DNA from: a virus
DNA: 64,000 nt
Reading direction: 5' to 3' (one strand)
IMG/VR virus record: IMGVR_UViG_3300036045_000523
Span: 1 to 64,000 of that record
Below are positions 1 through 64,000 of the stretch, piece by piece. The first letter of the stretch is position 1, and each line of letters starts with the position of its first letter. Under the pieces are notes generated by a model that was given only the letters and a program-made list of their open reading frames with translations, ran no database searches and was not told where the DNA came from. Made by a program: the position numbers and the translations under genes.

Positions 1-1344
1 TTAGGCATTTACCCCCCTTTGGGTTTGTTCTAAAGCTTCTTGCCAATGTTGGGAGTTATTAGAATCTAGGTTGTTGGCTTGACAAAATGCGATCGCTCTT
101 CTAAATTCATCGCTCTTCCGCTTATCAACACCAAATCCACTTGGTGCGTTAAAGTTTGGCGTCATAGGAATCTGAGCCAAAGGAGTTACTAACTCTTCAC
201 CATAGTTCCAACTAGGTTGGTCATTCAACATATCCATTAATGCTTGTCTTGGAGATTTACTACCAGAAGAAGCGAATTCAACATTCACGTTATGTGGAGT
301 TAATGCAAGCAAGGTAACAGTATCATCGCGTTTAGCAGCAATAATTTTACCCTGTTTAATTAAACCCTCCACAAAACTGGCGATTTCTTTGCGCTCAAAC
401 TCTAGTTCTTTAGCAGCGATCGCTTTTTCTCTAGCGATTAGTGCTAGCATCGCTTCACTCATTTCTGTGGAGTTTTCACCCAGCAGTTCATCCAGAAGTT
501 TCTTCTGTTTCGTGGATGGTTTCTTAGAGCCATCCACAAAAGCCTTGATATCTTCTTCTGAAATTTCTGTAGCACCACTTACATCAGCAGCACTCATACC
601 CTTAGCTTTCATTAAAGCTTTGTAATCCATCATCTCCATATAGATTGGTTCGTCCTCGTTCATTTCTAAATCATTTAATCGCATCCTAAGTTCAGCAATT
701 TCAGCATGAAGCAAATTAGTGCTATCACCCATAGTTCTGAGTAGAGCAATTTGGTCAGATGGTAACACCTGCTCTGCAACTTCAAGTGAATCTTTCTCAA
801 TCAAGTATTCCCGAAATCGCTGAAATAAATCAGCGGTAATTACCCAAGGTGAATACATCATGAAGTTAACTACCCCCTCCTCAGGTTGGTATACATTAAA
901 TTCGCACAATTCTAGTGGCGCCAATCCTTTTACTGCTGGTGGAGTATTACCCAGGCAAGCAATGTGTCTTAGAGACAGTTTCCCGGGGTAGGGATTATTT
1001 GGGCTATTTGGCAGGTAGAAGCTACTCGATACACTGTGCAATTGCCCATTTCGCACCCACTCCACCATCTGGGGAGCAATCTTTTCAAATCCAGCTTTCA
1101 GGCGATCGCCAACTAATCGCAAATATTTAGGAATTCCGTAGCAAAGCTCTTTATCTGCAATTTCCCCATCTACCATTCCACCAATTTCGTGAGAAACGAT
1201 AAGTGGCGGTCTGAATATAGATGGATTAAAGGTTTCTACCACCTGCTTTAAATCTTCAATAGAAAAATTAAACGTAACGCCATTACTTGCCGTCCGCTTC
1301 CCCGCTTGGAAAACTTCAATTTCTATTGGTGTTGAATCCATCAA
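1..1344 (-). CDS. Mu gpI-like prohead protease/scaffold protein
   Basis: The 447-residue protein resembles phage capsid maturation proteases of the Mu gpI type, which cut the scaffold during head assembly. The N-terminal half shows the family layout: an N-terminal strand, SVSSSFY at about residue 105, then LRHIACLGNTPPAVKGL at about 125-141, the most typical block. The second half (about 200-320) is charged and helical, as expected for a fused scaffold. The stop codon lies at the first bases of the window, so the gene is complete. A different protease family (DUF2213) serves the head genes at 47-49 kb, so this copy belongs to another element. I could not assign the catalytic residues with certainty. 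Confidence 0.72.
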   Translation of the reverse strand: MMDSTPIEIEVFQAGKRTASNGVTFNFSIEDLKQVVETFNPSIFRPPLIVSHEIGGMVDGEIADKELCYGIPKYLRLVGDRLKAGFEKIAPQMVEWVRNGQLHSVSSSFYLPNSPNNPYPGKLSLRHIACLGNTPPAVKGLAPLELCEFNVYQPEEGVVNFMMYSPWVITADLFQRFREYLIEKDSLEVAEQVLPSDQIALLRTMGDSTNLLHAEIAELRMRLNDLEMNEDEPIYMEMMDYKALMKAKGMSAADVSGATEISEEDIKAFVDGSKKPSTKQKKLLDELLGENSTEMSEAMLALIAREKAIAAKELEFERKEIASFVEGLIKQGKIIAAKRDDTVTLLALTPHNVNVEFASSGSKSPRQALMDMLNDQPSWNYGEELVTPLAQIPMTPNFNAPSGFGVDKRKSDEFRRAIAFCQANNLDSNNSQHWQEALEQTQRGVNA

Positions 1345-1400
1345 CTTTTTATACTAAATAAAATATTCAATTCTTTCATAAATAGCTTAATTAGGTTATT

Positions 1401-1673
1401 TTGGAAAGACTTACTTACCTACTTACTGACGTGCCAATTCAAACAGCTACAGAATTTCCTCAGTGTCTTACCCTTAAAAAGAAAAGGGAAGAGTTAGGAT
1501 TAAGCCAAAAGGATTTAGCCATCCTCATGGCTCAAAATGGACTGGCAACCTTTGGCAGCAACTATATAAGCAGATTTGAGTGCGGCTTACAGCGACCGTG
1601 GAAATCAGCTAAAGTTGCAATTTGCCAAGCAATGAATCTTTCAGAGTACGAATTATTCCCAGAACTCAAATGA
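1401..1673 (+). CDS. XRE-family helix-turn-helix regulator
   Basis: A 90-residue protein with a Cro/CI-type DNA-binding domain: LKKKREELGLSQKDLAILM forms helices 1-2 and the recognition region follows up to SNYISRFECG. The start is TTG at 1401; no better start lies upstream. Its stop overlaps the ATG of the next gene (ATGA at 1670), so the two are translationally coupled. It probably controls its own promoter and the effector-like gene behind it. It diverges from the protease gene, with 56 bp between them. Confidence 0.75.
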   Translation: MERLTYLLTDVPIQTATEFPQCLTLKKKREELGLSQKDLAILMAQNGLATFGSNYISRFECGLQRPWKSAKVAICQAMNLSEYELFPELK

Positions 1674-2596
1674 CAATATCAGTACTATTTGAAAATTTAT
1701 GTACCTACCTTGGTGCTACAAATAATCTAAATTTTGATGAGAACATTCTAAATGATATTAAGTTACTAGATACGCTAGAGTATAATGAATCAGGTGAACA
1801 GCTAAAACAAATATTAGAAAGTAGCTATAAAGATGGTATTTCTGGGTTTGAAAATGTCAAAATTGAAGACGGTAAAATAACCGGATTATTTATAGATATT
1901 ATTAACTCTAAGCTAACTAAGCGTTATGAATTTAGTGTTGATGACAATGAGATTAGCTATAAGCTGCTAAATCCTGAGGATATTAACGACAATGCTGACT
2001 ACCAAGAGATAGAATTCGCTCGCACTAAAATGTTTGGCGGAAGCCAGAAGCCAAAAAATTGTATTAAATCAACTCCTTGTGGAAATAGCTGCATTAAAAA
2101 AGGCTTGAGATGTCGGAAATCACCTTCTCCGGAGCAAAAGGAAATCATCCAAAAGCTACAGGAAAAAGGTATTAAAACAAATAAAAAGACTAACCCGACT
2201 ACAGCAAGTCCGACAAAAGCTGATATGAAATTAGCTAAGAAAAATTTTGATGACAATGCAAAAGAATATAATGTGTTGGCGACAGGAGCTATTCAGAAAG
2301 GGATTAATCCGGAGAAAGACCAATCAGTTATCCGTGCATTAGCGAAAAAGAATGATTCAGAAAATAAATTATTTGAAATCAACTCAAAAGTTTTTGAACA
2401 AGAATATCGTGAAGAAAGACGACAACAGGAATTAAAAGGTGTCGTAGCTATCAAGAAAAATCAATTAGAAGCAAGAATGAAAGAAAGAGGTATGTCGAAA
2501 AAGGATTATGAAGTTTTCTACAATCGTTTAAAAGCGGAAGGCAAGATTTTCACGGTCAAGGAAATAAACGAAGAATTATTGCAATGGGTTACATAA
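1670..2596 (+). CDS. Effector-like protein A: shared N-domain, Cys motif, coiled C-terminus
   Basis: The 308-residue protein starts at ATG 1670, overlapping the regulator stop. Residues 1-125 form a domain also present in the products of 2684-4285 and 7303-8445. Next comes a four-Cys motif (C131, C137, C141, C148; core STPCGNSCIKKG) and a PSPEQKE linker. Residues 160-308 are unlike the other two proteins: lysine/glutamate-rich helix, probably coiled coil. A conserved front with exchangeable ends is the layout of polymorphic effectors or packaged cargo. No catalytic motif is visible and the activity is unknown. Confidence 0.6.
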   Translation: MTISVLFENLCTYLGATNNLNFDENILNDIKLLDTLEYNESGEQLKQILESSYKDGISGFENVKIEDGKITGLFIDIINSKLTKRYEFSVDDNEISYKLLNPEDINDNADYQEIEFARTKMFGGSQKPKNCIKSTPCGNSCIKKGLRCRKSPSPEQKEIIQKLQEKGIKTNKKTNPTTASPTKADMKLAKKNFDDNAKEYNVLATGAIQKGINPEKDQSVIRALAKKNDSENKLFEINSKVFEQEYREERRQQELKGVVAIKKNQLEARMKERGMSKKDYEVFYNRLKAEGKIFTVKEINEELLQWVT

Positions 2597-2640
2597 ACGC
2601 TCCGGGTCGTAAGGGTACGCTTAGACCGATATTTTTTCCC

Positions 2641-2663
2641 TATCTGCGGATTGTCCGCAGATA
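2641..2663. terminator. Palindromic terminator between convergent genes
   Basis: Two perfect 10-bp arms (TATCTGCGGA and its complement) with a 3-base loop lie between the stops of two convergent genes, next to T-rich sequence on both strands. It probably stops transcription both ways. The same core occurs at 6331-6358 and partly at 8565-8576. Confidence 0.6.
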
Positions 2664-2683
2664 GAATTTAATTAGTTGTATTT

Positions 2684-4285
2684 TTAGAATAACTTTGGCT
2701 CATCTTCTTCTCTGTCATCTGAAGTTTTACTTCTTCTAGTATTCTTTGTTTTTCCTCCTGCGTAAGTTTCTTGTATTCTTCCGAGGACTTCTGCATAAAT
2801 TTCATCCTTTACTTTTTTAGCGTTTTCTCCATCTGCAATCCTTGTAGCCGCCCGGTTAATTGCTTCGCTGATTGCTCCAGTAAAAGCTTTCTCTTGATCA
2901 AAAACCCGCAGCGCGATGTCTGCCGATTCAGAGACCTCACGGGATTTATCAATATCTATTTGATTTCCTGCTTTTTCCAGTTCCTTGGCAGTTGTAGACT
3001 TACCTACAATACCAAATAATTTCTTTTCTCTGGAAAGCCGACGTTTAATCTCAGACTGAATCTCTGCTTTTTCAATAGCAAGCGATCGCTGTCCTGGTTC
3101 AAACCCGAGCAACCCTAAAAGTCCACCATCTTCTTCCTGAACTTTTGGGGCTGAGTTGACCATATCAGCCAACTCCTTAATCGTATCGTTTGTTACCTTC
3201 TTACCTCGCTTCTCATGCTTTTCAATTAACTCAACCAGTTCTGCTTGTTGCTTAGCGTCTTTAATCATCCCTCCAATTACTACCGCTCTTTCTTGAGGAA
3301 ATTCACCTGTTACAACTCGGTTGAACAAACCATCGTTAAGACTAGCCAATGCAATACCATCGGTTGCGATTTTCTCACGGAGGGGAATTCCTTTGTCGTC
3401 TAAATCTTTCTGGGTTAGTCCCGTATCACGGAAAAATTTTGCAGCATCCAAAGGAGTTCCTCTTCCCTCAGCAATATTTGTTAAAGCTCCCGTTGCTCTG
3501 GCTTCTTCAGCTGATTTTGCTTTAATGTATCGGACAGTTACTTCATCGACTCCCTGTTCTTTAGCTAGATTAGCACGGTTGTGACCGTTGATTACATAGG
3601 TCTTTCCGTCTGCGGGGTCTTCCCATACTTGGATAATACCAGCTAGTTCTGGATCCCACTTGCGAACACCAGTTAGTGAGCCAGAACTACCAGATTTAGA
3701 ATGCACTAATTTATATTGAAACCTACTAGGGTCAAGGTTTAATTCAGAAGTGGCAACATCTGCAACTCCAGAGCGTAGTCTTTTCTGAGCATTATTTTTT
3801 ATTTTTTTAATTACCTCCTTCTGTTGAGGTGAAGGGGTAACTCGACAAGTCAAACCCTTTTTGATGCAACTATTACCACAAGGAGTTGATTTGGCGCAAT
3901 TCTTAGATTTCGCGTCTTTTTTCTTGGTAGCAAAAGTTATTTCAGAGTAATTACCATTATCATCAATATCTTTAGGATTAAGCAACTTATAACTTATCTC
4001 ATTCTCGTCTAAGGTGAACTTGTATCTCTTAGTGAGCTTGGAATTAACAATGTCTATAAACGTGCCAACAATCTTATCATTATCAACTTTGACACCCTCA
4101 AACCCAGAGATACCGTCCCTATAGCTAGTTTCTAATATTTCTTTTAACTGCTCTCCGGATCCATCGTACTCAATCGATTCCAGCGACTTTATATTATTCC
4201 AAGAAATAATATTCTCAGCAAAACTTATTCCTTTGGACTCGATTAGGTGTTCACGTAAGTTTTGAAATAACATTGATAAAACCAT
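2684..4285 (-). CDS. Effector-like protein B: shared N-domain, Cys motif, ParB-like domain
   Basis: The 533-residue protein begins with the same domain as protein A (residues 1-120), then the Cys motif (C130, C136, C140, C147) and PSPQQKE. Residues 185-330 look like the ParB/sulfiredoxin fold found in large phage proteins: VINGHNRANLAKE at 231-243, followed by a strand and helix. ParB-like domains can be nucleases or NTP-dependent DNA clamps, so a DNA-directed activity is possible but unproven. The C-terminal 150 residues are charged helix. The gene diverges from 4303-6075 with only 17 bp between start codons. Confidence 0.62.
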   Translation of the reverse strand: MVLSMLFQNLREHLIESKGISFAENIISWNNIKSLESIEYDGSGEQLKEILETSYRDGISGFEGVKVDNDKIVGTFIDIVNSKLTKRYKFTLDENEISYKLLNPKDIDDNGNYSEITFATKKKDAKSKNCAKSTPCGNSCIKKGLTCRVTPSPQQKEVIKKIKNNAQKRLRSGVADVATSELNLDPSRFQYKLVHSKSGSSGSLTGVRKWDPELAGIIQVWEDPADGKTYVINGHNRANLAKEQGVDEVTVRYIKAKSAEEARATGALTNIAEGRGTPLDAAKFFRDTGLTQKDLDDKGIPLREKIATDGIALASLNDGLFNRVVTGEFPQERAVVIGGMIKDAKQQAELVELIEKHEKRGKKVTNDTIKELADMVNSAPKVQEEDGGLLGLLGFEPGQRSLAIEKAEIQSEIKRRLSREKKLFGIVGKSTTAKELEKAGNQIDIDKSREVSESADIALRVFDQEKAFTGAISEAINRAATRIADGENAKKVKDEIYAEVLGRIQETYAGGKTKNTRRSKTSDDREEDEPKLF

Positions 4286-4302
4286 ATTTCACATTTAAAA
4301 TT

Positions 4303-6075
4303 ATGCCCTGCTTACAAGAGAAAGATTTATCAGAGTTGGCTAGCGCTCATGTTGCCGCTCAGAAAGCGAATATCAAAAATCAGCGATCGCGTCTTGACCA
4401 AATCAAATCTGAATATGAATCGCTAAAATCCAACCCAAATACTGATAGCTTGAAGCTCAAAGAAGTTGAGTCCGCCATAGCTGACCTAGATTACCACCTT
4501 AACGGACGGGTAGCGCGATCGCAACTTGAGGAAGAGAGTGAAGCACTAACAAGGTCGGGGTTAAACGCTGACCGATTAAACAAACTTAAACAAACTTTAG
4601 CCAATAGTAAAGACGATATCCTCAAAGACCCAGACCTAAAAACTGCTGAGGAGCGATCGCAAGTTATGGAAGCTCTCTACAAACAACGCGCACAATTCCA
4701 ATTTGAGGATACTGCACACGATAAGGACAAGGATGGTAATTCTATACCTCGTTATGCCTCAGTGTTTGGCGCTCCTACAGTTAAAAGAATGATAGACCAG
4801 GGAGAACGAGAAATTGCTGAGGATTTGATGCTAAGGTCTGTATCCCTGGTGTCTGGAGGTGATACCACTAAAAATCCCTCTGATTATTTAGATGCAACTG
4901 GAATAGAGGTCAAGAAATCTCTAAGCGATGGTATTGAACATCACCATATATACAATAATGTGTACGTAGATCAAGAAGGACGTGTAGCTCCCAATTCTGT
5001 CCGTTTTCACCAAAATTCCAAAACAGGTGACATTGAGATGGAGGTGATTCCTGAGTATTGGAATTCAGCCAAGCACGGTCGGAATACTCAATTTATTGAG
5101 TTGATGGATGGGGCGCATAGTGGTGACGATACTGCTACTCACTTGCACTATTACAAATTTAATGATAAAGAATCAGAATTTATTAGGCAGAAGATTAAGG
5201 ATAAGGTAGCAGAGACAGTCTCCACCGCTAATGCACGACTACCTAAACTCTCCGGGGAGTTGGATGAATTGAAGGAGCGTAAAGAGAATCCCGAACAGTA
5301 TAAGCAGCGGCTAAGTAACGAGGTTCAAGGCTTTGATGATGAAATCGCACTTCTGGATGCGGTAGAAACTAAATACACCACTGCTGATAGTCGAGGTGCG
5401 CGGAGGAAGAACAAGGGACTGACTGAAGACGAAGAGAAGGAATTAAATGTAGTGAGGGACAAGAAGAAGGCGATCGCAAAGGCTAAAGATAAGGTTCAGA
5501 AGTCACTCTCGGAGCATCAGGAGTTTATGGATGCTGAAAGCAACATTAAGCACTGGAGTCAGCAAGCATCTGAGTTGGAAGCAAAGGCTAAGGCGATTAA
5601 GTTAAATGTTAAATTCCCTACTGATGAATACCCTGATAAAGATAGTGCTAAGGCGGCTAAGTTAATTTATGAAAACCAAGCTAGAGAATTGCGCCAAAAA
5701 GCTAAGAATAGTCAAAGATTGCTGCGAGATAAAGGTTCTCTTGACCAGCAAATTAGGGATAAGCAGTTTAAGTTAAACGAAGCTCAAAAATTAGCTAATT
5801 TAAGCGAATCTGAAGCACTAGCTATATACGAGCGCACTAACGGTTACTTCAGCTTCGATAAAGGGCATCAAGAGAGTCAGGACTACTCCAAATCAAGACC
5901 TCGGATGAATGCGGAAATTCACAAGCACAATGTCCGTGAAACTATTGAAGTGCTAGAATCCGAGGGCAAAGATATCACTGAATCTTTACAGGAGATAGCC
6001 CGAAAAAACTACAAACGTAACTTATTATATAATTTAGAACCACTTGTAAACAAAGCCGCAGGAACCTTAAAATGA
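4303..6075 (+). CDS. Large coiled-coil protein, possible toxin of a two-gene unit
   Basis: I do not recognise this 590-residue protein. I chose ATG 4303; a TTG at 4273 would overlap the divergent gene. The N-terminal 130 residues and residues 300-500 are long charged helices. Between them (about 195-290) lies a compact region with GIEHHHIYNNVYVD and ATHLHYYKF, His-rich stretches that could bind metal. It has no copy of the shared N-domain or Cys motif. The next gene overlaps its stop by 4 bp and encodes a small acidic protein, the usual arrangement of a toxin with its immunity protein. That reading is inference. Confidence 0.5.
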   Translation: MPCLQEKDLSELASAHVAAQKANIKNQRSRLDQIKSEYESLKSNPNTDSLKLKEVESAIADLDYHLNGRVARSQLEEESEALTRSGLNADRLNKLKQTLANSKDDILKDPDLKTAEERSQVMEALYKQRAQFQFEDTAHDKDKDGNSIPRYASVFGAPTVKRMIDQGEREIAEDLMLRSVSLVSGGDTTKNPSDYLDATGIEVKKSLSDGIEHHHIYNNVYVDQEGRVAPNSVRFHQNSKTGDIEMEVIPEYWNSAKHGRNTQFIELMDGAHSGDDTATHLHYYKFNDKESEFIRQKIKDKVAETVSTANARLPKLSGELDELKERKENPEQYKQRLSNEVQGFDDEIALLDAVETKYTTADSRGARRKNKGLTEDEEKELNVVRDKKKAIAKAKDKVQKSLSEHQEFMDAESNIKHWSQQASELEAKAKAIKLNVKFPTDEYPDKDSAKAAKLIYENQARELRQKAKNSQRLLRDKGSLDQQIRDKQFKLNEAQKLANLSESEALAIYERTNGYFSFDKGHQESQDYSKSRPRMNAEIHKHNVRETIEVLESEGKDITESLQEIARKNYKRNLLYNLEPLVNKAAGTLK

Positions 6076-6326
6076 GAAGCTTTTGGTACGAGTATTTAGG
6101 TGACAGAATTGAGGTTATTTTTTCACTTATTAAAAATGGTCGCTGGTGGTTTCACCATGAGTCCAAGGAAAAGCTAGGTGTTGAGTTTGACTACCCATAT
6201 CCTGAAAACGATAACGAGCTGAGGATAGGTATGGATGACCTGGAAGAGTTAGACCCAGAAGTGCGCTCAATGCTGTTTCAGAAGTTGCAACTGGATGCAC
6301 CGGAATTCGGATTATCCTACTCTTAG
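6072..6326 (+). CDS. Small acidic protein, candidate immunity partner
   Basis: The 84-residue protein starts in an ATGA overlap with the stop of the 590-residue protein before it, so the two are co-translated. It is rich in Asp/Glu and aromatic residues (MDDLEELDPEVRSML near residues 57-71) and has no signal or membrane segment. Size, acidity and coupling fit an immunity protein or antitoxin. No family is recognised. Confidence 0.5.
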   Translation: MRSFWYEYLGDRIEVIFSLIKNGRWWFHHESKEKLGVEFDYPYPENDNELRIGMDDLEELDPEVRSMLFQKLQLDAPEFGLSYS

Positions 6327-6330
6327 AGGC

Positions 6331-6358
6331 AACCATCTGCGGATATCCGCAGATGGTT
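6331..6358. terminator. Perfect 28-bp palindrome between convergent genes
   Basis: The arms AACCATCTGCGGAT and ATCCGCAGATGGTT meet with no spacer, 4 bp after the stop of the small acidic gene and before the stop of the convergent gene at 6373. A two-way terminator is the simplest reading. It shares CTGCGGAT with the hairpin at 2641-2663. Confidence 0.6.
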
Positions 6359-6372
6359 CTGTGAAAGTCTAG

Positions 6373-7005
6373 TTACTCAAATAGTACGCACTGCTTTCCT
6401 GTTGTGTCTTTCACAGCTTTTTTAAACCCTTCTATGTCGGTATTTAAGCGTGCCAAATCGGACGTTCTGACATCTTTAACAAATACGCAGCGACCATCTG
6501 TCCAAAGTTCATAGCCCGATTCGCTTTTGCCTAAAAATGTTCTAGGTGCTTCAGGCGGTGTATTAATGTTATTGCTAGCTACTGACGTAACTGGAGGTCT
6601 GTAGCTAAAAGCTGACCATATCCAGACAAACACCAGAGCAATGACAATTCCCAAAATAAAAGTGAGTTTATTGACTGCTACGGTGTTTTCTACATACTCC
6701 GCTCCACGCAAAACAAAATGCTTGCTCCACATTGGATAGTGTTTATTCTTTGATGTAGTAAACGTAATTTTTACTACAACAGCTTTGGGTGATTCAATTT
6801 CTAAAAGCGCTTTTAATACTGCTTCGCTGGTTGCTTGAGGTTCTAGTTTGGAAGGCGAACTTATACTTATCCAAAACACGCCAAATTGTATCTCGACTTC
6901 TACCCTTGCTCCTTTGTCAACTAATGCTTGCTCTATGGCATAGGCGATGGGAGCGATCGCATTGCCATCACCTTGTTCTACTGAGATGTGTATGTTATCC
7001 GACAT
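6373..7005 (-). CDS. Single-pass membrane protein of unknown function
   Basis: The 210-residue protein has a soluble N-terminal part of about 110 residues, one membrane segment at about 114-132 (LTFILGIVIALVFVWIW), and a C-terminal domain with two Cys (near residues 173 and 206) that may form a disulfide outside the membrane. No family is recognised. Its start lies 4 bp inside the end of the inverted repeat 7010-7109, at the same spacing as the gene at 8712 from the other copy. Both genes therefore use the same duplicated leader. Confidence 0.5.
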   Translation of the reverse strand: MSDNIHISVEQGDGNAIAPIAYAIEQALVDKGARVEVEIQFGVFWISISSPSKLEPQATSEAVLKALLEIESPKAVVVKITFTTSKNKHYPMWSKHFVLRGAEYVENTVAVNKLTFILGIVIALVFVWIWSAFSYRPPVTSVASNNINTPPEAPRTFLGKSESGYELWTDGRCVFVKDVRTSDLARLNTDIEGFKKAVKDTTGKQCVLFE

Positions 7006-7009
7006 ATTG

Positions 7010-7109
7010 AAACCCTATGTAATAGTTTTGACCTATTACTAAGTATTCCCAGGTTGGCAGGGGACTTTTAAGGTTGCTAAGCTCAAGCTGAAACCTAACA
7101 GAGACGCAG
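7010..7109 (-). repeat. Left copy of a 100-bp inverted repeat
   Basis: Reverse complement of 8609-8708 with about five mismatches. It ends directly before the start codon of the gene at 7005, just as the other copy ends before the start at 8712. The two copies bracket the genes 7113-7310 and 7303-8445. It probably carries a promoter or leader, and the pair could support inversion of the segment between them. Confidence 0.85.
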
Positions 7110-7112
7110 TCG

Positions 7113-7310
7113 TCAATTTTTTAAATCCTTATATACTTGCTTATAAAGCTGAGAATAGTCTGTTGCTTTAAGTTTATTATCTTTTGAAAGGTTAGCAGCA
7201 GAGTTTTGATAGCCTTGAAGAAGTTGAATAAAATCTTTTTCTGTGATATCTGGTGATTCTTCCAAGATAGATTTAGCATAATCCTTTGCATTGTCAATAA
7301 AATTAGCCAT
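7113..7310 (-). CDS. Small helical protein overlapping effector C, candidate partner
   Basis: A 65-residue, mostly helical protein. Its start overlaps the last codons of the effector-like gene 7303-8445 by 8 bp, so it is translated with it. It may be an immunity protein or chaperone, as for the overlapping pair at 6072. No known domain is visible. It lies inside the segment bounded by the 100-bp inverted repeats. Confidence 0.5.
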   Translation of the reverse strand: MANFIDNAKDYAKSILEESPDITEKDFIQLLQGYQNSAANLSKDNKLKATDYSQLYKQVYKDLKN

Positions 7311-8445
7311 ATTTAGCTGCTTCTTTGTTTATAGTATCTGTATGTGTCCCGTCTAGAAATTCTGAAGCCTGTTTAAGATAAGCATCTAAATGTTTGTTTT
7401 CAAACATTTTGTTTAAATAATCTTTGATTATTGGCTTAATCTTAGATTTATTTTGATAAATTGTTGCCTCCGGAATATATTGTTTAGCTACTTTTTGCGC
7501 GTAATCAACCGCAAATGCTTGAGCATCCTCAATTTTGAGCTTGCTTTGGGACATTTTCTGAATTACCATAACTAAACCTTCTTCAATTGGGTCTGGGCCT
7601 AAGTCAGAATACCCTATACGCTTGGCTATTTGAGGAGAAGTCTCACCAACCATTGTTTGTACAAGTGTATGTATACCATCATGAGGAATCAATCCAGTAA
7701 TTGGATACCCTCTTTCTTTTAACCATTTAATGGTTTTTTTTGCAGTTTCTTCAGGAGAAGGCGGAGGCGCTTGGTTTTTTCCTTCTAAATTTGCACTTTT
7801 ACTAGGCAATGACGTATCAACGTTATTTTTGGCGGCACTTTTACCCTTGTTTTTCGCACCTTTATCCTCCTTAGTACTTACATTGCTGGCGCTATCAGTC
7901 TTTGAAGCAAGCGGTGTTTTTGAGGATTTGCTTTTGCCCTTGCCCTTCTCAATCAAATCTTTAACAATTTCTTTCTGCTGAGGTGTCGGTTCATGATTAC
8001 ACCTAGTTTTTTCCCCAGATTTGGTTTTTAGTGGTAGACAAGTACCACCACAAGCAAACCCCTTTTTACAATTCTTCTTTTTGGCAGTAGCAACAAATTC
8101 AGGTTCCTCAAAGTTTGTTGCCTCTATTTCATCCCGGTTAATTGGGGAGTAGCTAACGTTGTTGGCAGTAACAGTAAATTCGTAACGTTTCGTTAATGAA
8201 GGTGAAATAATATCGATAAATATGCCTGTAATTTTGTTGTCCTGGACTCGGACATTCTCAAATCCATCAACACCGTCGGCGTAGGATGATTCAATTATTG
8301 CTTTGAGTTGCTCTCCAGATTCATCAAAATTGATATGTCTAAGCTGATTGATGACATCCCAAGGGGCAACTGATTCTGCAAAATTAATCCCGTTGTCCGC
8401 TATAAGGTGTTCACGTAGGTTTTGAAATAGCGTTGCAAGTACCAA
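7303..8445 (-). CDS. Effector-like protein C: shared N-domain, Cys motif, unique C-terminus
   Basis: The 380-residue protein shares residues 1-120 with proteins A and B (starts MVLATLFQNLREHLI; B starts MVLSMLFQNLREHLI). The Cys motif is a variant with a longer last spacing (C126, C132, C136, C149), followed by PTPQQKE. A Ser/Lys/Ala-rich linker (about 165-235) leads to a C-terminal domain (about 240-380) with HDGIHTLVQ and AFAVDYAQKVAKQY that has no counterpart in A or B. The activity is unknown. The linker and unique end fit a delivered effector with a swapped C-terminus. Confidence 0.58.
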   Translation of the reverse strand: MVLATLFQNLREHLIADNGINFAESVAPWDVINQLRHINFDESGEQLKAIIESSYADGVDGFENVRVQDNKITGIFIDIISPSLTKRYEFTVTANNVSYSPINRDEIEATNFEEPEFVATAKKKNCKKGFACGGTCLPLKTKSGEKTRCNHEPTPQQKEIVKDLIEKGKGKSKSSKTPLASKTDSASNVSTKEDKGAKNKGKSAAKNNVDTSLPSKSANLEGKNQAPPPSPEETAKKTIKWLKERGYPITGLIPHDGIHTLVQTMVGETSPQIAKRIGYSDLGPDPIEEGLVMVIQKMSQSKLKIEDAQAFAVDYAQKVAKQYIPEATIYQNKSKIKPIIKDYLNKMFENKHLDAYLKQASEFLDGTHTDTINKEAAKYG

Positions 8446-8564
8446 AGAACTCTACCTAATTCCTCATGCCACATTTTAACCACCGATTGTAAGGTTTGGT
8501 GAAATTAACCCCAGAAAAGCGCGATCGCTCGGCATTGGGCGGGAAGACCCAAACCTTAACTAGT

Positions 8565-8576
8565 GCGGATATCCGC
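8565..8576. repeat. Short palindrome sharing the terminator core
   Basis: GCGGAT|ATCCGC followed by AGATGG matches the centre and one arm of the palindrome at 6331-6358. It lies upstream of the second 100-bp repeat and may be the remnant of a terminator copied with it. Confidence 0.4.
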
Positions 8577-8608
8577 AGATGGAAACAACAAAAAGACGCA
8601 GTGGTCAG

Positions 8609-8708
8609 CTGCGTCTCTATTGGGTTTCAGCTTGAGCTTAGCAACCTTAAAAGTCCCCTGCCAACCTGGGAATACTTAGTAATAGGTCAAAACTGTTACA
8701 TAGGGTTT
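8609..8708 (+). repeat. Right copy of a 100-bp inverted repeat
   Basis: Inverted copy of 7010-7109. Its first bases also form the right arm of an 8-bp hairpin (8594-8616, AGACGCAG/CTGCGTCT). It runs up to 4 bp before ATG 8712 and so forms the leader of the restriction-like gene. Confidence 0.85.
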
Positions 8709-8711
8709 AAT

Positions 8712-9887
8712 ATGGGTTTCACTGAAGATTTAGGTAAATTGTCTGAAAGAGTAGCTAGCAGACTACACGTTGTCGTCGGCGAAGAAAACACCAAGGCAGC
8801 ATTCATATCACCTTTCTTAGGTATTCTAGGATATGACACAACTGACCCGACCGAGGTAATACATGAGTACTTTGCTGATTTTGCTACACCTGGGAAGGTT
8901 AAGCCAAAGAAGGTAGATTACGCGATCGCAATTAACAGTAAAATAGTAATGCTAGTTGAAGCCAAGGCCTGTACTGAGAAACCAGAAGTCCACGATGGGC
9001 AATTAAAGTTTTACTTCAACGCAGTACGTACAGCACGAATTAGTATTGTTACCAACGGAGTTGAATATCTCTTCTTTACTGACCTTGAAGACAGTAATAT
9101 GATGGACAAAGAGCCATTCTTCACCTTCAACATTTTAGATTACGGTTCTAAGGAAATTGAAAATCTCAAGCTTTTCCACCGTGATAATTTTGATCCAACC
9201 AAAATAAAGAATGATGCTGAGGAGATACTTTACTCTCAAGGTATAAGCGGACTAGTGGATAGTATTTTAGTTTCCCCCTCAGACAAATTTGTTCACTTTT
9301 TGATTAAGGAGATGGGAACGGTTGCATCAAAGTATGAATTTAGAGGTGTGGTTACTGCGAACATAATCAAGAAGTTTCATCCTATTGTTAAACGTTCCCT
9401 TCAAGCTAGCTTAGTGTCACTCATTACTCGGTCGGTTAATCAGGAGATGACTCATCCTGAGAGTAGTACCGTTTCTCCACCGGAAGTAGATGAACTAGAG
9501 ATTGAGTTAGAAATTGAAGAGAAAAACAATATTGTCACCACTGAAGAAGAGTTGTCAGCCTTTGCTAAAATTCAGGCGATCGCCAAAACGTCAACTAAGT
9601 TCAAGCTTGAACCCCAATCCAAGGATACTGTGTCATACTTTGGCATTAATCTTGGGAAATCAACCTGGTGGTTCATGCGATTGTACTTATCCTCAGCTAA
9701 AAAGAGCTTGATTGCGAGGATAAATCCTGAGGAAGCGAAAACTCTTGCACCTAATTTTACAATTCAGGAAGTACCAGGAGTTAATGGCGAAATACTATCA
9801 AAGGTTGCTATTGGTTCAATAGAAGACTTAGACAAGCTTAAGCCTTTGATTGTCAAGTGCTACGAACTAGAAGCTGCAAAACATTAA
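8712..9887 (+). CDS. Type I restriction R-subunit N-terminal (HsdR_N)-like protein
   Basis: The 391-residue protein starts at ATG 8712 directly after the repeat leader; the reading frame is open from 8496 but that part is the repeat itself. Residues 15-160 follow the HsdR_N pattern: TKAAFISPFLGILGYD, then D69 (VDYAI) and E83-x-K85 (LVEAKA), a PD-(D/E)xK nuclease core. No helicase domain follows and no hsdM or hsdS gene is near, so this is a stand-alone nuclease-like protein. The middle (about 265-300) is acidic and the last 90 residues look like a separate small domain. A defence role is possible but not shown. Confidence 0.65.
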   Translation: MGFTEDLGKLSERVASRLHVVVGEENTKAAFISPFLGILGYDTTDPTEVIHEYFADFATPGKVKPKKVDYAIAINSKIVMLVEAKACTEKPEVHDGQLKFYFNAVRTARISIVTNGVEYLFFTDLEDSNMMDKEPFFTFNILDYGSKEIENLKLFHRDNFDPTKIKNDAEEILYSQGISGLVDSILVSPSDKFVHFLIKEMGTVASKYEFRGVVTANIIKKFHPIVKRSLQASLVSLITRSVNQEMTHPESSTVSPPEVDELEIELEIEEKNNIVTTEEELSAFAKIQAIAKTSTKFKLEPQSKDTVSYFGINLGKSTWWFMRLYLSSAKKSLIARINPEEAKTLAPNFTIQEVPGVNGEILSKVAIGSIEDLDKLKPLIVKCYELEAAKH

Positions 9888-9897
9888 ATGGATGACG

Positions 9898-9925
9898 TAA
9901 ATGATGCCAGCTGGCATCATTTACC
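9898..9925. terminator. Perfect 28-bp palindrome after the restriction-like gene
   Basis: GTAAATGATGCCAG and CTGGCATCATTTAC meet with no spacer 10 bp after the stop at 9887. Probable terminator. Confidence 0.55.
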
Positions 9926-9929
9926 AAGA

Positions 9930-11180
9930 AATTGGGTTTAAAGCCCCGTCCTTATAGGACGGCTTTTCTTTGTTTTAAAAATAAACATTGTTTTTTCGTA
10001 GTTTTACATATAATAGTAACATGAAAACACTAAAGTTTAAGTTCTATCAACATAAGCGGAATAGACATCTCAAGCAGATGATTAACGCTTCTGGGTTGAT
10101 TTATAACCATTGCATAGCTCTACATAAACGATATTACCGGATGTGGGGTAAACATTTAAACTGTGCTTTCCTTCAGTCTCATATTGCCAAGTTGAGAAAG
10201 CGAAATCGATTTTGGCAATCGGTAGGTTCTCAAGCAGTACAAGATATCTGTCAACGTATTGATAAAGCCTACCAGTTATTTTTTAAGCACAATAAGAAAG
10301 GAGTTAGACCACCAGGATTTAAAAAAGTCAAGAAATATAAATCATTCACTCTTAAGCAAACTGGTTATAAGTTTTTAGGTGGTAACAAAGTCAAAATAGG
10401 GAACAAAGTTTATCAATTTTGGAAGTCTAGAGAAATTGAAGGAACAGTCAAGACATTAACTATTAAACGCACTCCATTAGGGGAGTTGTTCATGGTAGTT
10501 GTAGTTGACGACGTTGCGAATAAAGATGTCAGATTCACGACTGGTAATGTAGCGGGATTTGATTTCGGGATGAAAACGTTTCTCACTTGCTCTGATGGTT
10601 CCAAGATAGACTCACCTCAATTTCTTAAGCAATCACTCAATGTAGTCAAAAAAGCCAGTAGACAGCACTCCAAAAAGTTGAAAGGGTCAGCTAATCGAGA
10701 GCGGGCAAGAAAGAATTTAGTACGCAAATATGAGGATATTTCTAACGCTAGACGTGATTGGTTCTGGAAATTAGCCCACGACCTCACCAATAAGTTTGAT
10801 GTGCTGTGCTTTGAAACACTCAATCTTAAGGGGATGCAACGTCTTTGGGGACGCAAGATATCAGACTTAGCCTTTGGAGAATTTCTGCAAATTTTAGAGT
10901 GGATTGCCAAGAAAAAAGGCAAGCAGGTGATATTTATAGATCAATGGTATCCGTCTAGTAAGACTTGTTCTAGTTGTGGACACGTTTTAGAAAAGCTGGA
11001 CTTGTTAGTAAGAGAGTGGCGTTGTCCGTCCTGTCAATCGATCAACGGGAGGGACGAAAACGCAGCTAAGAATATTTGTGCAGTTGGGGCATCAACTGTT
11101 GGGTTAGATGATGTAAGACGGTATAAAACCGCAATTGTTGTTTGAGCCTAGAATCTCCGCACATTCTTGGGCGGAGAGTA
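9930..11180 (+). mobile_element. IS605-type element carrying TnpB only
   Basis: The TnpB gene is framed by a hairpin at about 9940-9968 (GTCCTtataAGGAC inside AAAGCC...GGCTTT), typical of the left end of IS200/IS605 elements, and a hairpin at about 11150-11175 (CTCCGC...GCGGAG) after the stop. There is no tnpA transposase gene, so movement would need one supplied elsewhere. The TnpB guide RNA normally comes from the right end. The exact ends are inferred from the hairpins only. Confidence 0.6.
10021..11145 (+). CDS. tnpB: TnpB RNA-guided endonuclease (IS200/IS605 family)
   Basis: A 374-residue TnpB with the complete RuvC-like site: D181 in GFDFGMKTFL, E265 in CFETLNLKGM and D345 in GRDENAAKN. 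The zinc ribbon is intact (C316, C319, C335, C338). TnpB cuts DNA at sites chosen by a guide RNA from the element's right end and so keeps the element after excision. ATG 10021 gives the usual N-terminus (MKTLKFKFYQHK). Length and motifs indicate a working protein. A defective inverted copy lies at 11835-12175. Confidence 0.92.
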   Translation: MKTLKFKFYQHKRNRHLKQMINASGLIYNHCIALHKRYYRMWGKHLNCAFLQSHIAKLRKRNRFWQSVGSQAVQDICQRIDKAYQLFFKHNKKGVRPPGFKKVKKYKSFTLKQTGYKFLGGNKVKIGNKVYQFWKSREIEGTVKTLTIKRTPLGELFMVVVVDDVANKDVRFTTGNVAGFDFGMKTFLTCSDGSKIDSPQFLKQSLNVVKKASRQHSKKLKGSANRERARKNLVRKYEDISNARRDWFWKLAHDLTNKFDVLCFETLNLKGMQRLWGRKISDLAFGEFLQILEWIAKKKGKQVIFIDQWYPSSKTCSSCGHVLEKLDLLVREWRCPSCQSINGRDENAAKNICAVGASTVGLDDVRRYKTAIVV

Positions 11181-11182
11181 TG

Positions 11183-11809
11183 TCAATAAGTTGTTGTAAA
11201 AATCTGTTCGGCAGTCAGATTTAAATCTGAGAATGTTGGGGAGACTATACGCTCGTTTCCCCTAAACTGTTTACTGCGGTACTCCCCCTCATCATTTAAA
11301 TAATAAATGGAAATTGTTGGCTGTTTGGGGTCGCCTATTAATTCCTTACTACCGAAAGCGGCATAATCCACAATCCAGTATTCTTGGATACCCATTTCTT
11401 CATAATCAGCAAACTTTTTGTGATAATCATCTCGCCAATTAGTACTAACTACTTCGATTACCAAGGGTATTGAATCAGAGTTACTAATTGTTGATTCTTT
11501 TTTCCATTGTGGTTCGTTTACTAAATTGGACAAATTTAATAAGGGGATATCAGGAAAATAACCCGAATTTTTATTTTTTGGTTTTACTAAAACTGTTTTT
11601 GGAATGCCGTAATTAAGCTTGAGGCGATGACATTCTAGCGTTAATATTTTTACTAAAAATGCAATGATTTCCTCATGGTCGCCAACTGGTAGAGGCATTT
11701 GAATAACTTCTCCGTCGTATAATTCGTAACGAATATTTTCAGGTTGTGTTTCTAAAAACTCTAAAAATTCATCGAATGTGAATAGTTTTTCTAAGGGTTG
11801 AATAATCAT
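11183..11809 (-). CDS. Uma2-family (DUF820) putative endonuclease
   Basis: The 208-residue protein matches the Uma2 family, a PD-(D/E)xK-like family highly expanded in cyanobacteria and often mobile. Visible marks are FDEFLEFLETQPENIRYEL near the N-terminus, GYFPDIPLL (the Asp), PLVIEVVSTN (the Glu), and DYEEMGIQEYWIVD. The function of these proteins is still unclear. It sits between the TnpB element and the TnpB remnant. Confidence 0.88.
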   Translation of the reverse strand: MIIQPLEKLFTFDEFLEFLETQPENIRYELYDGEVIQMPLPVGDHEEIIAFLVKILTLECHRLKLNYGIPKTVLVKPKNKNSGYFPDIPLLNLSNLVNEPQWKKESTISNSDSIPLVIEVVSTNWRDDYHKKFADYEEMGIQEYWIVDYAAFGSKELIGDPKQPTISIYYLNDEGEYRSKQFRGNERIVSPTFSDLNLTAEQIFTTTY

Positions 11810-11834
11810 GATTGCTCCTTATTTGTATTTACTA

Positions 11835-12175
11835 ATTTGTTAATGTTTTCACCGTTCCTTCCCAACTTCTAGACTGACAAAATTGATAAACTCGATTCCC
11901 AATCTTAACCCTATTGCCACCTAAAAACTTATATCATGCTTGTTTGAGGGTAAATGATTTATACTTCTTAACTTTCTTAAATCCTGGTGGTCTAACTCCT
12001 TTCTGATTATGCTTAAAAAACAATTGATAGGCTTTCTCAATCCGTTGACAAATATCTTGTACTGCTTGAGAACCTACTGATTGCCAAAATGTATTACGTT
12101 TTTTCAACTTGGCAATATGAGATTAAAGGAAAGTACAACAATGTTTTCATGTTACTATTGTACACAAAAAAAATT
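11835..12175 (-). pseudogene. Internally deleted TnpB gene remnant
   Basis: Read on the minus strand, this stretch aligns with TnpB at 10021-11145: the start region with its ATG, then a jump to the part matching NCAFLQSHIAKL, continuing through SVGSQAVQDICQRI and the PPGFKKVKKYKSF region to about residue 150. About 40 residues near the N-terminus and everything after residue 150 are missing. It is inverted relative to the intact copy. The remaining bases up to 12318 hold no gene that I can see. Confidence 0.75.
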
Positions 12176-12318
12176 GTACAATAGTATGAAGAAACGATGC
12201 TTATTTTCAAGTAGAAGAGTACGAACTTCACTCGCGCTTGACGCCCATACTGCTACTTAATTCTAGTGTATTAGAGAGTAGTGCCCCGGAAAAATACTAT
12301 TAAAATAAGAAATTCAAG

Positions 12319-12570
12319 GTGTCTATTTACACGCACCAATACTCGTCTGGAATAGGCAAGAAAATTCTAATTAGTCGCAAAGATGAAAGTACATTTATTT
12401 CGTGGGCTGACAAGCAACGCATTAAAAATGAACTAGTTGGCGAGGAATATACGGCTATTGAAGCTTATCCAGCAACTCAAAATTTGGTGAATTTTGCAAA
12501 TGTTTATTGGTTGTACGTTTTGCCACTAGAAGCTAAGTCGCCGTGGAACAATGCTTGTTCTAGTAATTAA
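12319..12570 (+). CDS. DUF7694-like small protein
   Basis: An 83-residue protein with a GTG start. The pattern ISWADKQRIKNELVGEEY...AIEAYP...NFANVYWLYVLP resembles a small domain (DUF7694) found in phages and plasmids with no assigned function. It lies upstream of the Xis-like gene and may share its transcript. Confidence 0.5.
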   Translation: MSIYTHQYSSGIGKKILISRKDESTFISWADKQRIKNELVGEEYTAIEAYPATQNLVNFANVYWLYVLPLEAKSPWNNACSSN

Positions 12571-12650
12571 CACTTTTATTTTCTGCTATTAAATAACAGA
12601 AATAAAGAAAAATATCTGTCAACATCTTATTGTTATTCTTACTAAAAACT

Positions 12651-12893
12651 ATGCGTCGAAAAGTAGCGCGAGTTGAAATAAATACAGAAGATTTGGTAAC
12701 AATTGCACAAGCATATCAAAAGCTTGGCGTAGGGTACAGCCGTAGTAGTATACTTCGTCGCATCAAATCCGGAGAATGGATCGAAGGTGTGCATTATATA
12801 AATGATGCGCGAACTAATAGTAATTATCGGATAATTAAAATTAATATCCGAGCAGTACAGGAGTTAAGAAAAACTAACTCAGGAGAAAGGTAA
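12651..12893 (+). CDS. Excisionase-like small DNA-binding protein
   Basis: An 80-residue basic protein; I chose ATG 12651 over the upstream TTG at 12630. IAQAYQKLGVGYSRSSILRR is a plausible winged-helix start and GEWIEGVHYINDARTNSNYR resembles proteins that bind DNA beside integrases. It ends one base before the convergent integrase gene. A role as recombination directionality factor is inferred from position, size and charge. Confidence 0.5.
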   Translation: MRRKVARVEINTEDLVTIAQAYQKLGVGYSRSSILRRIKSGEWIEGVHYINDARTNSNYRIIKINIRAVQELRKTNSGER

Positions 12894-14006
12894 TTAACTT
12901 GGAGCTTTAGGTTTACCTTTGCCAAAAACATCCCTGTCAAACTTTTCTCTATAATACTTTTCATCAATCCATGCTCTATAAACCTTGTTGTGGATGACTT
13001 CTTCGTGTCCCATTAATTTTGCTGCTCTGTTTGTAGGTATATCGAATTCAAAGCATCTACGAGCGTAGCAATGCCTTAAATCATAAGCACGAAATGGAAA
13101 TTTTTGTGCCCAAAACCATCTTGCTATTCTTTGCCCTATTGACCGCTTACCGTCTTGTTCAAGACTTATTGGTGGTAAAATAATTTGGTCTAGCCTCCAC
13201 TTGTGTGACCATTCTGGGTACAACGGATAAACTATTCTTTCACCCGTCTTACCTTTTAATACTCTGACTACTGGAAACTCAGTAAAATCTAACTCAAATG
13301 CTTCATGCGATCGCAGTCCATATGTAGCCAAAATACCAACTAACCATCTCCATCCAGGATGCGTGATCGCATTTACTGTTTCTGCAATAAGATTATCGGG
13401 TGGTAGGTTTCTTGGGTTTACAGCTTTGGGGGAATAGCTACCTTTTAGTTCGGTGATTTTTTCAATTCCTGGTAACTCTGCAAGAAGAGCTAATTTTACA
13501 AAATGCTGACAAACTACTTGCCTTGTTTTTGTGTTTGGTTTTACCAACCGAATAACTTCTAATAACAATTCAAGTGTTAGTGTTTCATCTTTGGGCAATT
13601 TTACAAATGCCCTCTGATAACTACTTTCCCATGTTCTTAGGGATTTTATGTTCTTTTCCCGCTTACTCCAAAAATCCTCTTCAAACCGCTCCAGCCAGAA
13701 GCTAACTGGTCTGAATTCAGTTTTGTCTTCCTCTTCAAACCAATCTTCCCAACGAAATTGACCTAACTCCAGTTGAGCGCTAATAATCTTCGCTTGCTGC
13801 TCAGCTGCTTTAATCCCAGCAACACTTGCCTTTAAACCTAAAAATATCCGCTGCTGATAGGGTTTAGTTTTATCAGAGTGCGGTCTTGGGGGAAATGTAC
13901 CCCTTAGCAGCAAAGTTCCACCACGACGCTGCACCGTCACCCTAGTTCCCGCAGCCTTAAGTCTGCTGTTTAATTCCAATAGCTTACCGTCTATATCAAG
14001 TCCCAT
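12894..14006 (-). CDS. Tyrosine recombinase, XisA/XisC-like
   Basis: A 370-residue tyrosine recombinase with R232 (YGLRSHEAF), Y308-D-L-R311-H (AYDLRHCYAR), H334 (LMGHEE) and the nucleophile Y343 (HNKVYRAWI). In most family members the position of Y308 is His. As I recall, XisA and XisC, which excise elements from nifD and hupL in developing heterocysts, also have Tyr there. The start codon lies about 150 bp from the junction with a hupS fragment, with iterons in between. This fits an excisase that removes the left element from hupS. It could also be a prophage integrase. Confidence 0.85.
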   Translation of the reverse strand: MGLDIDGKLLELNSRLKAAGTRVTVQRRGGTLLLRGTFPPRPHSDKTKPYQQRIFLGLKASVAGIKAAEQQAKIISAQLELGQFRWEDWFEEEDKTEFRPVSFWLERFEEDFWSKREKNIKSLRTWESSYQRAFVKLPKDETLTLELLLEVIRLVKPNTKTRQVVCQHFVKLALLAELPGIEKITELKGSYSPKAVNPRNLPPDNLIAETVNAITHPGWRWLVGILATYGLRSHEAFELDFTEFPVVRVLKGKTGERIVYPLYPEWSHKWRLDQIILPPISLEQDGKRSIGQRIARWFWAQKFPFRAYDLRHCYARRCFEFDIPTNRAAKLMGHEEVIHNKVYRAWIDEKYYREKFDRDVFGKGKPKAPS

Positions 14007-14021
14007 TTGTGCCTAAATAAG

Positions 14022-14071
14022 TGACACGATTTGAAATATTTTGACACGATTTGATGTGATTTGACACGATT
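14022..14071. repeat. Three iterons at exact 20-bp spacing
   Basis: TGACACGATT occurs at 14022, 14042 and 14062, each 20 bp apart (about two helical turns), between the recombinase start codon and the hupS junction. The layout fits arm-type binding sites of the recombinase or its directionality factor, or operators over its promoter. Confidence 0.7.
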
Positions 14072-14156
14072 CACAAAGCAAGAAACTATGACATACTAAA
14101 AACCTAAGCCTTATTGCATATGAGTTGTAGGGATTTTTAGTAATTTTAACGAAGCT

Positions 14157-14369
14157 ATTCCACTCCCCTGTACCGTTAGGTGCGTTGACTACCGACCCTT
14201 CAAATACAAGAATATCTAAAGGAATTTTACCAGTAATACATTCCCATAATAGTGTTTTTAAGTTGCTGCCTAGTTCTAGTCCCAAAGACGGATGCCAAAG
14301 TATATTAATACCAAAGTCAGCTACTAAATCACAGGCAGTTGGTTCGTCCGCATTCAAAAAGGACATTGT
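14157..14369 (-). pseudogene. hupS: Internal hupS fragment (uptake hydrogenase small subunit)
   Basis: On the minus strand 71 codons match HupS, the FeS-cluster subunit of the uptake [NiFe] hydrogenase: TMSFLNADEPTACDLVADFG, ILWHPSLGLELG, PLDILVFEGSVVNAPNG and TGEWN. In my memory of the cyanobacterial protein this corresponds to about residues 15-86. The first residues with the GACSGN cluster ligand are missing on the right, and everything after TGEWN is missing on the left. The remaining codons keep an intact frame without stops. I read it as one piece of a hupS gene split by an element on each side, not as simple decay. Both flanks would need to be excised to restore the gene. Confidence 0.85.
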
Positions 14370-14599
14370 ATAGTCACTATAGGACAATTTTATGCCTTAA
14401 GCTCCTACCTAATTTGCTGCGGGGGGATGTGTTTCTTAGGAGTTAGGAGTATACTTTTTGAGGTGCGAACCTGGAACGGACAAAATTGACTGTAATGTAT
14501 GTGGGATAACAGTTTGAGGGTGCGAACCTGAATCGCGATCACACAGTCCCAAACAAAAACAAAATGCGTAGCTGTAAGGTTTGTTGTTAGATGTCACAC
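14370..14599. other. Right-element border region with direct repeats
   Basis: No gene is visible. The region begins at the hupS junction (TATACAATGTCC on the minus strand). GAGGTGCGAACCTG at about 14459 and GAGGGTGCGAACCTG at about 14517 form a direct repeat 58 bp apart. Inverted CTCCTA/TAGGAG pieces lie near 14402-14450. These could be recombinase binding sites of the right element. Confidence 0.4.
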
Positions 14600-14995
14600 T
14601 TATCCAATTGTTTTGATGTATGGATAGTTGAGAATTTTTTGATCGCAGGTCATAAGTTCTATATTGCGGCGGTAGGCTATTGCAACAATAATACGATCGG
14701 CTGGGTCTTTGTGAAAGTCTCCGGGTAATTGGGTGCTGATAATTGCATCGAGTGGATCGAGCGGTTCTATGGTAATTCCAGGTCGAGTTGTTGCAAGTGC
14801 GAACCATTCATTAATGGGAAGGGGGAGGGGTAGTTTCCCATTACTGTGCTTAACTGCGATTTCCCATACAGAAATGGCAGAAACAATAAGGGAATTTTGG
14901 TTTTCGCCTATGGTTAATAGTTTACGTCCACGCTCAGAAAGTTGATCTGGAGTATGGAGCCACCACAGCCAAATATGGGTGTCTAGTAAAATCAT
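14600..14995 (-). CDS. vapC: VapC-type PIN-domain toxin
   Basis: A 131-residue PIN ribonuclease toxin. The acidic residues are visible: D in MILLDTHIWLWW, E in ISVWEIAVK, D in DPADRIIVAIA, and the last acidic position in ELMTCDQKILNY. It would cleave RNA, usually tRNA or rRNA, when free of antitoxin. ATG 14995 overlaps the antitoxin stop (ATGA); an upstream ATG at 15013 is less likely. It lies beside the hupS junction and may stabilise the right element. Confidence 0.85.
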   Translation of the reverse strand: MILLDTHIWLWWLHTPDQLSERGRKLLTIGENQNSLIVSAISVWEIAVKHSNGKLPLPLPINEWFALATTRPGITIEPLDPLDAIISTQLPGDFHKDPADRIIVAIAYRRNIELMTCDQKILNYPYIKTIG

Positions 14996-15231
14996 TGTCC
15001 CAAAGCATCCCATAATTCAGGCATGGGTTCGTCAAAATCTGGAGGAATTGTTATGGGGATTTTGCGTAGGGAATGCTCAGGAGTGCGATCGCGGGTTAAA
15101 TCTATTTCGTCAGAGGTTGGGGTTGGCTGTGATGATGGTAATGTCAGGCTTTGAGCCAAAAGTTGGAGGATGCGTATTCTTTCTGCTAAGTCGAGGCTGA
15201 GGAGTTGTTGTTCTAGTTCTTGATTGCTCAT
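14992..15231 (-). CDS. Antitoxin partner of VapC
   Basis: A 79-residue acidic protein directly upstream of and overlapping the toxin start. LDLAERIRILQLLAQSL resembles cyanobacterial antitoxins of PIN-domain pairs, and the C-terminal half (PPDFDEPMPELWDALGQ) is likely the toxin-binding tail. Confidence 0.75.
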   Translation of the reverse strand: MSNQELEQQLLSLDLAERIRILQLLAQSLTLPSSQPTPTSDEIDLTRDRTPEHSLRKIPITIPPDFDEPMPELWDALGQ

Positions 15232-15391
15232 GGCTTTGCGCTATCATGACTGTGTATTTATTTTAGCGGAAATTTCCAGTGCTTCTGAGTACGTCCGCAG
15301 CGGGTGGAACGAAGTGAAACGACTCATAATTCCGAAGGGTGGCTTGCTGGTGGAATATCCGAAAGAACTTTTTACCTGTGGTAGGAACACC

Positions 15392-15757
15392 CTATTTACT
15401 CAAAACATTTGCAAACGCCATTATTGCTACTTTTATTATTTCTGCTCCGATTTCCGCTCCATATTGCTCGTTTATCGTAGTCGCCAATCCTTGCATGGTT
15501 CCTATTAGCTTTGCTATCCCGTCATCGCTCAATATGAATTGCTGATTCCCGTTTATATGATAGCCACCACAAATATGAGTTTGATTAATTTCAATGACTG
15601 TATCTTTTCTTAAGGCTTCAGCTAGCTGCGATCGCTGCTCCTCCGTCAATCCCTCTACTTTATCTACAATATGCTTTACCCAATCTTCCATAACTATCTC
15701 TAAGGTCTTTAACCTTACTTTAACCCTTTGTTGTGCCAGTTCATTGCTATCGTTCAT
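15392..15757 (-). CDS. Hypothetical protein
   Basis: A 121-residue protein of unknown family. Residues 1-50 are charged helix (VKHIVDKVEGLTEEQRSQLA), followed by a short strand-rich part (HICGGYHINGNQQFILSDDG) and a C-terminal helix (IGAEIIKVAIMAFANVL). It stands alone on the minus strand between VapBC and the repressor. Confidence 0.5.
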   Translation of the reverse strand: MNDSNELAQQRVKVRLKTLEIVMEDWVKHIVDKVEGLTEEQRSQLAEALRKDTVIEINQTHICGGYHINGNQQFILSDDGIAKLIGTMQGLATTINEQYGAEIGAEIIKVAIMAFANVLSK

Positions 15758-15904
15758 GCTAATTTTTGTTTATTAAATACTAAGGGTATCACCCCTCAAG
15801 ACTATTTTATTAGCATAATAATAGCCGTATACTTACAAAAAGTTAACTGTTTATACATTGCAAGTTTTGATAAATTTTATTACATTTAACCTATTATTAA
15901 CCAT

Positions 15905-15967
15905 GCCACTGCGTTGCGGAGGTGTCCTCCGTTGTAGCTTGCTTCCCCCTTAGGGGTGGCACGTGGC
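15905..15967 (+). repeat. Dispersed palindromic element, expanded copy
   Basis: Copy of the 41-bp element (arms GCCACTGCGTTGCGGAGG and CCTCCGTTGTAGCACGTGGC around TGT) with about 22 extra bases before the final ACGTGGC. It lies just downstream of the repressor gene end. Confidence 0.85.
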
Positions 15968-15968
15968 G

Positions 15969-16412
15969 CTATTTGCGTTTTCTGGGCTGAGTAAAGCTAT
16001 CAAGAAGAGTTTGCAATACTGTCATTTTGCTATCTCTCGATAGGTCATTAACCAGGTGAATAATTAAATCTCGTTTTTGCTCGTCAGAGATTTTATCCGC
16101 ATAAGGAATAATTTGATGTGCAGTAAACAGTGCTTGCTTGGCTAAAGGGTTATCATCTTCAATTCCTTGCAGTTCTTGATATAGCGCCGCGAGCGTGTAG
16201 TCCTTTGCTATATAGGGATTACGTGCGATCGCACGCAGTACCTCACCACTGGGAGGGAAACCCCGCTCTACTTTGTTCAGCGTACTAAAACCTATCGCTT
16301 TACCGTCATCTTTGACACATAATGCCGCAAATTTACGTAAATCTAACCCGCTTTTAGCTCTAACATCTGCAATCAATGCCCCAAGCCTTTGTGCCCCATT
16401 CTCGCTTTCCAT
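15969..16412 (-). CDS. CI-like phage repressor, XRE family
   Basis: The 147-residue protein has an N-terminal helix-turn-helix (LGALIADVRAKSGLDLRKFA to STLNKVERGFPPSGEVLRAI) and a helical C-terminal part, probably for dimerisation. It faces the replication genes across a 318-bp divergent region full of GACACA/TGTGTC half-sites. That layout is typical of the lysogeny switch. There is no peptidase domain of the LexA type, so induction would depend on an antirepressor rather than self-cleavage. Confidence 0.75.
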   Translation of the reverse strand: MESENGAQRLGALIADVRAKSGLDLRKFAALCVKDDGKAIGFSTLNKVERGFPPSGEVLRAIARNPYIAKDYTLAALYQELQGIEDDNPLAKQALFTAHQIIPYADKISDEQKRDLIIHLVNDLSRDSKMTVLQTLLDSFTQPRKRK

Positions 16413-16730
16413 AATACTCCTAGTCTACACAAGCGCGTTTATTCTGACACAATTTTTAGATTTGTCAACTCTTTGTGTCTTTTTAGACACACGTACTACT
16501 TTATACTTTGTGTTGCTATTACTTATACAGTGCATAATTGGCTACAATACTATTCACCAATTTAGCCATGCTGCCATGCATCTGCCATTTTACAGTATTG
16601 AACAACACACAGGTATAAACCATCCTTCCGTCATTTGTTTTCAATATAAAACATTTTTACTTATTGTTTATGTATTGACACATCAAAACTGTTTTGTTAG
16701 TATAAGATTATTGTGTCGGCAGAACAAACA
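16413..16730. promoter_or_regulatory. Divergent control region with operators
   Basis: This gene-free stretch separates the repressor from the replication genes. A perfect operator-like palindrome TGTGTCT-tttt-AGACACA lies at 16474-16491, close to the repressor start. Single half-sites GACACA or TGTGTC occur at about 16446, 16677 and 16710. A rightward promoter TTGACA (16675-16680), 17-base spacer and TAGTAT (16698-16703) has one half-site on its -35 box, so repressor binding would block it. Confidence 0.6.
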
Positions 16731-16916
16731 ATGGCGAATAAGCAACCAAAACACAGATTTCCTGCTAAATATCCTGATACTGAAGGTATTGCGTGTAAGA
16801 CGGTGCGAGTTAGCGTGCCGGAATATTTGCAAGCGGAGATTGAAGCGATCGCGCTTGAGTTACATAGAGAGCGAATGTCAGATAAGCCAAAAAACCCTCA
16901 AGGTCAGGGAACTTGA
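16731..16916 (+). CDS. Small basic protein at the head of the replication operon
   Basis: A 61-residue protein starting at ATG 16731; a GTG at 16713 would sit on the predicted transcription start. VRVSVPEYLQAEIEAIALELHRERM resembles a ribbon-helix-helix strand and helix. It is the first gene to the right of the switch and may be a Cro-like or copy-control regulator. Confidence 0.5.
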   Translation: MANKQPKHRFPAKYPDTEGIACKTVRVSVPEYLQAEIEAIALELHRERMSDKPKNPQGQGT

Positions 16917-16947
16917 GAGCTAGATAAACAAAAATTCTAAGGATATT

Positions 16948-18078
16948 ATGACACACGATACAGTATTAGACCGCAGTTATTCTCCATTCGTAATGATAGA
17001 TTTCCAAATTTTGGAGATGGATTTATCTCTAGATGCATTTCGCATTTACGCAGAACTGAAGAAATTTGCTAATCATCATACCAACGATTGCTATCCATCA
17101 TACGCGAAATTAGCGATCGCATTCAAGGGTTCTTACCCTACTTCATCTCCATCTCTTTGGCGAAAAAAGGCGATCGCTGCGATCGCTGAATTAGAAGAAA
17201 AGGGGGTAATAGAAAAAGAATTACGCTTTTTACAAAACGGGGCAAATCGTACAAACCTGTACACTCTCACTCCACCATCTGAATGGAAAAAACCTAGTCC
17301 TGAGTCAGAGCCAAGGGTAGTCTTGAATGATGACTACACCCAGTCCCAGACCTTGACTACACCTAGTCCTGAGCTAGAACTTGGGGTAGTCTCGACTCAG
17401 GTCTCAGGGGGGTCTTGCCACGGGACTCAAACTAGATCCAATATAGAACTATATCCAATTGAACTAGATCCACACGAAGACGCGCGCGCGAAAAATGATG
17501 TTTTTGTTTTTTTAAGTAAAGAAAAAGAAGCAGCCACAGAAAACGCGACTACGACAGAAATCAAAACAGAACAACTCGACAAAAAAGAATTTAATTCGTC
17601 AGGTGCAATTATTCCGGGGCTGGCACTAGAAAATAGTGCTGTATTCAAAAGTGAGGAAAGGATGCGATCGCGGTATTTGAGCGATAGCGAGGTACAGGAG
17701 TATGCGGAAGTGTGGAATCGGTTTGCGCCGGGTTGTTGTCCGCGCTGTCCAAAGTTGGATATAAGGGCGAAGAATCGAATAAGGCAGTTAGCGAAGGATT
17801 TTAGTTTGGTTGAGTTTGGAGGTGCGGTGTGTGCGGTTAGGGAGTCAGTTGAGGGGCGATATTACCGAGAACAGAGATTTACTTTCTTCAGGTTTATCGA
17901 TAACGGGCATACGGCGAAAATGTTTAGCGTCCACGCTGATTTATGGGAGAGGGACGAAAGTTACAGAAACAGAGTGACGGGCAAGGAAGAAACGACCATC
18001 GCGTCTGAAATGAGTGATGAAGAGGAAATGTTGATGATTTTGTTTGGGAACAAGAAAGGGTATGAGGGGATGCGATGA
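16948..18078 (+). CDS. Replication initiator-like protein with N-terminal helix-turn-helix
   Basis: The 376-residue protein has an N-terminal winged-helix-like region (FQILEMDLSLDAFRIYAELK, then PSYAKLAIAF and KKAIAAIAELEEKGVIEKE), as in plasmid and phage initiators that bind the origin. A long Ser/Thr/Glu-rich linker (about 110-225) follows, then a C-terminal domain with CCPRCPKLD that may bind metal. Its stop overlaps the start of the helicase loader-like gene. The pairing resembles the O and P genes of lambdoid phages. The function is inferred. Confidence 0.55.
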   Translation: MTHDTVLDRSYSPFVMIDFQILEMDLSLDAFRIYAELKKFANHHTNDCYPSYAKLAIAFKGSYPTSSPSLWRKKAIAAIAELEEKGVIEKELRFLQNGANRTNLYTLTPPSEWKKPSPESEPRVVLNDDYTQSQTLTTPSPELELGVVSTQVSGGSCHGTQTRSNIELYPIELDPHEDARAKNDVFVFLSKEKEAATENATTTEIKTEQLDKKEFNSSGAIIPGLALENSAVFKSEERMRSRYLSDSEVQEYAEVWNRFAPGCCPRCPKLDIRAKNRIRQLAKDFSLVEFGGAVCAVRESVEGRYYREQRFTFFRFIDNGHTAKMFSVHADLWERDESYRNRVTGKEETTIASEMSDEEEMLMILFGNKKGYEGMR

Positions 18079-18701
18079 TTTGTCAGAAAGTGTATGAGAA
18101 AATGTTTGATTTGCTTGAGATGAATTACGGGAAGACGCTAGCTTCTCCAATCAAGCACATTTGGAAAGACTTTTTAGACCAGGAATTAAGCGACGAAGAA
18201 TTTACAGAAGCAGTGCGTCATGCGATTTTGCATAGCCGATTTATGCCAACAGCAGGCGAACTTGTTGACTATATCAACGGTGGTAAGGAATCAAAAGCGA
18301 TCGCTGAATGGCAAACTATTCTTACCGCTGCGGCGAGCAATCACCAACATTCAACCGAACTACTTACTTACTCTTCTTTGCGATGCCGTGTTGCTCTTCA
18401 GTCCATTGGCGGACTTAACGCCGTTGCGATCGCTGAATCAGACTATCAGCGCTCAATTTTGCAAAAACAATTTATTACCGTTTTCTGCCAATGCTCCGAC
18501 AAGGATACCAAAGTCTTGCCTCAAGCATCTTCACAGCCGAGCCACTGCGTTGCGGAGGTGTCCTCCGTTGTAGCACGTGGCTCGCGCAATAACGCTTCTA
18601 CAACCCCCGAAACTGCCTCACCTATGCCTAACTATGTCAAGCAAAAATTAGACGCCTTGAAGGCGAAAATCAGCCAGCCAACTCAACGGTCAATTTTGTA
18701 G
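18075..18701 (+). CDS. Helicase loader-like replication protein with an inserted repeat
   Basis: The 208-residue protein starts inside the last codon of the initiator-like gene. Residues 1-70 resemble phage helicase loader/inhibitor proteins (KHIWKDFLDQELSDEEFTEA, then HSRFMPTAGELVDYI). The middle is variable. A full 41-bp palindromic element (18541-18581) is read in frame as SHCVAEVSSVVARG at about residues 156-169 and is followed by a Pro/Thr-rich end. The insertion lies in a probable linker and need not harm the loader domain. Confidence 0.55.
   Translation: MICQKVYEKMFDLLEMNYGKTLASPIKHIWKDFLDQELSDEEFTEAVRHAILHSRFMPTAGELVDYINGGKESKAIAEWQTILTAAASNHQHSTELLTYSSLRCRVALQSIGGLNAVAIAESDYQRSILQKQFITVFCQCSDKDTKVLPQASSQPSHCVAEVSSVVARGSRNNASTTPETASPMPNYVKQKLDALKAKISQPTQRSIL
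18541..18581 (+). repeat. Dispersed 41-bp palindromic element, inside a gene
   Basis: Consensus copy with intact arms around TGT, read in frame by the helicase loader-like gene. Confidence 0.95.
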
Positions 18702-18722
18702 AGAAAAATATATCTTTTCCTG

Positions 18723-18751
18723 TTGACCGATTAAGACGGATGTATTATATT
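18723..18751 (+). promoter_or_regulatory. Promoter, TTGACC-17-TATATT
   Basis: A -35 box TTGACC and -10 box TATATT with a 17-base spacer lie just after the loader-like gene. The predicted RNA start near 18758 supports the start codon at 18779 for the next gene. Confidence 0.5.
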
Positions 18752-18778
18752 ATGTACAAAGTGCATAAAGAGGAACGA

Positions 18779-18973
18779 ATGCAAGAGAGAGATAAGAAAG
18801 GAAAGTTTGAGAGAGTGTGGAATGCGGAAGCGAAGGTGGTGTACTTGCCGTTTAGCGTAAAGATAAAAGCGATCGCAGCGATCGCGGATAAGCACCCCCA
18901 TCCGGAAAAATTTTTAGAGAGTGTGACGAGAGTAGCGAGAGTGTTAGCGATCGCGGATGGCGTTGAAATATAG
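18779..18973 (+). CDS. Small basic protein of unknown function
   Basis: A 64-residue protein. ATG 18779 is chosen because AGAGGA lies 5 bases upstream and a promoter lies at 18723-18751; the upstream ATGs have neither. The sequence is basic, with a C-terminal helix (LESVTRVARVLAIADG). A DNA-binding regulator is possible; no family is recognised. Confidence 0.5.
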   Translation: MQERDKKGKFERVWNAEAKVVYLPFSVKIKAIAAIADKHPHPEKFLESVTRVARVLAIADGVEI

Positions 18974-18983
18974 GAGGTTAACA

Positions 18984-19805
18984 ATGGACTTACAAGTACA
19001 AATGGAACGAGCAGAGCTAGAGTATTTTTGCGAGAAATCAGCGGAGAATAAAGCCAAATACGATGCAGCGAGAACAGCTTATCTAGAAAGCCAGTCGCTT
19101 GCGGAGGAGGACTCCGTTGTAGCTTGCTTCCCCGTTGGCGAAGCCTGCCTTTATGGCTTAGGGGTAGACAGAAGCGCACTACCTCTAAAGGCTGAACCTC
19201 TAGCAATGTCGGAGTTTGATGTTGTAGAAGACGAGAACGGATGCCAATGGATTGTCAGGAAGTCTGACAAAGCGGCTTTTGCTTCCCAATCAGCACTGGC
19301 TTGGATGTGCCAGATATCGCAAGCGGACATTAGCAATATAGTAAGGCGCTCACAAAAATCGCCACAGGGCTTGCGTGACTTAGACTTGAGCAATATGGGG
19401 AAGGTAAATAATCCGAATAGTGGAAAGGATATTGATTGCATACCGGCTGACGTATGCGCGGACATAATTTATTACTATGCGTTTGAAGCAAGAGGTCACG
19501 AAAAACGTAGTAATGCAAAAGCGCTGTGCAAGGCAATGTTACGAGCTGGAGCGACAGTATTTATTGCAATGAAAGCGGGACATGATTTAGCGGTTGAAAA
19601 TGCTGAGTTAGCACAAAAGATTTATGCAATGGAGGATCGCCTTACGAAGCTTGAGCAATGGTCATTGCAGCGCTCACAGCTAACAGGTGTTAGATCCAAA
19701 AACGAATACGGGGAGACAGAAGCGCAAGCATATTTCCGCAAGCGCGATAATTGGTCGGAGATGTGGCGTTATACCCGCGAGTTTATCCGCAACGTAGGTA
19801 AATAG
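18984..19805 (+). CDS. Antirepressor-like protein, paralogue of the 43.5-kb gene
   Basis: The 273-residue protein starts at ATG 18984 behind a strong ribosome site (AGGAGG). It shares a domain with the product of 43461-44288: a recognition-helix-like part (SQSALAWMCQISQADISNIV here, a matching stretch there), a block near DVCADIIYYYAFEARG / EVCAAIIGYYAVESK, and a helix before a coiled region. Such regulators are common on cyanobacterial elements. An expanded palindromic element (19090-19150) is read in frame near residues 37-57. It may counter the CI-like repressor, but that is inference. Confidence 0.5.
   Translation: MDLQVQMERAELEYFCEKSAENKAKYDAARTAYLESQSLAEEDSVVACFPVGEACLYGLGVDRSALPLKAEPLAMSEFDVVEDENGCQWIVRKSDKAAFASQSALAWMCQISQADISNIVRRSQKSPQGLRDLDLSNMGKVNNPNSGKDIDCIPADVCADIIYYYAFEARGHEKRSNAKALCKAMLRAGATVFIAMKAGHDLAVENAELAQKIYAMEDRLTKLEQWSLQRSQLTGVRSKNEYGETEAQAYFRKRDNWSEMWRYTREFIRNVGK
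19090..19150 (+). repeat. Dispersed palindromic element, variant, inside a gene
   Basis: GCCAGTCGCTTGCGGAGG starts this copy, the centre is altered, and the end carries the TTGCTTCCCC extension also seen at 15905-15967. It is read in frame by the antirepressor-like gene. Confidence 0.75.
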
Positions 19806-19932
19806 AAAAACTACCACCCAGCAAATCACTTGCTAAATGGCAGCAGAATAACTAACTATATTTTGCTGGGTGGTTCCAATAATTACAACGACACAATTAC
19901 TTAGGAACTTAGAAATATGCAGTTTCAATTTA
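19804..19932 (+). repeat. Duplicated 129-bp leader, copy 1
   Basis: Nearly identical to 20138-20266. It contains a 13-bp stem (ACCACCCAGCAAA/TTTGCTGGGTGGT) with a loop of about 40 bases, then ACGACACAATTACTTAGGA and the first codons of the next gene. It is the leader of 19917-20138. Confidence 0.9.
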
Positions 19933-20138
19933 TAAAAGATATGGCGATGGCGCTAGTCACTGCCAAAGAAGATTACCCAGTTGATTTTGATAGTGCTTGG
20001 CAATGGCTTGAATATAGCCGAAAGGATAATGCAAAAACTGCTTTTTTGAAAATGGATTTTGTAGAAAGCGTAGATTATATTTCCCTTAATCTTAAGGAGT
20101 CGGCTCCTGGTGGGGGTTTGACGCATCGGCCAGCATAA
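19917..20138 (+). CDS. Truncated phage antirepressor N-terminal (MSV199-like) domain
   Basis: The 73-residue protein shows the domain found at the start of phage antirepressors: YPVDFDSAWQWLEYSRKDNA followed by FLKMDFVESVDYI. In full-length proteins the chain continues past GGRPTEDI-like residues; here it stops at GGGLTHRPA. The C-terminal domain has been replaced by the second leader copy, which starts at its stop codon. It may still be made, since it keeps its own leader and start. Confidence 0.6.
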   Translation: MQFQFIKDMAMALVTAKEDYPVDFDSAWQWLEYSRKDNAKTAFLKMDFVESVDYISLNLKESAPGGGLTHRPA

Positions 20139-20266
20139 GAAAAACTACCACCCAGCAAATCACTTGCTAAATGGCAGCAGAATAACTAACTATAATTTGC
20201 TGGGTGGTTCCAATAATTACAACGACACAATTACTTAGGAACCTAGAAATATGCAGTTTCAATTTA
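20138..20266 (+). repeat. Duplicated 129-bp leader, copy 2
   Basis: Direct repeat of 19804-19932 with only a few differences, including the stem-loop and the first five codons (MQFQF). It is the leader of the coiled-coil gene at 20251. Confidence 0.9.
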
Positions 20267-21945
20267 CAGAAGTAGCTAATATCCAAGAGCAGATTGCAGC
20301 ATTAACAGAACAATTACAACAACTTACCGCGAGTATTGCCCCATATGCAGAATGTGAAGCGATCGCATCAGAATTAGTAGCAAAAGTAGAAGAACACCGC
20401 TCTTGTATGAGAAGTAAGGGGTTAGCGGAGGAAAGCTTGGCGAATTGGGCGATCGCGTTATACAAAGCTGGTAGCAATAAGGAGTTCCCCATCGTTGAAG
20501 CGACTGGTAGCCAGTGGGTAGAATTTGAAGAAACTGACATTCTTAAGCGTAAGATAGAAGAGCTTATAGCATTAACAGATAGTTTGGATCAAGAATTACA
20601 GGAAGAAAGGCAGTATACGACAGAAATTTTAGAAAGGATAGGATTAATTGAAGAAAATGAAAAACTGGAAAAAGAAGTGTCAACCTTGCATATGGCTGCA
20701 AATGAATTAGAGAAAAAGCTAGATTTTTTTAAAAATAGTATTAGAGAAACAGATTCTATAGAAAAAGAACTTGCAACATTACGTAAAGAGAACGAAGACT
20801 ATCAAGCAAGATTTGATGGTATAAAGGCACAGCTAGAACAAGCTGAATCAGAGCGGTCTAGACTTGCACAGGAATTAAATAGAAAAAAGAAAGAAGAAGC
20901 AAAACAGACAGATAAGATTGCAGAATTACTAAATTTTGGTCGAGGCGATGCAAAGAAAGCTAGAGATAAGATGACCATGATTACATGGGAGGATATTGAA
21001 AGAGCTTGCGAGTCAGACCCTAAGAAAATACAAGCATTGTTAGATGAATTGGCGACAAGTAGGGCAGTATTAAGGAAAGAACTTAGCGATCGCATAGAGT
21101 TGCTATTGGTAAAACACGCTATAGAAACAGGGGATAAAAGCTGCTTTCAAAAAATACCGCAAGTTTTAAGAATGTCTGTTGAACGAAAATACAAAGAATT
21201 TCAAGAAGACGTTAACGCAAGCCACTGCGTTGCCGAGGTGGAAATTGTTGAGGAAGAAGAAACGAAATCATTACAAGTTAATGATATTGTAAGTACTCCA
21301 TCAGGAGGCTGTGGCACAGTTGAATCTATAAATAAAGATTCGATTACAGTTAGACAGTTGGTGAACCAAGAAATTGTAGAAGCTACGTATCAAACAAATG
21401 AATTAGTTTGGGTATCTTCTCACCCTGGGGTCGGCGCCCAGGAAGAGAGATTGGAAACAATTACAGTGCAAGTAAATGAGGCAACAACTGTAAACAAATA
21501 TGTTGAGTTTATGGGAAAAATTACCCGGTCTACGGTTGCTTGGAATAACTTAACTTGGGAAGTGATACGCGATTTATGCGATCGCTCGATATACGGACTA
21601 GACGAATTAAGAAGAGTTAAATTAGACAGTGAATTTGAGCGCGATCGCAGGGAAATGTTATTTAACGGAAGAATAGCTAAATTACTTTTAGATTACATTG
21701 ACTGGACTGGTGATAGTAGGGATTTAGCTTGGATTAGTGAAGAATTGCGATCGCAGGTTGAGGCATTACTAGGAAAAAAGCCTAAACAATTAGAACAAGG
21801 GGTAGTCGTTGAGTTGGATGGACAACCTTATAAAGTGCTACATCATGACACAGATACAGGATGGGTGGATCTAGTAAATGGCGCGAAGAAAAAAGTATCC
21901 GCGTATATCAAAGAGATATCTGTTCAAAACTTGGCGGTTGCGTAA
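20251..21945 (+). CDS. Coiled-coil protein with two copies of an ITWEDI-type domain
   Basis: The 564-residue protein is not from a family I recognise. Residues 1-230 are coiled coil. An 80-residue domain begins at MITWEDIERACESDPKKIQ (about 244) and a second copy at LTWEVIRDLCDRSIYGLDEL (about 430). A third copy ends the methyltransferase at 21994-23424. Between and after them lie two small barrel-like stretches (LQVNDIVSTPSGGCGTVESI and VVVELDGQPYKVLHHDTDTG). A half palindromic element encodes SHCVAEVE at about 325. It is transcribed with the methyltransferase, 48 bp apart, and may bind DNA with it. Confidence 0.5.
   Translation: MQFQFTEVANIQEQIAALTEQLQQLTASIAPYAECEAIASELVAKVEEHRSCMRSKGLAEESLANWAIALYKAGSNKEFPIVEATGSQWVEFEETDILKRKIEELIALTDSLDQELQEERQYTTEILERIGLIEENEKLEKEVSTLHMAANELEKKLDFFKNSIRETDSIEKELATLRKENEDYQARFDGIKAQLEQAESERSRLAQELNRKKKEEAKQTDKIAELLNFGRGDAKKARDKMTMITWEDIERACESDPKKIQALLDELATSRAVLRKELSDRIELLLVKHAIETGDKSCFQKIPQVLRMSVERKYKEFQEDVNASHCVAEVEIVEEEETKSLQVNDIVSTPSGGCGTVESINKDSITVRQLVNQEIVEATYQTNELVWVSSHPGVGAQEERLETITVQVNEATTVNKYVEFMGKITRSTVAWNNLTWEVIRDLCDRSIYGLDELRRVKLDSEFERDRREMLFNGRIAKLLLDYIDWTGDSRDLAWISEELRSQVEALLGKKPKQLEQGVVVELDGQPYKVLHHDTDTGWVDLVNGAKKKVSAYIKEISVQNLAVA
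21221..21240 (+). repeat. Left half of the palindromic element
   Basis: GCCACTGCGTTGCCGAGGTG matches the left arm of the element; the right arm is gone. It is read in frame as HCVAEV in the coiled-coil protein and is probably the remains of an older insertion. Confidence 0.7.
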
Positions 21946-21993
21946 GAATATGGCGATGTCGAACGCCATCGCCGTCCGCAAATAATAAAAAAT

Positions 21994-23424
21994 ATGTACC
22001 AACAAAAACAATTAATTCTTGATGCACAACTTCGTGACGAATGGTTAGAACAAATAAAAAGCAAGAAACCAAAACTAGATAGTGATGCACCAATTGCTGT
22101 AGTAATGTTTTCGGGCGGGGGTGGCGTTGAGGCAGGTATGGTTATGGCTGGCATTCGTCCTGTTATGTCGATTGAATATGACCCAAAACGCATAGAATTA
22201 TCCACCAAATTAGCGGATATGCATCATACTAATTTCACAGAATATGGTTGTAAAGTTATACGCCGTTCTGTGCAAGATGTATCAAGATTAGGTTTTCCTG
22301 GCTTTCCGCAATCGCCCGACTTTCTTCACGCTTCCCCTGTTTGTTCTAATTTCAGCATTGCTAAGACAAAAGCAATGGAAGCGCCGGACGATATTGAAGC
22401 AGCGATCGCGGTAAGTAATGCGATCACAATTCTCAAGCCAAAGGTCTTTACTTTAGAACAAGTTCCCGCATACACAAAATCTACATCTTGGAAAATAATC
22501 AGGCAGCAATTAATTACAGATGGATACAATATCACCGAAGAAGAAATAAATTGTGCAGATTATGGCGTTCCTCAGACTTGCCGGAAAAGAATGATTGTTC
22601 TAGCAAGTAAGGATTTACAGTTATCTTTACCGATTAAAAGTTATTGCCCAAGTTGGTATGATGCGATCGCTGATCTTATCCTGAGCCTACCGTTGGGGGA
22701 TTTAATTCCCGGACAAATTAAATCGTTAGAAAAGTACTTATCTTTTAATCCTCCGTGCCCACTTCTGATTCAAAGAACAGGCGCAAGGAAAGAATATAAT
22801 ATACAGCCAAGTAATAAGTTAGCTAAAACTATATTACGTTCAATATTTACGGATGGGAAAGGCGCTAATCGTAATCGTTTTCTTAACATCTGGTTGCCTG
22901 GCAACGATGTTAGAGAAGTTTCTATTCATGTCGCGGCTCGGCTTCAAACCTTTCCAGATTGGTACGAGTTTGATAAATCTACCGTCGTGGCTGGAAGTGC
23001 GATCGGTTATGCTGTACCGCCACTATTAGCGAAGCAGCTATTTATACATATACTGAACGATTCTAAACAACGATATCATCGGTTAGACGTGAGATGGGTA
23101 TCATCAGATTCAGATTTAGATAAAGGCGCACAAACAAGGGGAAAAGATTTTATTGAAGGGATTAACACCAAAGCCAAGCTCAACAATATTACTTGGAAAG
23201 ATATCAAAGATGTCTGCCAGGGAAGCCCTACAGCAATAGAAGCTATCTGGAATTATGCCCAGTCAAAAATACAAAAAGAATTACTAGGAAAGCTACCTAA
23301 GTTATTGGCAGAATATGCTTTCCAGACTGGTGACATCACGGATTTTAGCTGGGTTAATAATATCATTAAAATAACAGCAACTGCCTTGCTAGAGGAATAT
23401 ATGAAAAACTCCCACGGCTGGTAA
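21994..23424 (+). CDS. DNA (cytosine-5) methyltransferase with extra C-terminal domain
   Basis: The 476-residue protein has the C5-methyltransferase motifs in order: FSGGGGVEAG at 39-48 (AdoMet), IEYDP at 60-64, the catalytic Cys117 in HASPVCSNFS where PV-C replaces the usual PC, LEQV with E155, and the DYGVPQTCRKR block. The target recognition region follows at about 220-300. Residues 385-470 are a third copy of the ITWEDI-type domain in the preceding gene, unusual for this family. No restriction gene adjoins, so it is an orphan enzyme that could protect element DNA or control replication. Confidence 0.82.
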   Translation: MYQQKQLILDAQLRDEWLEQIKSKKPKLDSDAPIAVVMFSGGGGVEAGMVMAGIRPVMSIEYDPKRIELSTKLADMHHTNFTEYGCKVIRRSVQDVSRLGFPGFPQSPDFLHASPVCSNFSIAKTKAMEAPDDIEAAIAVSNAITILKPKVFTLEQVPAYTKSTSWKIIRQQLITDGYNITEEEINCADYGVPQTCRKRMIVLASKDLQLSLPIKSYCPSWYDAIADLILSLPLGDLIPGQIKSLEKYLSFNPPCPLLIQRTGARKEYNIQPSNKLAKTILRSIFTDGKGANRNRFLNIWLPGNDVREVSIHVAARLQTFPDWYEFDKSTVVAGSAIGYAVPPLLAKQLFIHILNDSKQRYHRLDVRWVSSDSDLDKGAQTRGKDFIEGINTKAKLNNITWKDIKDVCQGSPTAIEAIWNYAQSKIQKELLGKLPKLLAEYAFQTGDITDFSWVNNIIKITATALLEEYMKNSHGW

Positions 23425-23487
23425 AATTTTTCTTTAAAACCTGACAAGCAAGCCAGTTAATGCGGTGATAACCACAAAAATTCACTA

Positions 23488-23739
23488 TTAATTAAATTCA
23501 ATATTGATTGGATCAAAACTATGTTGTCCCATCATTAAGCCTACTTTGGTTTCAACTACCCAAACATTAATAAATTCGTGGTTGGAATAATCACTTATGT
23601 AAGATACTACCCATTGCCCTTTGCTATCATCCCAATTAATACCAAGGATGTGAAATTCTGAGTTTTCCTGCCCGTGCAGAAATTCATTAGCTTTTTCAAT
23701 AATTTTTATAAATTTCTCGAATTCTGACCCTTCAATCAT
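23488..23739 (-). CDS. Hypothetical protein
   Basis: An 83-residue acidic protein, strand-rich in the middle (FHILGINWDDSKGQWVVSYI). No family is recognised. Its start region is part of a tandem duplication of about 37 bp (23700-23735 and 23744-23779), so the upstream sequence is a copy of its first codons. Confidence 0.45.
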   Translation of the reverse strand: MIEGSEFEKFIKIIEKANEFLHGQENSEFHILGINWDDSKGQWVVSYISDYSNHEFINVWVVETKVGLMMGQHSFDPINIEFN

Positions 23740-23780
23740 AATTTCATAAATTTCTCGAATTCTGACCCTTCAAACATACA

Positions 23781-23804
23781 CTGCTATCGCGTACGCGATA
23801 GCAG
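23781..23804. terminator. Perfect 24-bp palindrome
   Basis: CTGCTATCGCGT and ACGCGATAGCAG meet with no spacer. It lies 19 bp after the end of the small ribbon-helix-helix gene at 23824 (read leftward) and probably ends its transcript. Operator use is possible. Confidence 0.5.
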
Positions 23805-23823
23805 AAACATATGGCGCTGCTAT

Positions 23824-23997
23824 TTATTTACCGTTATCTTTAGCCCATGCTAGTAACAGCGCACGGGCTAAGTGCGATACAGCAACATTCTTTTGAGAAG
23901 CGATTTGTTTGAGATAGTCTTTTTCGTCTTCCAGTAAAAAGATTCTGATTTCTGTCGCTCCTTCCTGTCGCGCAGTAACCGGGGGTAATCGTGCCAT
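23824..23997 (-). CDS. Small ribbon-helix-helix protein
   Basis: A 57-residue protein starting at ATG 23997 with an AGGATTAGAAG-like ribosome site; the longer open frame upstream looks non-coding. TEIRIFLLEDEKDYLKQIAS and NVAVSHLARALLLAWA give the strand-helix-helix pattern of Arc/MetJ-type regulators. It follows a second RHH gene. Confidence 0.55.
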   Translation of the reverse strand: MARLPPVTARQEGATEIRIFLLEDEKDYLKQIASQKNVAVSHLARALLLAWAKDNGK

Positions 23998-24077
23998 ATC
24001 TTCTAATCCTGCGTTTAACACAAGAAGTTTAGCACATTTAGTTCCGCCGTTTAACACTTTATCCGAAATATTTTTAT

Positions 24078-24287
24078 TTAAGTTTTGCGATCGCTCGTAT
24101 TGTTCCCAGATGACGCCACTCTCAGAGTAGAGTCCTGCTTTTTTTTGGTTATGGCATCCATTAGTAAGCGTTCTACTAGATTGGCTGTAGAGCGCCCTTC
24201 CTCCTGTGCCCATTCATCAAGAAATTTTTTACTTTCGTGGTCAATGGCATAAGCCATCCGTGGCTTTGGATTACTAGCTTTACCCAT
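24078..24287 (-). CDS. Ribbon-helix-helix protein
   Basis: A 69-residue basic protein with RMAYAIDHESKKFLDEWAQE and RSTANLVERLLMDAITKK, the RHH layout of plasmid copy-control and partition regulators. The Ser/Thr-rich end is probably unstructured. It precedes the RHH gene at 23824 by 80 bp on the same strand. Confidence 0.6.
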   Translation of the reverse strand: MGKASNPKPRMAYAIDHESKKFLDEWAQEEGRSTANLVERLLMDAITKKKQDSTLRVASSGNNTSDRKT

Positions 24288-24306
24288 AACAAGTTCCTCA
24301 TATAGA

Positions 24307-24348
24307 GCCAGTGCGTTGCGGAGGTGTCGTCCGTGGAAGCAACTGACG
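24307..24348 (+). repeat. Dispersed palindromic element, degenerate
   Basis: GCCAGTGCGTTGCGGAGG and a damaged right arm. It lies directly upstream of the RHH gene at 24287, in its promoter region. Confidence 0.7.
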
Positions 24349-24558
24349 TGTTTTTACTAGACTCTAACTTATATATAAAAAGCTTTCTACAGGTGTAGAT
24401 ATTTTTCTCTGACAAAGATATAGAAAGTAGTTGACAATCTTCGACATCGTTCGTTACATTAGATTTAACGGACACAGATGGACGCAAAACGTACAGCTTT
24501 GTCCTTGATGTTTCTGAACCTTGAAAATTGAAAAGCCTGATTGCTTAAAAGTATACGT

Positions 24559-24717
24559 ATGGCACAGAAACGGATTGTACTGCCTAACGAATTAATACCT
24601 CTTGCGGACGAGATATGCCAATCTACTGGCATTTGCAATCATAGTCAGTTAGTTGCACTACTTATAAAAAACTTTGGAAGTGAGTTAGTTGCGCGATTAA
24701 AAGGAAATTCAAGATAA
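24559..24717 (+). CDS. 52-residue RHH-like protein
   Basis: This short gene starts at ATG 24559 and reads MAQKRIVLPNELIPLADEIC then NHSQLVALLIKNFGSELVAR, a strand followed by two helices. It faces away from the RHH pair at 24078-24287. No clear ribosome site is seen. Confidence 0.4.
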   Translation: MAQKRIVLPNELIPLADEICQSTGICNHSQLVALLIKNFGSELVARLKGNSR

Positions 24718-24824
24718 AAGTTGTAGATAATCCAGATAACTATGTACTACCAGACAACAAGTTACTGTCAGCGTCAAATTCAAAGTATTCGTAATTAATT
24801 ATTTCACGCATTAGGAGTTTATTT

Positions 24825-25010
24825 ATGAACCACGAAATTAATGAAGGAACGAATGATATCTTAGCGATCGCCTTGACGGCACTTACTACATTGCACAACA
24901 AACTACCAGCAGATTGGCAGTACCTTAATCAAGAGATGAATAAGCATTCCGACGTAACACTTGCTGACGCCATCGCGGCAATTGCAGAAGCTTTGGAAAT
25001 CATTAGCTAA
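24825..25010 (+). CDS. Small acidic helical protein
   Basis: A 61-residue protein with a TAGGAG ribosome site 7 bases before ATG 24825. It is nearly all helix (ILAIALTALTTLHNKLPADW, then ADAIAAIAEALEIIS). No family is recognised. Confidence 0.5.
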   Translation: MNHEINEGTNDILAIALTALTTLHNKLPADWQYLNQEMNKHSDVTLADAIAAIAEALEIIS

Positions 25011-25027
25011 TAGGTTCTGATGAACAA

Positions 25028-25068
25028 GCCACTGCGTTGTGGAGATGTCCTCCGTTGTAGCACGTGGC
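25028..25068 (+). repeat. Dispersed 41-bp palindromic element
   Basis: Full-length copy with two changes in the left arm (GTGGAGATGT), in the gene-free stretch 25011-25350. Confidence 0.92.
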
Positions 25069-25164
25069 GCAAAAATCACGTCATGCTTAATAGTAACTTC
25101 TTATTTGTACTTGTTTTGCTGCTAAATGTTGAGCAAAATATTGAGTTTTTTACGGTGTTTTTAA

Positions 25165-25290
25165 CTGCTAGATGTGTAGCAAATTTTTTTGCTACACCTG
25201 ATGCTACACCTGAATTTGCACAAAAATTTACGTTATTGGTGGTGCAAATTTTTGCTACATATAGTGCAAATGGCTTGCACTATATGTAGC
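25165..25290. promoter_or_regulatory. Cluster of inverted repeats, possible origin or operator array
   Basis: Within this gene-free A+T-rich stretch lie GTGTAGCAAA/TTTTGCTACAC at about 25174-25196, two tandem TGCTACACCTGA units, TTTGCAC/GTGCAAA, and a perfect 16-bp stem (25254-25269 with 25275-25290) that reuses the same words GCTACA and GTGCAA. No T-run follows the stem. The repeated words suggest protein binding sites, for example a replication origin or an operator for the next gene. Confidence 0.5.
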
Positions 25291-25350
25291 AGAATCTCTA
25301 ACGAAAACTATGAAAAACTAAGGGTTTTTTAAGGGGGAAGTCAGAGTTTT

Positions 25351-25776
25351 ATGGAAACAGAGCAAATAATGATGATTTTGCGGGGTAACAAAAGTAGCAA
25401 ATCGAAGAATGAGGGTAGTTATGGTGCAGCCTGGCTGAAGCTGGTCGGGGAGGAGGAATTTATATCACGAGAAGTGTGGGCGATGATGTTAGGAGTAAAT
25501 CGAAATACATTGCGGCGGTGGGAAGATGAAGTTATAAAGAAAAAAATCCCACTGAAGCTATATTTCTACAAAAGGAAGGGGCGATATGGATACGATGCAT
25601 ATCAAAGGTTTATAACCTTGTTGATATATATATTGAAGAACCAAGTGGATCGTTTGCGTCCATTGACTAACAGCGAGATTGTTGATTTTTTTGGCACACA
25701 ACATGACGGGGTGTCAATGTGGAAGATATTTTCAAGAGATAACTTTGCAGAGTACAAGAAGGTATACAATGCGTAA
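25351..25776 (+). CDS. Helix-turn-helix-like hypothetical protein
   Basis: The 141-residue protein has AAGGGGGAAG upstream as ribosome site. FISREVWAMMLGVNRNTLRR resembles a helix-turn-helix that is followed by a basic stretch. The C-terminal half (LTNSEIVDFFGTQHDGVSM) may be a second small helical domain. It overlaps the next gene by 8 bp. It may bind the repeat cluster just upstream. Confidence 0.5.
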   Translation: METEQIMMILRGNKSSKSKNEGSYGAAWLKLVGEEEFISREVWAMMLGVNRNTLRRWEDEVIKKKIPLKLYFYKRKGRYGYDAYQRFITLLIYILKNQVDRLRPLTNSEIVDFFGTQHDGVSMWKIFSRDNFAEYKKVYNA

Positions 25777-26488
25777 ATTAGAAGTGATTGAGTTTCTTTC
25801 AGGGTATTCTGAGAACGCGGTTTTAAGTGTTCTAGAAAAGCTAGGATATGATGCGGATTGTGACGAATATCCTGAGGATATAGTTGAGAAAGCTGAAAGA
25901 ATATTTGCATCAGTAAATAGTGCGGCGGCATTACCAACAGCATCAGAAAACGCGATTGCAGTAAGAGAAACGGTTGCGATCGCGTCTGCGGAATTAGCGA
26001 GCGTGGATTTATTCTTGTCAGAAGAAGTATTGTTCATGCTGGCGCGTGAAGCGTTGGCGCAGTCAGCGAAACAGGCGAATCAGATTGCTGATTTAGCGGA
26101 TGCGGTGTTATTGCAGACGTTGAATAATCGTGCGGATCATCGAGCGGCATTACTGGCGGAGGCGATCGCGTCTGGTAATGACCAGGCAAATAAAATCTTG
26201 AACGAAGGAACAATGAAAAGACTGGTAGATGCTGCTGCACCACCCATACCTGCTTTTGATTTGGAGAAATTAGAGAAGGAGGTAAGGGAGAAAGAAAAAG
26301 ATTTGGCGCGTCAAAATAAAGCTAGAAAGATAAGCCAGTCGCTTGCGGAGGTGTCCTCCGTTGTGCGACCTGGCGTAAGCCACTGCGTTGCGGAGAATCC
26401 CTCCGTTGTAGCACGTGGCGCATCGTCACGTACTTCTTCAGAGTTTGATATTGATGTGTTTTTGAATGAATACGGTGCGCCAGGTTAA
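25769..26488 (+). CDS. Helical protein carrying two in-frame palindromic elements
   Basis: The 239-residue protein starts at ATG 25769, overlapping the stop of the gene before it. The first 60 residues (VIEFLSGYSENAVLSVLEKL) form a small helical unit, followed by Ala-rich helices. Two complete 41-bp elements in a row (26334-26374, 26379-26419) add about 28 residues (SLAEVSSVVRPG and HCVAENPSVVARG) near the C-terminus. No function is recognised. Confidence 0.5.
   Translation: MRKLEVIEFLSGYSENAVLSVLEKLGYDADCDEYPEDIVEKAERIFASVNSAAALPTASENAIAVRETVAIASAELASVDLFLSEEVLFMLAREALAQSAKQANQIADLADAVLLQTLNNRADHRAALLAEAIASGNDQANKILNEGTMKRLVDAAAPPIPAFDLEKLEKEVREKEKDLARQNKARKISQSLAEVSSVVRPGVSHCVAENPSVVARGASSRTSSEFDIDVFLNEYGAPG
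26334..26374 (+). repeat. Palindromic element, first of a tandem pair
   Basis: Variant arms GCCAGTCGCTTGCGGAGG and CCTCCGTTGTGCGACCTGGC, with matching changes in both arms so pairing is kept. Read in frame. Confidence 0.92.
26379..26419 (+). repeat. Palindromic element, second of a tandem pair
   Basis: Consensus arms with an altered centre (GAATCCC), 4 bp after the first copy. Read in frame. Confidence 0.92.
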
Positions 26489-26586
26489 TGCCGACATTAC
26501 CGGGATGAAGCAGGAAGTAAACGAAACTCAAACCATGTTGAATAGCTTTGATAGTTGTTGATTAGGTTTGATCCTGCTTTATGTAA

Positions 26587-26607
26587 CGGATCCGATAATC
26601 GGATCCG
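26587..26607. promoter_or_regulatory. 21-bp palindrome before a membrane gene
   Basis: CGGATCCGAT-A-ATCGGATCCG, 24 bp before the start at 26632. It is either the terminator of the preceding gene or an operator. Inverted AAGCAGGA/TCCTGCTT pieces lie just before it. Confidence 0.45.
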
Positions 26608-26631
26608 GTAAATATATAGGACAACAACATT

Positions 26632-27153
26632 ATGTTAACGAGAAGACAATGGCGAAGAAATCGAAAGAATATTATTTTCGGAATTTTGATGGTGGGAAGT
26701 TTGGCTGTAAATCATCAGTCAATTGGACAGAATATGGAATCGATGCGATCGCTCAGGCAGGAGTTAGAAATACAGCAGAACAATCAGACAAGACTGGAAT
26801 TGAATGAGGAAGCGATCGCTGCGATGGCGAAGATAGCGTCTTCAAGATTAACTCGTGGGTGTGTGCCAGTGGTTGACCCTCGTTACAAAGAGATTAAGGG
26901 GTACAGGTATTTTAATCTTGTACCACTTCAGAAAGAGAAACCAGTCCGCGATCGCACAAACAAATCTTTTCTAGTCGCGGGGACGTGCGTCGTCGGCGCG
27001 AACGGAGAAACGGCGATTTTAGAGGAGAACGAGGAAGGTATACCAGTTGCGCGAAATATTGCAGCGGGTGGGAGTAAAGAATTAGTTGACCGCAACATCA
27101 AACGTCTTGCTGGGGCGAGGGCGAAAGTATTTTGGAATAGTCCAATTAATTAG
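26632..27153 (+). CDS. Membrane-anchored hypothetical protein
   Basis: The 173-residue protein has a basic N-terminus and one hydrophobic segment (IIFGILMVGSLAVNH, about 14-28), either a signal anchor or a signal peptide. The rest is soluble with two Cys. It is followed after 7 bp by a multi-pass membrane protein and then the FtsK/TraD-like ATPase, so it may belong to a membrane complex. No family is recognised. Confidence 0.5.
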   Translation: MLTRRQWRRNRKNIIFGILMVGSLAVNHQSIGQNMESMRSLRQELEIQQNNQTRLELNEEAIAAMAKIASSRLTRGCVPVVDPRYKEIKGYRYFNLVPLQKEKPVRDRTNKSFLVAGTCVVGANGETAILEENEEGIPVARNIAAGGSKELVDRNIKRLAGARAKVFWNSPIN

Positions 27154-27160
27154 GAGAAAT

Positions 27161-27862
27161 ATGGAAGGTAATACATGGTTTGGCAAGAAAAGTAAAAAGC
27201 GTTCTAGCTTCGGTTCCTTGAAGATTTTGATTTACTTAATGTACGCGGGGTGTGGGGTTGCTGCTGCTTGGTTTATTGCTATGAATATTGCACCTTATAA
27301 AGCGCTTGTAGAAAGTAGCGGGGCGCAATTTTTAGCAAGTGGCTTTGTAAACTTCATTCTGTGGATTCCGTTAATAGGTAATATATTTCGTTTTATCGGG
27401 ACTTCGATAACTTGGATTGCAGGATTCTTAATATGGATTCCCATTCAATTAGTAGAAGTATTGCCTGGCGTATTGTGGAGACATCAAGGGTTTTTGTCTT
27501 CTGTATCAACTGCAAGCGATCGCATTACTCCCATCACCGTTAAGTCTTCAGATGGTATTTTTGTCAAATCGGCGAAAAATCAACTAAATAACTTTATTGA
27601 TGGGTTTTTACGCAATCTATGGTTATACTGCTTAGTTGCTTATGTAATTGATGCTGCGATCTGCATTTGGTACTATCCGTTAATTCCCGGCAAGACATGG
27701 GATCAGGCTTTAACTCTATTAATGTTAGGGCAATGGAAGCGAATTGATACAGGCAACCTGTTCGGTATAGTGTCAACTCTATTTGCAGTTGAAATTATAG
27801 TTCACGTTATCATTTCAATCTCAATTCTTCACCGTTTCGTAAATCAACAGCGTAGTAGTTAA
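27161..27862 (+). CDS. Multi-pass membrane protein
   Basis: The 233-residue protein starts at ATG 27161 behind TAGGAGAA. Four or five membrane segments are visible: about 22-42, 62-82, 85-103, 155-175 and 203-223. No family is recognised. Its place before the ATPase gene suggests that it could anchor or regulate that enzyme, as coupling proteins often need membrane partners. Confidence 0.55.
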   Translation: MEGNTWFGKKSKKRSSFGSLKILIYLMYAGCGVAAAWFIAMNIAPYKALVESSGAQFLASGFVNFILWIPLIGNIFRFIGTSITWIAGFLIWIPIQLVEVLPGVLWRHQGFLSSVSTASDRITPITVKSSDGIFVKSAKNQLNNFIDGFLRNLWLYCLVAYVIDAAICIWYYPLIPGKTWDQALTLLMLGQWKRIDTGNLFGIVSTLFAVEIIVHVIISISILHRFVNQQRSS

Positions 27863-27867
27863 GCCAA

Positions 27868-27908
27868 GCCACTGCGTTGCGGAGGTGTCCTCCGTTGTAG
27901 CACGTGGC
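27868..27908 (+). repeat. Dispersed 41-bp palindromic element
   Basis: Consensus copy directly after the membrane protein stop. A further CCCACGTGGC follows at once. Confidence 0.95.
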
Positions 27909-27936
27909 GCCCACGTGGCGTAGGCTACCGACCGGA

Positions 27937-27976
27937 GCCAGTCACTTGCGCGGTTCTCCGCGTTATGTGATCTGGC
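27937..27976 (+). repeat. Palindromic element, GC variant
   Basis: GCCAGTCACTTGCGCGG and CCGCGTTATGTGATCTGGC with TTCT between them. Changes in one arm are matched in the other. It lies 28 bp after the preceding copy. Confidence 0.85.
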
Positions 27977-28017
27977 GTGGTTCAAAGCCCGGTATCGCTT
28001 TGTTTATCAATATATAT

Positions 28018-29610
28018 ATGGAAATGACTAGATTTGATTTAACACGCACTGAGAAAGACCCTGAGGAATGGACTAGTTTAGCCATGCAGCGAGTTGGCCA
28101 AACTAATTTACAGCTTCACGTGTTTGGCGGGTTTGCGATCGCCGCGACCGTGGCTGTTGCTGCCACCCCGCTCACAGGAGCATTAGTAGCAGGATATGTA
28201 ATTTGGACAGCTGTAGAAAAGGGACGGATGGCGGCGAGGAATTTGGAAGCAGTAAAAAATGGCGCGATCGCTCACATCCTCGAAGGATCTGAGTTCCGGG
28301 CGTATTCTAGACAAGTTGGGACGGAGGCGATCAAGGAGGAATTAAAGTATGCAGTAGAAGAAGGTTATGAATTAAGTGATGACGCTGAGGAATATTTAGA
28401 AAAGGTTATGCCTGATCGCTGTCAAGTTTTATTGCCACCATCTGCAACAAATACAGTTTCAGGTCAATACAGCCCAGGACATGAAATCGACATTGTAAAG
28501 CAATTATCAGAAAATGTGCGAAACAGCATAATAATTGGCGTTCCTGGTTCGGGGAAAGGGATATTAGTATCAAATGCCATCCGTGCCATTAAAACGAAAT
28601 ATCCAGGACACAAAATATTCTTCATCGATCCGAAAGCAGACGCTGACGAGGCGAGCTATTGGGATGGTGTTGTTGACCGATACGAACCTTTAAATTGCGA
28701 ACACCTACCCCCAACAGAGGTTACTCGGTGGATAAAATGGTGTTTTCAAGAGTACCACGAATACGCAAAAATAAACGGCAAGTGCTTGCTTATTCTGGAC
28801 GAAGGCATGATTGTCGGACAAAAATTTGTTTCAGTAGATGATGGCTTTTTGAAAGAGCAAATTGTTAATATCTCCAGTCTGGGAGATAAAAAAGGAAAAA
28901 ATATTTGGATATGTAGTGCAAGTCCATACGTCAAACCTCTTGGACTTGACCTTAATAGCACCTCTCTAATGTTGGTTATAGCAATATTACGAGAAACAGG
29001 AATTATAGAACAATGGACTAAGGCAGGTATAAAACTTGCAAAAGCGTCTCAAGAACATTTGACCTATCTGCTAAATAAGTCGGACGAGATAATAGGCGAG
29101 GGTCGCGGTCGCGTTGTTTATTCTGGCAAAACTGGAAAGTGGTACGCGATGCCAAAATTAGAAAACTTTTCTAATTACGACCGAGATACGGACACAAAAT
29201 TAGGAAATACTGAGCTTAGAGACGCTTTGACTAAAAACGACCGCGCAGCTTTGCGGAATCGTACAACAACAGAGATGAAGACTCAATCGGATGTCATTGT
29301 TGAAAAGCTTTTAGAAACAAATGCGACATCTTTAGCGCAGTTTGTTTATGAGGATTTAAAGGTAGATGGGTCAATGGTAGAGCGAACTTGCAAAATCATT
29401 TTAGACCTACTCAAAGCAGAGGGAAAAACTGATTTACTAAACAAATTTCCTAAAATTGATCCGCAGGAAGAAATACAGAGATGGGTACAAGAATTAGACC
29501 GCAGACCTACACCAGCAGAACTAAAAACCAAGTGGTTGATGTTAACTGGCAAGCAATTAAACGACCGGGGAGTACAAATGCTACTAGAAAGCCTTGGTTA
29601 CACGGATTAA
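28018..29610 (+). CDS. FtsK/TraD-like P-loop ATPase
   Basis: The 530-residue protein has two hydrophobic segments near residues 36-65, then an ATPase domain with Walker A GVPGSGKG at 174-181, FIDPKADADE after the next strand, and Walker B LLILDEG (D261, E262). The arginine-rich C-terminal third ends in a small helical domain (PTPAELKTKWLMLTGKQLND). Proteins of this layout move DNA across membranes or act as coupling proteins in conjugation. ATG 28018 is chosen because the upstream frame is only repeat sequence. Such a gene is unusual within a tailed prophage. Confidence 0.65.
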   Translation: MEMTRFDLTRTEKDPEEWTSLAMQRVGQTNLQLHVFGGFAIAATVAVAATPLTGALVAGYVIWTAVEKGRMAARNLEAVKNGAIAHILEGSEFRAYSRQVGTEAIKEELKYAVEEGYELSDDAEEYLEKVMPDRCQVLLPPSATNTVSGQYSPGHEIDIVKQLSENVRNSIIIGVPGSGKGILVSNAIRAIKTKYPGHKIFFIDPKADADEASYWDGVVDRYEPLNCEHLPPTEVTRWIKWCFQEYHEYAKINGKCLLILDEGMIVGQKFVSVDDGFLKEQIVNISSLGDKKGKNIWICSASPYVKPLGLDLNSTSLMLVIAILRETGIIEQWTKAGIKLAKASQEHLTYLLNKSDEIIGEGRGRVVYSGKTGKWYAMPKLENFSNYDRDTDTKLGNTELRDALTKNDRAALRNRTTTEMKTQSDVIVEKLLETNATSLAQFVYEDLKVDGSMVERTCKIILDLLKAEGKTDLLNKFPKIDPQEEIQRWVQELDRRPTPAELKTKWLMLTGKQLNDRGVQMLLESLGYTD

Positions 29611-29674
29611 TCTACAACGTTAGGTATGCTAAACACCACGCTAATACTCGAAGAAAAAAATCTTTGTGCAGGTG

Positions 29675-29703
29675 TTGACACAATGTACAGTTAGCGATAC
29701 AAT
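29675..29703 (+). promoter_or_regulatory. Consensus promoter TTGACA-17-TACAAT
   Basis: A near-perfect housekeeping promoter after the ATPase gene. The -35 box runs into CAATG, giving TTGACACAA, which contains the GACACA half-site seen in the repressor region. It drives the small genes from 29774 on. Confidence 0.75.
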
Positions 29704-29712
29704 AGATTTAAG

Positions 29713-29746
29713 CGGGTGAGAGAAGTTTAGGCGCTGCTCTCACCCG
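29713..29746 (+). promoter_or_regulatory. Leader hairpin
   Basis: A 10-bp perfect stem (CGGGTGAGAG/CTCTCACCCG) with a 14-base loop lies at the start of the predicted RNA, 27 bp before the first start codon. It may stabilise the RNA or act as a control site. Confidence 0.5.
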
Positions 29747-29773
29747 TAACAAACCCAGTGAAAAGGAATGTGT

Positions 29774-30019
29774 ATGTCTAGTTTATCATTAAATCCTTGG
29801 ACGATCGCGGAGAGAGAGATAATAGCGGAGATAGTGAATGAGGCGATCGGATTAAAGTTGCAAGCGAGTAACGTTATAGGATGTGTTACGGATATAGATT
29901 CTTGTACGGTGATATGGAACGGTGAGCATCGCCAAGCTATTACATTTGCTCTCTCTTGGTTTAGCCGTCGAGTAAAGTCTAAGGTTGTCGTTGAAAATCG
30001 CGTTGCTTTATCGGCATAG
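29774..30019 (+). CDS. Hypothetical protein
   Basis: An 81-residue protein. ATG 29774 is preferred over 29768 because of its spacing from AAAAGG. It is the first gene of a run of small genes behind the promoter at 29675. ASNVIGCVTDIDSCTVIWNG suggests a small mixed fold. No family is recognised. Confidence 0.5.
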   Translation: MSSLSLNPWTIAEREIIAEIVNEAIGLKLQASNVIGCVTDIDSCTVIWNGEHRQAITFALSWFSRRVKSKVVVENRVALSA

Positions 30020-30028
30020 GAGGCGGAG

Positions 30029-30256
30029 GTGTCACAGGAACAACGTAATGCGATTATATTGGCTGCTAAGTTAAAGGCATTGCATATCCAATACTTAGAG
30101 TTTCAGAAAGAATATAACGAGGTTTATAAAGAGATATCTCGGAGCATCAGTACTGATTTTGTGCGTGAAGAGATTTTCTTTTTGTTAGATGATGAATCGG
30201 ATTTGAATAGTGCAGCAAGTACAATGCAACTATTTGCGGAAACAGGAGGAATATAA
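30029..30256 (+). CDS. Hypothetical helical protein
   Basis: A 75-residue protein with a GTG start behind GGAGGCGGAG. Helical throughout (IILAAKLKALHIQYLEFQKE). It sits 9 bp after the preceding gene and 3 bp before the GGDEF gene, in the same transcript. Confidence 0.5.
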   Translation: MSQEQRNAIILAAKLKALHIQYLEFQKEYNEVYKEISRSISTDFVREEIFFLLDDESDLNSAASTMQLFAETGGI

Positions 30257-30259
30257 GTT

Positions 30260-30763
30260 ATGCAAGTTGGGCAATTAATTATTGCTCAACTCCTTACTAA
30301 AATTGAGGAGTTGAATAGCGCGATCGCGTATCTTTCGGTTAATAGGTCATATAAAGTATTGACTAGAGAGGGAGCAGAAAGGAAATGGCAAGCAATAGAC
30401 TTAAGACAGAAAAGCGTAATACTGTTTGATATTGATAATCTTCACGGACATAATCAGAAGCATGGATACGAGGAGATGAACAGACGGATTAGTTTGGTAT
30501 TAAATTGTGTACGTTCATGCGAGTTGTTAGGGTTGGTATTTTCAGGAGACGAGTTCTTTTTGGTAGTAAAAGAAGAGGAAGCGATCGCAACTTGTGAGCG
30601 GCTTCGTGCTGAGATGAAGCAATATCAAATGACAGCGACGATTGCAGTTTCACCAATTACATCAATGTCATTTCAAGTAAATTACCAAAAGCTTACAGAG
30701 TACATATTGCAAAGTAAGGCTATGGGAATGCGGAATGTTTTAATTACTAGCAAAAAGGGATAA
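30260..30763 (+). CDS. Minimal GGDEF-domain protein
   Basis: A 167-residue protein that is almost only a GGDEF domain. VILFDIDNLHGHNQKHGYEE (53-72) matches the metal/nucleotide loop, FSGDEFFLVV (94-103) is the signature with Ser in the first Gly place, and the end LQSKAMGMRNVLI matches the usual last helix. GGDEF enzymes make cyclic di-GMP or related nucleotides. No sensor or membrane part is present. The Ser change may lower or alter activity, or the protein may only bind nucleotides. It is co-transcribed with small unknown genes. Confidence 0.7.
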   Translation: MQVGQLIIAQLLTKIEELNSAIAYLSVNRSYKVLTREGAERKWQAIDLRQKSVILFDIDNLHGHNQKHGYEEMNRRISLVLNCVRSCELLGLVFSGDEFFLVVKEEEAIATCERLRAEMKQYQMTATIAVSPITSMSFQVNYQKLTEYILQSKAMGMRNVLITSKKG

Positions 30764-30767
30764 CGTG

Positions 30768-30980
30768 ATGGATTACGAATCAGTTTCTTGCATTATAGAG
30801 ACATTACATAATATATATATTGCAATTGAAAAACAAGAAGTTAGTCGAAGAGAGGCGATCGCACGTGTTGCGCTAGGAGGATTACTAGCAAATCCAGAGT
30901 ATAGAACTGAGTCATTAGCCAATTTGGTAAGTGATGCAGTGAAAGCAGCGGATATATTAATTAAGGAGTTGGGCGAATGA
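30768..30980 (+). CDS. Small acidic helical protein
   Basis: A 70-residue protein, start ATG 30768 (GTG 30765 is also possible). Helical, with SRREAIARVALGGLLANPEY in the middle. It overlaps the next gene by 4 bp. No family is recognised. Confidence 0.5.
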   Translation: MDYESVSCIIETLHNIYIAIEKQEVSRREAIARVALGGLLANPEYRTESLANLVSDAVKAADILIKELGE

Positions 30981-31171
30981 AAGCAACACACAAAGTGGTT
31001 TTATTTGAGAAAGAATACACCGCTCGTCAAGGTGAATGCGATCTATTTTGTTTTACAGAATACTGGCTAGAGATATTACCAATCGAAGACCCCGCGATAG
31101 CCTTGTTTATGGGTAATATCGATGAATGCAACCTTTATTACGAGGAGAATTATTTAAGTTACCAGGCGTAA
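30977..31171 (+). CDS. Small acidic protein
   Basis: A 64-residue protein starting in an ATGA overlap. It is strand-rich and acidic (YTARQGECDLFCFTEYWLEI) and is the last gene before a hairpin. No family is recognised. Confidence 0.48.
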   Translation: MKATHKVVLFEKEYTARQGECDLFCFTEYWLEILPIEDPAIALFMGNIDECNLYYEENYLSYQA

Positions 31172-31185
31172 AAATATTTTTAATT

Positions 31186-31203
31186 GAGCGCTATCAAGCG
31201 CTC
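31186..31203 (+). terminator. Hairpin after the small-gene run
   Basis: GAGCGCT-ATCA-AGCGCTC, 14 bp after the stop at 31171, in A+T-rich sequence. Likely terminator or RNA end. Confidence 0.5.
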
Positions 31204-31239
31204 ATCATATTTCAGCATTATTAGGATAGGAGATAGAAA

Positions 31240-31944
31240 ATGATAGAATATGGATTATGTAATCCACCAGAGCCAATATATTTGTATGTGCGGAGTGGTG
31301 AGGATAATGGAGAGTCTTACTTATGGTATCGATACGACATTGAACAACAGCAAACGATTGTAGAACCGCGTCGGGGATTGTGCGGGAAACTACAAGAAAT
31401 AAGGGTAACAAGTAAAGAGTATAAACAGAAGCAAAATCTAAAGCTTGATATAGTTGTTCAAGCGGACAAGGTTTATATAATTAGGTCTGGAATCGATACT
31501 TATTTTGCTAAGACTTTTTTACTAGCTTGCGCGATCGCTGATATTGGTCAGCCGTTAATAATATCTGTTACCCCAGGTGAGAACAACGTTGTTTTTTCCC
31601 GTGTGTATGATGCGAAAACAAAGCAGCGTTATAAAGCGGAATGGAACGAACACGCTGATTTTGCACAAATTATTACAGACTTGCAAGCAAGATTAGGACA
31701 GCAAATAAGCCAGTCCCGTACGGAGCCGTCTGACGTGGACAAATCTGCTGACACTTCGATAACCCCGATATACAGAGACTTATTGTTACAAGAAACCTCG
31801 TCATTGCTTAAGAGAAAATCAATTAATCTTGAAGATGCCAGGCAGATGTTACGAAAGTTTTACGGAGTTGAGTCGAGACAGCATCTTACAGACCAACAGT
31901 TGCTTGAATTCCGCGATCGCTTGGCAGGAATTAGTAATAAATGA
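31240..31944 (+). CDS. Hypothetical protein
   Basis: A 234-residue protein with a TAGGAGATAG ribosome site. The first 140 residues are strand-rich (PIYLYVRSGEDNGESYLWYR, PLIISVTPGENNVVFSRVYD), the rest helical with SINLEDARQMLRKFYGVESR. A degenerate palindromic element (31709-31738) is read near residues 157-166. It overlaps the zincin gene by 4 bp. No family is recognised. Confidence 0.5.
   Translation: MIEYGLCNPPEPIYLYVRSGEDNGESYLWYRYDIEQQQTIVEPRRGLCGKLQEIRVTSKEYKQKQNLKLDIVVQADKVYIIRSGIDTYFAKTFLLACAIADIGQPLIISVTPGENNVVFSRVYDAKTKQRYKAEWNEHADFAQIITDLQARLGQQISQSRTEPSDVDKSADTSITPIYRDLLLQETSSLLKRKSINLEDARQMLRKFYGVESRQHLTDQQLLEFRDRLAGISNK
31709..31738 (+). repeat. Degenerate palindromic element
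   Basis: GCCAGTCCCGTACGG and CCGTCTGACGTGG keep the outer words of the element but have lost about 11 bases. Read in frame. Confidence 0.45.
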
Positions 31945-32378
31945 TATACACAGATTTACCGAACGGCTTTGATGACATTCAGTTTAGTTTAATTGCTGAG
32001 AAAATTGACATCGTAATAGAAAGAAGTCTGGACGATCATCTTGATGTTTCTAGGTTAAAAATACTTGCACAGATGCCAGGATGCAAAGTATTTGTTGCAT
32101 CAAGATTACCCACTGACGACATGTTGGGTATGTGCTTATTTTGCGATACAGCTTTATATGTACATATCTTTATCCATAAATGGATTTTAGAATGTCCTCC
32201 TTCTGTATTGCGGTTTATTGTAGGACACGAACTTGCTCACGCGACTGAAGAAGGGCGACGACTGTATAGAATTAAAGATTGTTTTCTTGAACAATATTGT
32301 GATTCATTCAGTTTTGCATTGATGGATAAAGCCGATTGCTTGGAAGCAATAGATTTCTTGAATACTCATAAAAAATAA
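31941..32378 (+). CDS. Small HExxH metallopeptidase-like protein
   Basis: A 145-residue protein with VGHELAHATEEG: H96, E97 and H100 form a zincin site, and EQYCDSFSFALM about 20 residues later may give the third ligand. It is overlapped by the preceding gene. Such short zincins in mobile elements include ImmA-like repressor-cleaving proteases, but no such repressor pair is adjacent. Confidence 0.6.
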   Translation: MIYTDLPNGFDDIQFSLIAEKIDIVIERSLDDHLDVSRLKILAQMPGCKVFVASRLPTDDMLGMCLFCDTALYVHIFIHKWILECPPSVLRFIVGHELAHATEEGRRLYRIKDCFLEQYCDSFSFALMDKADCLEAIDFLNTHKK

Positions 32379-32452
32379 ATAATGAAAAGACAAGGAACTA
32401 GCAATATTAATCAAGCAGAGTTGCGGAACAAAAGAACAAATTAATTTAAAAA

Positions 32453-32474
32453 AAAGGTGGAATCACCACCCTTT
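32453..32474. terminator. Hairpin between convergent early and late genes
   Basis: AAAGGTGG and CCACC-CTTT around AATCA, in the gene-free stretch 32379-32609 between the zincin gene and the convergent tail gene. The rest of that stretch shows no gene. Confidence 0.5.
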
Positions 32475-32609
32475 GCGTACAAAACATTGGAGAAAAACAA
32501 TAAGAGCCATACTACGATTTCAAACTGATATCAGCTAGATGCACCTAAGTAATCAATAATACCTCGACCATCCACCGAAAGTTGGTATCAACAAAGCAAA
32601 ATGCAAAAT

Positions 32610-33488
32610 CTACGGAACCAACCAGGCAACGACTGAGCTACCTTCTCTGACCCTAGCATTTTGACCACGAGTTAAATAGACGCGCATATCAGCCTGTTGC
32701 CCGATCGCAAGTGCAACAGGCTCATTATTTTGTATAGAAGCGGATAAATCGCCGTAAGCTGAATCGCTTTGATGCAATAAGATTTCTACGTTGTTTACGT
32801 AGAGTGAAAGCTTAACAGCTAAAGGAATATTTGGTGTAGTTGTGTCTACACGTATTCGACTACTAAAGACGTAGTTACCAGTTACTGGGGCAGTAAATTG
32901 ACCATTGGTAGCAAACCCTGTACCAGTTAGAGATTCTAGGGGGATACGGTAATAAGTATCAGTGGAAGCGATCACAAAGGTCGCTGTTTTCCGCCCTAAA
33001 GCCTGAATCTTCCAAGCCCTACTATTTGCGTAATCAACGGTTGCGTATTGAGACAAGTCAGGGTCAACAGGACGAACAGTGAATAGGGGATAGTTAAAGA
33101 GCGAAGATATCGACCCATTACTAGTTTGCACTCGTGCAATTTCTAAGCCTATACTAGGGCGCGTGGTAGCAATAGCGATCGCTCCATCTGCACCTACAAA
33201 AATAAAAGAAGTTGCGTTGTTTGGGGCCGTGACGTTACCGGGCATAACTGTAGCAACTAATCCAGATGGCAGTTTTACTACTCCCCCAGTGTAAGTAAGA
33301 TTTAATCCTGAAACTACTGATACACGGAAAGCTTGAGCAGTTTCAGATTTTAATTGGTTAATGGTTTGGTTAGCGATCGCCAGTTTCTCTTCAAGATCGC
33401 TAATTTTAGCCTTTACTGCATTAATCCACTGAAAACCAAGGCGATCGCCATTTGCCGCTTGCTGGTCTAAAGAAACAATATCCGCCAT
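32610..33488 (-). CDS. Tail fibre protein with C1q-like C-terminal domain
   Basis: The 292-residue protein begins with a coiled coil (KAKISDLEEKLAIANQTINQ). The C-terminal 120 residues have the jelly-roll pattern of C1q-like domains: GTGFATNGQFTAPVTGNYVF, then LSLYVNN and the closing GSSVVAWLV. Such ends form trimers and can bind cell-surface receptors. It follows another fibre-like gene by 0 bp. Confidence 0.6.
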   Translation of the reverse strand: MADIVSLDQQAANGDRLGFQWINAVKAKISDLEEKLAIANQTINQLKSETAQAFRVSVVSGLNLTYTGGVVKLPSGLVATVMPGNVTAPNNATSFIFVGADGAIAIATTRPSIGLEIARVQTSNGSISSLFNYPLFTVRPVDPDLSQYATVDYANSRAWKIQALGRKTATFVIASTDTYYRIPLESLTGTGFATNGQFTAPVTGNYVFSSRIRVDTTTPNIPLAVKLSLYVNNVEILLHQSDSAYGDLSASIQNNEPVALAIGQQADMRVYLTRGQNARVREGSSVVAWLVP

Positions 33489-34958
33489 CTAGGCAACTCT
33501 CCATACAATCAAATAGTTATTTGCAGCACTTGCATCAATCTGTGAGCTACTAATCACGCTGCTTGCACCAATCGCTTGAGTAATTGTATCTATTCTCAAA
33601 GTAGTTCCTGCTGACAAGCCAGTTTCAAATCTAAACCCGCTTTGTTTGTTAATAAAGGTTGCTTGAGTCGCACCATAAGTATAAGTGAAGAAATCACCAA
33701 CATCAAAAGCACCCCCAGCGTTCTGCAATATGCCCCTAAATCGTATTTGTACCTGTCCCTGACTTGATTGGTAATTGCCAGTTATCGACCCCTGAAGTGA
33801 TAAAAAGAATAGATAAGCCCCCGTTTCTGCGATCGTAATAATTCCGTTAGCATCAAGTAAGTTCCCTGCATTTATTACGCGAGGGTTCCAGATTACAGTT
33901 TGCCGATTATCCTGTCCCAAAGCGATCGCAGCGGATCGCCTTGCAAATATCAATGGCGCTGGTAATTTATTCGAGGTTGCCAAAGCAGCAATCGCATCCT
34001 CTACATATTGCGCCGTTGGTATCTCTGTACTCTTTTCTCCTCCAGCAACGGGGAACGTTAATACACTCCTTTTTGCTGTCCCTGTCATTACTGGATTACT
34101 TCGTGGCAATCCTGCGGCAATAGTTAAATAGTTTGACAGGTCTGGGTTAGGGATAGAAGCGATCGCATCTTTCACATCCCCTCTTGCCGCTGCTTCACTA
34201 CTCCCAGTCCAAGTAGTAGCGTTGTAACCTACAATCTGCGCCCCAGTTCCCCCCGCCGCTCCCTTCGCAGCAATCATTAACCAATTTACATTATCCCCAG
34301 TTAAGGGCGGAGAAAGGTTTTGTGCTGGCGTCGCATTCCGCCATACGTAGCTATTGCCGTTAAAACTAACAACGTCGCCTAGCTGGTAAATCGTGTTAGC
34401 GGTGTATGCCCCTTTGATTACAAATTTAGAAGAGATGCGATCGCGGTAAGTTGCAACCGTCGTCAGCAACTCTGCAAGTCGTGATAGACCAATATCAAAC
34501 CAAGGCGATTGTGACGGAATTCCTAACAGTGTCGTAAAGTCTACAGGCGTCGGGCTATCTGGGGCGATCGCATGAAACGGGTCTTGTAAAGATACATTAC
34601 TCTGCTGTTGCACTCTATCTAGCAGTCGTGAAGTCGTATCATGAGTGCTACCTGTATAATACTTACCATCGGTCGCCCATAAGTGAGTCGGCCCATTGTA
34701 GACCGTGCCATCTAATAAATAAAAAGTAGTAACTGTTTTCGTCTCGAATAATTCCCATTTATAAGTTATACCCTCCCCATTTTGTATGTTTTGCGATTGG
34801 GGGAGGATAATAGTAAACGTTGAGGAGGCGATCGCTGCTTCATAAGCGACCAAGACTAAAGTATCAGGATTTGTTGTTGTATCAATAAAAGGATGATCCG
34901 GTGTTGCCCGTATCAAGCCTGTAATGTTTCCGTTAATTTTGCCTGTTATTTGTACCAT
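33489..34958 (-). CDS. Tail fibre protein, carbohydrate-binding and C1q-like parts
   Basis: The 489-residue protein contains GAYTANTIYQLGDVVSFNGN, a repeat seen in carbohydrate-binding and tail fibre proteins, a Gly-rich stretch (GAAGGTGAQIVGYNATTWTG) and a C-terminal jelly roll (AYLFFLSLQGSITGNYQSSQ to NNYLIVWRVA). It is likely a host-recognition fibre made with the gene behind it. Confidence 0.62.
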   Translation of the reverse strand: MVQITGKINGNITGLIRATPDHPFIDTTTNPDTLVLVAYEAAIASSTFTIILPQSQNIQNGEGITYKWELFETKTVTTFYLLDGTVYNGPTHLWATDGKYYTGSTHDTTSRLLDRVQQQSNVSLQDPFHAIAPDSPTPVDFTTLLGIPSQSPWFDIGLSRLAELLTTVATYRDRISSKFVIKGAYTANTIYQLGDVVSFNGNSYVWRNATPAQNLSPPLTGDNVNWLMIAAKGAAGGTGAQIVGYNATTWTGSSEAAARGDVKDAIASIPNPDLSNYLTIAAGLPRSNPVMTGTAKRSVLTFPVAGGEKSTEIPTAQYVEDAIAALATSNKLPAPLIFARRSAAIALGQDNRQTVIWNPRVINAGNLLDANGIITIAETGAYLFFLSLQGSITGNYQSSQGQVQIRFRGILQNAGGAFDVGDFFTYTYGATQATFINKQSGFRFETGLSAGTTLRIDTITQAIGASSVISSSQIDASAANNYLIVWRVA

Positions 34959-34971
34959 ACAAGAAGAAATA

Positions 34972-35001
34972 AAGTGCAGCGCTTATGAAGGCGCTGCACT
35001 T
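34972..35001 (-). terminator. Strong hairpin after the 35006 gene
   Basis: An 11-bp perfect stem (AAGTGCAGCGC/GCGCTGCACTT) with an 8-base loop, 4 bp after the stop of the gene 35006-35374 and before the fibre gene start at 34958. Confidence 0.6.
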
Positions 35002-35005
35002 GTCA

Positions 35006-35374
35006 CTAAACGTCGATGTTCACTGTACCAGGTAAACCAACCTCAGATGGAACTATCTCAATAGTATCAGGTGTTTCAGGTACGGGGTTACTTGGTTCAA
35101 CAGGTTGAGTGTCACCTGGTTGAGTTGGGTTTGTCGGTGATTCGACGCTAGGGACTAATTGTTTTACAACGTCTTTAGCATTGCTAAGTCTTTCGGTATT
35201 CATGTTGAGAAGCGCGATCGCTTGCTGTAAATCCTCGGCTCTTGCCATTCCATTTGCTGCATCTTCCAATGCTTTTTTGATTTGAGGGGCGACTTCGTTC
35301 ACTGTGTCAAGGACGGCAGCGATCGCTAGCCCATTCGTCTCAATTGCTTGCATCAACTCGCTAAAAGATGCCAT
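35006..35374 (-). CDS. Hypothetical structural-region protein with coiled coil
   Basis: A 122-residue protein. I chose ATG 35374 because AGGAGG lies 5 bases before it; the open frame reaches back to 35548, but that part is mostly a palindromic element. Helical N-terminal half (ELMQAIETNGLAIAAVLDTV) and an acidic Pro/Thr-rich tail. It may be a fibre-associated or chaperone protein. No family is recognised. Confidence 0.5.
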   Translation of the reverse strand: MASFSELMQAIETNGLAIAAVLDTVNEVAPQIKKALEDAANGMARAEDLQQAIALLNMNTERLSNAKDVVKQLVPSVESPTNPTQPGDTQPVEPSNPVPETPDTIEIVPSEVGLPGTVNIDV

Positions 35375-35414
35375 AACAACCTCCTTTAATTCCTGTATTT
35401 CTTGTTTAAGAGAA

Positions 35415-35500
35415 GCCACTGCGTTGCGGGGGTTCCCCACGGCAGTCGTCTCAACGGAGGATACCTCCGCACGACGCTGCCTCCCGTTGTAGCACGTGGC
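35415..35500 (+). repeat. Nested palindromic elements
   Basis: The outer arms GCCACTGCGTTGCGGGGG and CCCGTTGTAGCACGTGGC enclose an inner inverted element-like palindrome (CAACGGAGG-ATA-CCTCCGC at about 35452-35470). It lies directly upstream of the ribosome site of the gene at 35374. Confidence 0.85.
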
Positions 35501-35577
35501 GTTTTTTCGCTTTGCCATATAACGGTCAAGCCATTTGTAAAGTATCATGCTTAATACAATAGTGCTAGTTTAAAAAC

Positions 35578-35620
35578 AAAATTCCCTTGAAGTGTATCGA
35601 CCACCACGCAAGGGAATTTT
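35578..35620. promoter_or_regulatory. 12-bp stem in a divergent region
   Basis: AAAATTCCCTTG and CAAGGGAATTTT, 19 bases apart, between two divergent genes where no terminator is needed. It may be an operator or an RNA leader. No other feature is seen between 35549 and 35710. Confidence 0.45.
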
Positions 35621-35710
35621 AACAATTTAATTTATGGTTTGTATATTATGGAGAAGTATAGAACAACTTCACTTGTTCTACAGAATTAAATATAACACAA
35701 ATAGAAAAAC

Positions 35711-35929
35711 ATGAGAAGATTAAGAGCCGCAATAAAATCTAATTGGAAAACTACCACAATAGGGTTGATTACGGCTAGCTCTAGCTACATTACTATGTTT
35801 CCTGACGGGTTCAACCAAGGGCTTGTTAATTTCTCTCGATTTGTGCAAGTTGGGGGATTAGCTTGTCTAGGAATAGTTAGCAAAGATTTTGATAAAACTA
35901 ATGCAAGAAACGACATCGAACAACCTTAG
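35711..35929 (+). CDS. Small holin-like membrane protein
   Basis: The 72-residue protein has a basic start and one or two hydrophobic segments (TTTIGLITASSSYITMF and VGGLACLGIVSKD). Size, charge and position before the portal gene resemble small phage holin-like proteins that open the inner membrane for lysis. It overlaps the portal start. The assignment is tentative. Confidence 0.5.
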   Translation: MRRLRAAIKSNWKTTTIGLITASSSYITMFPDGFNQGLVNFSRFVQVGGLACLGIVSKDFDKTNARNDIEQP

Positions 35930-37712
35930 AATTGATTCTTATCAGCTTGCAAGAGCATTTGGCGGATTGCTACATAATCGCATGAGTGGTCTTGGTACGG
36001 GACGAGATAAAACGCAATATACCGAAATAAACCCGTTTGTGCGATCGCTCACTGAGCAAGAATTAAGCGGATTGTATCGCAAATCTGGAGTATTGCAACG
36101 CGCAGTGTCCATTTACCCGCAGGATGCGAAACAGATATGGTGTAAACTCAACTTTGCCAATGACATTATTTTACCAGAACAAATATTTAATTATGCTAAG
36201 CAATTAGGGCTGAGAGATGCGATCGCACTTGCATCTCTATATTCTCGCTGGTTTGGTGATGGTTATATTTTGATGGGAATTGCAGACGGGAATGAGGCGA
36301 GTGAGGAAGTAGACCGCGATCGCATTAAATCAATTCGTTGGCTAAAGGTTCTATCACGCTGGGAGATGCGTCCAATACGCCCCTCCTCTAATAGATGGGA
36401 AGATGTAAAGATGTATGAATTCTTAGCACTTTCTTTACCAGATAATGCAAGGTACTGGCATTCAAGTAGAGTGTTGCGGTTTAGTGGCGTAAGATTAGAT
36501 CGATACGGGATGGCGGCAAATAACGGTAGTCACGATTCTGTCATCCAGTCAATGTATGAGTCATTCTGTGCTTACTATCCTGGGGTACAATCTCTGAGTA
36601 TCATGGTGCAAGACCATAGGTTAAGAATGTTTGGAGTAAGGGGGCTTGCCTCAACAAATAAAGACGAACTCGTAGAAAGGGCGATGACAAACGACCTTAC
36701 ACGGTCAACAGCTAAGGTGGAAATATACGATCTGGATAACGAGTCCATAAGCAATTTGACTAACAACTATTCTGGAATTGATAAGGCGATAGAACGCCTA
36801 GAGGAATGCTGGTCAAGCGACACCGACGTTAGTAGGGTTGTATTATTCAACCAGCTTGGTAAGACAGCCTTGACATCGGGGGAGGCGTTTAGATTTGCAA
36901 GGCTTGACCATGCATATAGGCTGAACTCGTGGCAAGAAAATGTACAGCGATCGCCATTGGAAAATTTCTTTACTTTATTGATGCGATCGCAGGATTCTCC
37001 GACCAAGGGTAAACTCCCTGACGGTTGGTCTTTGTCTTTTCCTCTTAACTATCGCATGACGGTAGAAGAGGAGTTGACAGTGCAGAAGATGGCGGGCGAG
37101 AGAGATGAAAAATATATCGCTCTTGGAGTATACGATGCAGCGACCGCACGTCGTCAGTTTGAGGCGAGCGAGTTTGACCACAACATTACCCTTGAAGAAA
37201 CAACGCCAGGTCGCACAACGGACGACACCTCCGCAACGCAGGGCACGCCAGGTCGCACAACGGAGGACACCTCAGCAAGCGACTGGCTCTTCAGAACAGA
37301 TAGTGCTTGGGGTGTTTGGTTTGGTGGAAGACGAACGCCGATCTGTGTTGAAGCTGGCGATCGCTCCGAAGCCATATCTAAAGCCCGCAAAAAGAAAAAA
37401 CGCGGCGGTGATAACGTAGACACTGCTCGTCTTTTAACAGACTCGGAACGAAAAATAGCAAATTCGGGGGGTTGGGTGCGTTCTGGAGCAAAACACCAAC
37501 CTCCTGGATATAACAAGAGTAAGCGAGGATTTGGCCCAGAACCTAGAAAAGATTCTATCCCCCAGGAGATCGTAGATAGTGCGATCGCTGCGATCGCACT
37601 CCTCGACAGCGATCCAACAATTCAAGTTGACTCTAAATATGTTGAGATGGCTGAGGCGATCGTTTTTAGTGAAGTTGATCAGATGGAATGGAAAAGCTTG
37701 TTTGCGGATTAA
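35901..37712 (+). CDS. Portal protein, DUF1073 family
   Basis: A 603-residue protein of the DUF1073 phage portal family, the dodecamer at the head vertex through which DNA enters. Family marks are the N-terminal block (SGLYRKSGVLQRAVSIYPQD), SRWFGDGYILMGI, HSSRVLRFSG and the region LFNQLGKTALTSGEAF. ATG 35901 is chosen over TTG 35889. Two 41-bp elements in a row (37205-37287) add about 28 residues (TPGRTTDDTSATQGT, GRTTEDTSASDW) at 435-462, after the portal core. Some databases name this family after Acb1 anti-CBASS proteins; I see no reason to prefer that here. Confidence 0.78.
   Translation: MQETTSNNLRIDSYQLARAFGGLLHNRMSGLGTGRDKTQYTEINPFVRSLTEQELSGLYRKSGVLQRAVSIYPQDAKQIWCKLNFANDIILPEQIFNYAKQLGLRDAIALASLYSRWFGDGYILMGIADGNEASEEVDRDRIKSIRWLKVLSRWEMRPIRPSSNRWEDVKMYEFLALSLPDNARYWHSSRVLRFSGVRLDRYGMAANNGSHDSVIQSMYESFCAYYPGVQSLSIMVQDHRLRMFGVRGLASTNKDELVERAMTNDLTRSTAKVEIYDLDNESISNLTNNYSGIDKAIERLEECWSSDTDVSRVVLFNQLGKTALTSGEAFRFARLDHAYRLNSWQENVQRSPLENFFTLLMRSQDSPTKGKLPDGWSLSFPLNYRMTVEEELTVQKMAGERDEKYIALGVYDAATARRQFEASEFDHNITLEETTPGRTTDDTSATQGTPGRTTEDTSASDWLFRTDSAWGVWFGGRRTPICVEAGDRSEAISKARKKKKRGGDNVDTARLLTDSERKIANSGGWVRSGAKHQPPGYNKSKRGFGPEPRKDSIPQEIVDSAIAAIALLDSDPTIQVDSKYVEMAEAIVFSEVDQMEWKSLFAD
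37205..37244 (-). repeat. Palindromic element, first of a tandem pair in the portal gene
   Basis: Reverse orientation: GCCAGGTCGCACAACGG start, CCGCAACGCAGGGC end, one base shorter than the consensus. Read in frame. Confidence 0.88.
37247..37287 (-). repeat. Palindromic element, second of a tandem pair in the portal gene
   Basis: Reverse copy with arms GCCAGGTCGCACAACGGAGG and CCTCAGCAAGCGACTGGC around ACA. Read in frame. Confidence 0.92.
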
Positions 37713-37937
37713 AAGTTCTCCGTTTTTTGGAGGACTTCATTAAGTCTAGACCTTGGTAGTTTTGGATAGGTTTTGCAGAACGGTAAATTCGTTCAACGCC
37801 AGAACCACCTTTCTGTATACGCTCTACCACCTCCACAACTATGTGGAAGTCGATGTTTTCTACAAAACTTTTAAGTAAAGTCCTTGCCCGCCGTTGATTT
37901 TCCGGTCAGCACATAAAACAAAATAGAGAAACGAGTT
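37713..37937. other. Gene-free stretch with an antisense open frame
   Basis: A short hairpin (TCTCCG/GGAGGA) follows the portal stop. On the minus strand a frame without stops reads RTLLKSFVENIDFHIVVEVV and GGSGVERIYRSAKPIQNYQG but has no ATG start or ribosome site. It may be a gene remnant. Confidence 0.3.
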
Positions 37938-38465
37938 ATGCAAAATGAGGTAACAGAATTTCTCCCGGCTTGTTACAGGCAGGGGGATGAGCAGGAAGAA
38001 ATAGCGATCGCGCTAACGCAGGGATTAGCAGAAAAGTATGTGGGGTTGATGCGTACGCTTGCGACCTACCAGGAAGATTATTTAGAACCAGCGACGTGTA
38101 AAGAAGAATGGTTGGATGTGTTGGCGTATTGGTCAGGTTGGGGGGAGTTGTGGGATGGGTCGTGGTTGGTGGAAGAGAAGCGATCGCTGTTGTTAGCAAG
38201 CGATCAGATTTGGAGTAATCGAGGAAATAAGGATGTTTTGGAGATATTGTTTAATATATTTGGATTAACGGTAAAGTTAAGAGGAGCAACGGGATTTATA
38301 TTAAATACAACAACATTTCCGGGAGGTTTAGGGGTTGACCCTTTTACTTATTTGGTGTCAGTCCCCACGACATACGTAGCTGGGTCGCCAGAATTAAAGA
38401 TATTAGAAAGATTGTTAAAAGATTTTTTACCATGCTGGATAAGCCTAATAATTCAGTTGGAGTGA
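37938..38465 (+). CDS. Tail protein, P2 gpI-like baseplate component
   Basis: The 175-residue protein matches the Tail_P2_I family, a baseplate wedge part of contractile tails. The typical core is WLDVLAYWSGWGELWDGSW, then EEKRSLLLASDQIWSNRG and KDVLEILFNIFGL. In P2 the gpI gene follows baseplate J; here J is 20 kb away on the other strand. The tape measure gene follows after 1 bp. Confidence 0.75.
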   Translation: MQNEVTEFLPACYRQGDEQEEIAIALTQGLAEKYVGLMRTLATYQEDYLEPATCKEEWLDVLAYWSGWGELWDGSWLVEEKRSLLLASDQIWSNRGNKDVLEILFNIFGLTVKLRGATGFILNTTTFPGGLGVDPFTYLVSVPTTYVAGSPELKILERLLKDFLPCWISLIIQLE

Positions 38466-38466
38466 T

Positions 38467-40398
38467 ATGGCTCAGTCAGTAGTAAGTATTGCGATTCAAG
38501 CAAGAAATTTAACGGGTGGTGTTTGGCGTCAGTTACAAGCTCAGATACAGGGTACAGATGCAGCGCTAAAAAGATTTCAGAATACAAGTAATGCAACTAG
38601 AAACGCACAAGGCAGACTGAGGGATGCCAATGGTCGCTTTGTAGCAGAAAGTAGAGGAGGAATTTCAGGATTAACTGGGGGTGTTGCTGGACTTAGCGTA
38701 GGGTACATTGGTCTTGGAGCAGCTATTAATGTCGCCACACAAGCAATTGGGGCTTTATCTAGGGCGGGGAACGCGGCGATACAAAGGCAAGTAGAGCAAG
38801 TACAAGCCCTCTCTACTGCGATGCAAACATTAGGATTGTCGCAGCAACAAGCGGGAAGATATACACAAGAAATTGAGAAAGATATAGCCCGGCTAGGAAA
38901 GGATTTACCAACATCAGCTGAGTCGATTCAGGTCTTTTTTAGAACAATTCAAGATGATTACAATCTTGCTTTAAAGGGTAGTGGGGCGTCTCTAGATACT
39001 ATTAAAAAAGCGCAATTATCATCAAGCTCAAGAATCGCTTTATTATCTGATTTAGCAGGCGGTGATATTGGAGCAAGTCGTGCAGCAGTATCAGCATTCT
39101 TAGGTGGTAGTGTGGGTGCTAGGGGATTAAATCAGTATCAGTTTTTTGCAAATAATCCTCAGCTAACTTCCGCCCTGAAATCGGGATTAACAGCCAAAGG
39201 TGTAGATTCAACTGGGGACTTGTCGGCATTTGAGCGAATTAAACTATTTACGGAAGCTTTAGAAAAAGCTGTGACTCCGGAAATGATTAATCTATTGCAA
39301 GGCACTGTAAAGGCGAGAATATCAGCTTTTATGGATTCACTCTTTGATCCGACAATAGGACTGTTTTCTATAGAAAGAGACCTTGAACCAAAAATAGACG
39401 GATATCAATCTGTTTTTACCGCGTTTGGCGACACTTTAGATATCGTGGTTGGGCAAAATGGAATATTAAGCAATTTGGCGAGACTATTGGGTTTAGATTC
39501 TGTCGATCCAATGCGATCGCTCTTCGATAGCGTTAACCGTCTAAACTCCTGGCTTCTTGGCATATCCGGTAGAATGGCAGCATTAAAGAGATTGACCGGG
39601 GTAGATATTGGTAAAGCTTTAGGTAGTGGGCTTGCTCAGATTGTAAATTATATTTTTTCGTTGCCTTCTAAAGCGATCGCAGCGATCTCAACCCTTGATT
39701 ATAAAGAACTATTTAAAGGTTTATTTTATGGGGTTGGTGAGTTTTTCGCTCAATTGGATTATAAACAGTTGATTGGAGTTTATACTTTACCAACCTTAAT
39801 TAAGGCGATCGCGGCGATCGCATCCGGTCTATTTGGGGCGATATACGAAGTTGGGGCGGAAGGTGCTACCGTCGTCAAAGCTAAATTAGCTGATGCAGTT
39901 AAGCCAATTTTTGAGGTGATTGATGCGATCGCTGAAAGTATTACTAACTTCTCTTCTTCAGTTCAAACAAAGGTCAGCGAATTAGCTGGATTTGAACCGA
40001 AGTCTACCCCAGTTAGCAAAATAGCTAATACAACTGCAACGGGTTCGTTGTTTGGCGGACTAGGGGGAATTATAAATAGTATTGGTAGCTTCTTCTCTAG
40101 GGCTGATGGGTTTATCCCTGCTAATAATGGCTTGCTTGGTGCGATCGCCTCTGAAGCAGCCCGGAAGCCATCAGGATCTGATTTTGTGATCGCTAACTCC
40201 TCAGAAGCAATTTTAACCCCACGGATGTTGACCAACCTGACGGGCAACTTACTAAATGTGGGAAGCAAGACAATTAACTTTCAACCTGGCTCGATTGTTC
40301 TCAATCTTCCTTCGGGTACGCCCACTGAAATTGCTATGGAAGCGATCGCTATCCTTGAACGTGCGATCGCGCAAGAATTGGAAACTAGGATTGCTTAA
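38467..40398 (+). CDS. Tail tape measure protein
   Basis: The 643-residue protein has the tape measure layout: N-terminal coiled part (SIAIQARNLTGGVWRQLQAQ), a Gly/Ala-rich hydrophobic region (LTGGVAGLSVGYIGLGAAIN), helices ending in LQGTVKARISAFMDSLFDP, and a Gly-rich C-terminal part. It sets tail length and may help DNA pass the membrane. At 643 residues it predicts a rather short tail (about 1.5 Angstrom per residue, near 95 nm). Its 3' end overlaps the convergent chaperone-like gene. Confidence 0.75.
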   Translation: MAQSVVSIAIQARNLTGGVWRQLQAQIQGTDAALKRFQNTSNATRNAQGRLRDANGRFVAESRGGISGLTGGVAGLSVGYIGLGAAINVATQAIGALSRAGNAAIQRQVEQVQALSTAMQTLGLSQQQAGRYTQEIEKDIARLGKDLPTSAESIQVFFRTIQDDYNLALKGSGASLDTIKKAQLSSSSRIALLSDLAGGDIGASRAAVSAFLGGSVGARGLNQYQFFANNPQLTSALKSGLTAKGVDSTGDLSAFERIKLFTEALEKAVTPEMINLLQGTVKARISAFMDSLFDPTIGLFSIERDLEPKIDGYQSVFTAFGDTLDIVVGQNGILSNLARLLGLDSVDPMRSLFDSVNRLNSWLLGISGRMAALKRLTGVDIGKALGSGLAQIVNYIFSLPSKAIAAISTLDYKELFKGLFYGVGEFFAQLDYKQLIGVYTLPTLIKAIAAIASGLFGAIYEVGAEGATVVKAKLADAVKPIFEVIDAIAESITNFSSSVQTKVSELAGFEPKSTPVSKIANTTATGSLFGGLGGIINSIGSFFSRADGFIPANNGLLGAIASEAARKPSGSDFVIANSSEAILTPRMLTNLTGNLLNVGSKTINFQPGSIVLNLPSGTPTEIAMEAIAILERAIAQELETRIA

Positions 40399-40579
40399 TT
40401 GAGTTTTTTTGAAAATGCGTTCGTTCTTCTTCAAGAACTTGTTGGTAAACTGTAATCATTCTGTTAATGACTGTCAAAGGTCTTTTCCGCCAGGTTTCGT
40501 AATTGCTAAAAGATTTGTCGCTAAGAATGAATACTATTTTTAGTCGTTCTTCTTTACTCTTCTGCTGCCACGATTTCAT
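40385..40579 (-). CDS. Small basic protein, possible second tail chaperone
   Basis: A 64-residue protein whose start lies inside the end of the preceding gene (26-bp overlap, +1 frame). RPLTVINRMITVYQQVLEEE is helical. In many phages two overlapping small genes sit beside the tape measure gene and act as tail assembly chaperones, often joined by frameshift. No obvious slippery site is seen here. Confidence 0.45.
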   Translation of the reverse strand: MKSWQQKSKEERLKIVFILSDKSFSNYETWRKRPLTVINRMITVYQQVLEEERTHFQKNSIKQS

Positions 40580-40907
40580 AACTGGGCATACAAAAGCTTT
40601 GAAACACCTCTAATAGCACCGCCCTTGTTTCTACTGGGAGCGATCGCAATTCTAAAGACGTTGGCATTGATTCACGATCACCCCATTTAATAATTAATCT
40701 CGCAATACTGCGCTCATCCATTTCTCTATTAGTTATCTTTCCCTGCTGTACTGAAGACTGTAATATCTCATATGCGTCTAAATCCTCTGCTGTGACTTGA
40801 CGGAGAGCGATCGCTATCCGCTCTCCGTCAAAGTCTTTAATATTTAAAAGTAGAATTTGGTCTTCGCTCAATAGCTTGTAAGTTATTTTTGTTTTGGGGA
40901 ATTGCAT
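40554..40907 (-). CDS. Tail assembly chaperone-like protein
   Basis: A 117-residue protein with KITYKLLSEDQILLLNIKDF and ALRQVTAEDLDAYEILQ, a pattern seen in phage chaperones that coat the tape measure. It stands between the tube protein and the tape measure gene, the expected order, though the tape measure is on the other strand. Confidence 0.5.
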   Translation of the reverse strand: MQFPKTKITYKLLSEDQILLLNIKDFDGERIAIALRQVTAEDLDAYEILQSSVQQGKITNREMDERSIARLIIKWGDRESMPTSLELRSLPVETRAVLLEVFQSFCMPSYEIVAAEE

Positions 40908-41190
40908 GAGGTATTGGCAAATAATAAGGGCGATATTTTTTGTAGCTCAAGTCGCATGATATCAACGACTTTGCAACAAGGATGGAACAAACGTATCTAA
41001 ACGTTGCGTGTACGTCGTAATACAAAAGAGAATTTATCTGTTTTACATTTAATTCACATTCTAGAGATATTGAAAGAAACTGCCTTCGCTCTTCTTCAGT
41101 AGCTTTGCGCCCAAAGTCGCGGTTACTTTTAGGGACTGGCGTCTTTAAGATTAGCCATCGCAATTCAATTAATATTTTATTTAGTTGCAT
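40837..41190 (-). CDS. Hypothetical tail-region protein
   Basis: A 117-residue basic protein. Its last 70 bp overlap the chaperone-like gene, which is longer than usual. The middle (FLSISLECELNVKQINSLLY) looks like real coding sequence. No family is recognised. Confidence 0.4.
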   Translation of the reverse strand: MQLNKILIELRWLILKTPVPKSNRDFGRKATEEERRQFLSISLECELNVKQINSLLYYDVHATFRYVCSILVAKSLISCDLSYKKYRPYYLPIPHAIPQNKNNLQAIERRPNSTFKY

Positions 41191-41193
41191 ACA

Positions 41194-41601
41194 TCACACT
41201 TCTCTTATTCCTTCAAAGGTGATATTCAGGATTAATTTTGCGGCTGAGTTTGAAAGCTTGTCAAATTCTCCATATGTTGACCCACCATATCTTACCCCCG
41301 TCAAATGGGTGATTATACCGCCTAAAATATGCGTGGCTGTTATTCCTGCTGGGTTTGCTTGCCATTGCTTCTTAAATGCATTAAACCGCGTTTTCTGTGT
41401 TTTATCTAATAATGCTTCAATTGTTATATCCTCATACTCTATTTGACCTACTAGTTTAGAATTTTTGCCTGTATTTGGATTGAAATATGGGTCGCCGAAA
41501 ACAGGCTTTTCCGCGATCGCGCTGCATCTGTCAAACACAATATCGGATAAACCCTCTAATTCAAATTTTCCGTCTGATACTGGTATCGCGTTAACTGCCA
41601 T
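41194..41601 (-). CDS. Tail tube protein
   Basis: The 135-residue protein lies directly after the sheath gene, the place of the tube protein in contractile tails. Strand-rich with GQIEYEDITIEALLDKTQKT and a closing strand AAKLILNITFEGI. Family membership is inferred mainly from position, size and fold pattern. Confidence 0.6.
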   Translation of the reverse strand: MAVNAIPVSDGKFELEGLSDIVFDRCSAIAEKPVFGDPYFNPNTGKNSKLVGQIEYEDITIEALLDKTQKTRFNAFKKQWQANPAGITATHILGGIITHLTGVRYGGSTYGEFDKLSNSAAKLILNITFEGIREV

Positions 41602-41607
41602 AACTTA

Positions 41608-42813
41608 TTAAGTGGGTAATACATCAACTACAAAAACGCCGATTTCGATCTGCTCAACGTGTTCCACAAAACGAGCATAAATCTTTTTCTGTATTTTTTT
41701 TAAGTTGCGAGCAACAGGCACATTTGGGGTAGTTGGCCCAGAAGGTTGTCCTTGTTGTTGCTGTTGAGTTTGGGGGTCAGCCTGGATAACTACATCCTCA
41801 ATCCTAAATCCATCTTCTGGCGTCTCACCACTTAACCCGCCCTCTAACCATAAGTTAGTCATTAAAGAAATAATTAGCCTATCAACCTCTCGGTTAGTCC
41901 TACCTTGCGGATCGGTAGATGCAAAAAGAATTGGTACGAGCGCATTCTCTAGCCTTTGACTGGCGACACTAACAGCCATGCGAGTATTGATTAAACTAAA
42001 TTTGGTGTCTGTGCTTAATGTTTTTGCCCCCCATAAACACGTGCCATACTTTGGAATCTTCTGTAATACATTAATTTGCTTTGCTTTCAAGTCGTTGTAA
42101 TCGGTAATGTTGTCCACATAACTGACTAAGTTCTTAATTCCTAGTACTGGATATTTTGCCCCCGCTGGTGGACTATACGCCTCAGTGCGATCGCGCTTTA
42201 TCGCGATCGCACCAGCCGCTACAGCCACAGGCACATTCTTGTTTTCGTTGTCTGTTATCGCTCCATAGTATATAGAACTGTGACCTTGAGCGGAGGAATA
42301 GAGATCACGTTCAGCGATCGCTTTCGCTTTCGTATCTGTATCGTTTGCCGTGTTTACGAAGTAGAGCCAGTCAAACTTCTCACACATTGACTGAATAGCA
42401 GAATATATCGCTGTCCGATCTGCCTGTAAGGTAAAAGTTCCTTGTTCGGGACATAAGCTAACACTTAGCTCTAAATCTGTTCTTAAACTAAGTAGCGCAA
42501 TTCCTTTAAGTAAATGCCCCAACCGAGCAGCTGCGTCATTGCCTGATACTACTGAATCATTGCAGGCATAACATTGTAATTGCCCTTCTGGGTTGTTCAG
42601 CAAAAACAACTTTACCGATTGCAAAACAATTTCGGGAGCAGTGGGGTACTTTGTTTGAAAGTCCGTGACACTACTTATTCCTGTAGGCTGGTTTAGCAAC
42701 GCAGCCGCTGCCCCGCTTGGGGTCATTATCAACGTGCATCGACTTATCCTATCTGTTACCGTCGATTGTGTTGATGATGATTGTTCATTTATTGATATGC
42801 CGATTACAGGCAT
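41608..42813 (-). CDS. Contractile tail sheath protein
   Basis: A 401-residue sheath protein. The N-terminal strand handshake (MPVIGISINEQSSS) and an alpha/beta domain with SEVD-like blocks (DNITDYNDLKAKQINVL, KYGTCLWGAKTLSTDT) lead to the conserved C-terminal domain with RLENALVPILFASTD and the last strand (GVFVVDVLPT). A Gln-rich stretch near residue 350 is unusual. It shows that the phage has a contractile tail. Confidence 0.75.
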   Translation of the reverse strand: MPVIGISINEQSSSTQSTVTDRISRCTLIMTPSGAAAALLNQPTGISSVTDFQTKYPTAPEIVLQSVKLFLLNNPEGQLQCYACNDSVVSGNDAAARLGHLLKGIALLSLRTDLELSVSLCPEQGTFTLQADRTAIYSAIQSMCEKFDWLYFVNTANDTDTKAKAIAERDLYSSAQGHSSIYYGAITDNENKNVPVAVAAGAIAIKRDRTEAYSPPAGAKYPVLGIKNLVSYVDNITDYNDLKAKQINVLQKIPKYGTCLWGAKTLSTDTKFSLINTRMAVSVASQRLENALVPILFASTDPQGRTNREVDRLIISLMTNLWLEGGLSGETPEDGFRIEDVVIQADPQTQQQQQGQPSGPTTPNVPVARNLKKIQKKIYARFVEHVEQIEIGVFVVDVLPT

Positions 42814-43350
42814 TTAAGCAATTTCCTTTACTACAGTTCCGGTTATTAAGTCTAAACTAGCAAACAATTGTACTTTTTGTACCTCGTACTCTTCTGCAAA
42901 TGCTATTGCTCTCACCTGCTTTACACAACCAAACTGTAATTGACCCTCCCAGCGATCGCCATTCGGTCTAAACAACTCATACGACTTGAAATACATGGGA
43001 CGCTTCATTATCTCCACCTCAAACGGGAAGAACCCAAGTAACAGCCCGATTATTTGATCACATACATATTCAAGTACATCCTTTTCTCCTGGAGCATCTT
43101 GGTATCGCTTGCCCAAGGAAACATTCACAACTACATTTATATCCGCGTCTTGTGCCGTCATCGAATTTGGGTCGCTTACTCCCGATGCATTCGGTATATA
43201 TATACTTATCGCCCCCATCTCTTCCACGCTATAAACGCCCGCTTCCTTTGGTAAACAGGCAATGGGAATACCATACTCTTTTAATGCTTGCCTCAATGGA
43301 TCGAGGCGATGCGCGATCGCTAACTCTAATACCGACAACTCTAAAGCCAT
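42814..43350 (-). CDS. Gp37/DUF1834-like tail terminator protein
   Basis: The 178-residue protein starts at ATG 43350; the frame upstream is short and lacks a ribosome site. Its layout (N-terminal helix VLELAIAHRLDPLRQALK, central strands DINVVVNVSLG, then WEGQLQFGCVKQVR) resembles small phage proteins that close the tail end. It lies before the sheath gene, as expected. Confidence 0.55.
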   Translation of the reverse strand: MALELSVLELAIAHRLDPLRQALKEYGIPIACLPKEAGVYSVEEMGAISIYIPNASGVSDPNSMTAQDADINVVVNVSLGKRYQDAPGEKDVLEYVCDQIIGLLLGFFPFEVEIMKRPMYFKSYELFRPNGDRWEGQLQFGCVKQVRAIAFAEEYEVQKVQLFASLDLITGTVVKEIA

Positions 43351-43380
43351 TGTTTCTATGTAATTATTAAAGTACAGATA

Positions 43381-43437
43381 TTGACACAATTATCTTTTTT
43401 TATGTATATTATTTGTATGCCGAGTGGGTCGGCATAC
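43381..43437 (+). promoter_or_regulatory. Promoter with operator-like hairpin
   Basis: TTGACA (43381-43386), 18-base spacer, TATATT (43405-43410), then TATGCCGA-gtggg-TCGGCATA at 43417-43437. The -35 box is inside TTGACACAATT, again with GACACA. It drives the antirepressor-like gene at 43461. Confidence 0.6.
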
Positions 43438-43460
43438 AGTGTCAAACAAAAAAGGTAAAT

Positions 43461-44288
43461 ATGTCAGACCGAATTATTGTACAACCTAGAGTTGTAGATG
43501 GAGTAGAATTTTACGTCAGTGAATTAACAAATGAAACTGGTATGAGTATTTCAGGATTAGCTCGATTGTGCGGAGTGGAATCGAGAGCCGTACGGATACT
43601 TTTGCAAAAGATTGAAGATGGAGAAACGGGAATAAAAAGACTACAATCCTTTTTTGGCAAGGCTTTTAATAGGGAATTGATGCCTGACAACATCGGTGTT
43701 GAAGCGCGTATAGTGAGAAGCGAAGTATGTGCAGCAATTATTGGTTACTACGCAGTTGAAAGTAAAGCGAAAAATGGTATTGCTTTGCACACTTTTGATA
43801 AATTTGCGGCAAAAGGTATTGACGCATGGATTAAAGAAGTAACGGGGGCTGCACAAAGGCAGAATAATCAGGCTTTAATGGGAGCAATGCAGGAAATCTT
43901 AGGCCAGTTAACTCAGCTAAACGCAAAGGTTGAAAAACTAGAGGCGACTGCCATGAAATACGAAAACATTCGAGCTACTACAATTACAAACTTTCCACGC
44001 CTCGATGAAATGCTTGAAAATTTTACGAAAACTGAACATCGCATACTGCCACAATCTGACGACGAGTTGACCTTAACACAATGGTTGGCAAGTAAAGGAA
44101 TTACTTTTGATCCTAACGTAAAGATGCGGTTTGGCAACCTAGTATCGGCTACCTATCGAACATTAACAGGTGAGCCACCTAGAAAAGCTCGGTGTAAGGA
44201 CAAGAATGGTAATTATACAGAAAAGCAAAACGTTTACAAACCTTGCCATTATCCAATTCTTGAAGTTGCCCTTAAGCAAATGTTTTAA
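43461..44288 (+). CDS. Antirepressor-like DNA-binding protein
   Basis: The 275-residue protein stands alone on the plus strand within minus-strand late genes and has its own promoter. ISGLARLCGVESRAVRILLQ is a helix-turn-helix-like region; the block EVCAAIIGYYAVESKAKNGI matches the gene at 18984. A coiled coil follows (MGAMQEILGQLTQLNAKVEK). The last 70 residues have CKDKNGNYTEKQNVYKPC. Its insertion into the structural genes suggests a moron-type gene expressed in the prophage. Confidence 0.55.
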   Translation: MSDRIIVQPRVVDGVEFYVSELTNETGMSISGLARLCGVESRAVRILLQKIEDGETGIKRLQSFFGKAFNRELMPDNIGVEARIVRSEVCAAIIGYYAVESKAKNGIALHTFDKFAAKGIDAWIKEVTGAAQRQNNQALMGAMQEILGQLTQLNAKVEKLEATAMKYENIRATTITNFPRLDEMLENFTKTEHRILPQSDDELTLTQWLASKGITFDPNVKMRFGNLVSATYRTLTGEPPRKARCKDKNGNYTEKQNVYKPCHYPILEVALKQMF

Positions 44289-44291
44289 ATT

Positions 44292-44720
44292 CTAGAGGTG
44301 CAAGTATCTTTGAAATATTTGATTAATTGCCTGAATGTCTGTCTGTGAGAACCCTAAAAAAGGTCGCGCAGGCAGATTTCTGTTTTGTACCCCAAACTGG
44401 TGATAGATACCATATTCTACGTTAGTTCCTACCTCCCATGTATCGGCATTTTTCGGGTAATGCGTGATTGAATTTATTAGTATTCCTTTCTCTCGAAGGA
44501 TTGACCCTGATTTCTTCATCGCCCATGTTGCTGGTTTCAAATCTTGCCACTTACGTCCATCAGGGTCAGTTTCCCTAACAAAGTTTTTCTTTGTACTAGC
44601 TTCTTGATAAATCGCTGCTTCTCTTAGCGCTGGGGTTAGATTTAGCCCCCTCATACGCAGCGCCATCGCTTGTATTGCGCTATAATTAAACGTCACCGAT
44701 ACTTCCATTTTTTTGGTCAA
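44292..44720 (-). CDS. Phage virion morphogenesis protein (Mu gpG-like)
   Basis: A 142-residue member of the phage virion morphogenesis family. The typical string is visible: TDPDGRKWQDLKPATWAMKK, ILREKGILINSITH, VEYGIYHQFG, and LPARPFLGFSQTD. It acts at the head-tail junction in Mu-like phages. It overlaps the C39 gene by 4 bp. Confidence 0.78.
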   Translation of the reverse strand: MTKKMEVSVTFNYSAIQAMALRMRGLNLTPALREAAIYQEASTKKNFVRETDPDGRKWQDLKPATWAMKKSGSILREKGILINSITHYPKNADTWEVGTNVEYGIYHQFGVQNRNLPARPFLGFSQTDIQAINQIFQRYLHL

Positions 44721-45577
44721 AGTCCTGCTTTCAATCCGGTTTCTTGTCCAGCTACTTTGGTGAAGACGCGCCCCCAGCCTGACTCTTTATTGCCGCGATC
44801 GCCCCAAATTGCCCTCATTGTTTCAAGAGAATAAATATCATATGCTCCAGCATTGCCGCCGATGACGTTGTAGCTGTTGGCGCTACCGGATCGGCTTCCA
44901 TAGGGGTCGTGTACCCAAAAGAATTTTCTTTCTGGGTTGTAGCCAACGACGAGGATGATGTGTCCACTAGATTTGTAAGATACGCCTATTGGCACAGGGA
45001 TTTGAGCTTCTAAACAATCAATCAGGTCTGCAATTGACAGTGTTAGAGAAAAGTAGCTATCAACACCAAACTCACGTAAAGCCTTAGTATGAGCATCATG
45101 ATAAATCGTGTCACCATATTTTTTAAGCACCTTGGCGTAAACGCTTTCTCCTTCACGATACCCACCCAATGACGCTCTAGTATCTAAGTCTTTTTGTCCA
45201 TATCTTTTAAGTAAATAATCTAATGCCATCGCGTTAGAGGTTAAATTGCATTGCCTATACCCAGTTCCAAATAAATTAGTTGAATTATCAATCTGGTTCC
45301 TATATTTAATGCCAAGTTTTATTTCTCTTGGCATTACTTCAAGAGGTATAAACCAGTGTGGTTCATAAATAAACCCTTCTTTGATTTCAGCCCCATCCTT
45401 TGTTTTTAATGGCACATTTAACCGTATTCTAGCGTGCTGATGTTTATCATCTTTTACTGACTGTACGGTAAGTATACTGTTATCTGCGACAAGGGCAATT
45501 TCGTTACCTTCTAAATCCTCAGAATCCACGTTTCTGGCTTTGAATATCGTATTCTTTAAAGCTTTAATAGTTCCCAT
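44717..45577 (-). CDS. C39-like cysteine peptidase
   Basis: The 286-residue protein has an N-terminal SH3-like part (about 1-85) and a papain-fold peptidase: C110 in YRQCNLTSNAM, H206 in SSGHIILVVGY and D224 in WVHDPYG, the C39-type triad. In this place it could cut a structural protein or crosslinks in the host wall. It is made together with the morphogenesis protein and the gene before it (1-bp overlap), so it is probably part of the particle. No membrane part is seen. Confidence 0.72.
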   Translation of the reverse strand: MGTIKALKNTIFKARNVDSEDLEGNEIALVADNSILTVQSVKDDKHQHARIRLNVPLKTKDGAEIKEGFIYEPHWFIPLEVMPREIKLGIKYRNQIDNSTNLFGTGYRQCNLTSNAMALDYLLKRYGQKDLDTRASLGGYREGESVYAKVLKKYGDTIYHDAHTKALREFGVDSYFSLTLSIADLIDCLEAQIPVPIGVSYKSSGHIILVVGYNPERKFFWVHDPYGSRSGSANSYNVIGGNAGAYDIYSLETMRAIWGDRGNKESGWGRVFTKVAGQETGLKAGL

Positions 45578-46017
45578 TACACTCCTCCTTTTACTCTATA
45601 AGTTACTAACAATAGATATTTTTCGCCTAATATTTTAGGGATTAATTTAATTGAAGATTGGGCAAGCGATCGCAAATTACAAATACACCTTTTCCCCTTT
45701 ATCTCTCCCACCCCTACATCACTCGGTTGTATTCGCGGGTCAAGCGTACCATCCCCGTCAACAATTACGCCATAGTATAGTTCATCTAACTGAGCAACTT
45801 CGTACTCTCTTCTGAGGTTGGGATTGGTAGAACTTAATTTGAAGGTGTGCGCGATCGCCTCCCCCTCACTCTTTATATTGCCTCGTCCATCAGTTATAGA
45901 AACACCGTTTTGCGAGCCACTGCGTTGCGCGGGTTCCCCGCGTTGTAGCACGTGGCGTACTTTAAAAGTGAAGGTTGCTTGAAGAAATATGTCATTGGCA
46001 AACGGCGAATTAAACAT
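45577..46017 (-). CDS. Head-tail junction protein with in-frame palindromic element
   Basis: A 146-residue protein in the junction gene run. The 41-bp element at 45916-45956 encodes about 14 residues (VRHVLQRGEPAQRSGS) near the N-terminus. The rest is strand-rich (YYGVIVDGDGTLDPRIQPSD). A head-tail adaptor is likely from position; no family is recognised. Confidence 0.48.
   Translation of the reverse strand: MFNSPFANDIFLQATFTFKVRHVLQRGEPAQRSGSQNGVSITDGRGNIKSEGEAIAHTFKLSSTNPNLRREYEVAQLDELYYGVIVDGDGTLDPRIQPSDVGVGEIKGKRCICNLRSLAQSSIKLIPKILGEKYLLLVTYRVKGGV
45916..45956 (+). repeat. Dispersed 41-bp palindromic element, inside a gene
   Basis: Arms GCCACTGCGTTGCGCGGG and CCCGCGTTGTAGCACGTGGC: the inner GGAGG/CCTCC pair has become CGCGGG/CCCGCG in both arms, so pairing is kept. 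Confidence 0.92.
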
Positions 46018-46450
46018 TACTTTGCTCTAACTCAAAAATACGATCCGCCACCATATCCTTAATAGAAGTTCTAGGGTCTGACTCCCACTCTTTCAGTATT
46101 TTTATATCGGTTTCAGCTTTAATTATTGGCTCGGCAAGTTTAACGGAAAGCGATCGCACATCCTTTGTTTCTACCTTGGTACTTTCCCCCGTTGTAGCAC
46201 GTGGCGTCGATTCTCCAAAAGATAATATTTTATTTGTTATTAACGTTTCTGCATCAACATGGCTCTTAATTAATTCAATGGCGCGATCGCTTACCTCATT
46301 TGCACCATCTCTTAATTCTACTTGCCATGTTTCGTATATCTGTTTTGTGCGATCGCTCTCTTCAGGATTAACTAATACTTGCCCAGAAAGATAATAAATT
46401 GCTGTTTTGGGCAAGTTAAAGTTAACAGCATCAAAATACACTACTGGCAT
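46010..46450 (-). CDS. Head-tail junction protein, hypothetical
   Basis: A 146-residue acidic protein behind the capsid gene (1-bp overlap). Helical, with RAIELIKSHVDAETLITNKI. A half palindromic element (46183-46205) is read in frame near residue 85. Its position fits a neck or head completion protein. Confidence 0.48.
   Translation of the reverse strand: MPVVYFDAVNFNLPKTAIYYLSGQVLVNPEESDRTKQIYETWQVELRDGANEVSDRAIELIKSHVDAETLITNKILSFGESTPRATTGESTKVETKDVRSLSVKLAEPIIKAETDIKILKEWESDPRTSIKDMVADRIFELEQSNV
46183..46205 (+). repeat. Right half of the palindromic element
   Basis: CCGTTGTAGCACGTGGC remains of the right arm; the left arm is missing. Read in frame. Confidence 0.75.
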
Positions 46451-47397
46451 TAGTTCACCTTCACTACATCAATGTACCGACAATCTTGAGGATAATCAAA
46501 TATTGCTGGGGTAATACAGCTAAACATAGGATAAATACGCCGCAATCCATCTACTCGAATAAACTCTTCTGGCGCTAATTCAGCTACATCATTCTCGATA
46601 TGGCGATGCACAACTGTCTCAGTTCTCGGATAGAGCATTATCCGATCTTTGCCAGTTGTCCGTCCTGGTATAGTTCCAACCGCATCTAATGCGGTTGACG
46701 ATGCCTCTCTAACTTTCTGAATCTCTAAGTCTGGATACTGCTCTACAAGCGCTTGCATAACAGTTTTAGTCCCGTTCACATTGTAAAGACTCAAGATTTT
46801 TTTTCTAAAGTTTGGCGGTACTAAAAGCTGTGTCGGGTCTTCAGTGACAAAGTTATCTGTCAGCGTCTCAATGGTCGCAATGACAAAATCTAATGCTGTT
46901 ATAAATGTCGCCGTGTTCAAGTCAAAAGACGAATTTGTCACAGGCACGATCGCATTAGTTAAGAAGCCTGGAAAGTTTAGGTTTTGCGCGTTGTACCCTA
47001 ATGCAGTTGCCCGATTCGTCCGCATAGCAATCACCTTACGGGCTGCCTGCATTCGTCGTTCAAACCGGTTCACATTAGTCGTTGTGCCATTTGTAGGACG
47101 AAAATCATAAGCTCGCATCTCTTGCAAAGATAGCGGGAACCCAGAAGCCATCATGAAAATCGGATAGCGATCATCGTCTACCGATATGTCTACAATCGGG
47201 ATATTTGTAGTCGCATCGCTTACAAGATCGGCATCCCCCCACTCACTAAAACGGTCGTAAGTGATTTCTCTTGCCCCCGCCTGTAAATCAGTAAGAGTTG
47301 GAATTAAATCGCCATTCTCAAAGAATAAAGTTTCATACCGAGGTTCTAAAACTCTCGGTAAGACTTGTGTTAAATCATTAAATAAAAAACTTGGCAT
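46450..47397 (-). CDS. Major capsid protein, DUF2184 family
   Basis: The 315-residue protein matches DUF2184 major capsid proteins of HK97 fold: GAREITYDRFSEWGDADLVS, FMMASGFPLSLQEMRAYDF, RRMQAARKVIAMRTNRATAL and the end RVDGLRRIYPMFSCITPAIF. It forms the head shell. The cement protein and the DUF2213 protease follow upstream in the usual order, so the head genes form one operon (49080 to 42814). Confidence 0.8.
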   Translation of the reverse strand: MPSFLFNDLTQVLPRVLEPRYETLFFENGDLIPTLTDLQAGAREITYDRFSEWGDADLVSDATTNIPIVDISVDDDRYPIFMMASGFPLSLQEMRAYDFRPTNGTTTNVNRFERRMQAARKVIAMRTNRATALGYNAQNLNFPGFLTNAIVPVTNSSFDLNTATFITALDFVIATIETLTDNFVTEDPTQLLVPPNFRKKILSLYNVNGTKTVMQALVEQYPDLEIQKVREASSTALDAVGTIPGRTTGKDRIMLYPRTETVVHRHIENDVAELAPEEFIRVDGLRRIYPMFSCITPAIFDYPQDCRYIDVVKVN

Positions 47398-47398
47398 T

Positions 47399-47950
47399 TT
47401 AGTTAGGCATTCTTAACTCTAGTAAACCTGTTCCTAAGGTATTCGCCGCGATCGCTCCAGATGAACGATACCATCTTGCATATGTCAGTTGTATTGCCCT
47501 TTCATTTGGGCTAGTACCATCTGAATCTTTGCGAAATGTTCCGGCTAGTGCGGCTGTATTTGTTGTACTATCAATAACCTGCCAAAATACTGGGTCTGAT
47601 TCTGCCACCTGCTGAGATAAAGGCACAGCTATGACAACACCTGGCCCCGACCCGCGAATTACAGGCACTACCTCTTTAGCTGGTATCCCATCATATCCCT
47701 GTGTAGTGACAGAATAACCTGTTCGCCTTTCATAAATATCAGCATTCCGGACAACACCATAAAACAAATCTGTTTTTGCTGTTGGTATTTTTATTATTCC
47801 ATCTGCGCCCCCTTTTGCAACCCCAAACCCAAAAGGATAGATCCTATTCTCCCCTGGCTTAAACCCCCATATCTGAGCATTATCCAGCGTCGCAATTTCG
47901 CCCCAAGGAACTGGCTTATCAATTGGCAATATATAATCCAATACAGGCAT
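47399..47950 (-). CDS. Structural cement (Gp24-like) capsid protein
   Basis: The 183-residue protein is strand-rich and Gly-rich, with IKIPTAKTDLFYGVVRNADI and VVPVIRGSGPGVVIAVPL, the pattern of small proteins that stabilise the capsid shell. It lies between protease and capsid genes, the usual place. Confidence 0.65.
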   Translation of the reverse strand: MPVLDYILPIDKPVPWGEIATLDNAQIWGFKPGENRIYPFGFGVAKGGADGIIKIPTAKTDLFYGVVRNADIYERRTGYSVTTQGYDGIPAKEVVPVIRGSGPGVVIAVPLSQQVAESDPVFWQVIDSTTNTAALAGTFRKDSDGTSPNERAIQLTYARWYRSSGAIAANTLGTGLLELRMPN

Positions 47951-49080
47951 TATTCAATAACTCCTTTCTTTTTGTAAGCATTGCGATAGCGATCGCGTAC
48001 CTTTTTCATAATTGGGTCTTCCTCTTGTTGAGGCTTTGCGTCAGCCTTGTTTAATTGGTCAAAGAGAGCGTCTACACGGTTTATGCTATCGTCTACTTCC
48101 TTGTCACTGCTAGGTTTTAACCCCTCCCACACGCCCATAATGAAAGCTGAATCTTTCCCGTCAAGATTTACGTGAGGATGCTTGGCTTTTAAGTATAGTT
48201 TTTGTATCTCAGTAGCTTGCAACTTATAATCTGGCTGGAAGTCTTTATTATCTTTTCGCAACTCCGGAAGAACCAGCACCCAAGTATCTAAACGTTGCGT
48301 TATCTGGAGAGCGATCGCTTCCTCTGTCATTTTGTTGGACTCAGCCTCATCTAGCCGAGTCTTTACCCCAGTAAGTTCGCCCTCTATTTTGGATTTATCA
48401 GTGATCGCAATGTCGTATCTAGATTGCAATGCAGTTATTTCCGTAGCTAAATTTTCGTCCTCGATGTCAAATTTACGGTTATTTAGATTTACTGTTTTCA
48501 TATCCTTTTTTATATAGAAATATTCCTTCTCTGCACCAGCTATTTCATTAGAGTCAGTACGGATTGCTATAGCTTGTCCTCCCCTACCTTCCCCTGGTGG
48601 AATCAAGGCGAGGTGATCGTAAGAGCGCCCCTGCTGCAAAAAGATTCCATCCTCACGAGGCTGTAATCGTTGGATTGAATAGCCTGGGCTGACTTCTGCA
48701 TATTTCCCGGAAGCGATCGCACGATCAATAATCTCTACCCCCCTATGGTCATCGACAACCACGGGCATGATTAACTGTGCGTCTTCTCGAAGAAAAGTAT
48801 TAAAAGTGTGCCCAACCAATAGCCCTTCTCGATTATTATCGTATCTGCCCGTTTTTGGATGCCCTAACAACAAGGGGATGGCGCGGGCAGTTAATAACGA
48901 GTTGTCGTTAAATAATTCATCTTCCGCTACGGTTTCGGTTCTGTTTTTCCAGCCCTTTCCATCCCAGTGGTAATAAGGTAAAGGATGATTCGCTTTTCCT
49001 AGCACAGCGTGAGCCAAGTAGCGATCGCCACTTAACTTTTCCCACTGTAAAGGTTGCCGTGCATCAATCCTTAATTGCAT
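47950..49080 (-). CDS. DUF2213 prohead protease/scaffold protein
   Basis: The 376-residue protein starts at ATG 49080. Residues 30-180 show DUF2213 marks: RAIPLLLGHPKTGRYDNNRE, LIMPVVVDDHRGVEIIDRAI, YAEVSPGYSIQRL and YDHLALIPPGEGRGG. The C-terminal half is a coiled scaffold (ITALQSRYDIAITDKSKIEG). It is expected to cleave scaffold and capsid N-termini during head maturation. Confidence 0.75.
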   Translation of the reverse strand: MQLRIDARQPLQWEKLSGDRYLAHAVLGKANHPLPYYHWDGKGWKNRTETVAEDELFNDNSLLTARAIPLLLGHPKTGRYDNNREGLLVGHTFNTFLREDAQLIMPVVVDDHRGVEIIDRAIASGKYAEVSPGYSIQRLQPREDGIFLQQGRSYDHLALIPPGEGRGGQAIAIRTDSNEIAGAEKEYFYIKKDMKTVNLNNRKFDIEDENLATEITALQSRYDIAITDKSKIEGELTGVKTRLDEAESNKMTEEAIALQITQRLDTWVLVLPELRKDNKDFQPDYKLQATEIQKLYLKAKHPHVNLDGKDSAFIMGVWEGLKPSSDKEVDDSINRVDALFDQLNKADAKPQQEEDPIMKKVRDRYRNAYKKKGVIE

Positions 49081-49152
49081 ATACACCACGATACAGTAAT
49101 GACTTATATTCTGTCGTGGTAACAACAACTCAAGTTGTGACTTATTTCAATT

Positions 49153-49617
49153 TTAAGGAATTAATTGTTTTTCATTTACCTGTACTAACGTCAGGTCAAT
49201 TTTGCAGCTGAGTAGTTGACCTGAAGAAGTCCAATTGTTTTCAGTGCGATCAAATTTAACCATAACGCAAGGAGAAAGCGATCGCTCACCCCACTGCCAG
49301 AATAAAACAGGTGGTGAGCCATTTTCTGGTATCAACAAAGAAGAAAGTCGCTCAACATAATTAGTTATATTGCGATCATTTCCGTAAAGTGGAAAGTTCA
49401 TAGAAACCGCCCAGCCTGAATATGAGGAAAACTGAAGTATAGGTATAGAACCACTTGCCCCACTTGGCTGGTAGCTCGATGAATGACTCCATTGTAATTC
49501 AGTTGGTTGTAACAAGAATTCCCATACTTCTTTCCCGTCCAAACGAGCAATTAAAGCGTAATTACCGCTTGTAGTTGATACTGTACGAGGCAAAGTATTA
49601 TATATTTTAATATTCAC
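49153..49617 (-). CDS. Tail tube initiator-like (CIS tube) baseplate protein
   Basis: A 154-residue protein with FLLQPTELQWSHSSSYQPSG, LSSLLIPENGSPPVLFWQWG and LLSCKIDLTLVQVNE, the pattern of the small protein that joins the hub to the tail tube in contractile tails. The LysM end of longer homologues is absent. Confidence 0.58.
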   Translation of the reverse strand: MNIKIYNTLPRTVSTTSGNYALIARLDGKEVWEFLLQPTELQWSHSSSYQPSGASGSIPILQFSSYSGWAVSMNFPLYGNDRNITNYVERLSSLLIPENGSPPVLFWQWGERSLSPCVMVKFDRTENNWTSSGQLLSCKIDLTLVQVNEKQLIP

Positions 49618-50840
49618 GGTCTGGACATCTTAATATATGCTCCCACATTGTAAGTTAAGGTAGGATAAGATGCCGATGTCGTAGTATTGGTTGGCGATCG
49701 CTTACAAGATAGCTCAAACGCAAAACTCCAAGCATTGCCAGGTATCCAAAGGTTGGCAAAATTATTTAACATTCGTCGATTAACCTGCGCCGACATACCT
49801 CTTATTTCTTCCTGGAAATCTGTCAAATTGTTATAAGCCCCTGTCCCTGATAACCAGGATAATCGCGGGACTATATAAGGTTCTTGGTTAGCTGCGATTG
49901 CTGCACCTGCTCTTATAATTCCAAATGCTTGTAGGACTTGTATTCTAGACGTTGCTACTCCATAAAAAGGTATTGCTTTTTCTGCTCTTGCCATCGCTAT
50001 GTTGTGTGCTGTAGTAGTTTGTATATTCGGTGTTGCCGACCAGTTTCCGAAATCGAGCAACATTGGTGGGGTCATCCATAAATTCTGAGTTGCATTCCAA
50101 GTCCATGGCTGTGGATAAATAGCATTTGGCTCAAACCAAACCATTCCGTCTGTTTTTTCTAATGGTTCCGTGTTACTTACAATAGCTGTAAGCTTTGTCT
50201 CTAAAATTGTTTGCAGGTTCGTTATTTGAGCGATCGCATGGTTATGTGGTAATGGCGATCGCGTATCGCTTAATCTTATGTCATCGCCAGCACAAACTGT
50301 GTTGCTCGTCGTTCCAATATTTAATACAGCGCTATTTCCTAGTCCAGTAATTTGAGCTACTGGAAGATTTTGAGTTGCTAGCTCAATTGTGATTTTGTAA
50401 CTACTCCATGTAGATGTTGTGCTTACGTTATCGTCGTCAATTCCCACACCACCACCCGATGCTGCTGGTTCCCAACCTCCAATTATTGCCGTAGGCATAA
50501 CCGGGTTGCCATCCACCCAGGCATCAATATCATAATCCTCGTCTGTTCCCCCTGTGAAAGGAAGAAGGTAACGTTGTTTCAAATCTTCTGCAAGTTGCTT
50601 AATTTTTGCCAACTCCTGAACTGTCACTCGATCAGCACCGCAAACAAATTCAATTTTTGAAGACGATATTTCTACAAAGCAGGATTCAATACCGAGGGCT
50701 ACTTTTAAAGGTTCTTCTTCAATTTCTAGAACTTGAAATAATCCGTCGCGGAAAGATGTAAACTCTGGGTACGCCATCGATGCAGCCGCGATCGCTTCTA
50801 TTAATTTTCTCAAGGTGGGAAGTTTCCTGTTAATATCCAA
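49614..50840 (-). CDS. Tail fibre/baseplate spike-associated protein
   Basis: A 408-residue protein, with LPHNHAIAQITNLQTILETK, a collar typical of tail fibre joints, and a Trp-rich stretch (YPQPWTWNATQNLWMTPPML). The end is strand-rich. It lies between the hub and the tube initiator genes and overlaps both, so it is probably a fibre or hub-attached part. Confidence 0.55.
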   Translation of the reverse strand: MDINRKLPTLRKLIEAIAAASMAYPEFTSFRDGLFQVLEIEEEPLKVALGIESCFVEISSSKIEFVCGADRVTVQELAKIKQLAEDLKQRYLLPFTGGTDEDYDIDAWVDGNPVMPTAIIGGWEPAASGGGVGIDDDNVSTTSTWSSYKITIELATQNLPVAQITGLGNSAVLNIGTTSNTVCAGDDIRLSDTRSPLPHNHAIAQITNLQTILETKLTAIVSNTEPLEKTDGMVWFEPNAIYPQPWTWNATQNLWMTPPMLLDFGNWSATPNIQTTTAHNIAMARAEKAIPFYGVATSRIQVLQAFGIIRAGAAIAANQEPYIVPRLSWLSGTGAYNNLTDFQEEIRGMSAQVNRRMLNNFANLWIPGNAWSFAFELSCKRSPTNTTTSASYPTLTYNVGAYIKMSRP

Positions 50841-53236
50841 TACAAATAACCTAACGGGATTGCAAACCTCTTGCTCGCTCCTTCTTTTGTTTTGTATATT
50901 TCAACGTGTAAATGAGGCGCTGTCCCTATGCCAGTATTCCCACTGTAAGCAATAATCTGACCATGATTATATTTACCACTGCCACCACTGTCTAGGTGAA
51001 AATAATAAAAGGTAAATTCTCCATATTCATACTTTACAGTATTCCCAGCACCCCCCCACCTAGGAATATACTCTACATTTACTGACTCACCAGGCTTACA
51101 TACCGCATATAATTTAGTTCGCATATTGCAATCTACATCAGTTCCATTATGCATCTTGCGAACTTTTGTTACTGGATGTATTCGCATTCCGTAGGGTGAT
51201 GTTACCCTGCGACCTGTCCCCTCAATAACATCGCCTCTTGCTGCTGCTTTCTTCCACCTTGGATCCCATTTTTCGTATAGCTGATTCCCTGATGAACTTA
51301 CTACACCTGCACCGCTCACTGCTCCACCTTGTGTTGCGGTATCTTGCTTGATAACGATCGCAACTGGTAAATAAATCGATGCTGATGATGCGATGGTCGA
51401 AGACCGACCTTCGGTCATCGCGCCATTACTCCAATTGTGTCTGATCTGGGATATGCGATATTCTCGATCTATCGCTAACCCGTACCCGGTTTGTGGCAGT
51501 ACAATTTCACCAGGTTGCCAATTTAATACATCTGGCTGCAAGACCGACAAAATCTGTAATTGTCCTTCAAACCCTTTCCCTATACCTTTTTTCTCATCGG
51601 CCGCTGAATTTGGCAAGAGTATTCCTACTTTGTTCAGATTTACTGGCGTTGCTAGCTTCTCTAATTCTTTAGATACTGAGGGTAAGTCTGTACCACTTTG
51701 CTCCGTAGTCCCACCGCTTTTTGGGCTTACAGTGCTGGTGATAGTTGGCGCTGAACGCTCACTGCTAGCAGAATCCCCCCAAGTACTACCAGGGGCGATC
51801 GCTTCTGGTAGTACAACCCGTATTTTATCTGTCACCTTCAACGGTTCAAGTTTAAGTTTATTCGCATCACCACGAATAAATAAACCAACTGTTGCAGCTG
51901 CTCTAACCAATGCTTGGTAATCAGTCTCATTCTTTTGAACGATTGTTAGAATTTTATCAGTATCCGCATTGTCGCTAATTTCTAGGTCAGCCCCAATCTT
52001 TGAGGTAATCTCACCAGCAAATTGTCTAATAGTTGTATTTCGTTTCACACCAAACGACTTAGAAGACTTAGCTGCGATCGCTCTCACTTGCCTTCCTTGT
52101 ATCGTTGTTGTGTGGGGTATGCGATCGCTTCCCTGTACCTCGGTCAAGATAAATTCATATATTGTTGGTGCTATATCGTTAAATCCTAACTCGATGTAAA
52201 TTCTAATTCCTTGAGTTACGTCTAATTTATTTTCTCCTGTTTGCCGTGATGTTTTTAGTTCAGTAAGTGAAGGGACAGCAGAAGGCAAGTTATTGATTGG
52301 CGTTGTAGGTGATTGAATTGTTTTAGAAGCAGCCTTAAACCGATTGTAATTAGCAATAAAATTAACTTTTCTGCCTCCTGGAGTGCCTTGCCCGTAACGT
52401 TTAGGCTCTAAGCTTGCCCATTCCCAAGACGCTCCATTACCTTTTCGTCCATCCCCATTTAAAGCCGCTTCAATATCGCCCTTTTCCACTTCTTCAAGGA
52501 TGCCTCTGTACATCATTCTGCCAACGGCTAGAATCTCTTGCGATATTGGCTTAAAATCTTTTAGCCCTAGCCCCCGCGAACCATACGCTGTATCATCGTT
52601 CCAAACAAAATCCATCGTTTGATATCTACCAGTCGCAGAAGAGGTATAGCCTGACGCAGATCGCCTCCGCAAAGGATGCGTCATCAATGTTTTGGGATCA
52701 AAAGTTTCTACACCATTTACGTCACCGAATAGGTAGCCATATCCGCCTTTTGCAGCTGCGTTATCCCCCAGTTCCGCGATCGCTACCGCATCTAAAAAAG
52801 CCCTCACGTTTGGATTACTTAGCGCAGAGTAAGCTTTTCGCCCCACCGGAGTTAACCCACTCAAGTCTGATGCCCCATATTTTTGCTCTAACTGTTTCAA
52901 ATATCCGTTAGGGTCATTATTTATAATAGGTGTTCCACTTGATGATTCTGACAAATCAACTTTCTTATCTTCAAACAATTCCTTTGAAACAAAAATGCCT
53001 CCTACTCGCTGGAACTCAGTTAGCAGGAGGTTTAACAATTTTAATTTATGGTCGTATATTGATATGCTACAGCTCGATGCTCTTTCTTGCTCACCTAACA
53101 TAACCTCAACCGACTGCAAATACCCGATCCACTTCGTTACGGAGGTGTCCTCCGTTGTAGCACGTGGCGTGTCATCGTTGCTGTACACAAATTTATTGCC
53201 AATATTTACCCGACAACTTGGCGATCGCAACCGCAT
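50810..53236 (-). CDS. Baseplate hub with glycosidase and M23 peptidase domains
   Basis: An 808-residue baseplate hub with two wall-cutting domains. Residues 110-280 look like a GH104-type lysozyme (catalytic Glu in AIAELGD, then SGYTSSATGRYQTMDF). Residues 310-640 follow the late control gpD (hub) pattern. Residues 682-790 are an M23 zinc endopeptidase: H696 and D700 in HNGTDVD, and HLHVE at 775-779. The protein would sit at the tail tip and cut both glycan and peptide of the host wall. A palindromic element adds residues at about 23-35 (RATTEDTSVTKW). Confidence 0.75.
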   Translation of the reverse strand: MRLRSPSCRVNIGNKFVYSNDDTPRATTEDTSVTKWIGYLQSVEVMLGEQERASSCSISIYDHKLKLLNLLLTEFQRVGGIFVSKELFEDKKVDLSESSSGTPIINNDPNGYLKQLEQKYGASDLSGLTPVGRKAYSALSNPNVRAFLDAVAIAELGDNAAAKGGYGYLFGDVNGVETFDPKTLMTHPLRRRSASGYTSSATGRYQTMDFVWNDDTAYGSRGLGLKDFKPISQEILAVGRMMYRGILEEVEKGDIEAALNGDGRKGNGASWEWASLEPKRYGQGTPGGRKVNFIANYNRFKAASKTIQSPTTPINNLPSAVPSLTELKTSRQTGENKLDVTQGIRIYIELGFNDIAPTIYEFILTEVQGSDRIPHTTTIQGRQVRAIAAKSSKSFGVKRNTTIRQFAGEITSKIGADLEISDNADTDKILTIVQKNETDYQALVRAAATVGLFIRGDANKLKLEPLKVTDKIRVVLPEAIAPGSTWGDSASSERSAPTITSTVSPKSGGTTEQSGTDLPSVSKELEKLATPVNLNKVGILLPNSAADEKKGIGKGFEGQLQILSVLQPDVLNWQPGEIVLPQTGYGLAIDREYRISQIRHNWSNGAMTEGRSSTIASSASIYLPVAIVIKQDTATQGGAVSGAGVVSSSGNQLYEKWDPRWKKAAARGDVIEGTGRRVTSPYGMRIHPVTKVRKMHNGTDVDCNMRTKLYAVCKPGESVNVEYIPRWGGAGNTVKYEYGEFTFYYFHLDSGGSGKYNHGQIIAYSGNTGIGTAPHLHVEIYKTKEGASKRFAIPLGYLYWILTGNFPP
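53128..53168 (+). repeat. Dispersed 41-bp palindromic element, inside the hub gene
   Basis: Right arm and centre intact; the outer left arm has changed (ATCCACTTCGTTACGGAGG). Read in frame. Confidence 0.88.
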
Positions 53237-53300
53237 AGTATTTTCCTGCTAAACTAGCTTTATTAATTAGCACAAATATTATTTTACAGACACAAAGTTT

Positions 53301-53528
53301 ATGAAGCAGTCGGTTCTAGTTGAGCTAGCAAACAAAGCGATCGCCAGATGGAACGATCCGAATCTTCCAAAGTTACCAGGAAAACCAATTGTAAAAGTTG
53401 TTTCATCAAAATTAGCGAATGAATTAGAACTACATCCTAATGTCATTGGAGTTTATCTAGGAACAACCTCCAAAGGGATGCATACCTACAACGTGCCTGC
53501 ACACGCAATTATTAAATATTTCTCATAG
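53301..53528 (+). CDS. Hypothetical protein
   Basis: A 75-residue basic protein at the start of a plus-strand run. KVVSSKLANELELHPNVIGV looks like a small mixed fold. No family is recognised. Confidence 0.48.
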   Translation: MKQSVLVELANKAIARWNDPNLPKLPGKPIVKVVSSKLANELELHPNVIGVYLGTTSKGMHTYNVPAHAIIKYFS

Positions 53529-53538
53529 GTAAATTTTT

Positions 53539-53751
53539 GTGGGATTAAAACATGATCGTGTATTGTCGGGAGATAAAGTAAAAGAGCTTCGAGAAAAGCA
53601 TGAGTTGTCACAAGGACAGTTAGCGGTGATTCTGGGAGTCCGGCAGCAATGTGTTGCTAATTACGAAAAGAAAGGAGTAAGAAATTATTGGATGGTAGCA
53701 AGAATTGCGATCGCATTTGGAATTACTGAAGAGGAATTATGGAGCCTGTAA
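53539..53751 (+). CDS. XRE-family regulator
   Basis: A 70-residue protein with a GTG start. KVKELREKHELSQGQLAVIL and RQQCVANYEKKG are a complete Cro/CI-type helix-turn-helix. It directly precedes the MuF-like gene and may control this run, as the XRE gene at 1401 precedes effector A. Confidence 0.75.
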   Translation: MGLKHDRVLSGDKVKELREKHELSQGQLAVILGVRQQCVANYEKKGVRNYWMVARIAIAFGITEEELWSL

Positions 53752-53752
53752 A

Positions 53753-54622
53753 TTGGAACTGAGAGAGAAAATAATATTGATGCAGCGATATGACGAATTG
53801 TTGCACAAGATGGAAAACCATGCGATCGCACGTTTAAACCAAATTCTACTCAACTCTTACCAACGACTAGAAAGAACTATGCAAGTAAGGTGGGAAGAAA
53901 TGCAGCGCGATCGCCCTTTTATCTCTTCCTATCGTCAGCTTTATGTTGCTGAGCAACTGGGAGTTTTTTTACAAGTTATTAACCCGCGGGAAAAGTTTTT
54001 ATACGAATCATTGTTTAATGAACTACTTATTGAAGCTAGCAACTACGGAATAGATATAAGCACTGATTTTATTGGCACAGCATTCTCTAACGTACCAGTA
54101 GAAGCGATCACCTTCTCCGTTCAAGAATCCTATAATCGGCTACTACGCCATGGTGATAATTTCGCAACTCAAGCATCTATTGTGATCGGTGAAGGTCTAG
54201 CCCAAGGCTGGGGCGTCAATAAAGTAACGGCATTATTGAGAGAACAGCTAGGGATAATTAAGTCTAGGGCGGAGGCGATCGCACGTACCGAGTCCATTAA
54301 AGCCTACAGTAATGCTTCACAACAAAAGTACAAGGATGCTGGAATCAATGAGGTGATATGGGTGACAGTACGTGAGGGTGTATGCAAGTTTTGCGCTTGG
54401 CGGTCAGGGAAGGCTTTTAAACTAGGTTCTGTTATTCACCCTGGACACGTTTCTTGTAGATGCGCTCTTTACCCCGTGGTTGGCGACAAAGATAATGACT
54501 TTTGGGCGACCTATTTATCGGAGGATATAGACGATCCTGGTATGATGCCGTTTGAAAAAAACGCAGGCTTTGCGATCGCGCCTAACCCGACGTGGATACC
54601 TAAATTGAAAAAAAACGGATAA
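53753..54622 (+). CDS. Phage head morphogenesis protein (SPP1 gp7/MuF family)
   Basis: The 289-residue protein carries the MuF domain: GLAQGWGVNKVTALLREQLG, RAEAIARTESIKAYSNAS, and the Cys/His region CKFCAWRSGKAF with HPGHVSCRCALYP. MuF proteins bind the portal and are packaged in the head; in some phages they carry C-terminal toxins. I chose TTG 53753 with GGAG 8 bases upstream; ATG 53780 is the alternative. No toxin is fused here, but two separate cargo-like genes follow. Confidence 0.78.
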   Translation: MELREKIILMQRYDELLHKMENHAIARLNQILLNSYQRLERTMQVRWEEMQRDRPFISSYRQLYVAEQLGVFLQVINPREKFLYESLFNELLIEASNYGIDISTDFIGTAFSNVPVEAITFSVQESYNRLLRHGDNFATQASIVIGEGLAQGWGVNKVTALLREQLGIIKSRAEAIARTESIKAYSNASQQKYKDAGINEVIWVTVREGVCKFCAWRSGKAFKLGSVIHPGHVSCRCALYPVVGDKDNDFWATYLSEDIDDPGMMPFEKNAGFAIAPNPTWIPKLKKNG

Positions 54623-54670
54623 TATTGTACATCAAAATATACAATTAATATATCTGCAACACTTTTTCAA

Positions 54671-56626
54671 ATGAACGAACTAGAAAAAATGCTGTTGGGT
54701 GGCGATCGCGCTATAGAATGGTTGTCAAGTCAAGCCACTGCGTTGCGCCTTGACGATTCAACCCCAATACAACGAGTAATCGAATGGCAAGGATTCAAAA
54801 TTGGGCTTCAGTATTTACCATTTGAGCAACGGCATGGAAAGATGTTGGTCGCTGGATATGGGCACATTCAAAAGACCAAAGGTGCAGATGGTATGGCGGT
54901 CGATTGTTATGTATCAACGAATTTAGATAGCCCAAAAGTGTTTGCGATCGCTCAAATGATTAACGGTGAATTTGATGAAGAAAAAATAATAATTGGAGTG
55001 GCGAACGCGGAGGAAGCTTCATCAATTTATTTAAAAGCGATGCCGAAGGAATTCTTTGGGGGGATAAGGGAAATGACGATCGCAGAATTACGTGAATATC
55101 GTACAGATGCATGGAGGGAAGAGAGAATCGACGCAATATTTACCGACAAGGAGTTACATGATGCGATCGTTAAAGAGGCACGAAATAAATTTAATCCTTA
55201 TCCGAGTAGATATGCTGGATACTGGATTAGCCAGGAATATAAAAAACGCTATACAAAGAAACACAAAAGAACAGGGGGCATAAGGACGGAACACGATATC
55301 CGTTTAGATTTTGCTTGTGGGGTTTTACCAGCTGATGCCGCTTTAAAGATGTTAGGCTATGGAGAGATTAGCTCAGATGCTATTAAAGCAAGCCAGTACG
55401 TTGCGGAGGTGTCCTCCGTTCAAGCACCTGGCGCGTCCATGTTTACATATGGGCGCTTTGCTTATGCCGAAGAATTAGAAGAACGCGACTTGGAGGCAGG
55501 GGTAGGGGTATTTGAAATATCAAGACGCGATCGCCCGGAACTGTACGCTATCGGTTTTGACAATGAACAGCACGCCGAGGAAACGTATCTCAAGCAGCGA
55601 CCAGATGAATTAAATTTTTATTTAGGTGTAACGCAAATTACTGATGAGGATGCCTACCGTACTCATCGTGTTGACAGCGCAAAGGTAAAAGGTAATCTGT
55701 GTCGTGGTGCGGATGGGCGCTTTATATCTTGTGGTGCAACAACGCCACAAATAATAAAGACAGAAAGAATTACAAGTAAGACGAATTTAGCGCAATTGAA
55801 GACCATCGCAGACCGACACGGGATACAAAAACCTTCTTCTCCCCACAAGCGATCTTCATGGAAGGAAGCGATCGCTTCTCACCCAGAAGGAAAACAATAT
55901 TTTGAAACTAAGCGTTCATCCACGATGAATGCAAGAACAGTTTTTACAGCTTCAACTGATAAAAACAAAATCAACAAAGATTTAGCAAGCTGGGATTATA
56001 AGGAACTTAAGCCAATTATTGATAAAGCGAATGCTGACAGACAATTAAATAACGCGCAAGGGCGATTGAGGGATGCGATCGCGGATAACAAAGATAAAAG
56101 GGTTATCGACAATTTAAGTAAAGATGTTGATTTTCAGCAGAAAAGAGTTAACGAAGCAAAAGCACGAGTTGATGAATTAATCCCACCCAATTCGCCCTAC
56201 CTTAAGGCATCAGGACAGACCTTAAGCGAAAACGCTAGAATTGGTTCAGTTATAAAAGATGCACGAACGGATGAGAAAATAGCAGTTTATGATAGTAAAG
56301 GAAATTTGTCGGCAGCCGCAACAATAATATTAGTCAAAGAGAGTAAACCAGGAGAGCCACCCCATTTATTTGTTGATTATTTAGCAACCGCACCGTGGAA
56401 TCTTGCTGACACTGACAAGAAGGTAAAAGGTGCGGGCACTGAAGTGCTGTTAGAATCAATTAGGTTAAGCAAGAAAGAAGGTATGAATGGTCGAATAAAG
56501 CTTATCCCAGTAGACAACTCTTTTAACTTTTATGAGAAATTAGGGTTTCAAGAAATTAAAAATAGTTTTACCTGGGAATTGTCACCTAAACAAGCAGATA
56601 TACTGTTATCAAAGTTTGGAGGTTAA
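54671..56626 (+). CDS. Cargo-like protein: InPase-like, Cys motif, GNAT-like domain
   Basis: A 651-residue protein behind the MuF gene. Residues 20-150 resemble the inorganic pyrophosphatase-like domain of phage polyvalent proteins (VAGYGHIQKTKGADGMAVDC, FDEEKIIIGVANAEEASSIY). Next comes a small repeat-like domain (about 270-330) and the motif KGNLCRGADGRFISCG. A short SAP/Rho-N-like part and coiled coil follow, then a GNAT-like acetyltransferase end (GTEVLLESIRLSKKEGMNGR, FYEKLGFQEI). A full palindromic element encodes SQYVAEVSSVQAPG at 241-254. Probably packaged with the DNA and delivered to the host. Confidence 0.62.
   Translation: MNELEKMLLGGDRAIEWLSSQATALRLDDSTPIQRVIEWQGFKIGLQYLPFEQRHGKMLVAGYGHIQKTKGADGMAVDCYVSTNLDSPKVFAIAQMINGEFDEEKIIIGVANAEEASSIYLKAMPKEFFGGIREMTIAELREYRTDAWREERIDAIFTDKELHDAIVKEARNKFNPYPSRYAGYWISQEYKKRYTKKHKRTGGIRTEHDIRLDFACGVLPADAALKMLGYGEISSDAIKASQYVAEVSSVQAPGASMFTYGRFAYAEELEERDLEAGVGVFEISRRDRPELYAIGFDNEQHAEETYLKQRPDELNFYLGVTQITDEDAYRTHRVDSAKVKGNLCRGADGRFISCGATTPQIIKTERITSKTNLAQLKTIADRHGIQKPSSPHKRSSWKEAIASHPEGKQYFETKRSSTMNARTVFTASTDKNKINKDLASWDYKELKPIIDKANADRQLNNAQGRLRDAIADNKDKRVIDNLSKDVDFQQKRVNEAKARVDELIPPNSPYLKASGQTLSENARIGSVIKDARTDEKIAVYDSKGNLSAAATIILVKESKPGEPPHLFVDYLATAPWNLADTDKKVKGAGTEVLLESIRLSKKEGMNGRIKLIPVDNSFNFYEKLGFQEIKNSFTWELSPKQADILLSKFGG
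54734..54748 (+). repeat. Left half of the palindromic element
   Basis: GCCACTGCGTTGCGC at the start of the cargo gene, read in frame as ATALR. Remains of one arm. Confidence 0.6.
55392..55432 (+). repeat. Dispersed 41-bp palindromic element, inside the cargo gene
   Basis: GCCAGTACGTTGCGGAGG and CCTCCGTTCAAGCACCTGGC around TGT. Read in frame. Confidence 0.93.
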
Positions 56627-56628
56627 CC

Positions 56629-57906
56629 ATGGACGAAGATTTTTTAAATGAGGTATACGAGCTTGAAGAAGAACACCCGCCCTTAGTCGATAAAAGATTT
56701 CGTTTAGATTGCCAGCGCCGTGCGGAGGTTACTCCTTATTTTTGGACAGATGGTGAGATTGCAGAGGCAAACGCAAATATATACGCTATAAATCACCATA
56801 CAGGTGGAGTATTAGCGATCGCATACAGTTCTCAAGAAGAAGCGATTGCGGCATTTAAAGAAAGTTATGGTTTAGAGATTGAATCAATCTTCGACGCAAC
56901 TGACTTAATACTTGAAAGAATAGATTACTTGCAGCTAGATGCCATTCTTAAGCCAGTTAAAGGTAATTTGTGCAGAGACGCTAGAGGGAAATTCTGTAGT
57001 TGCGGCAAGCCAGTAACCAAAGTTGAATCAAGTCTAGCGAAAAAGCGTAGAGAAAACAAAGAAGCAAGAAAAAATGATTACAAGTATGTTTTAAAGCAAA
57101 CTGATTTTAGTGATCATAAACAAGTTGAAACATTAGGTAAATTGTTTAGCGATCGCTTTTATAAAGATATACTACCGTCTGACCAGGAAATTAAATTAAA
57201 ACAGGATTGGGAAGCAGCGCAAAAATTAAAGCCAGGAAGCAGGCAGGCAAACACTTTAGGAAGAAAATATTATGACGCAATCCGCGAGCGCGAAAAAATT
57301 GAATCTCGACAAGACGAGGCATTAAGAGAAGCAATTATAAAGCATCATAATATCTCAAAAGAAGCAGCGATCGCACAAGCCAAGGCTACAGTCTTTTTTA
57401 GCGAAAGGCTGGGTAAAGACGAAGACAGCATACGGGAGTATCAAGCAGAATTTTATCAATTAACTGGCGGTAAAACTAGTAATTCTTTACGTCAAGTTAC
57501 GAAGACAGAACCAAGAGCTTATGCTAACAAAGAACTAGGAATGATTAACGTTGGTAGCAACAGTGACAAAGCAACATACTTTCATGAAGCTGCTCATCAT
57601 GTTGAATTTGAAAGCAAAGAATTAATGAAGGCATCTCAGACGTGGAGAGCAGATAAAGCAACAGGAGACTATCCAGAACCTTTAAAGGAAATAACAGGAA
57701 ATAGGTTTTATACTGAAGATGAGAAAGCGTATCGCGGAAAATTTTTTAATCCTTATGTAGGTAAATATTATAATGACGGTGCTACTGAAGTGATTTCTAT
57801 GGGAATTGAGCGCTTTAGTGATGCTAGTTCTATGCGTCAGTTCAGGAACCAAGACAGATCACACTTTAATTTTACTATAGGAGTACTACTAAAAAATGTT
57901 GATTAA
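56629..57906 (+). CDS. Cargo-like protein: Cys motif and HExxHH metallopeptidase
   Basis: The 425-residue protein starts 2 bp after the preceding cargo gene. Residues 45-110 resemble the small domain before the Cys motif of that protein, and KGNLCRDARGKFCSCG (111-126) is the same motif. A charged linker leads to a zincin-like domain with FHEAAHHVEFES (H319, E320, H323, H324). GATEVISMGIERF may give a further ligand. Its stop overlaps a small gene. A delivered protease effector is the likeliest reading. Confidence 0.62.
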   Translation: MDEDFLNEVYELEEEHPPLVDKRFRLDCQRRAEVTPYFWTDGEIAEANANIYAINHHTGGVLAIAYSSQEEAIAAFKESYGLEIESIFDATDLILERIDYLQLDAILKPVKGNLCRDARGKFCSCGKPVTKVESSLAKKRRENKEARKNDYKYVLKQTDFSDHKQVETLGKLFSDRFYKDILPSDQEIKLKQDWEAAQKLKPGSRQANTLGRKYYDAIREREKIESRQDEALREAIIKHHNISKEAAIAQAKATVFFSERLGKDEDSIREYQAEFYQLTGGKTSNSLRQVTKTEPRAYANKELGMINVGSNSDKATYFHEAAHHVEFESKELMKASQTWRADKATGDYPEPLKEITGNRFYTEDEKAYRGKFFNPYVGKYYNDGATEVISMGIERFSDASSMRQFRNQDRSHFNFTIGVLLKNVD

Positions 57907-58183
57907 ATTAACTCATACCGAAAGCTCAGAAGACATTGTAATTACCACCTCAAATGATGACCCCACCGAAATTGTTAATGTTAGTTTTTCCCCGCTTACG
58001 CATAAAGAGCAATTAATGTATGAATTAGAAAATTCTACCGGAATGTATGGACATAAAATTAAACTAGATTCTTTAAATAATCTAGATTTAACGGCAGCGG
58101 TGCGATCGCTCCCCTCATTTTTGGTTTTCAGTATTGAACCATACATTACAGCGTCAGCATTGCCGAACGGCTCTGTAAGCTAA
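57896..58183 (+). CDS. Small acidic protein, candidate partner of the metallopeptidase
   Basis: A 95-residue acidic protein starting 11 bp before the end of the metallopeptidase gene. Strand-rich (IVNVSFSPLTHKEQLMYELE). Coupling, size and acidity fit an immunity protein, as for the pair at 4303/6072. No family is recognised. Confidence 0.5.
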   Translation: MLIKLTHTESSEDIVITTSNDDPTEIVNVSFSPLTHKEQLMYELENSTGMYGHKIKLDSLNNLDLTAAVRSLPSFLVFSIEPYITASALPNGSVS

Positions 58184-58575
58184 ACGACAATTGCCCCCCA
58201 ACTACTAGACGTATCAGTGGAGGTATCAAAACCAGTTTTGCAGCCGCATAAAAGACGTACATTTCTTACTGTCCAGCTATCTGGTATATTAGCTGAACCG
58301 TCTACAGCTTCTTGCATAGCCAGCAATCCCTCAATTGCTGGCTTTAGTTCTTCTGGCTTTAAAAACTTAGCCCCATCTCCCTCGTATAGCTGTTGTCGTA
58401 CGCTTCCTGATGCGCTCCAGAGGTGAAAAGCAGCTACTATCCAGGGACGATAAGTTAGAGACGATCGCGATTGATTTAATAATACCGTTAATGCATCATC
58501 CCAACTGTAGTTAGTTGGCGATATGCCCGCGTACTGTTTTACAATTGCGATCGCAGAATCTATGGTGTTAAACAT
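58180..58575 (-). CDS. Hypothetical baseplate-region protein
   Basis: The 131-residue protein follows the baseplate J gene by 1 bp on the same strand. The layout (ALTVLLNQSRSSLTYRPWIV to a Cys-containing end) resembles small phage connector proteins. No family is assigned. Confidence 0.48.
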   Translation of the reverse strand: MFNTIDSAIAIVKQYAGISPTNYSWDDALTVLLNQSRSSLTYRPWIVAAFHLWSASGSVRQQLYEGDGAKFLKPEELKPAIEGLLAMQEAVDGSANIPDSWTVRNVRLLCGCKTGFDTSTDTSSSWGAIVV

Positions 58576-58576
58576 A

Positions 58577-59680
58577 TTAATATTTAAATTCTCTCCCTTG
58601 GTTAATTAAAGTAATTTCTAAGGTAGCAAGTTTTGCTACCGTCCAAGCGTTTGGCAATGGTTGAGGTTGAGCGAGATTATTGAGTAGACATGACACAATA
58701 CCCTCTGTAATCCCTGACACCTCTTGTATTCTTTTCTCAAGCGCTTTATTAAGTATTAAGTCACCAAGCGGTAAGTTTCCTGGTCGAAGATAACTTTTGA
58801 CTTTATCTTGAACCAGTGGGGCAATTAAATCGGGATTTGCGGTGTTAGCGATCGCAGCAACAACACTGACATTGATATCAAAAGTTTCGACATCCCAAAG
58901 GGTGACTAGCGCCATTGCAGCTTTTCTGTTGAGGAAAGATTCTAACTGCGATCGCACTGGCTGAGTCATAGGCAAACCATCGCCATTCAACACGAATACC
59001 CCAACGTAACCGTTCCCGTATGTTGCTTTATCCGGCTTTAACCGTCCAACAGCTAAGGCGACTGAACCATATCCTAAATATTCTCGTACCGCATCCTCAA
59101 AATCATCCTCAGATAAAAGCGTATCTCGTCGCCGCAAGCTCCCTAGTATGCGGTTTTTCCATTCTTCATCAGTTTCAGCTTTTTGTCCACCAGTTGGTAA
59201 TTCCGCCCAGGAAATAGATGCGACGCGAGGAATGGGAGAATAAGTAATTATGTTTTCTATGTATTCGCCGATAGTAAGAGCGATCGCCACTGCCGTACCA
59301 CTAGTTTGATAAGGAGCGATCGCCACCTCCTCAACTGTTTCCCAGGATATTCCAGAACTAGAAAAGCGGAATCCTGAAGGTAACAAAAAGGATTCCGCAT
59401 AAACTCCATCCAAATCTATTTTGATGGATCCTACAGCTGCCACACCGAGGCGTCGTTCAACACCAAAATATGAAATTCTATTTTTCTCTAAGTTGGCGGC
59501 TAATTCGTTAACTCGTTGAATAACCTCGCTTGCCGCGATCGCATTTGCTTCTAGTATCGCCGACACAGGAGAGGTGGGAGAAAAATCTGTTAGCTTACCA
59601 CCTGATACGGTGATCGCTTTTTCTTTTGCTACATCAAATAGTTGTTGTGCTGTCGTTAAATCAACTTGCGGGGGTTGCAT
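58577..59680 (-). CDS. Baseplate J-like protein
   Basis: A 367-residue baseplate wedge protein of the J/Mu gp47 family. Marks are the N-terminal helix (TTAQQLFDVAKEKAITVSGG), FLLPSGFRFSSSGISWETVE, TDEEWKNRILGSLRR and LSEDDFEDAVREYLGYGSV. It joins the hub to the wedge ring. It overlaps the gp25-like gene by 20 bp. Confidence 0.82.
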   Translation of the reverse strand: MQPPQVDLTTAQQLFDVAKEKAITVSGGKLTDFSPTSPVSAILEANAIAASEVIQRVNELAANLEKNRISYFGVERRLGVAAVGSIKIDLDGVYAESFLLPSGFRFSSSGISWETVEEVAIAPYQTSGTAVAIALTIGEYIENIITYSPIPRVASISWAELPTGGQKAETDEEWKNRILGSLRRRDTLLSEDDFEDAVREYLGYGSVALAVGRLKPDKATYGNGYVGVFVLNGDGLPMTQPVRSQLESFLNRKAAMALVTLWDVETFDINVSVVAAIANTANPDLIAPLVQDKVKSYLRPGNLPLGDLILNKALEKRIQEVSGITEGIVSCLLNNLAQPQPLPNAWTVAKLATLEITLINQGREFKY

Positions 59681-59972
59681 AAAGTAATGTGTCTCCTGTG
59701 GCTAATTTAATCTCCAATGTTAACGTTCCGCTCGCTATCTCTTTAACTGTTACCTGCGATTGAATGTTATTAAGCGCAATTGCTAAACGTATTCTTTCAG
59801 CAAATAGTTGAGGTAATGCAGTCGAGTATAGCAATTCCAGGGGTACGCCAAAATCAGGAAATAACAAGCGCTCGCCCATAATGGTATCAAGAAGATGTCG
59901 TACACGTGACATATTAATAACGCCACTTTTTAAGCTTCCTTGCAAATAGGATAAAGGGTAAGATACATTCAT
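59661..59972 (-). CDS. Baseplate wedge protein, gp25/GpW-like
   Basis: A 103-residue protein with MSRVRHLLDTIMGERLLFPD and FGVPLELL, the gp25 signature (the family usually shows a related GER.....FG pattern). The Glu in GERL matches a conserved site. It is the smallest part of the contractile baseplate and lies before J as usual. Confidence 0.78.
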   Translation of the reverse strand: MNVSYPLSYLQGSLKSGVINMSRVRHLLDTIMGERLLFPDFGVPLELLYSTALPQLFAERIRLAIALNNIQSQVTVKEIASGTLTLEIKLATGDTLLYATPAS

Positions 59973-59987
59973 TATTTAAAAATACAT

Positions 59988-60482
59988 ATGGCTGCTGTTG
60001 TCTTCCATCTTACCAATACCGATAACGACGCCACGTGCTACAACGGAGGACACCTCCGCAACGCAGTGGCTCCCCCTCGTCGATACGCTATCGAACAGGG
60101 TGCGACATTCAATTGGCTAACCTTAGTATTGGAAGGAGATTTTACGATGTGGTTGCCTCGTGGGCAAATCCGCGATCGCTACGCCGAACAAGGAGGGTTA
60201 ATTAAAGCATCTTTTTCTTTTCCACCGCTAGTACAGGGGAGCGCCAATTTACCAGGAGGGGGAACAGTTTTAGGTACTCTCATTCGCCCACAGCTTACCG
60301 ATAAACAAACTACGTCCCTTGATTGGTTAGCTACAAAGATGAATAAACGGGCAACAGCTAAAGAACAACCAATAGCTGGTCGCAATGTTTGGGTGTACGA
60401 TATTGAGCTAGAATCGCCTCAGGGTGAAGTCATCCGTATTGTAGAGGGGTGGGTTGAAGTTACACCGGAGGCGACGAGGTGA
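59988..60482 (+). CDS. Structural protein with in-frame palindromic element
   Basis: A 164-residue protein. The palindromic element at 60030-60070 encodes ATCYNGGHLRNAVA at about 15-28, in a third reading direction compared with the genes at 18075 and 50810. The rest (FNWLTLVLEGDFTMWLPRGQ, VWVYDIELESPQGEVIRIVE) looks like a tail or neck protein. No family is recognised. Confidence 0.52.
   Translation: MAAVVFHLTNTDNDATCYNGGHLRNAVAPPRRYAIEQGATFNWLTLVLEGDFTMWLPRGQIRDRYAEQGGLIKASFSFPPLVQGSANLPGGGTVLGTLIRPQLTDKQTTSLDWLATKMNKRATAKEQPIAGRNVWVYDIELESPQGEVIRIVEGWVEVTPEATR
60030..60070 (-). repeat. Dispersed 41-bp palindromic element, inside a gene
   Basis: Reverse orientation consensus copy with arms GCCACGTGCTACAACGGAGG and CCTCCGCAACGCAGTGGC around ACA. 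Read in frame. Confidence 0.95.
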
Positions 60483-60895
60483 CTAATTTAACAATTATTG
60501 CCGAGGGGGCAGTATCTCAAGTTATCGACGAAAAAATAACAATAGCCATAGCAACAAACGCCGCAGTCGGTAGCGGAAACGCAAATGCGACTCGATTAAA
60601 AGTCCCTTTTTCTTGGGGTGATGCAACACCAAAATTAATTGGCGTTGTCCAAGGATTTATTAAACGCGCCAGTATCATTATTGTTACGCCTTTTAATTCA
60701 CCCTCGGTTTTGACCCTAGGTGATGACTTGAATTTGCAGCGGCTTATCACAACAGGAGCCAACAACCCGCTTGCGATCGCAGAATACGAAACATCACCAA
60801 TAGTCAACTATGTTTCAGCGACTGAAATTAAGTTAGCGATCGCTCTAGGGATGGGTAATACTCAAGGTTCTGGTTTTGTAATTTTGGAGGTCTAA
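60479..60895 (+). CDS. Structural protein, hypothetical
   Basis: A 138-residue Ala/Asn-rich protein with a GTG start overlapping the preceding stop. Strand-rich (ASIIIVTPFNSPSVLTLGDD). It belongs to the same plus-strand run as its neighbours. No family is recognised. Confidence 0.5.
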   Translation: MTNLTIIAEGAVSQVIDEKITIAIATNAAVGSGNANATRLKVPFSWGDATPKLIGVVQGFIKRASIIIVTPFNSPSVLTLGDDLNLQRLITTGANNPLAIAEYETSPIVNYVSATEIKLAIALGMGNTQGSGFVILEV

Positions 60896-60896
60896 G

Positions 60897-61568
60897 ATGT
60901 CGGCTTGGAAAGATTTATTTGGGACACTTTTAACTAAATTTCAAATTGGACTGACCGGAAATACCCTTAAATCTGGGACAGGAGGACGCCTTGAAATACG
61001 TGATACAAATGATTCTGCTTTCTCTCCTCTTGCTGCGAATAGGGTCGATGTTGCTGGGAACGACATTATCATAGGCAGCGAAGGCGCCAATACTCTGACC
61101 TTGAGGAGAAATGGAACTCAATCATCTGCCGTAACCTGGACTTTTCCGGCGACAGCAGGAACAGCAGGACAAGCCCTAGGCACAGATGGCTCAGGTAATA
61201 TAACTTTTATAGCGATCGCGGGAGGTAGCGACAAAGTAAGTAGCGATGTAACTACCCTCGCATTTGGCGACACATCACCAAAAAGTATGTTTACGCTTCC
61301 CGCTAATGCTGTAATTAATGCAGTGAGGGTAAATATTGATACTGCCTTTAATGGAAGCCCGACTATGAGTGTTGGGACTAGCGGCGCAACAAGCAAATAT
61401 GTCGCCACAACCCAAGTTGATTTAAAAAGAGCAGCGGGGACAGTGTTTGAAATTTACCCAGGGTTGACGCCAGTTGGTACAAGTGAGGCGTTACAGATTG
61501 CTTATTCTGCTGGTGGTGCAACCGTAGGCGCTGCTAGAGTTGAGGTATTTTACGATATTCCAAGCTAA
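60897..61568 (+). CDS. Tail fibre-like structural protein
   Basis: A 223-residue protein. Its first half has the tail fibre-like string NTLTLRRNGTQSSAVTWTFP with GTAGQALGTDGSGNITF. The C-terminal half is strand-rich (SMFTLPANAVINAVRVNIDT). It is probably part of a fibre or appendage. Confidence 0.55.
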   Translation: MSAWKDLFGTLLTKFQIGLTGNTLKSGTGGRLEIRDTNDSAFSPLAANRVDVAGNDIIIGSEGANTLTLRRNGTQSSAVTWTFPATAGTAGQALGTDGSGNITFIAIAGGSDKVSSDVTTLAFGDTSPKSMFTLPANAVINAVRVNIDTAFNGSPTMSVGTSGATSKYVATTQVDLKRAAGTVFEIYPGLTPVGTSEALQIAYSAGGATVGAARVEVFYDIPS

Positions 61569-62050
61569 TGGGTTTATTTTCTGATTTAATTGGGACAATC
61601 GCTGACGCTATGCAGATCGGGCTAGGGGTGGGTCAGAAAACTTTGAAGTTTGGCGATCGCGGTTCATTATCTTGGAATCCATCAAGCGATCGCAGTATCA
61701 CCTTGCCAGATACAGACGGCGTTCTAGCGATGGCAACAACAACTGTTTTCGAGGTAACAACCTCTAAAACGATTAGAACTGACGATAGTGGCTCTTTGCA
61801 ATTCTGCACCAATGCAGGGGCTATTACTATCACAATCCCAGACGGGTCTGAATTAATCCCAAGTTTTAGTATTATCGAGGTGCAGAGAGATGGGGCGGGT
61901 ACAGTATCCTTTGCTGTGGCTCCTGGGGTAAGTCTTCGTCGTCTAGGAACCTCGGCGACGACAGGACATCAAATAGTAGCAAGATACACCAGCTGTTATC
62001 TACGCAAAATCAATGATTTTGAATGGCGAGTATTTGGAGCGATCGCCTAA
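61568..62050 (+). CDS. Tail fibre-like structural protein
   Basis: A 160-residue protein overlapping its neighbour by 1 bp. TLKFGDRGSLSWNPSSDRSI and the small-sugar-like strand region (TVFEVTTSKTIRTDDSGSLQ) resemble fibre segments. It starts like the protein before it (LGTIADAMQIG / LFGTLLTKFQIG). Confidence 0.52.
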   Translation: MGLFSDLIGTIADAMQIGLGVGQKTLKFGDRGSLSWNPSSDRSITLPDTDGVLAMATTTVFEVTTSKTIRTDDSGSLQFCTNAGAITITIPDGSELIPSFSIIEVQRDGAGTVSFAVAPGVSLRRLGTSATTGHQIVARYTSCYLRKINDFEWRVFGAIA

Positions 62051-62829
62051 TGCCAATGCCATTAATAAATCAACTACACCCTGATATAATCGCGTGGCTT
62101 GGACGGCATACAAACACTCAGCCTACACCTGAGATGGTTGCCGCAACAAATGAATTTGTGGTTTATTGCTATAAAAATGGTTTACGTGACCCAAACGGTA
62201 TAAACCATATAATTCAAAGTTGTTTTATCGCTGCTGGAAGTTTTTCTAAACTCTGGTTTCGGTCAAATGAATCTGAATCCCTAGGTATTCTAGGCTCGCC
62301 TTCTTATAGCACTTCAGGAGGATACAGCGTATTAGCTGGCACTCATGAACTGCGATCGCATAACGCAAACTTATGCAATACTAACGATTGCTGTTTATTC
62401 ATTCATAATTTAACCAACAACGGAATCAAGGATTTTTTTGGGACAACACTATCTAGCAATAGATATTTATTACATCCCCGGTGGCTTGACGATAATAATC
62501 TGTATCTTGACGCTGGCAATACAGGCACAGCTAGGGTTTTCACCAATAACGGAACTAACAGCACTGGGCTAATCATTGGGACAAAACTAAACTCTACAGT
62601 AACCGCCTACCAGAGAGGCACACAAATCGCGGTAAAAACGAACGCCCCAACAACAGGCTTAGTTTTTCCTTCTGAGCCAATAACTGTTATGGCTAAAACT
62701 TTAAGCGACACCGCAACTACTAGATTAATTGGTGGCTTTGGCACTGGGAGGGCGATACCTGGTAGCGCGATCGCTGGTTTTACAACCGCCTGGAACGCCA
62801 TTCAGCAAGCAGCCGGAAGATTAAGCTAA
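62050..62829 (+). CDS. Structural protein, probable appendage component
   Basis: A 259-residue protein whose ATG 62050 overlaps the stop before it (TAATG). N-terminal helical part (HPDIIAWLGRHTNTQPTPEM), then strand-rich (GIKDFFGTTLSSNRYLLHPR) with a likely jelly-roll end. It ends 3 bp inside the convergent terminase gene. No family is recognised. Confidence 0.52.
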   Translation: MPMPLINQLHPDIIAWLGRHTNTQPTPEMVAATNEFVVYCYKNGLRDPNGINHIIQSCFIAAGSFSKLWFRSNESESLGILGSPSYSTSGGYSVLAGTHELRSHNANLCNTNDCCLFIHNLTNNGIKDFFGTTLSSNRYLLHPRWLDDNNLYLDAGNTGTARVFTNNGTNSTGLIIGTKLNSTVTAYQRGTQIAVKTNAPTTGLVFPSEPITVMAKTLSDTATTRLIGGFGTGRAIPGSAIAGFTTAWNAIQQAAGRLS

Positions 62830-64000
62830 ATTTCGCCTCGTAAGAAACGCTGATACTGTCTTGCGCTCAACTTAGTAGGGTCAGACAGAAACGTGTGAGC
62901 GCCAGACAATGCGTCTACAAAGTCATTTGTTAGGGGCTTAGGAGTACCATCAAATTTATGGATTGCAGTGAGGAAGCGATCGCACCATTCCTCTTCAACT
63001 AAATTCACCTTACCTTCGTAGATATCGTTGGCTACTGGCTTAGCTCGTGTAAGCTTGTCGCCTTGTGGCTTTACTCCTTCAACAAAATATCCTTCAAGTT
63101 GGTGAGCAAGATATTGGCTGACTCTTTTCCCTGCGCTGCCGCCTTCTTCTTCCCAAGCTACAAATACATTTTTACCGTCGCGCTTAGCGGTTTCAATAAT
63201 TAGTTGATCGCTTGCGATCGCGTCAAGTTGTAATGCGATCGCAGAAATCACATCATAAATACCATCTTTTACACCAAGCAAAACACCAGCTGTAAAAAAA
63301 CTGTCTTTATTCACCTCTTTAGCAGTTGCGGCCATGTCCCAAAATCGCACCATAGCATCATATCCACCCCTAGGTGCATCAATTATATTAAACCAAGCAC
63401 GATTAAAGACTTTACCTCCTCCCTTCGCGTCAAGAGGTACGCACCCTAGTTCTTCCTCCGCTCCAATCCCGTAATCTTTGTAAAGCTGGTCAATCCATCT
63501 TTCTTGTGACGCGACCGCCCATTCCCAACCATTCACCATGCATATTCTTTTATATAATCCCTCCCTAACCGCACTAAGTAGCGTCATTTTATGTAAAGAG
63601 TAGCTTAACTCGCCCTTGCGTATCTCTTCGCATAATTGGTTAAATGCATTTTCAACCCCGTTGTGGGTGGAAATAATACGGACTTGCCCGCCCCAGGCAA
63701 GTACCGCCATCGCTGCTTTCCTCAATTCATCGAGGTCTTGGTGAAACGCTGCCTCGTCAATTACGATCGCCCCCTTCTTTGCTCTCAAATTCGCAGGCTT
63801 GCTTGATAACGCTGATACTTTATACCCTGTAGCAAATCTTACCCTAAAAACTAAAATATCTTGGTCTTCATCTTTTAGCACCTCCTTTTCAATTACCGAG
63901 GCTACCAGATTGTAAGACTTTGCCCACCACGCGACATCACTGATGTACTGCTCAGCCATGTCTTTGTTGTAGCCAAGATACCAAGTATCATAACCCTTAA
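62826..64000 (-). CDS. Terminase large subunit, cut by the window end
   Basis: The visible part contains the second half of a large terminase (packaging motor and nuclease): IVIDEAAFHQDLDELRKAAM is the Walker B region, RIISTHNG the coupling motif, and FWDMAATAKEVNKDSFF and DALSGAHTFL fit the RNase H-like nuclease acids. The frame stays open to the window end, reading GYDTWYLGYNKDMAEQYI, so ATG 63959 is internal. The pattern resembles Mu gp28-type terminases. Walker A lies outside the window. Confidence 0.8.
   Translation of the reverse strand, partial: KGYDTWYLGYNKDMAEQYISDVAWWAKSYNLVASVIEKEVLKDEDQDILVFRVRFATGYKVSALSSKPANLRAKKGAIVIDEAAFHQDLDELRKAAMAVLAWGGQVRIISTHNGVENAFNQLCEEIRKGELSYSLHKMTLLSAVREGLYKRICMVNGWEWAVASQERWIDQLYKDYGIGAEEELGCVPLDAKGGGKVFNRAWFNIIDAPRGGYDAMVRFWDMAATAKEVNKDSFFTAGVLLGVKDGIYDVISAIALQLDAIASDQLIIETAKRDGKNVFVAWEEEGGSAGKRVSQYLAHQLEGYFVEGVKPQGDKLTRAKPVANDIYEGKVNLVEEEWCDRFLTAIHKFDGTPKPLTNDFVDALSGAHTFLSDPTKLSARQYQRFLRGEI

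Follow-up and report, generated by a model that had tools for sequence, protein, structure and literature searches.

How a piece of the hydrogenase gene hupS came to stand between two apparently mobile stretches of DNA, and whether the gene could still be made whole, are the questions raised by the window examined here, that is, the stretch of 64,000 nucleotides formed by positions 1 to 64,000 of a 66,116-bp virus record in IMG/VR (IMGVR_UViG_3300036045_000523). To answer them, it would be important to know whether the piece is still under constraint, whether its ends coincide with sites that are used by elements in other genomes, and what kind of element lies on each side.

An in-frame segment of hupS

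The minus strand of the window (14369-14157) encodes ∼71 HupS codons, T16 to N86, without a stop (translation TMSFLNADEP...NGTGEWN). A first-pass annotation of this DNA had claimed 71 stop-free HupS codons running from T-M-S-F to T-G-E-W-N, and this was borne out both by the translation and by a structure-database match, in which the solved [NiFe] hydrogenase small subunits 7uur/7utd matched the island over its full length (E 7e-29). Protein identity between the island and HupS of sequenced Nostocales was at most 90%, and it was 83% to one Nostoc HupS. No HupS relatives were found in IMG/VR by protein search. Within the 66,116-bp record no other hupS pieces could be identified, and the complementary parts and the second att sites also lie outside it.

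The island was examined for signs of decay (stops, frameshifts and relaxed constraint), and it did not have the character of a decayed fragment. It contained neither frameshifts nor stops, its pairwise dN/dS was 0.04-0.12 against 15 relatives (dS was saturated for three more), and three of its residues were private to the window. The first-pass annotation had also noted unrelated sequence beyond both ends of the island, which holds and can be refined: on both sides, HupS homology ends exactly at one of two recurrent element insertion sites. We are highly confident that the two interruptions of hupS fall at natural element sites, referred to below as site 1 (right) and site 2 (left). The coordinates of all features are given in Table 1.

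Table 1. Features of the window around the hupS island and in the two flanking elements
Feature	Position	Strand	Remarks
Left (site-2) element, visible part	1..14156		Runs on beyond the record start
Phage head maturation protease-like gene, left element	1..1344	-	phrog_976 E=6e-57
Excisionase-like small protein, 87 aa	12630..12893	+	phrog_539 excisionase E=0.0027; gene converges on that of the recombinase
Tyrosine recombinase of 370 aa (predicted excisase, left element)	12894..14006	-	phrog_1 integrase; Pfam Phage_integrase below cut-off
Site-2 core region GAGTGGAATAGCTTCGTT	14148..14165	-	Aligned to direct repeats GAATGGAACCGCTTTGCC (G487) and GTCATTGGAATCGCTTTGC (G443)
hupS island, codons 16-86	14157..14369	-	In frame, T-M-S-F ... 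G-E-W-N
Site-1 crossover core ATGTC (hupS Met17-Ser18)	14362..14366	-	Common to both ends of many site-1 elements
Site-1 arm TCCTATAGTGACTATA, end of the right element	14369..14384	-	Inverted repeat TATAGT-G-ACTATA
Right (site-1) element, prophage, visible part	14370..64000		Record continues to 66116
PIN-domain (VapC-like) toxin gene	14600..15013	-	Between the prophage genes and the arm; PF01850 E=1.7e-13
Portal protein	35889..37712	+	PF06381 E=5.5e-33, phrog_146
Tail sheath	41608..42813	-	phrog_17610 E=1.6e-20
Neck/tail completion protein	44292..44720	-	phrog_26 E=4.5e-35
Major capsid protein	46450..47397	-	PF09950 E=6.8e-17; 77% identical to G003
Head maturation protease	47950..49128	-	phrog_530 E=9.7e-31
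Baseplate J-like protein	58577..59680	-	PF04865 E=9.2e-14, phrog_6
Terminase large subunit	62826..64000 (to 64259 in full record)	-	PF03237/PF17289, phrog_979

Site 1 is a recurrent insertion site

The right break falls at hupS codons 16-20. When 163 genomes of the family were surveyed and 16 of them followed up, the same break was seen to recur in 14 other genomes in all, each of which has the hupS start at another place, and with 14 split genomes seen, site 1 of hupS is a strong insertion hot spot. The elements found there carry inverted-repeat arms, either TTCTATAGTGACTATA or variants of it. The sequence TTCTATAGTGACTAT was present at the same hupS position in G002, G003, G004, G226, G367, G426 and G438, and variants of it in seven more genomes. 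Among the first 79 hupS loci fetched, three were without the gene start and shared the junction of the window (TTCTATAGTGACTATA followed by ATGTC). The first 21-23 codons of hupS were located elsewhere in those three genomes, in two of them on the same contig at distances of 68 kb and 104 kb, and the separated starts ended with the inverted counterpart of the arm. The window likewise has the arm and the ATGTC core at its hupS junction, and the right boundary can be placed inside codon 16, because the arm (14384-14369) overlaps the first base of this codon.

Most site-1 elements have a serine recombinase at the hupS-body end, reading away from hupS. No match to such a recombinase adjoining the hupS-body end was found in the 66,116 bp of the record, and a PIN-domain toxin gene occupies its usual place in the window; G226 is another site-1 element without a serine recombinase at that end. 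In G226:C3 (L123, L144), the body and the start of hupS lie 104 kb apart on opposite strands, and an inversion within the element is possible. It should be noted that breaks of hupS also recur at about codon 206 (two genomes) and at about codon 278 (five genomes), the genomes concerned being G448, G469, G434, G447, G452 and G459 (L128-L141).

The right element is a near-complete prophage

On the right stands a contractile-tailed, near-complete prophage of at least 51.7 kb, in which terminase, portal, capsid, tail and lysis genes form one block; tail lysozyme and endolysin genes are also present, and one att arm is seen in the record. From ∼15.4 kb to the end of the record, it is collinear with the prophage that occupies 24.3-94.5 kb of contig G003:C22 (Cyanomargarita), with some local rearrangement and with protein identities of 44-83% for most genes and lower values for a few. 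These hallmark genes and the collinearity confirm what the first-pass annotation had only described as the look of a prophage. The G003 prophage (G003:C22 21238-95246, L184-L187) splits a flavin-dependent oxidoreductase gene, which we identified by reading the sequence, and hupS of G003 lies 24 kb from there and is split not by this prophage but by an ordinary site-1 element. That a relative of the prophage targets another gene is a new observation. The serine integrase of the G003 prophage stands where that element begins and has the orientation of the split gene; the matching end of the right element falls just past the record of the window.

The channel-like gene (a mechanosensitive-channel-like membrane gene, see below) was used to look for closer relatives of the prophage in 218 genomes of the family, and only G003 was found. 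The nearest relative in IMG/VR, IMGVR_UViG_3300035006_000011, is the G003 prophage itself in trimmed form (100% identical); both ends of this copy lie inside the contig, one of them at a gene start, and the integrase is not included. The channel-like gene (65379-66116 of the full record; L002:3379-4116) adjoins the terminase genes, is 70% identical to its counterpart at the same place in the G003 prophage, and represents unusual phage cargo. Two kinds of repeats were also observed in the right element. A palindromic repeat of 40-47 bp, GCCACTGCGTTGCGGAGGTGTCCTCCGTTGTAGCACGTGGC, occurs in seven places with 90-100% likeness (15905, 18539, 25027, 26377, 27867 and 53129 on the plus strand and 60029 on the minus strand) and may be a miniature mobile repeat, and a direct repeat of 129 bp (19804-19932 and 20138-20266, 98% identical) stands just before the gene at 20251.

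Whether this prophage entered hupS by itself has to be weighed against the alternative that it is a passenger nested in an older, ordinary site-1 element whose serine recombinase was displaced or replaced, in which case the arm would belong to the old element. Phage homology stops at ∼15.39 kb and ∼1 kb with the PIN-toxin gene follows before the arm, as would suit a passenger, but the same phage end in G003 abuts the integration junction of that prophage itself, with the integrase at the opposite end, as is predicted here. A displaced recombinase would also agree with the fact that most site-1 elements have a serine recombinase at just this spot; however, no remnant of a site-1 serine recombinase was present in the 66 kb. 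The different target gene and integrase of the G003 relative count in favor of nesting. Taken together, a nested passenger appears possible but rather unlikely, and we consider it reasonably probable that integration at site 1 was by the right element itself.

Site 2 and the left element

The left break falls at hupS codons 85-88, where the gene is also interrupted in G487 and G443, that is, at a site in a conserved gene that is used by other elements. The boundary of the island lies within the core at ∼14165-14148, and several bases of this core differ from the repeats of G487 and G443. G443 has a complete hupS and a second copy in two parts, codons 1-94 and codons 84-320, which are separated by 25.3 kb; this second copy carries the direct repeat GTCATTGGAATCGCTTTGC (19 bp). 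In G487, hupS is in four pieces, of which codons 15-90 are essentially the island of the window, and the repeat is GAATGGAACCGCTTTGCC (18 bp). The G487 pieces have opposite orientations on the contig, and such cases were treated as likely mis-assembly in a 2016 survey (PMC4874684).

Near this end of the left element, 150 bp from the island and on the same strand as hupS, a tyrosine recombinase gene begins. The recombinases of G443 and G487, which have a like position and orientation and start ∼130 bp after codon 86, are 67% and 65% identical to it, respectively. Residues R232, Y308, R311, H334 and Y343 are present and conserved with G487; XisA and XisC have Tyr in place of the usual His. More distant relatives of 476-515 aa, which may include XisA and XisC, were matched at 31-37% identity, and protein search of IMG/VR revealed no relatives of the left recombinase. 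At all three site-2 loci (the window, G443 and G487), a small excisionase-like gene converges on the 3' end of the recombinase gene, and its 87-aa product in the window is a candidate directionality factor. Small genes of this kind were also observed near ∼10 related recombinases in other cyanobacteria.

The site-2 elements of G443 and G487 thus share with that of the window the insertion point, the orientation, a similar spacing and the small convergent gene. They differ from it in the remaining content: the left element of the window contains one clear phage head gene, at the edge of the record, besides the recombinase and excisionase-like genes, and apart from the products of these last two, none of its proteins had a match in G443 or G487. 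In G414 and G431, recombinases related to that of the left element are found close to prophage-like genes, and a phage origin of this element is therefore likely, but less well shown than that of the right element. A second portal protein at 2684-4285 was considered and rejected, as the match was confined to the end of a long fused profile and Pfam gave no portal domain; the product reads as ParB-like and was left out of the structural genes. The left element also carries a TnpB gene (9988-11145, plus strand) with a second, inverted partial copy nearby (10162-10460 versus 12137-11839, 300 bp, 84%). On the whole, the earlier claim of a mobile element on each side agrees well with these results, since two different elements flank an in-frame island and recombination signatures are found on both sides.

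Proposed excision of the two elements

We think it likely that two independent elements lie side by side at two canonical hupS sites of a heterocyst-forming cyanobacterium and can be excised to restore the gene. The left (downstream) element would use its own XisA/XisC-like tyrosine recombinase (12894-14006) to recombine short repeats around GGAAT, probably aided by the 87-aa excisionase-like protein. The right (upstream) prophage would have integrated through the site-1 arms and the ATGTC core, presumably by means of a serine integrase, which is predicted from the layout of G003 to lie ∼2-4 kb past the right end of the record (66,116). Codons 1-16 of hupS would be expected to the right of 66,116, by the serine integrase and an arm of the CACTATAGAA type, and codons 87-320, together with hupL, would precede position 1. 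The two elements would then be removed separately, each through the recombinase and the att pair that belong to it and in either order, and the joins at ATGTC and GGAAT would restore the reading frame if intact relatives are a guide. The first-pass annotation held that the order of removal may matter; we infer instead that it need not, because the elements are side by side and not nested and have different att cores and different recombinases. By analogy with the hupL, nifD and fdxN elements, which are excised in heterocysts (PMC4874684), excision would be expected to take place in these cells. We also infer the far hupS pieces, the serine integrase of the right element and the function of a restored hupS, and on balance we lean toward the view that both elements excise and restore the gene.

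The ends of the record bear on where the missing parts should be sought. Its first base closes the stop codon of a minus-strand gene, and its last base opens the start codon of another gene on this strand. Since the record ends exactly at gene ends, and the G003 prophage was trimmed in IMG/VR, we regard it as a probable trimmed provirus, whose parent scaffold should continue beyond each end and may contain the hupS parts that are missing here. A circular excised form was rejected, as there was no exact end overlap of 10-299 bp and both junctions are those of the integrated form.

It is improbable, in our opinion, that hupS is permanently dead and the island a relic between elements no longer able to excise. 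No recombinase is visible for the att site of the right element and the site-2 core differs from those of relatives, but the left recombinase retains its catalytic residues; likewise, the three private residues have to be set against an island that lacks stops and frameshifts and has the low dN/dS given above. Moreover, multiply split hupS genes with open frames recur in G434, G448, G469 and G487. An assembly chimera of unrelated phage contigs joined via hupS sequence is very improbable even for a metagenome-derived record, as both joins are recurrent natural insertion sites with a matching att arm or recombinase and the same island layout is found in G487.

Relation to known systems and implications

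Four hupS elements with two position variants, involving serine and tyrosine recombinases, as well as multiply interrupted genes, were reported by Hilton, Meeks and Zehr in 2016 (PMC4874684). The window concerns the same gene, and its left recombinase obeys their rule on position (at the element's start) and on orientation (that of the gene); however, those elements were only hypothesised to be phage remnants (PMC4874684), whereas the right element of the window is a near-complete tailed-phage genome. In Anabaena sp. 90, two elements divide nifH into three parts with a middle island of 273 bp, and the 80-kb element contains a prophage remnant (PMC3542288). The prophage remnants of that strain are without terminase and capsid genes (PMC3542288), whereas the right prophage of the window has terminase, portal, capsid, sheath and baseplate genes. 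Another case of a prophage that splits a development-specific gene is SPbeta in spsM of Bacillus subtilis, which is excised in differentiation so that the gene is rebuilt (PMC4191935); it differs from the window in phylum, gene and phage, and in having one element in the gene.

Because hupS elements and multiply interrupted genes have been published (PMC4874684; PMC3542288), the arrangement alone is less novel than was thought at the first reading. What is new is that a near-complete prophage stands at a canonical junction of site 1, and that the site-2 recombinase has an excisionase-like partner which is conserved. No description of a near-complete prophage in hupS was found in a search that covered mainly open-access journal papers.

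With two elements in hupS, hydrogen recycling in nitrogen-fixing cells probably depends on the removal of both. A more far-reaching and rather doubtful reading is that the developmental excision site of hupS is also the attachment site of a functional temperate phage, in which case phage excision would be the same event as heterocyst gene restoration and a second phage-derived element would also have to go before hydrogen uptake. A near-complete phage genome with the canonical arm at a canonical hupS site makes a phage origin of the heterocyst interruption elements directly testable. The locus also indicates that two unrelated recombination systems can be required at the same time for one hydrogen-recycling gene.
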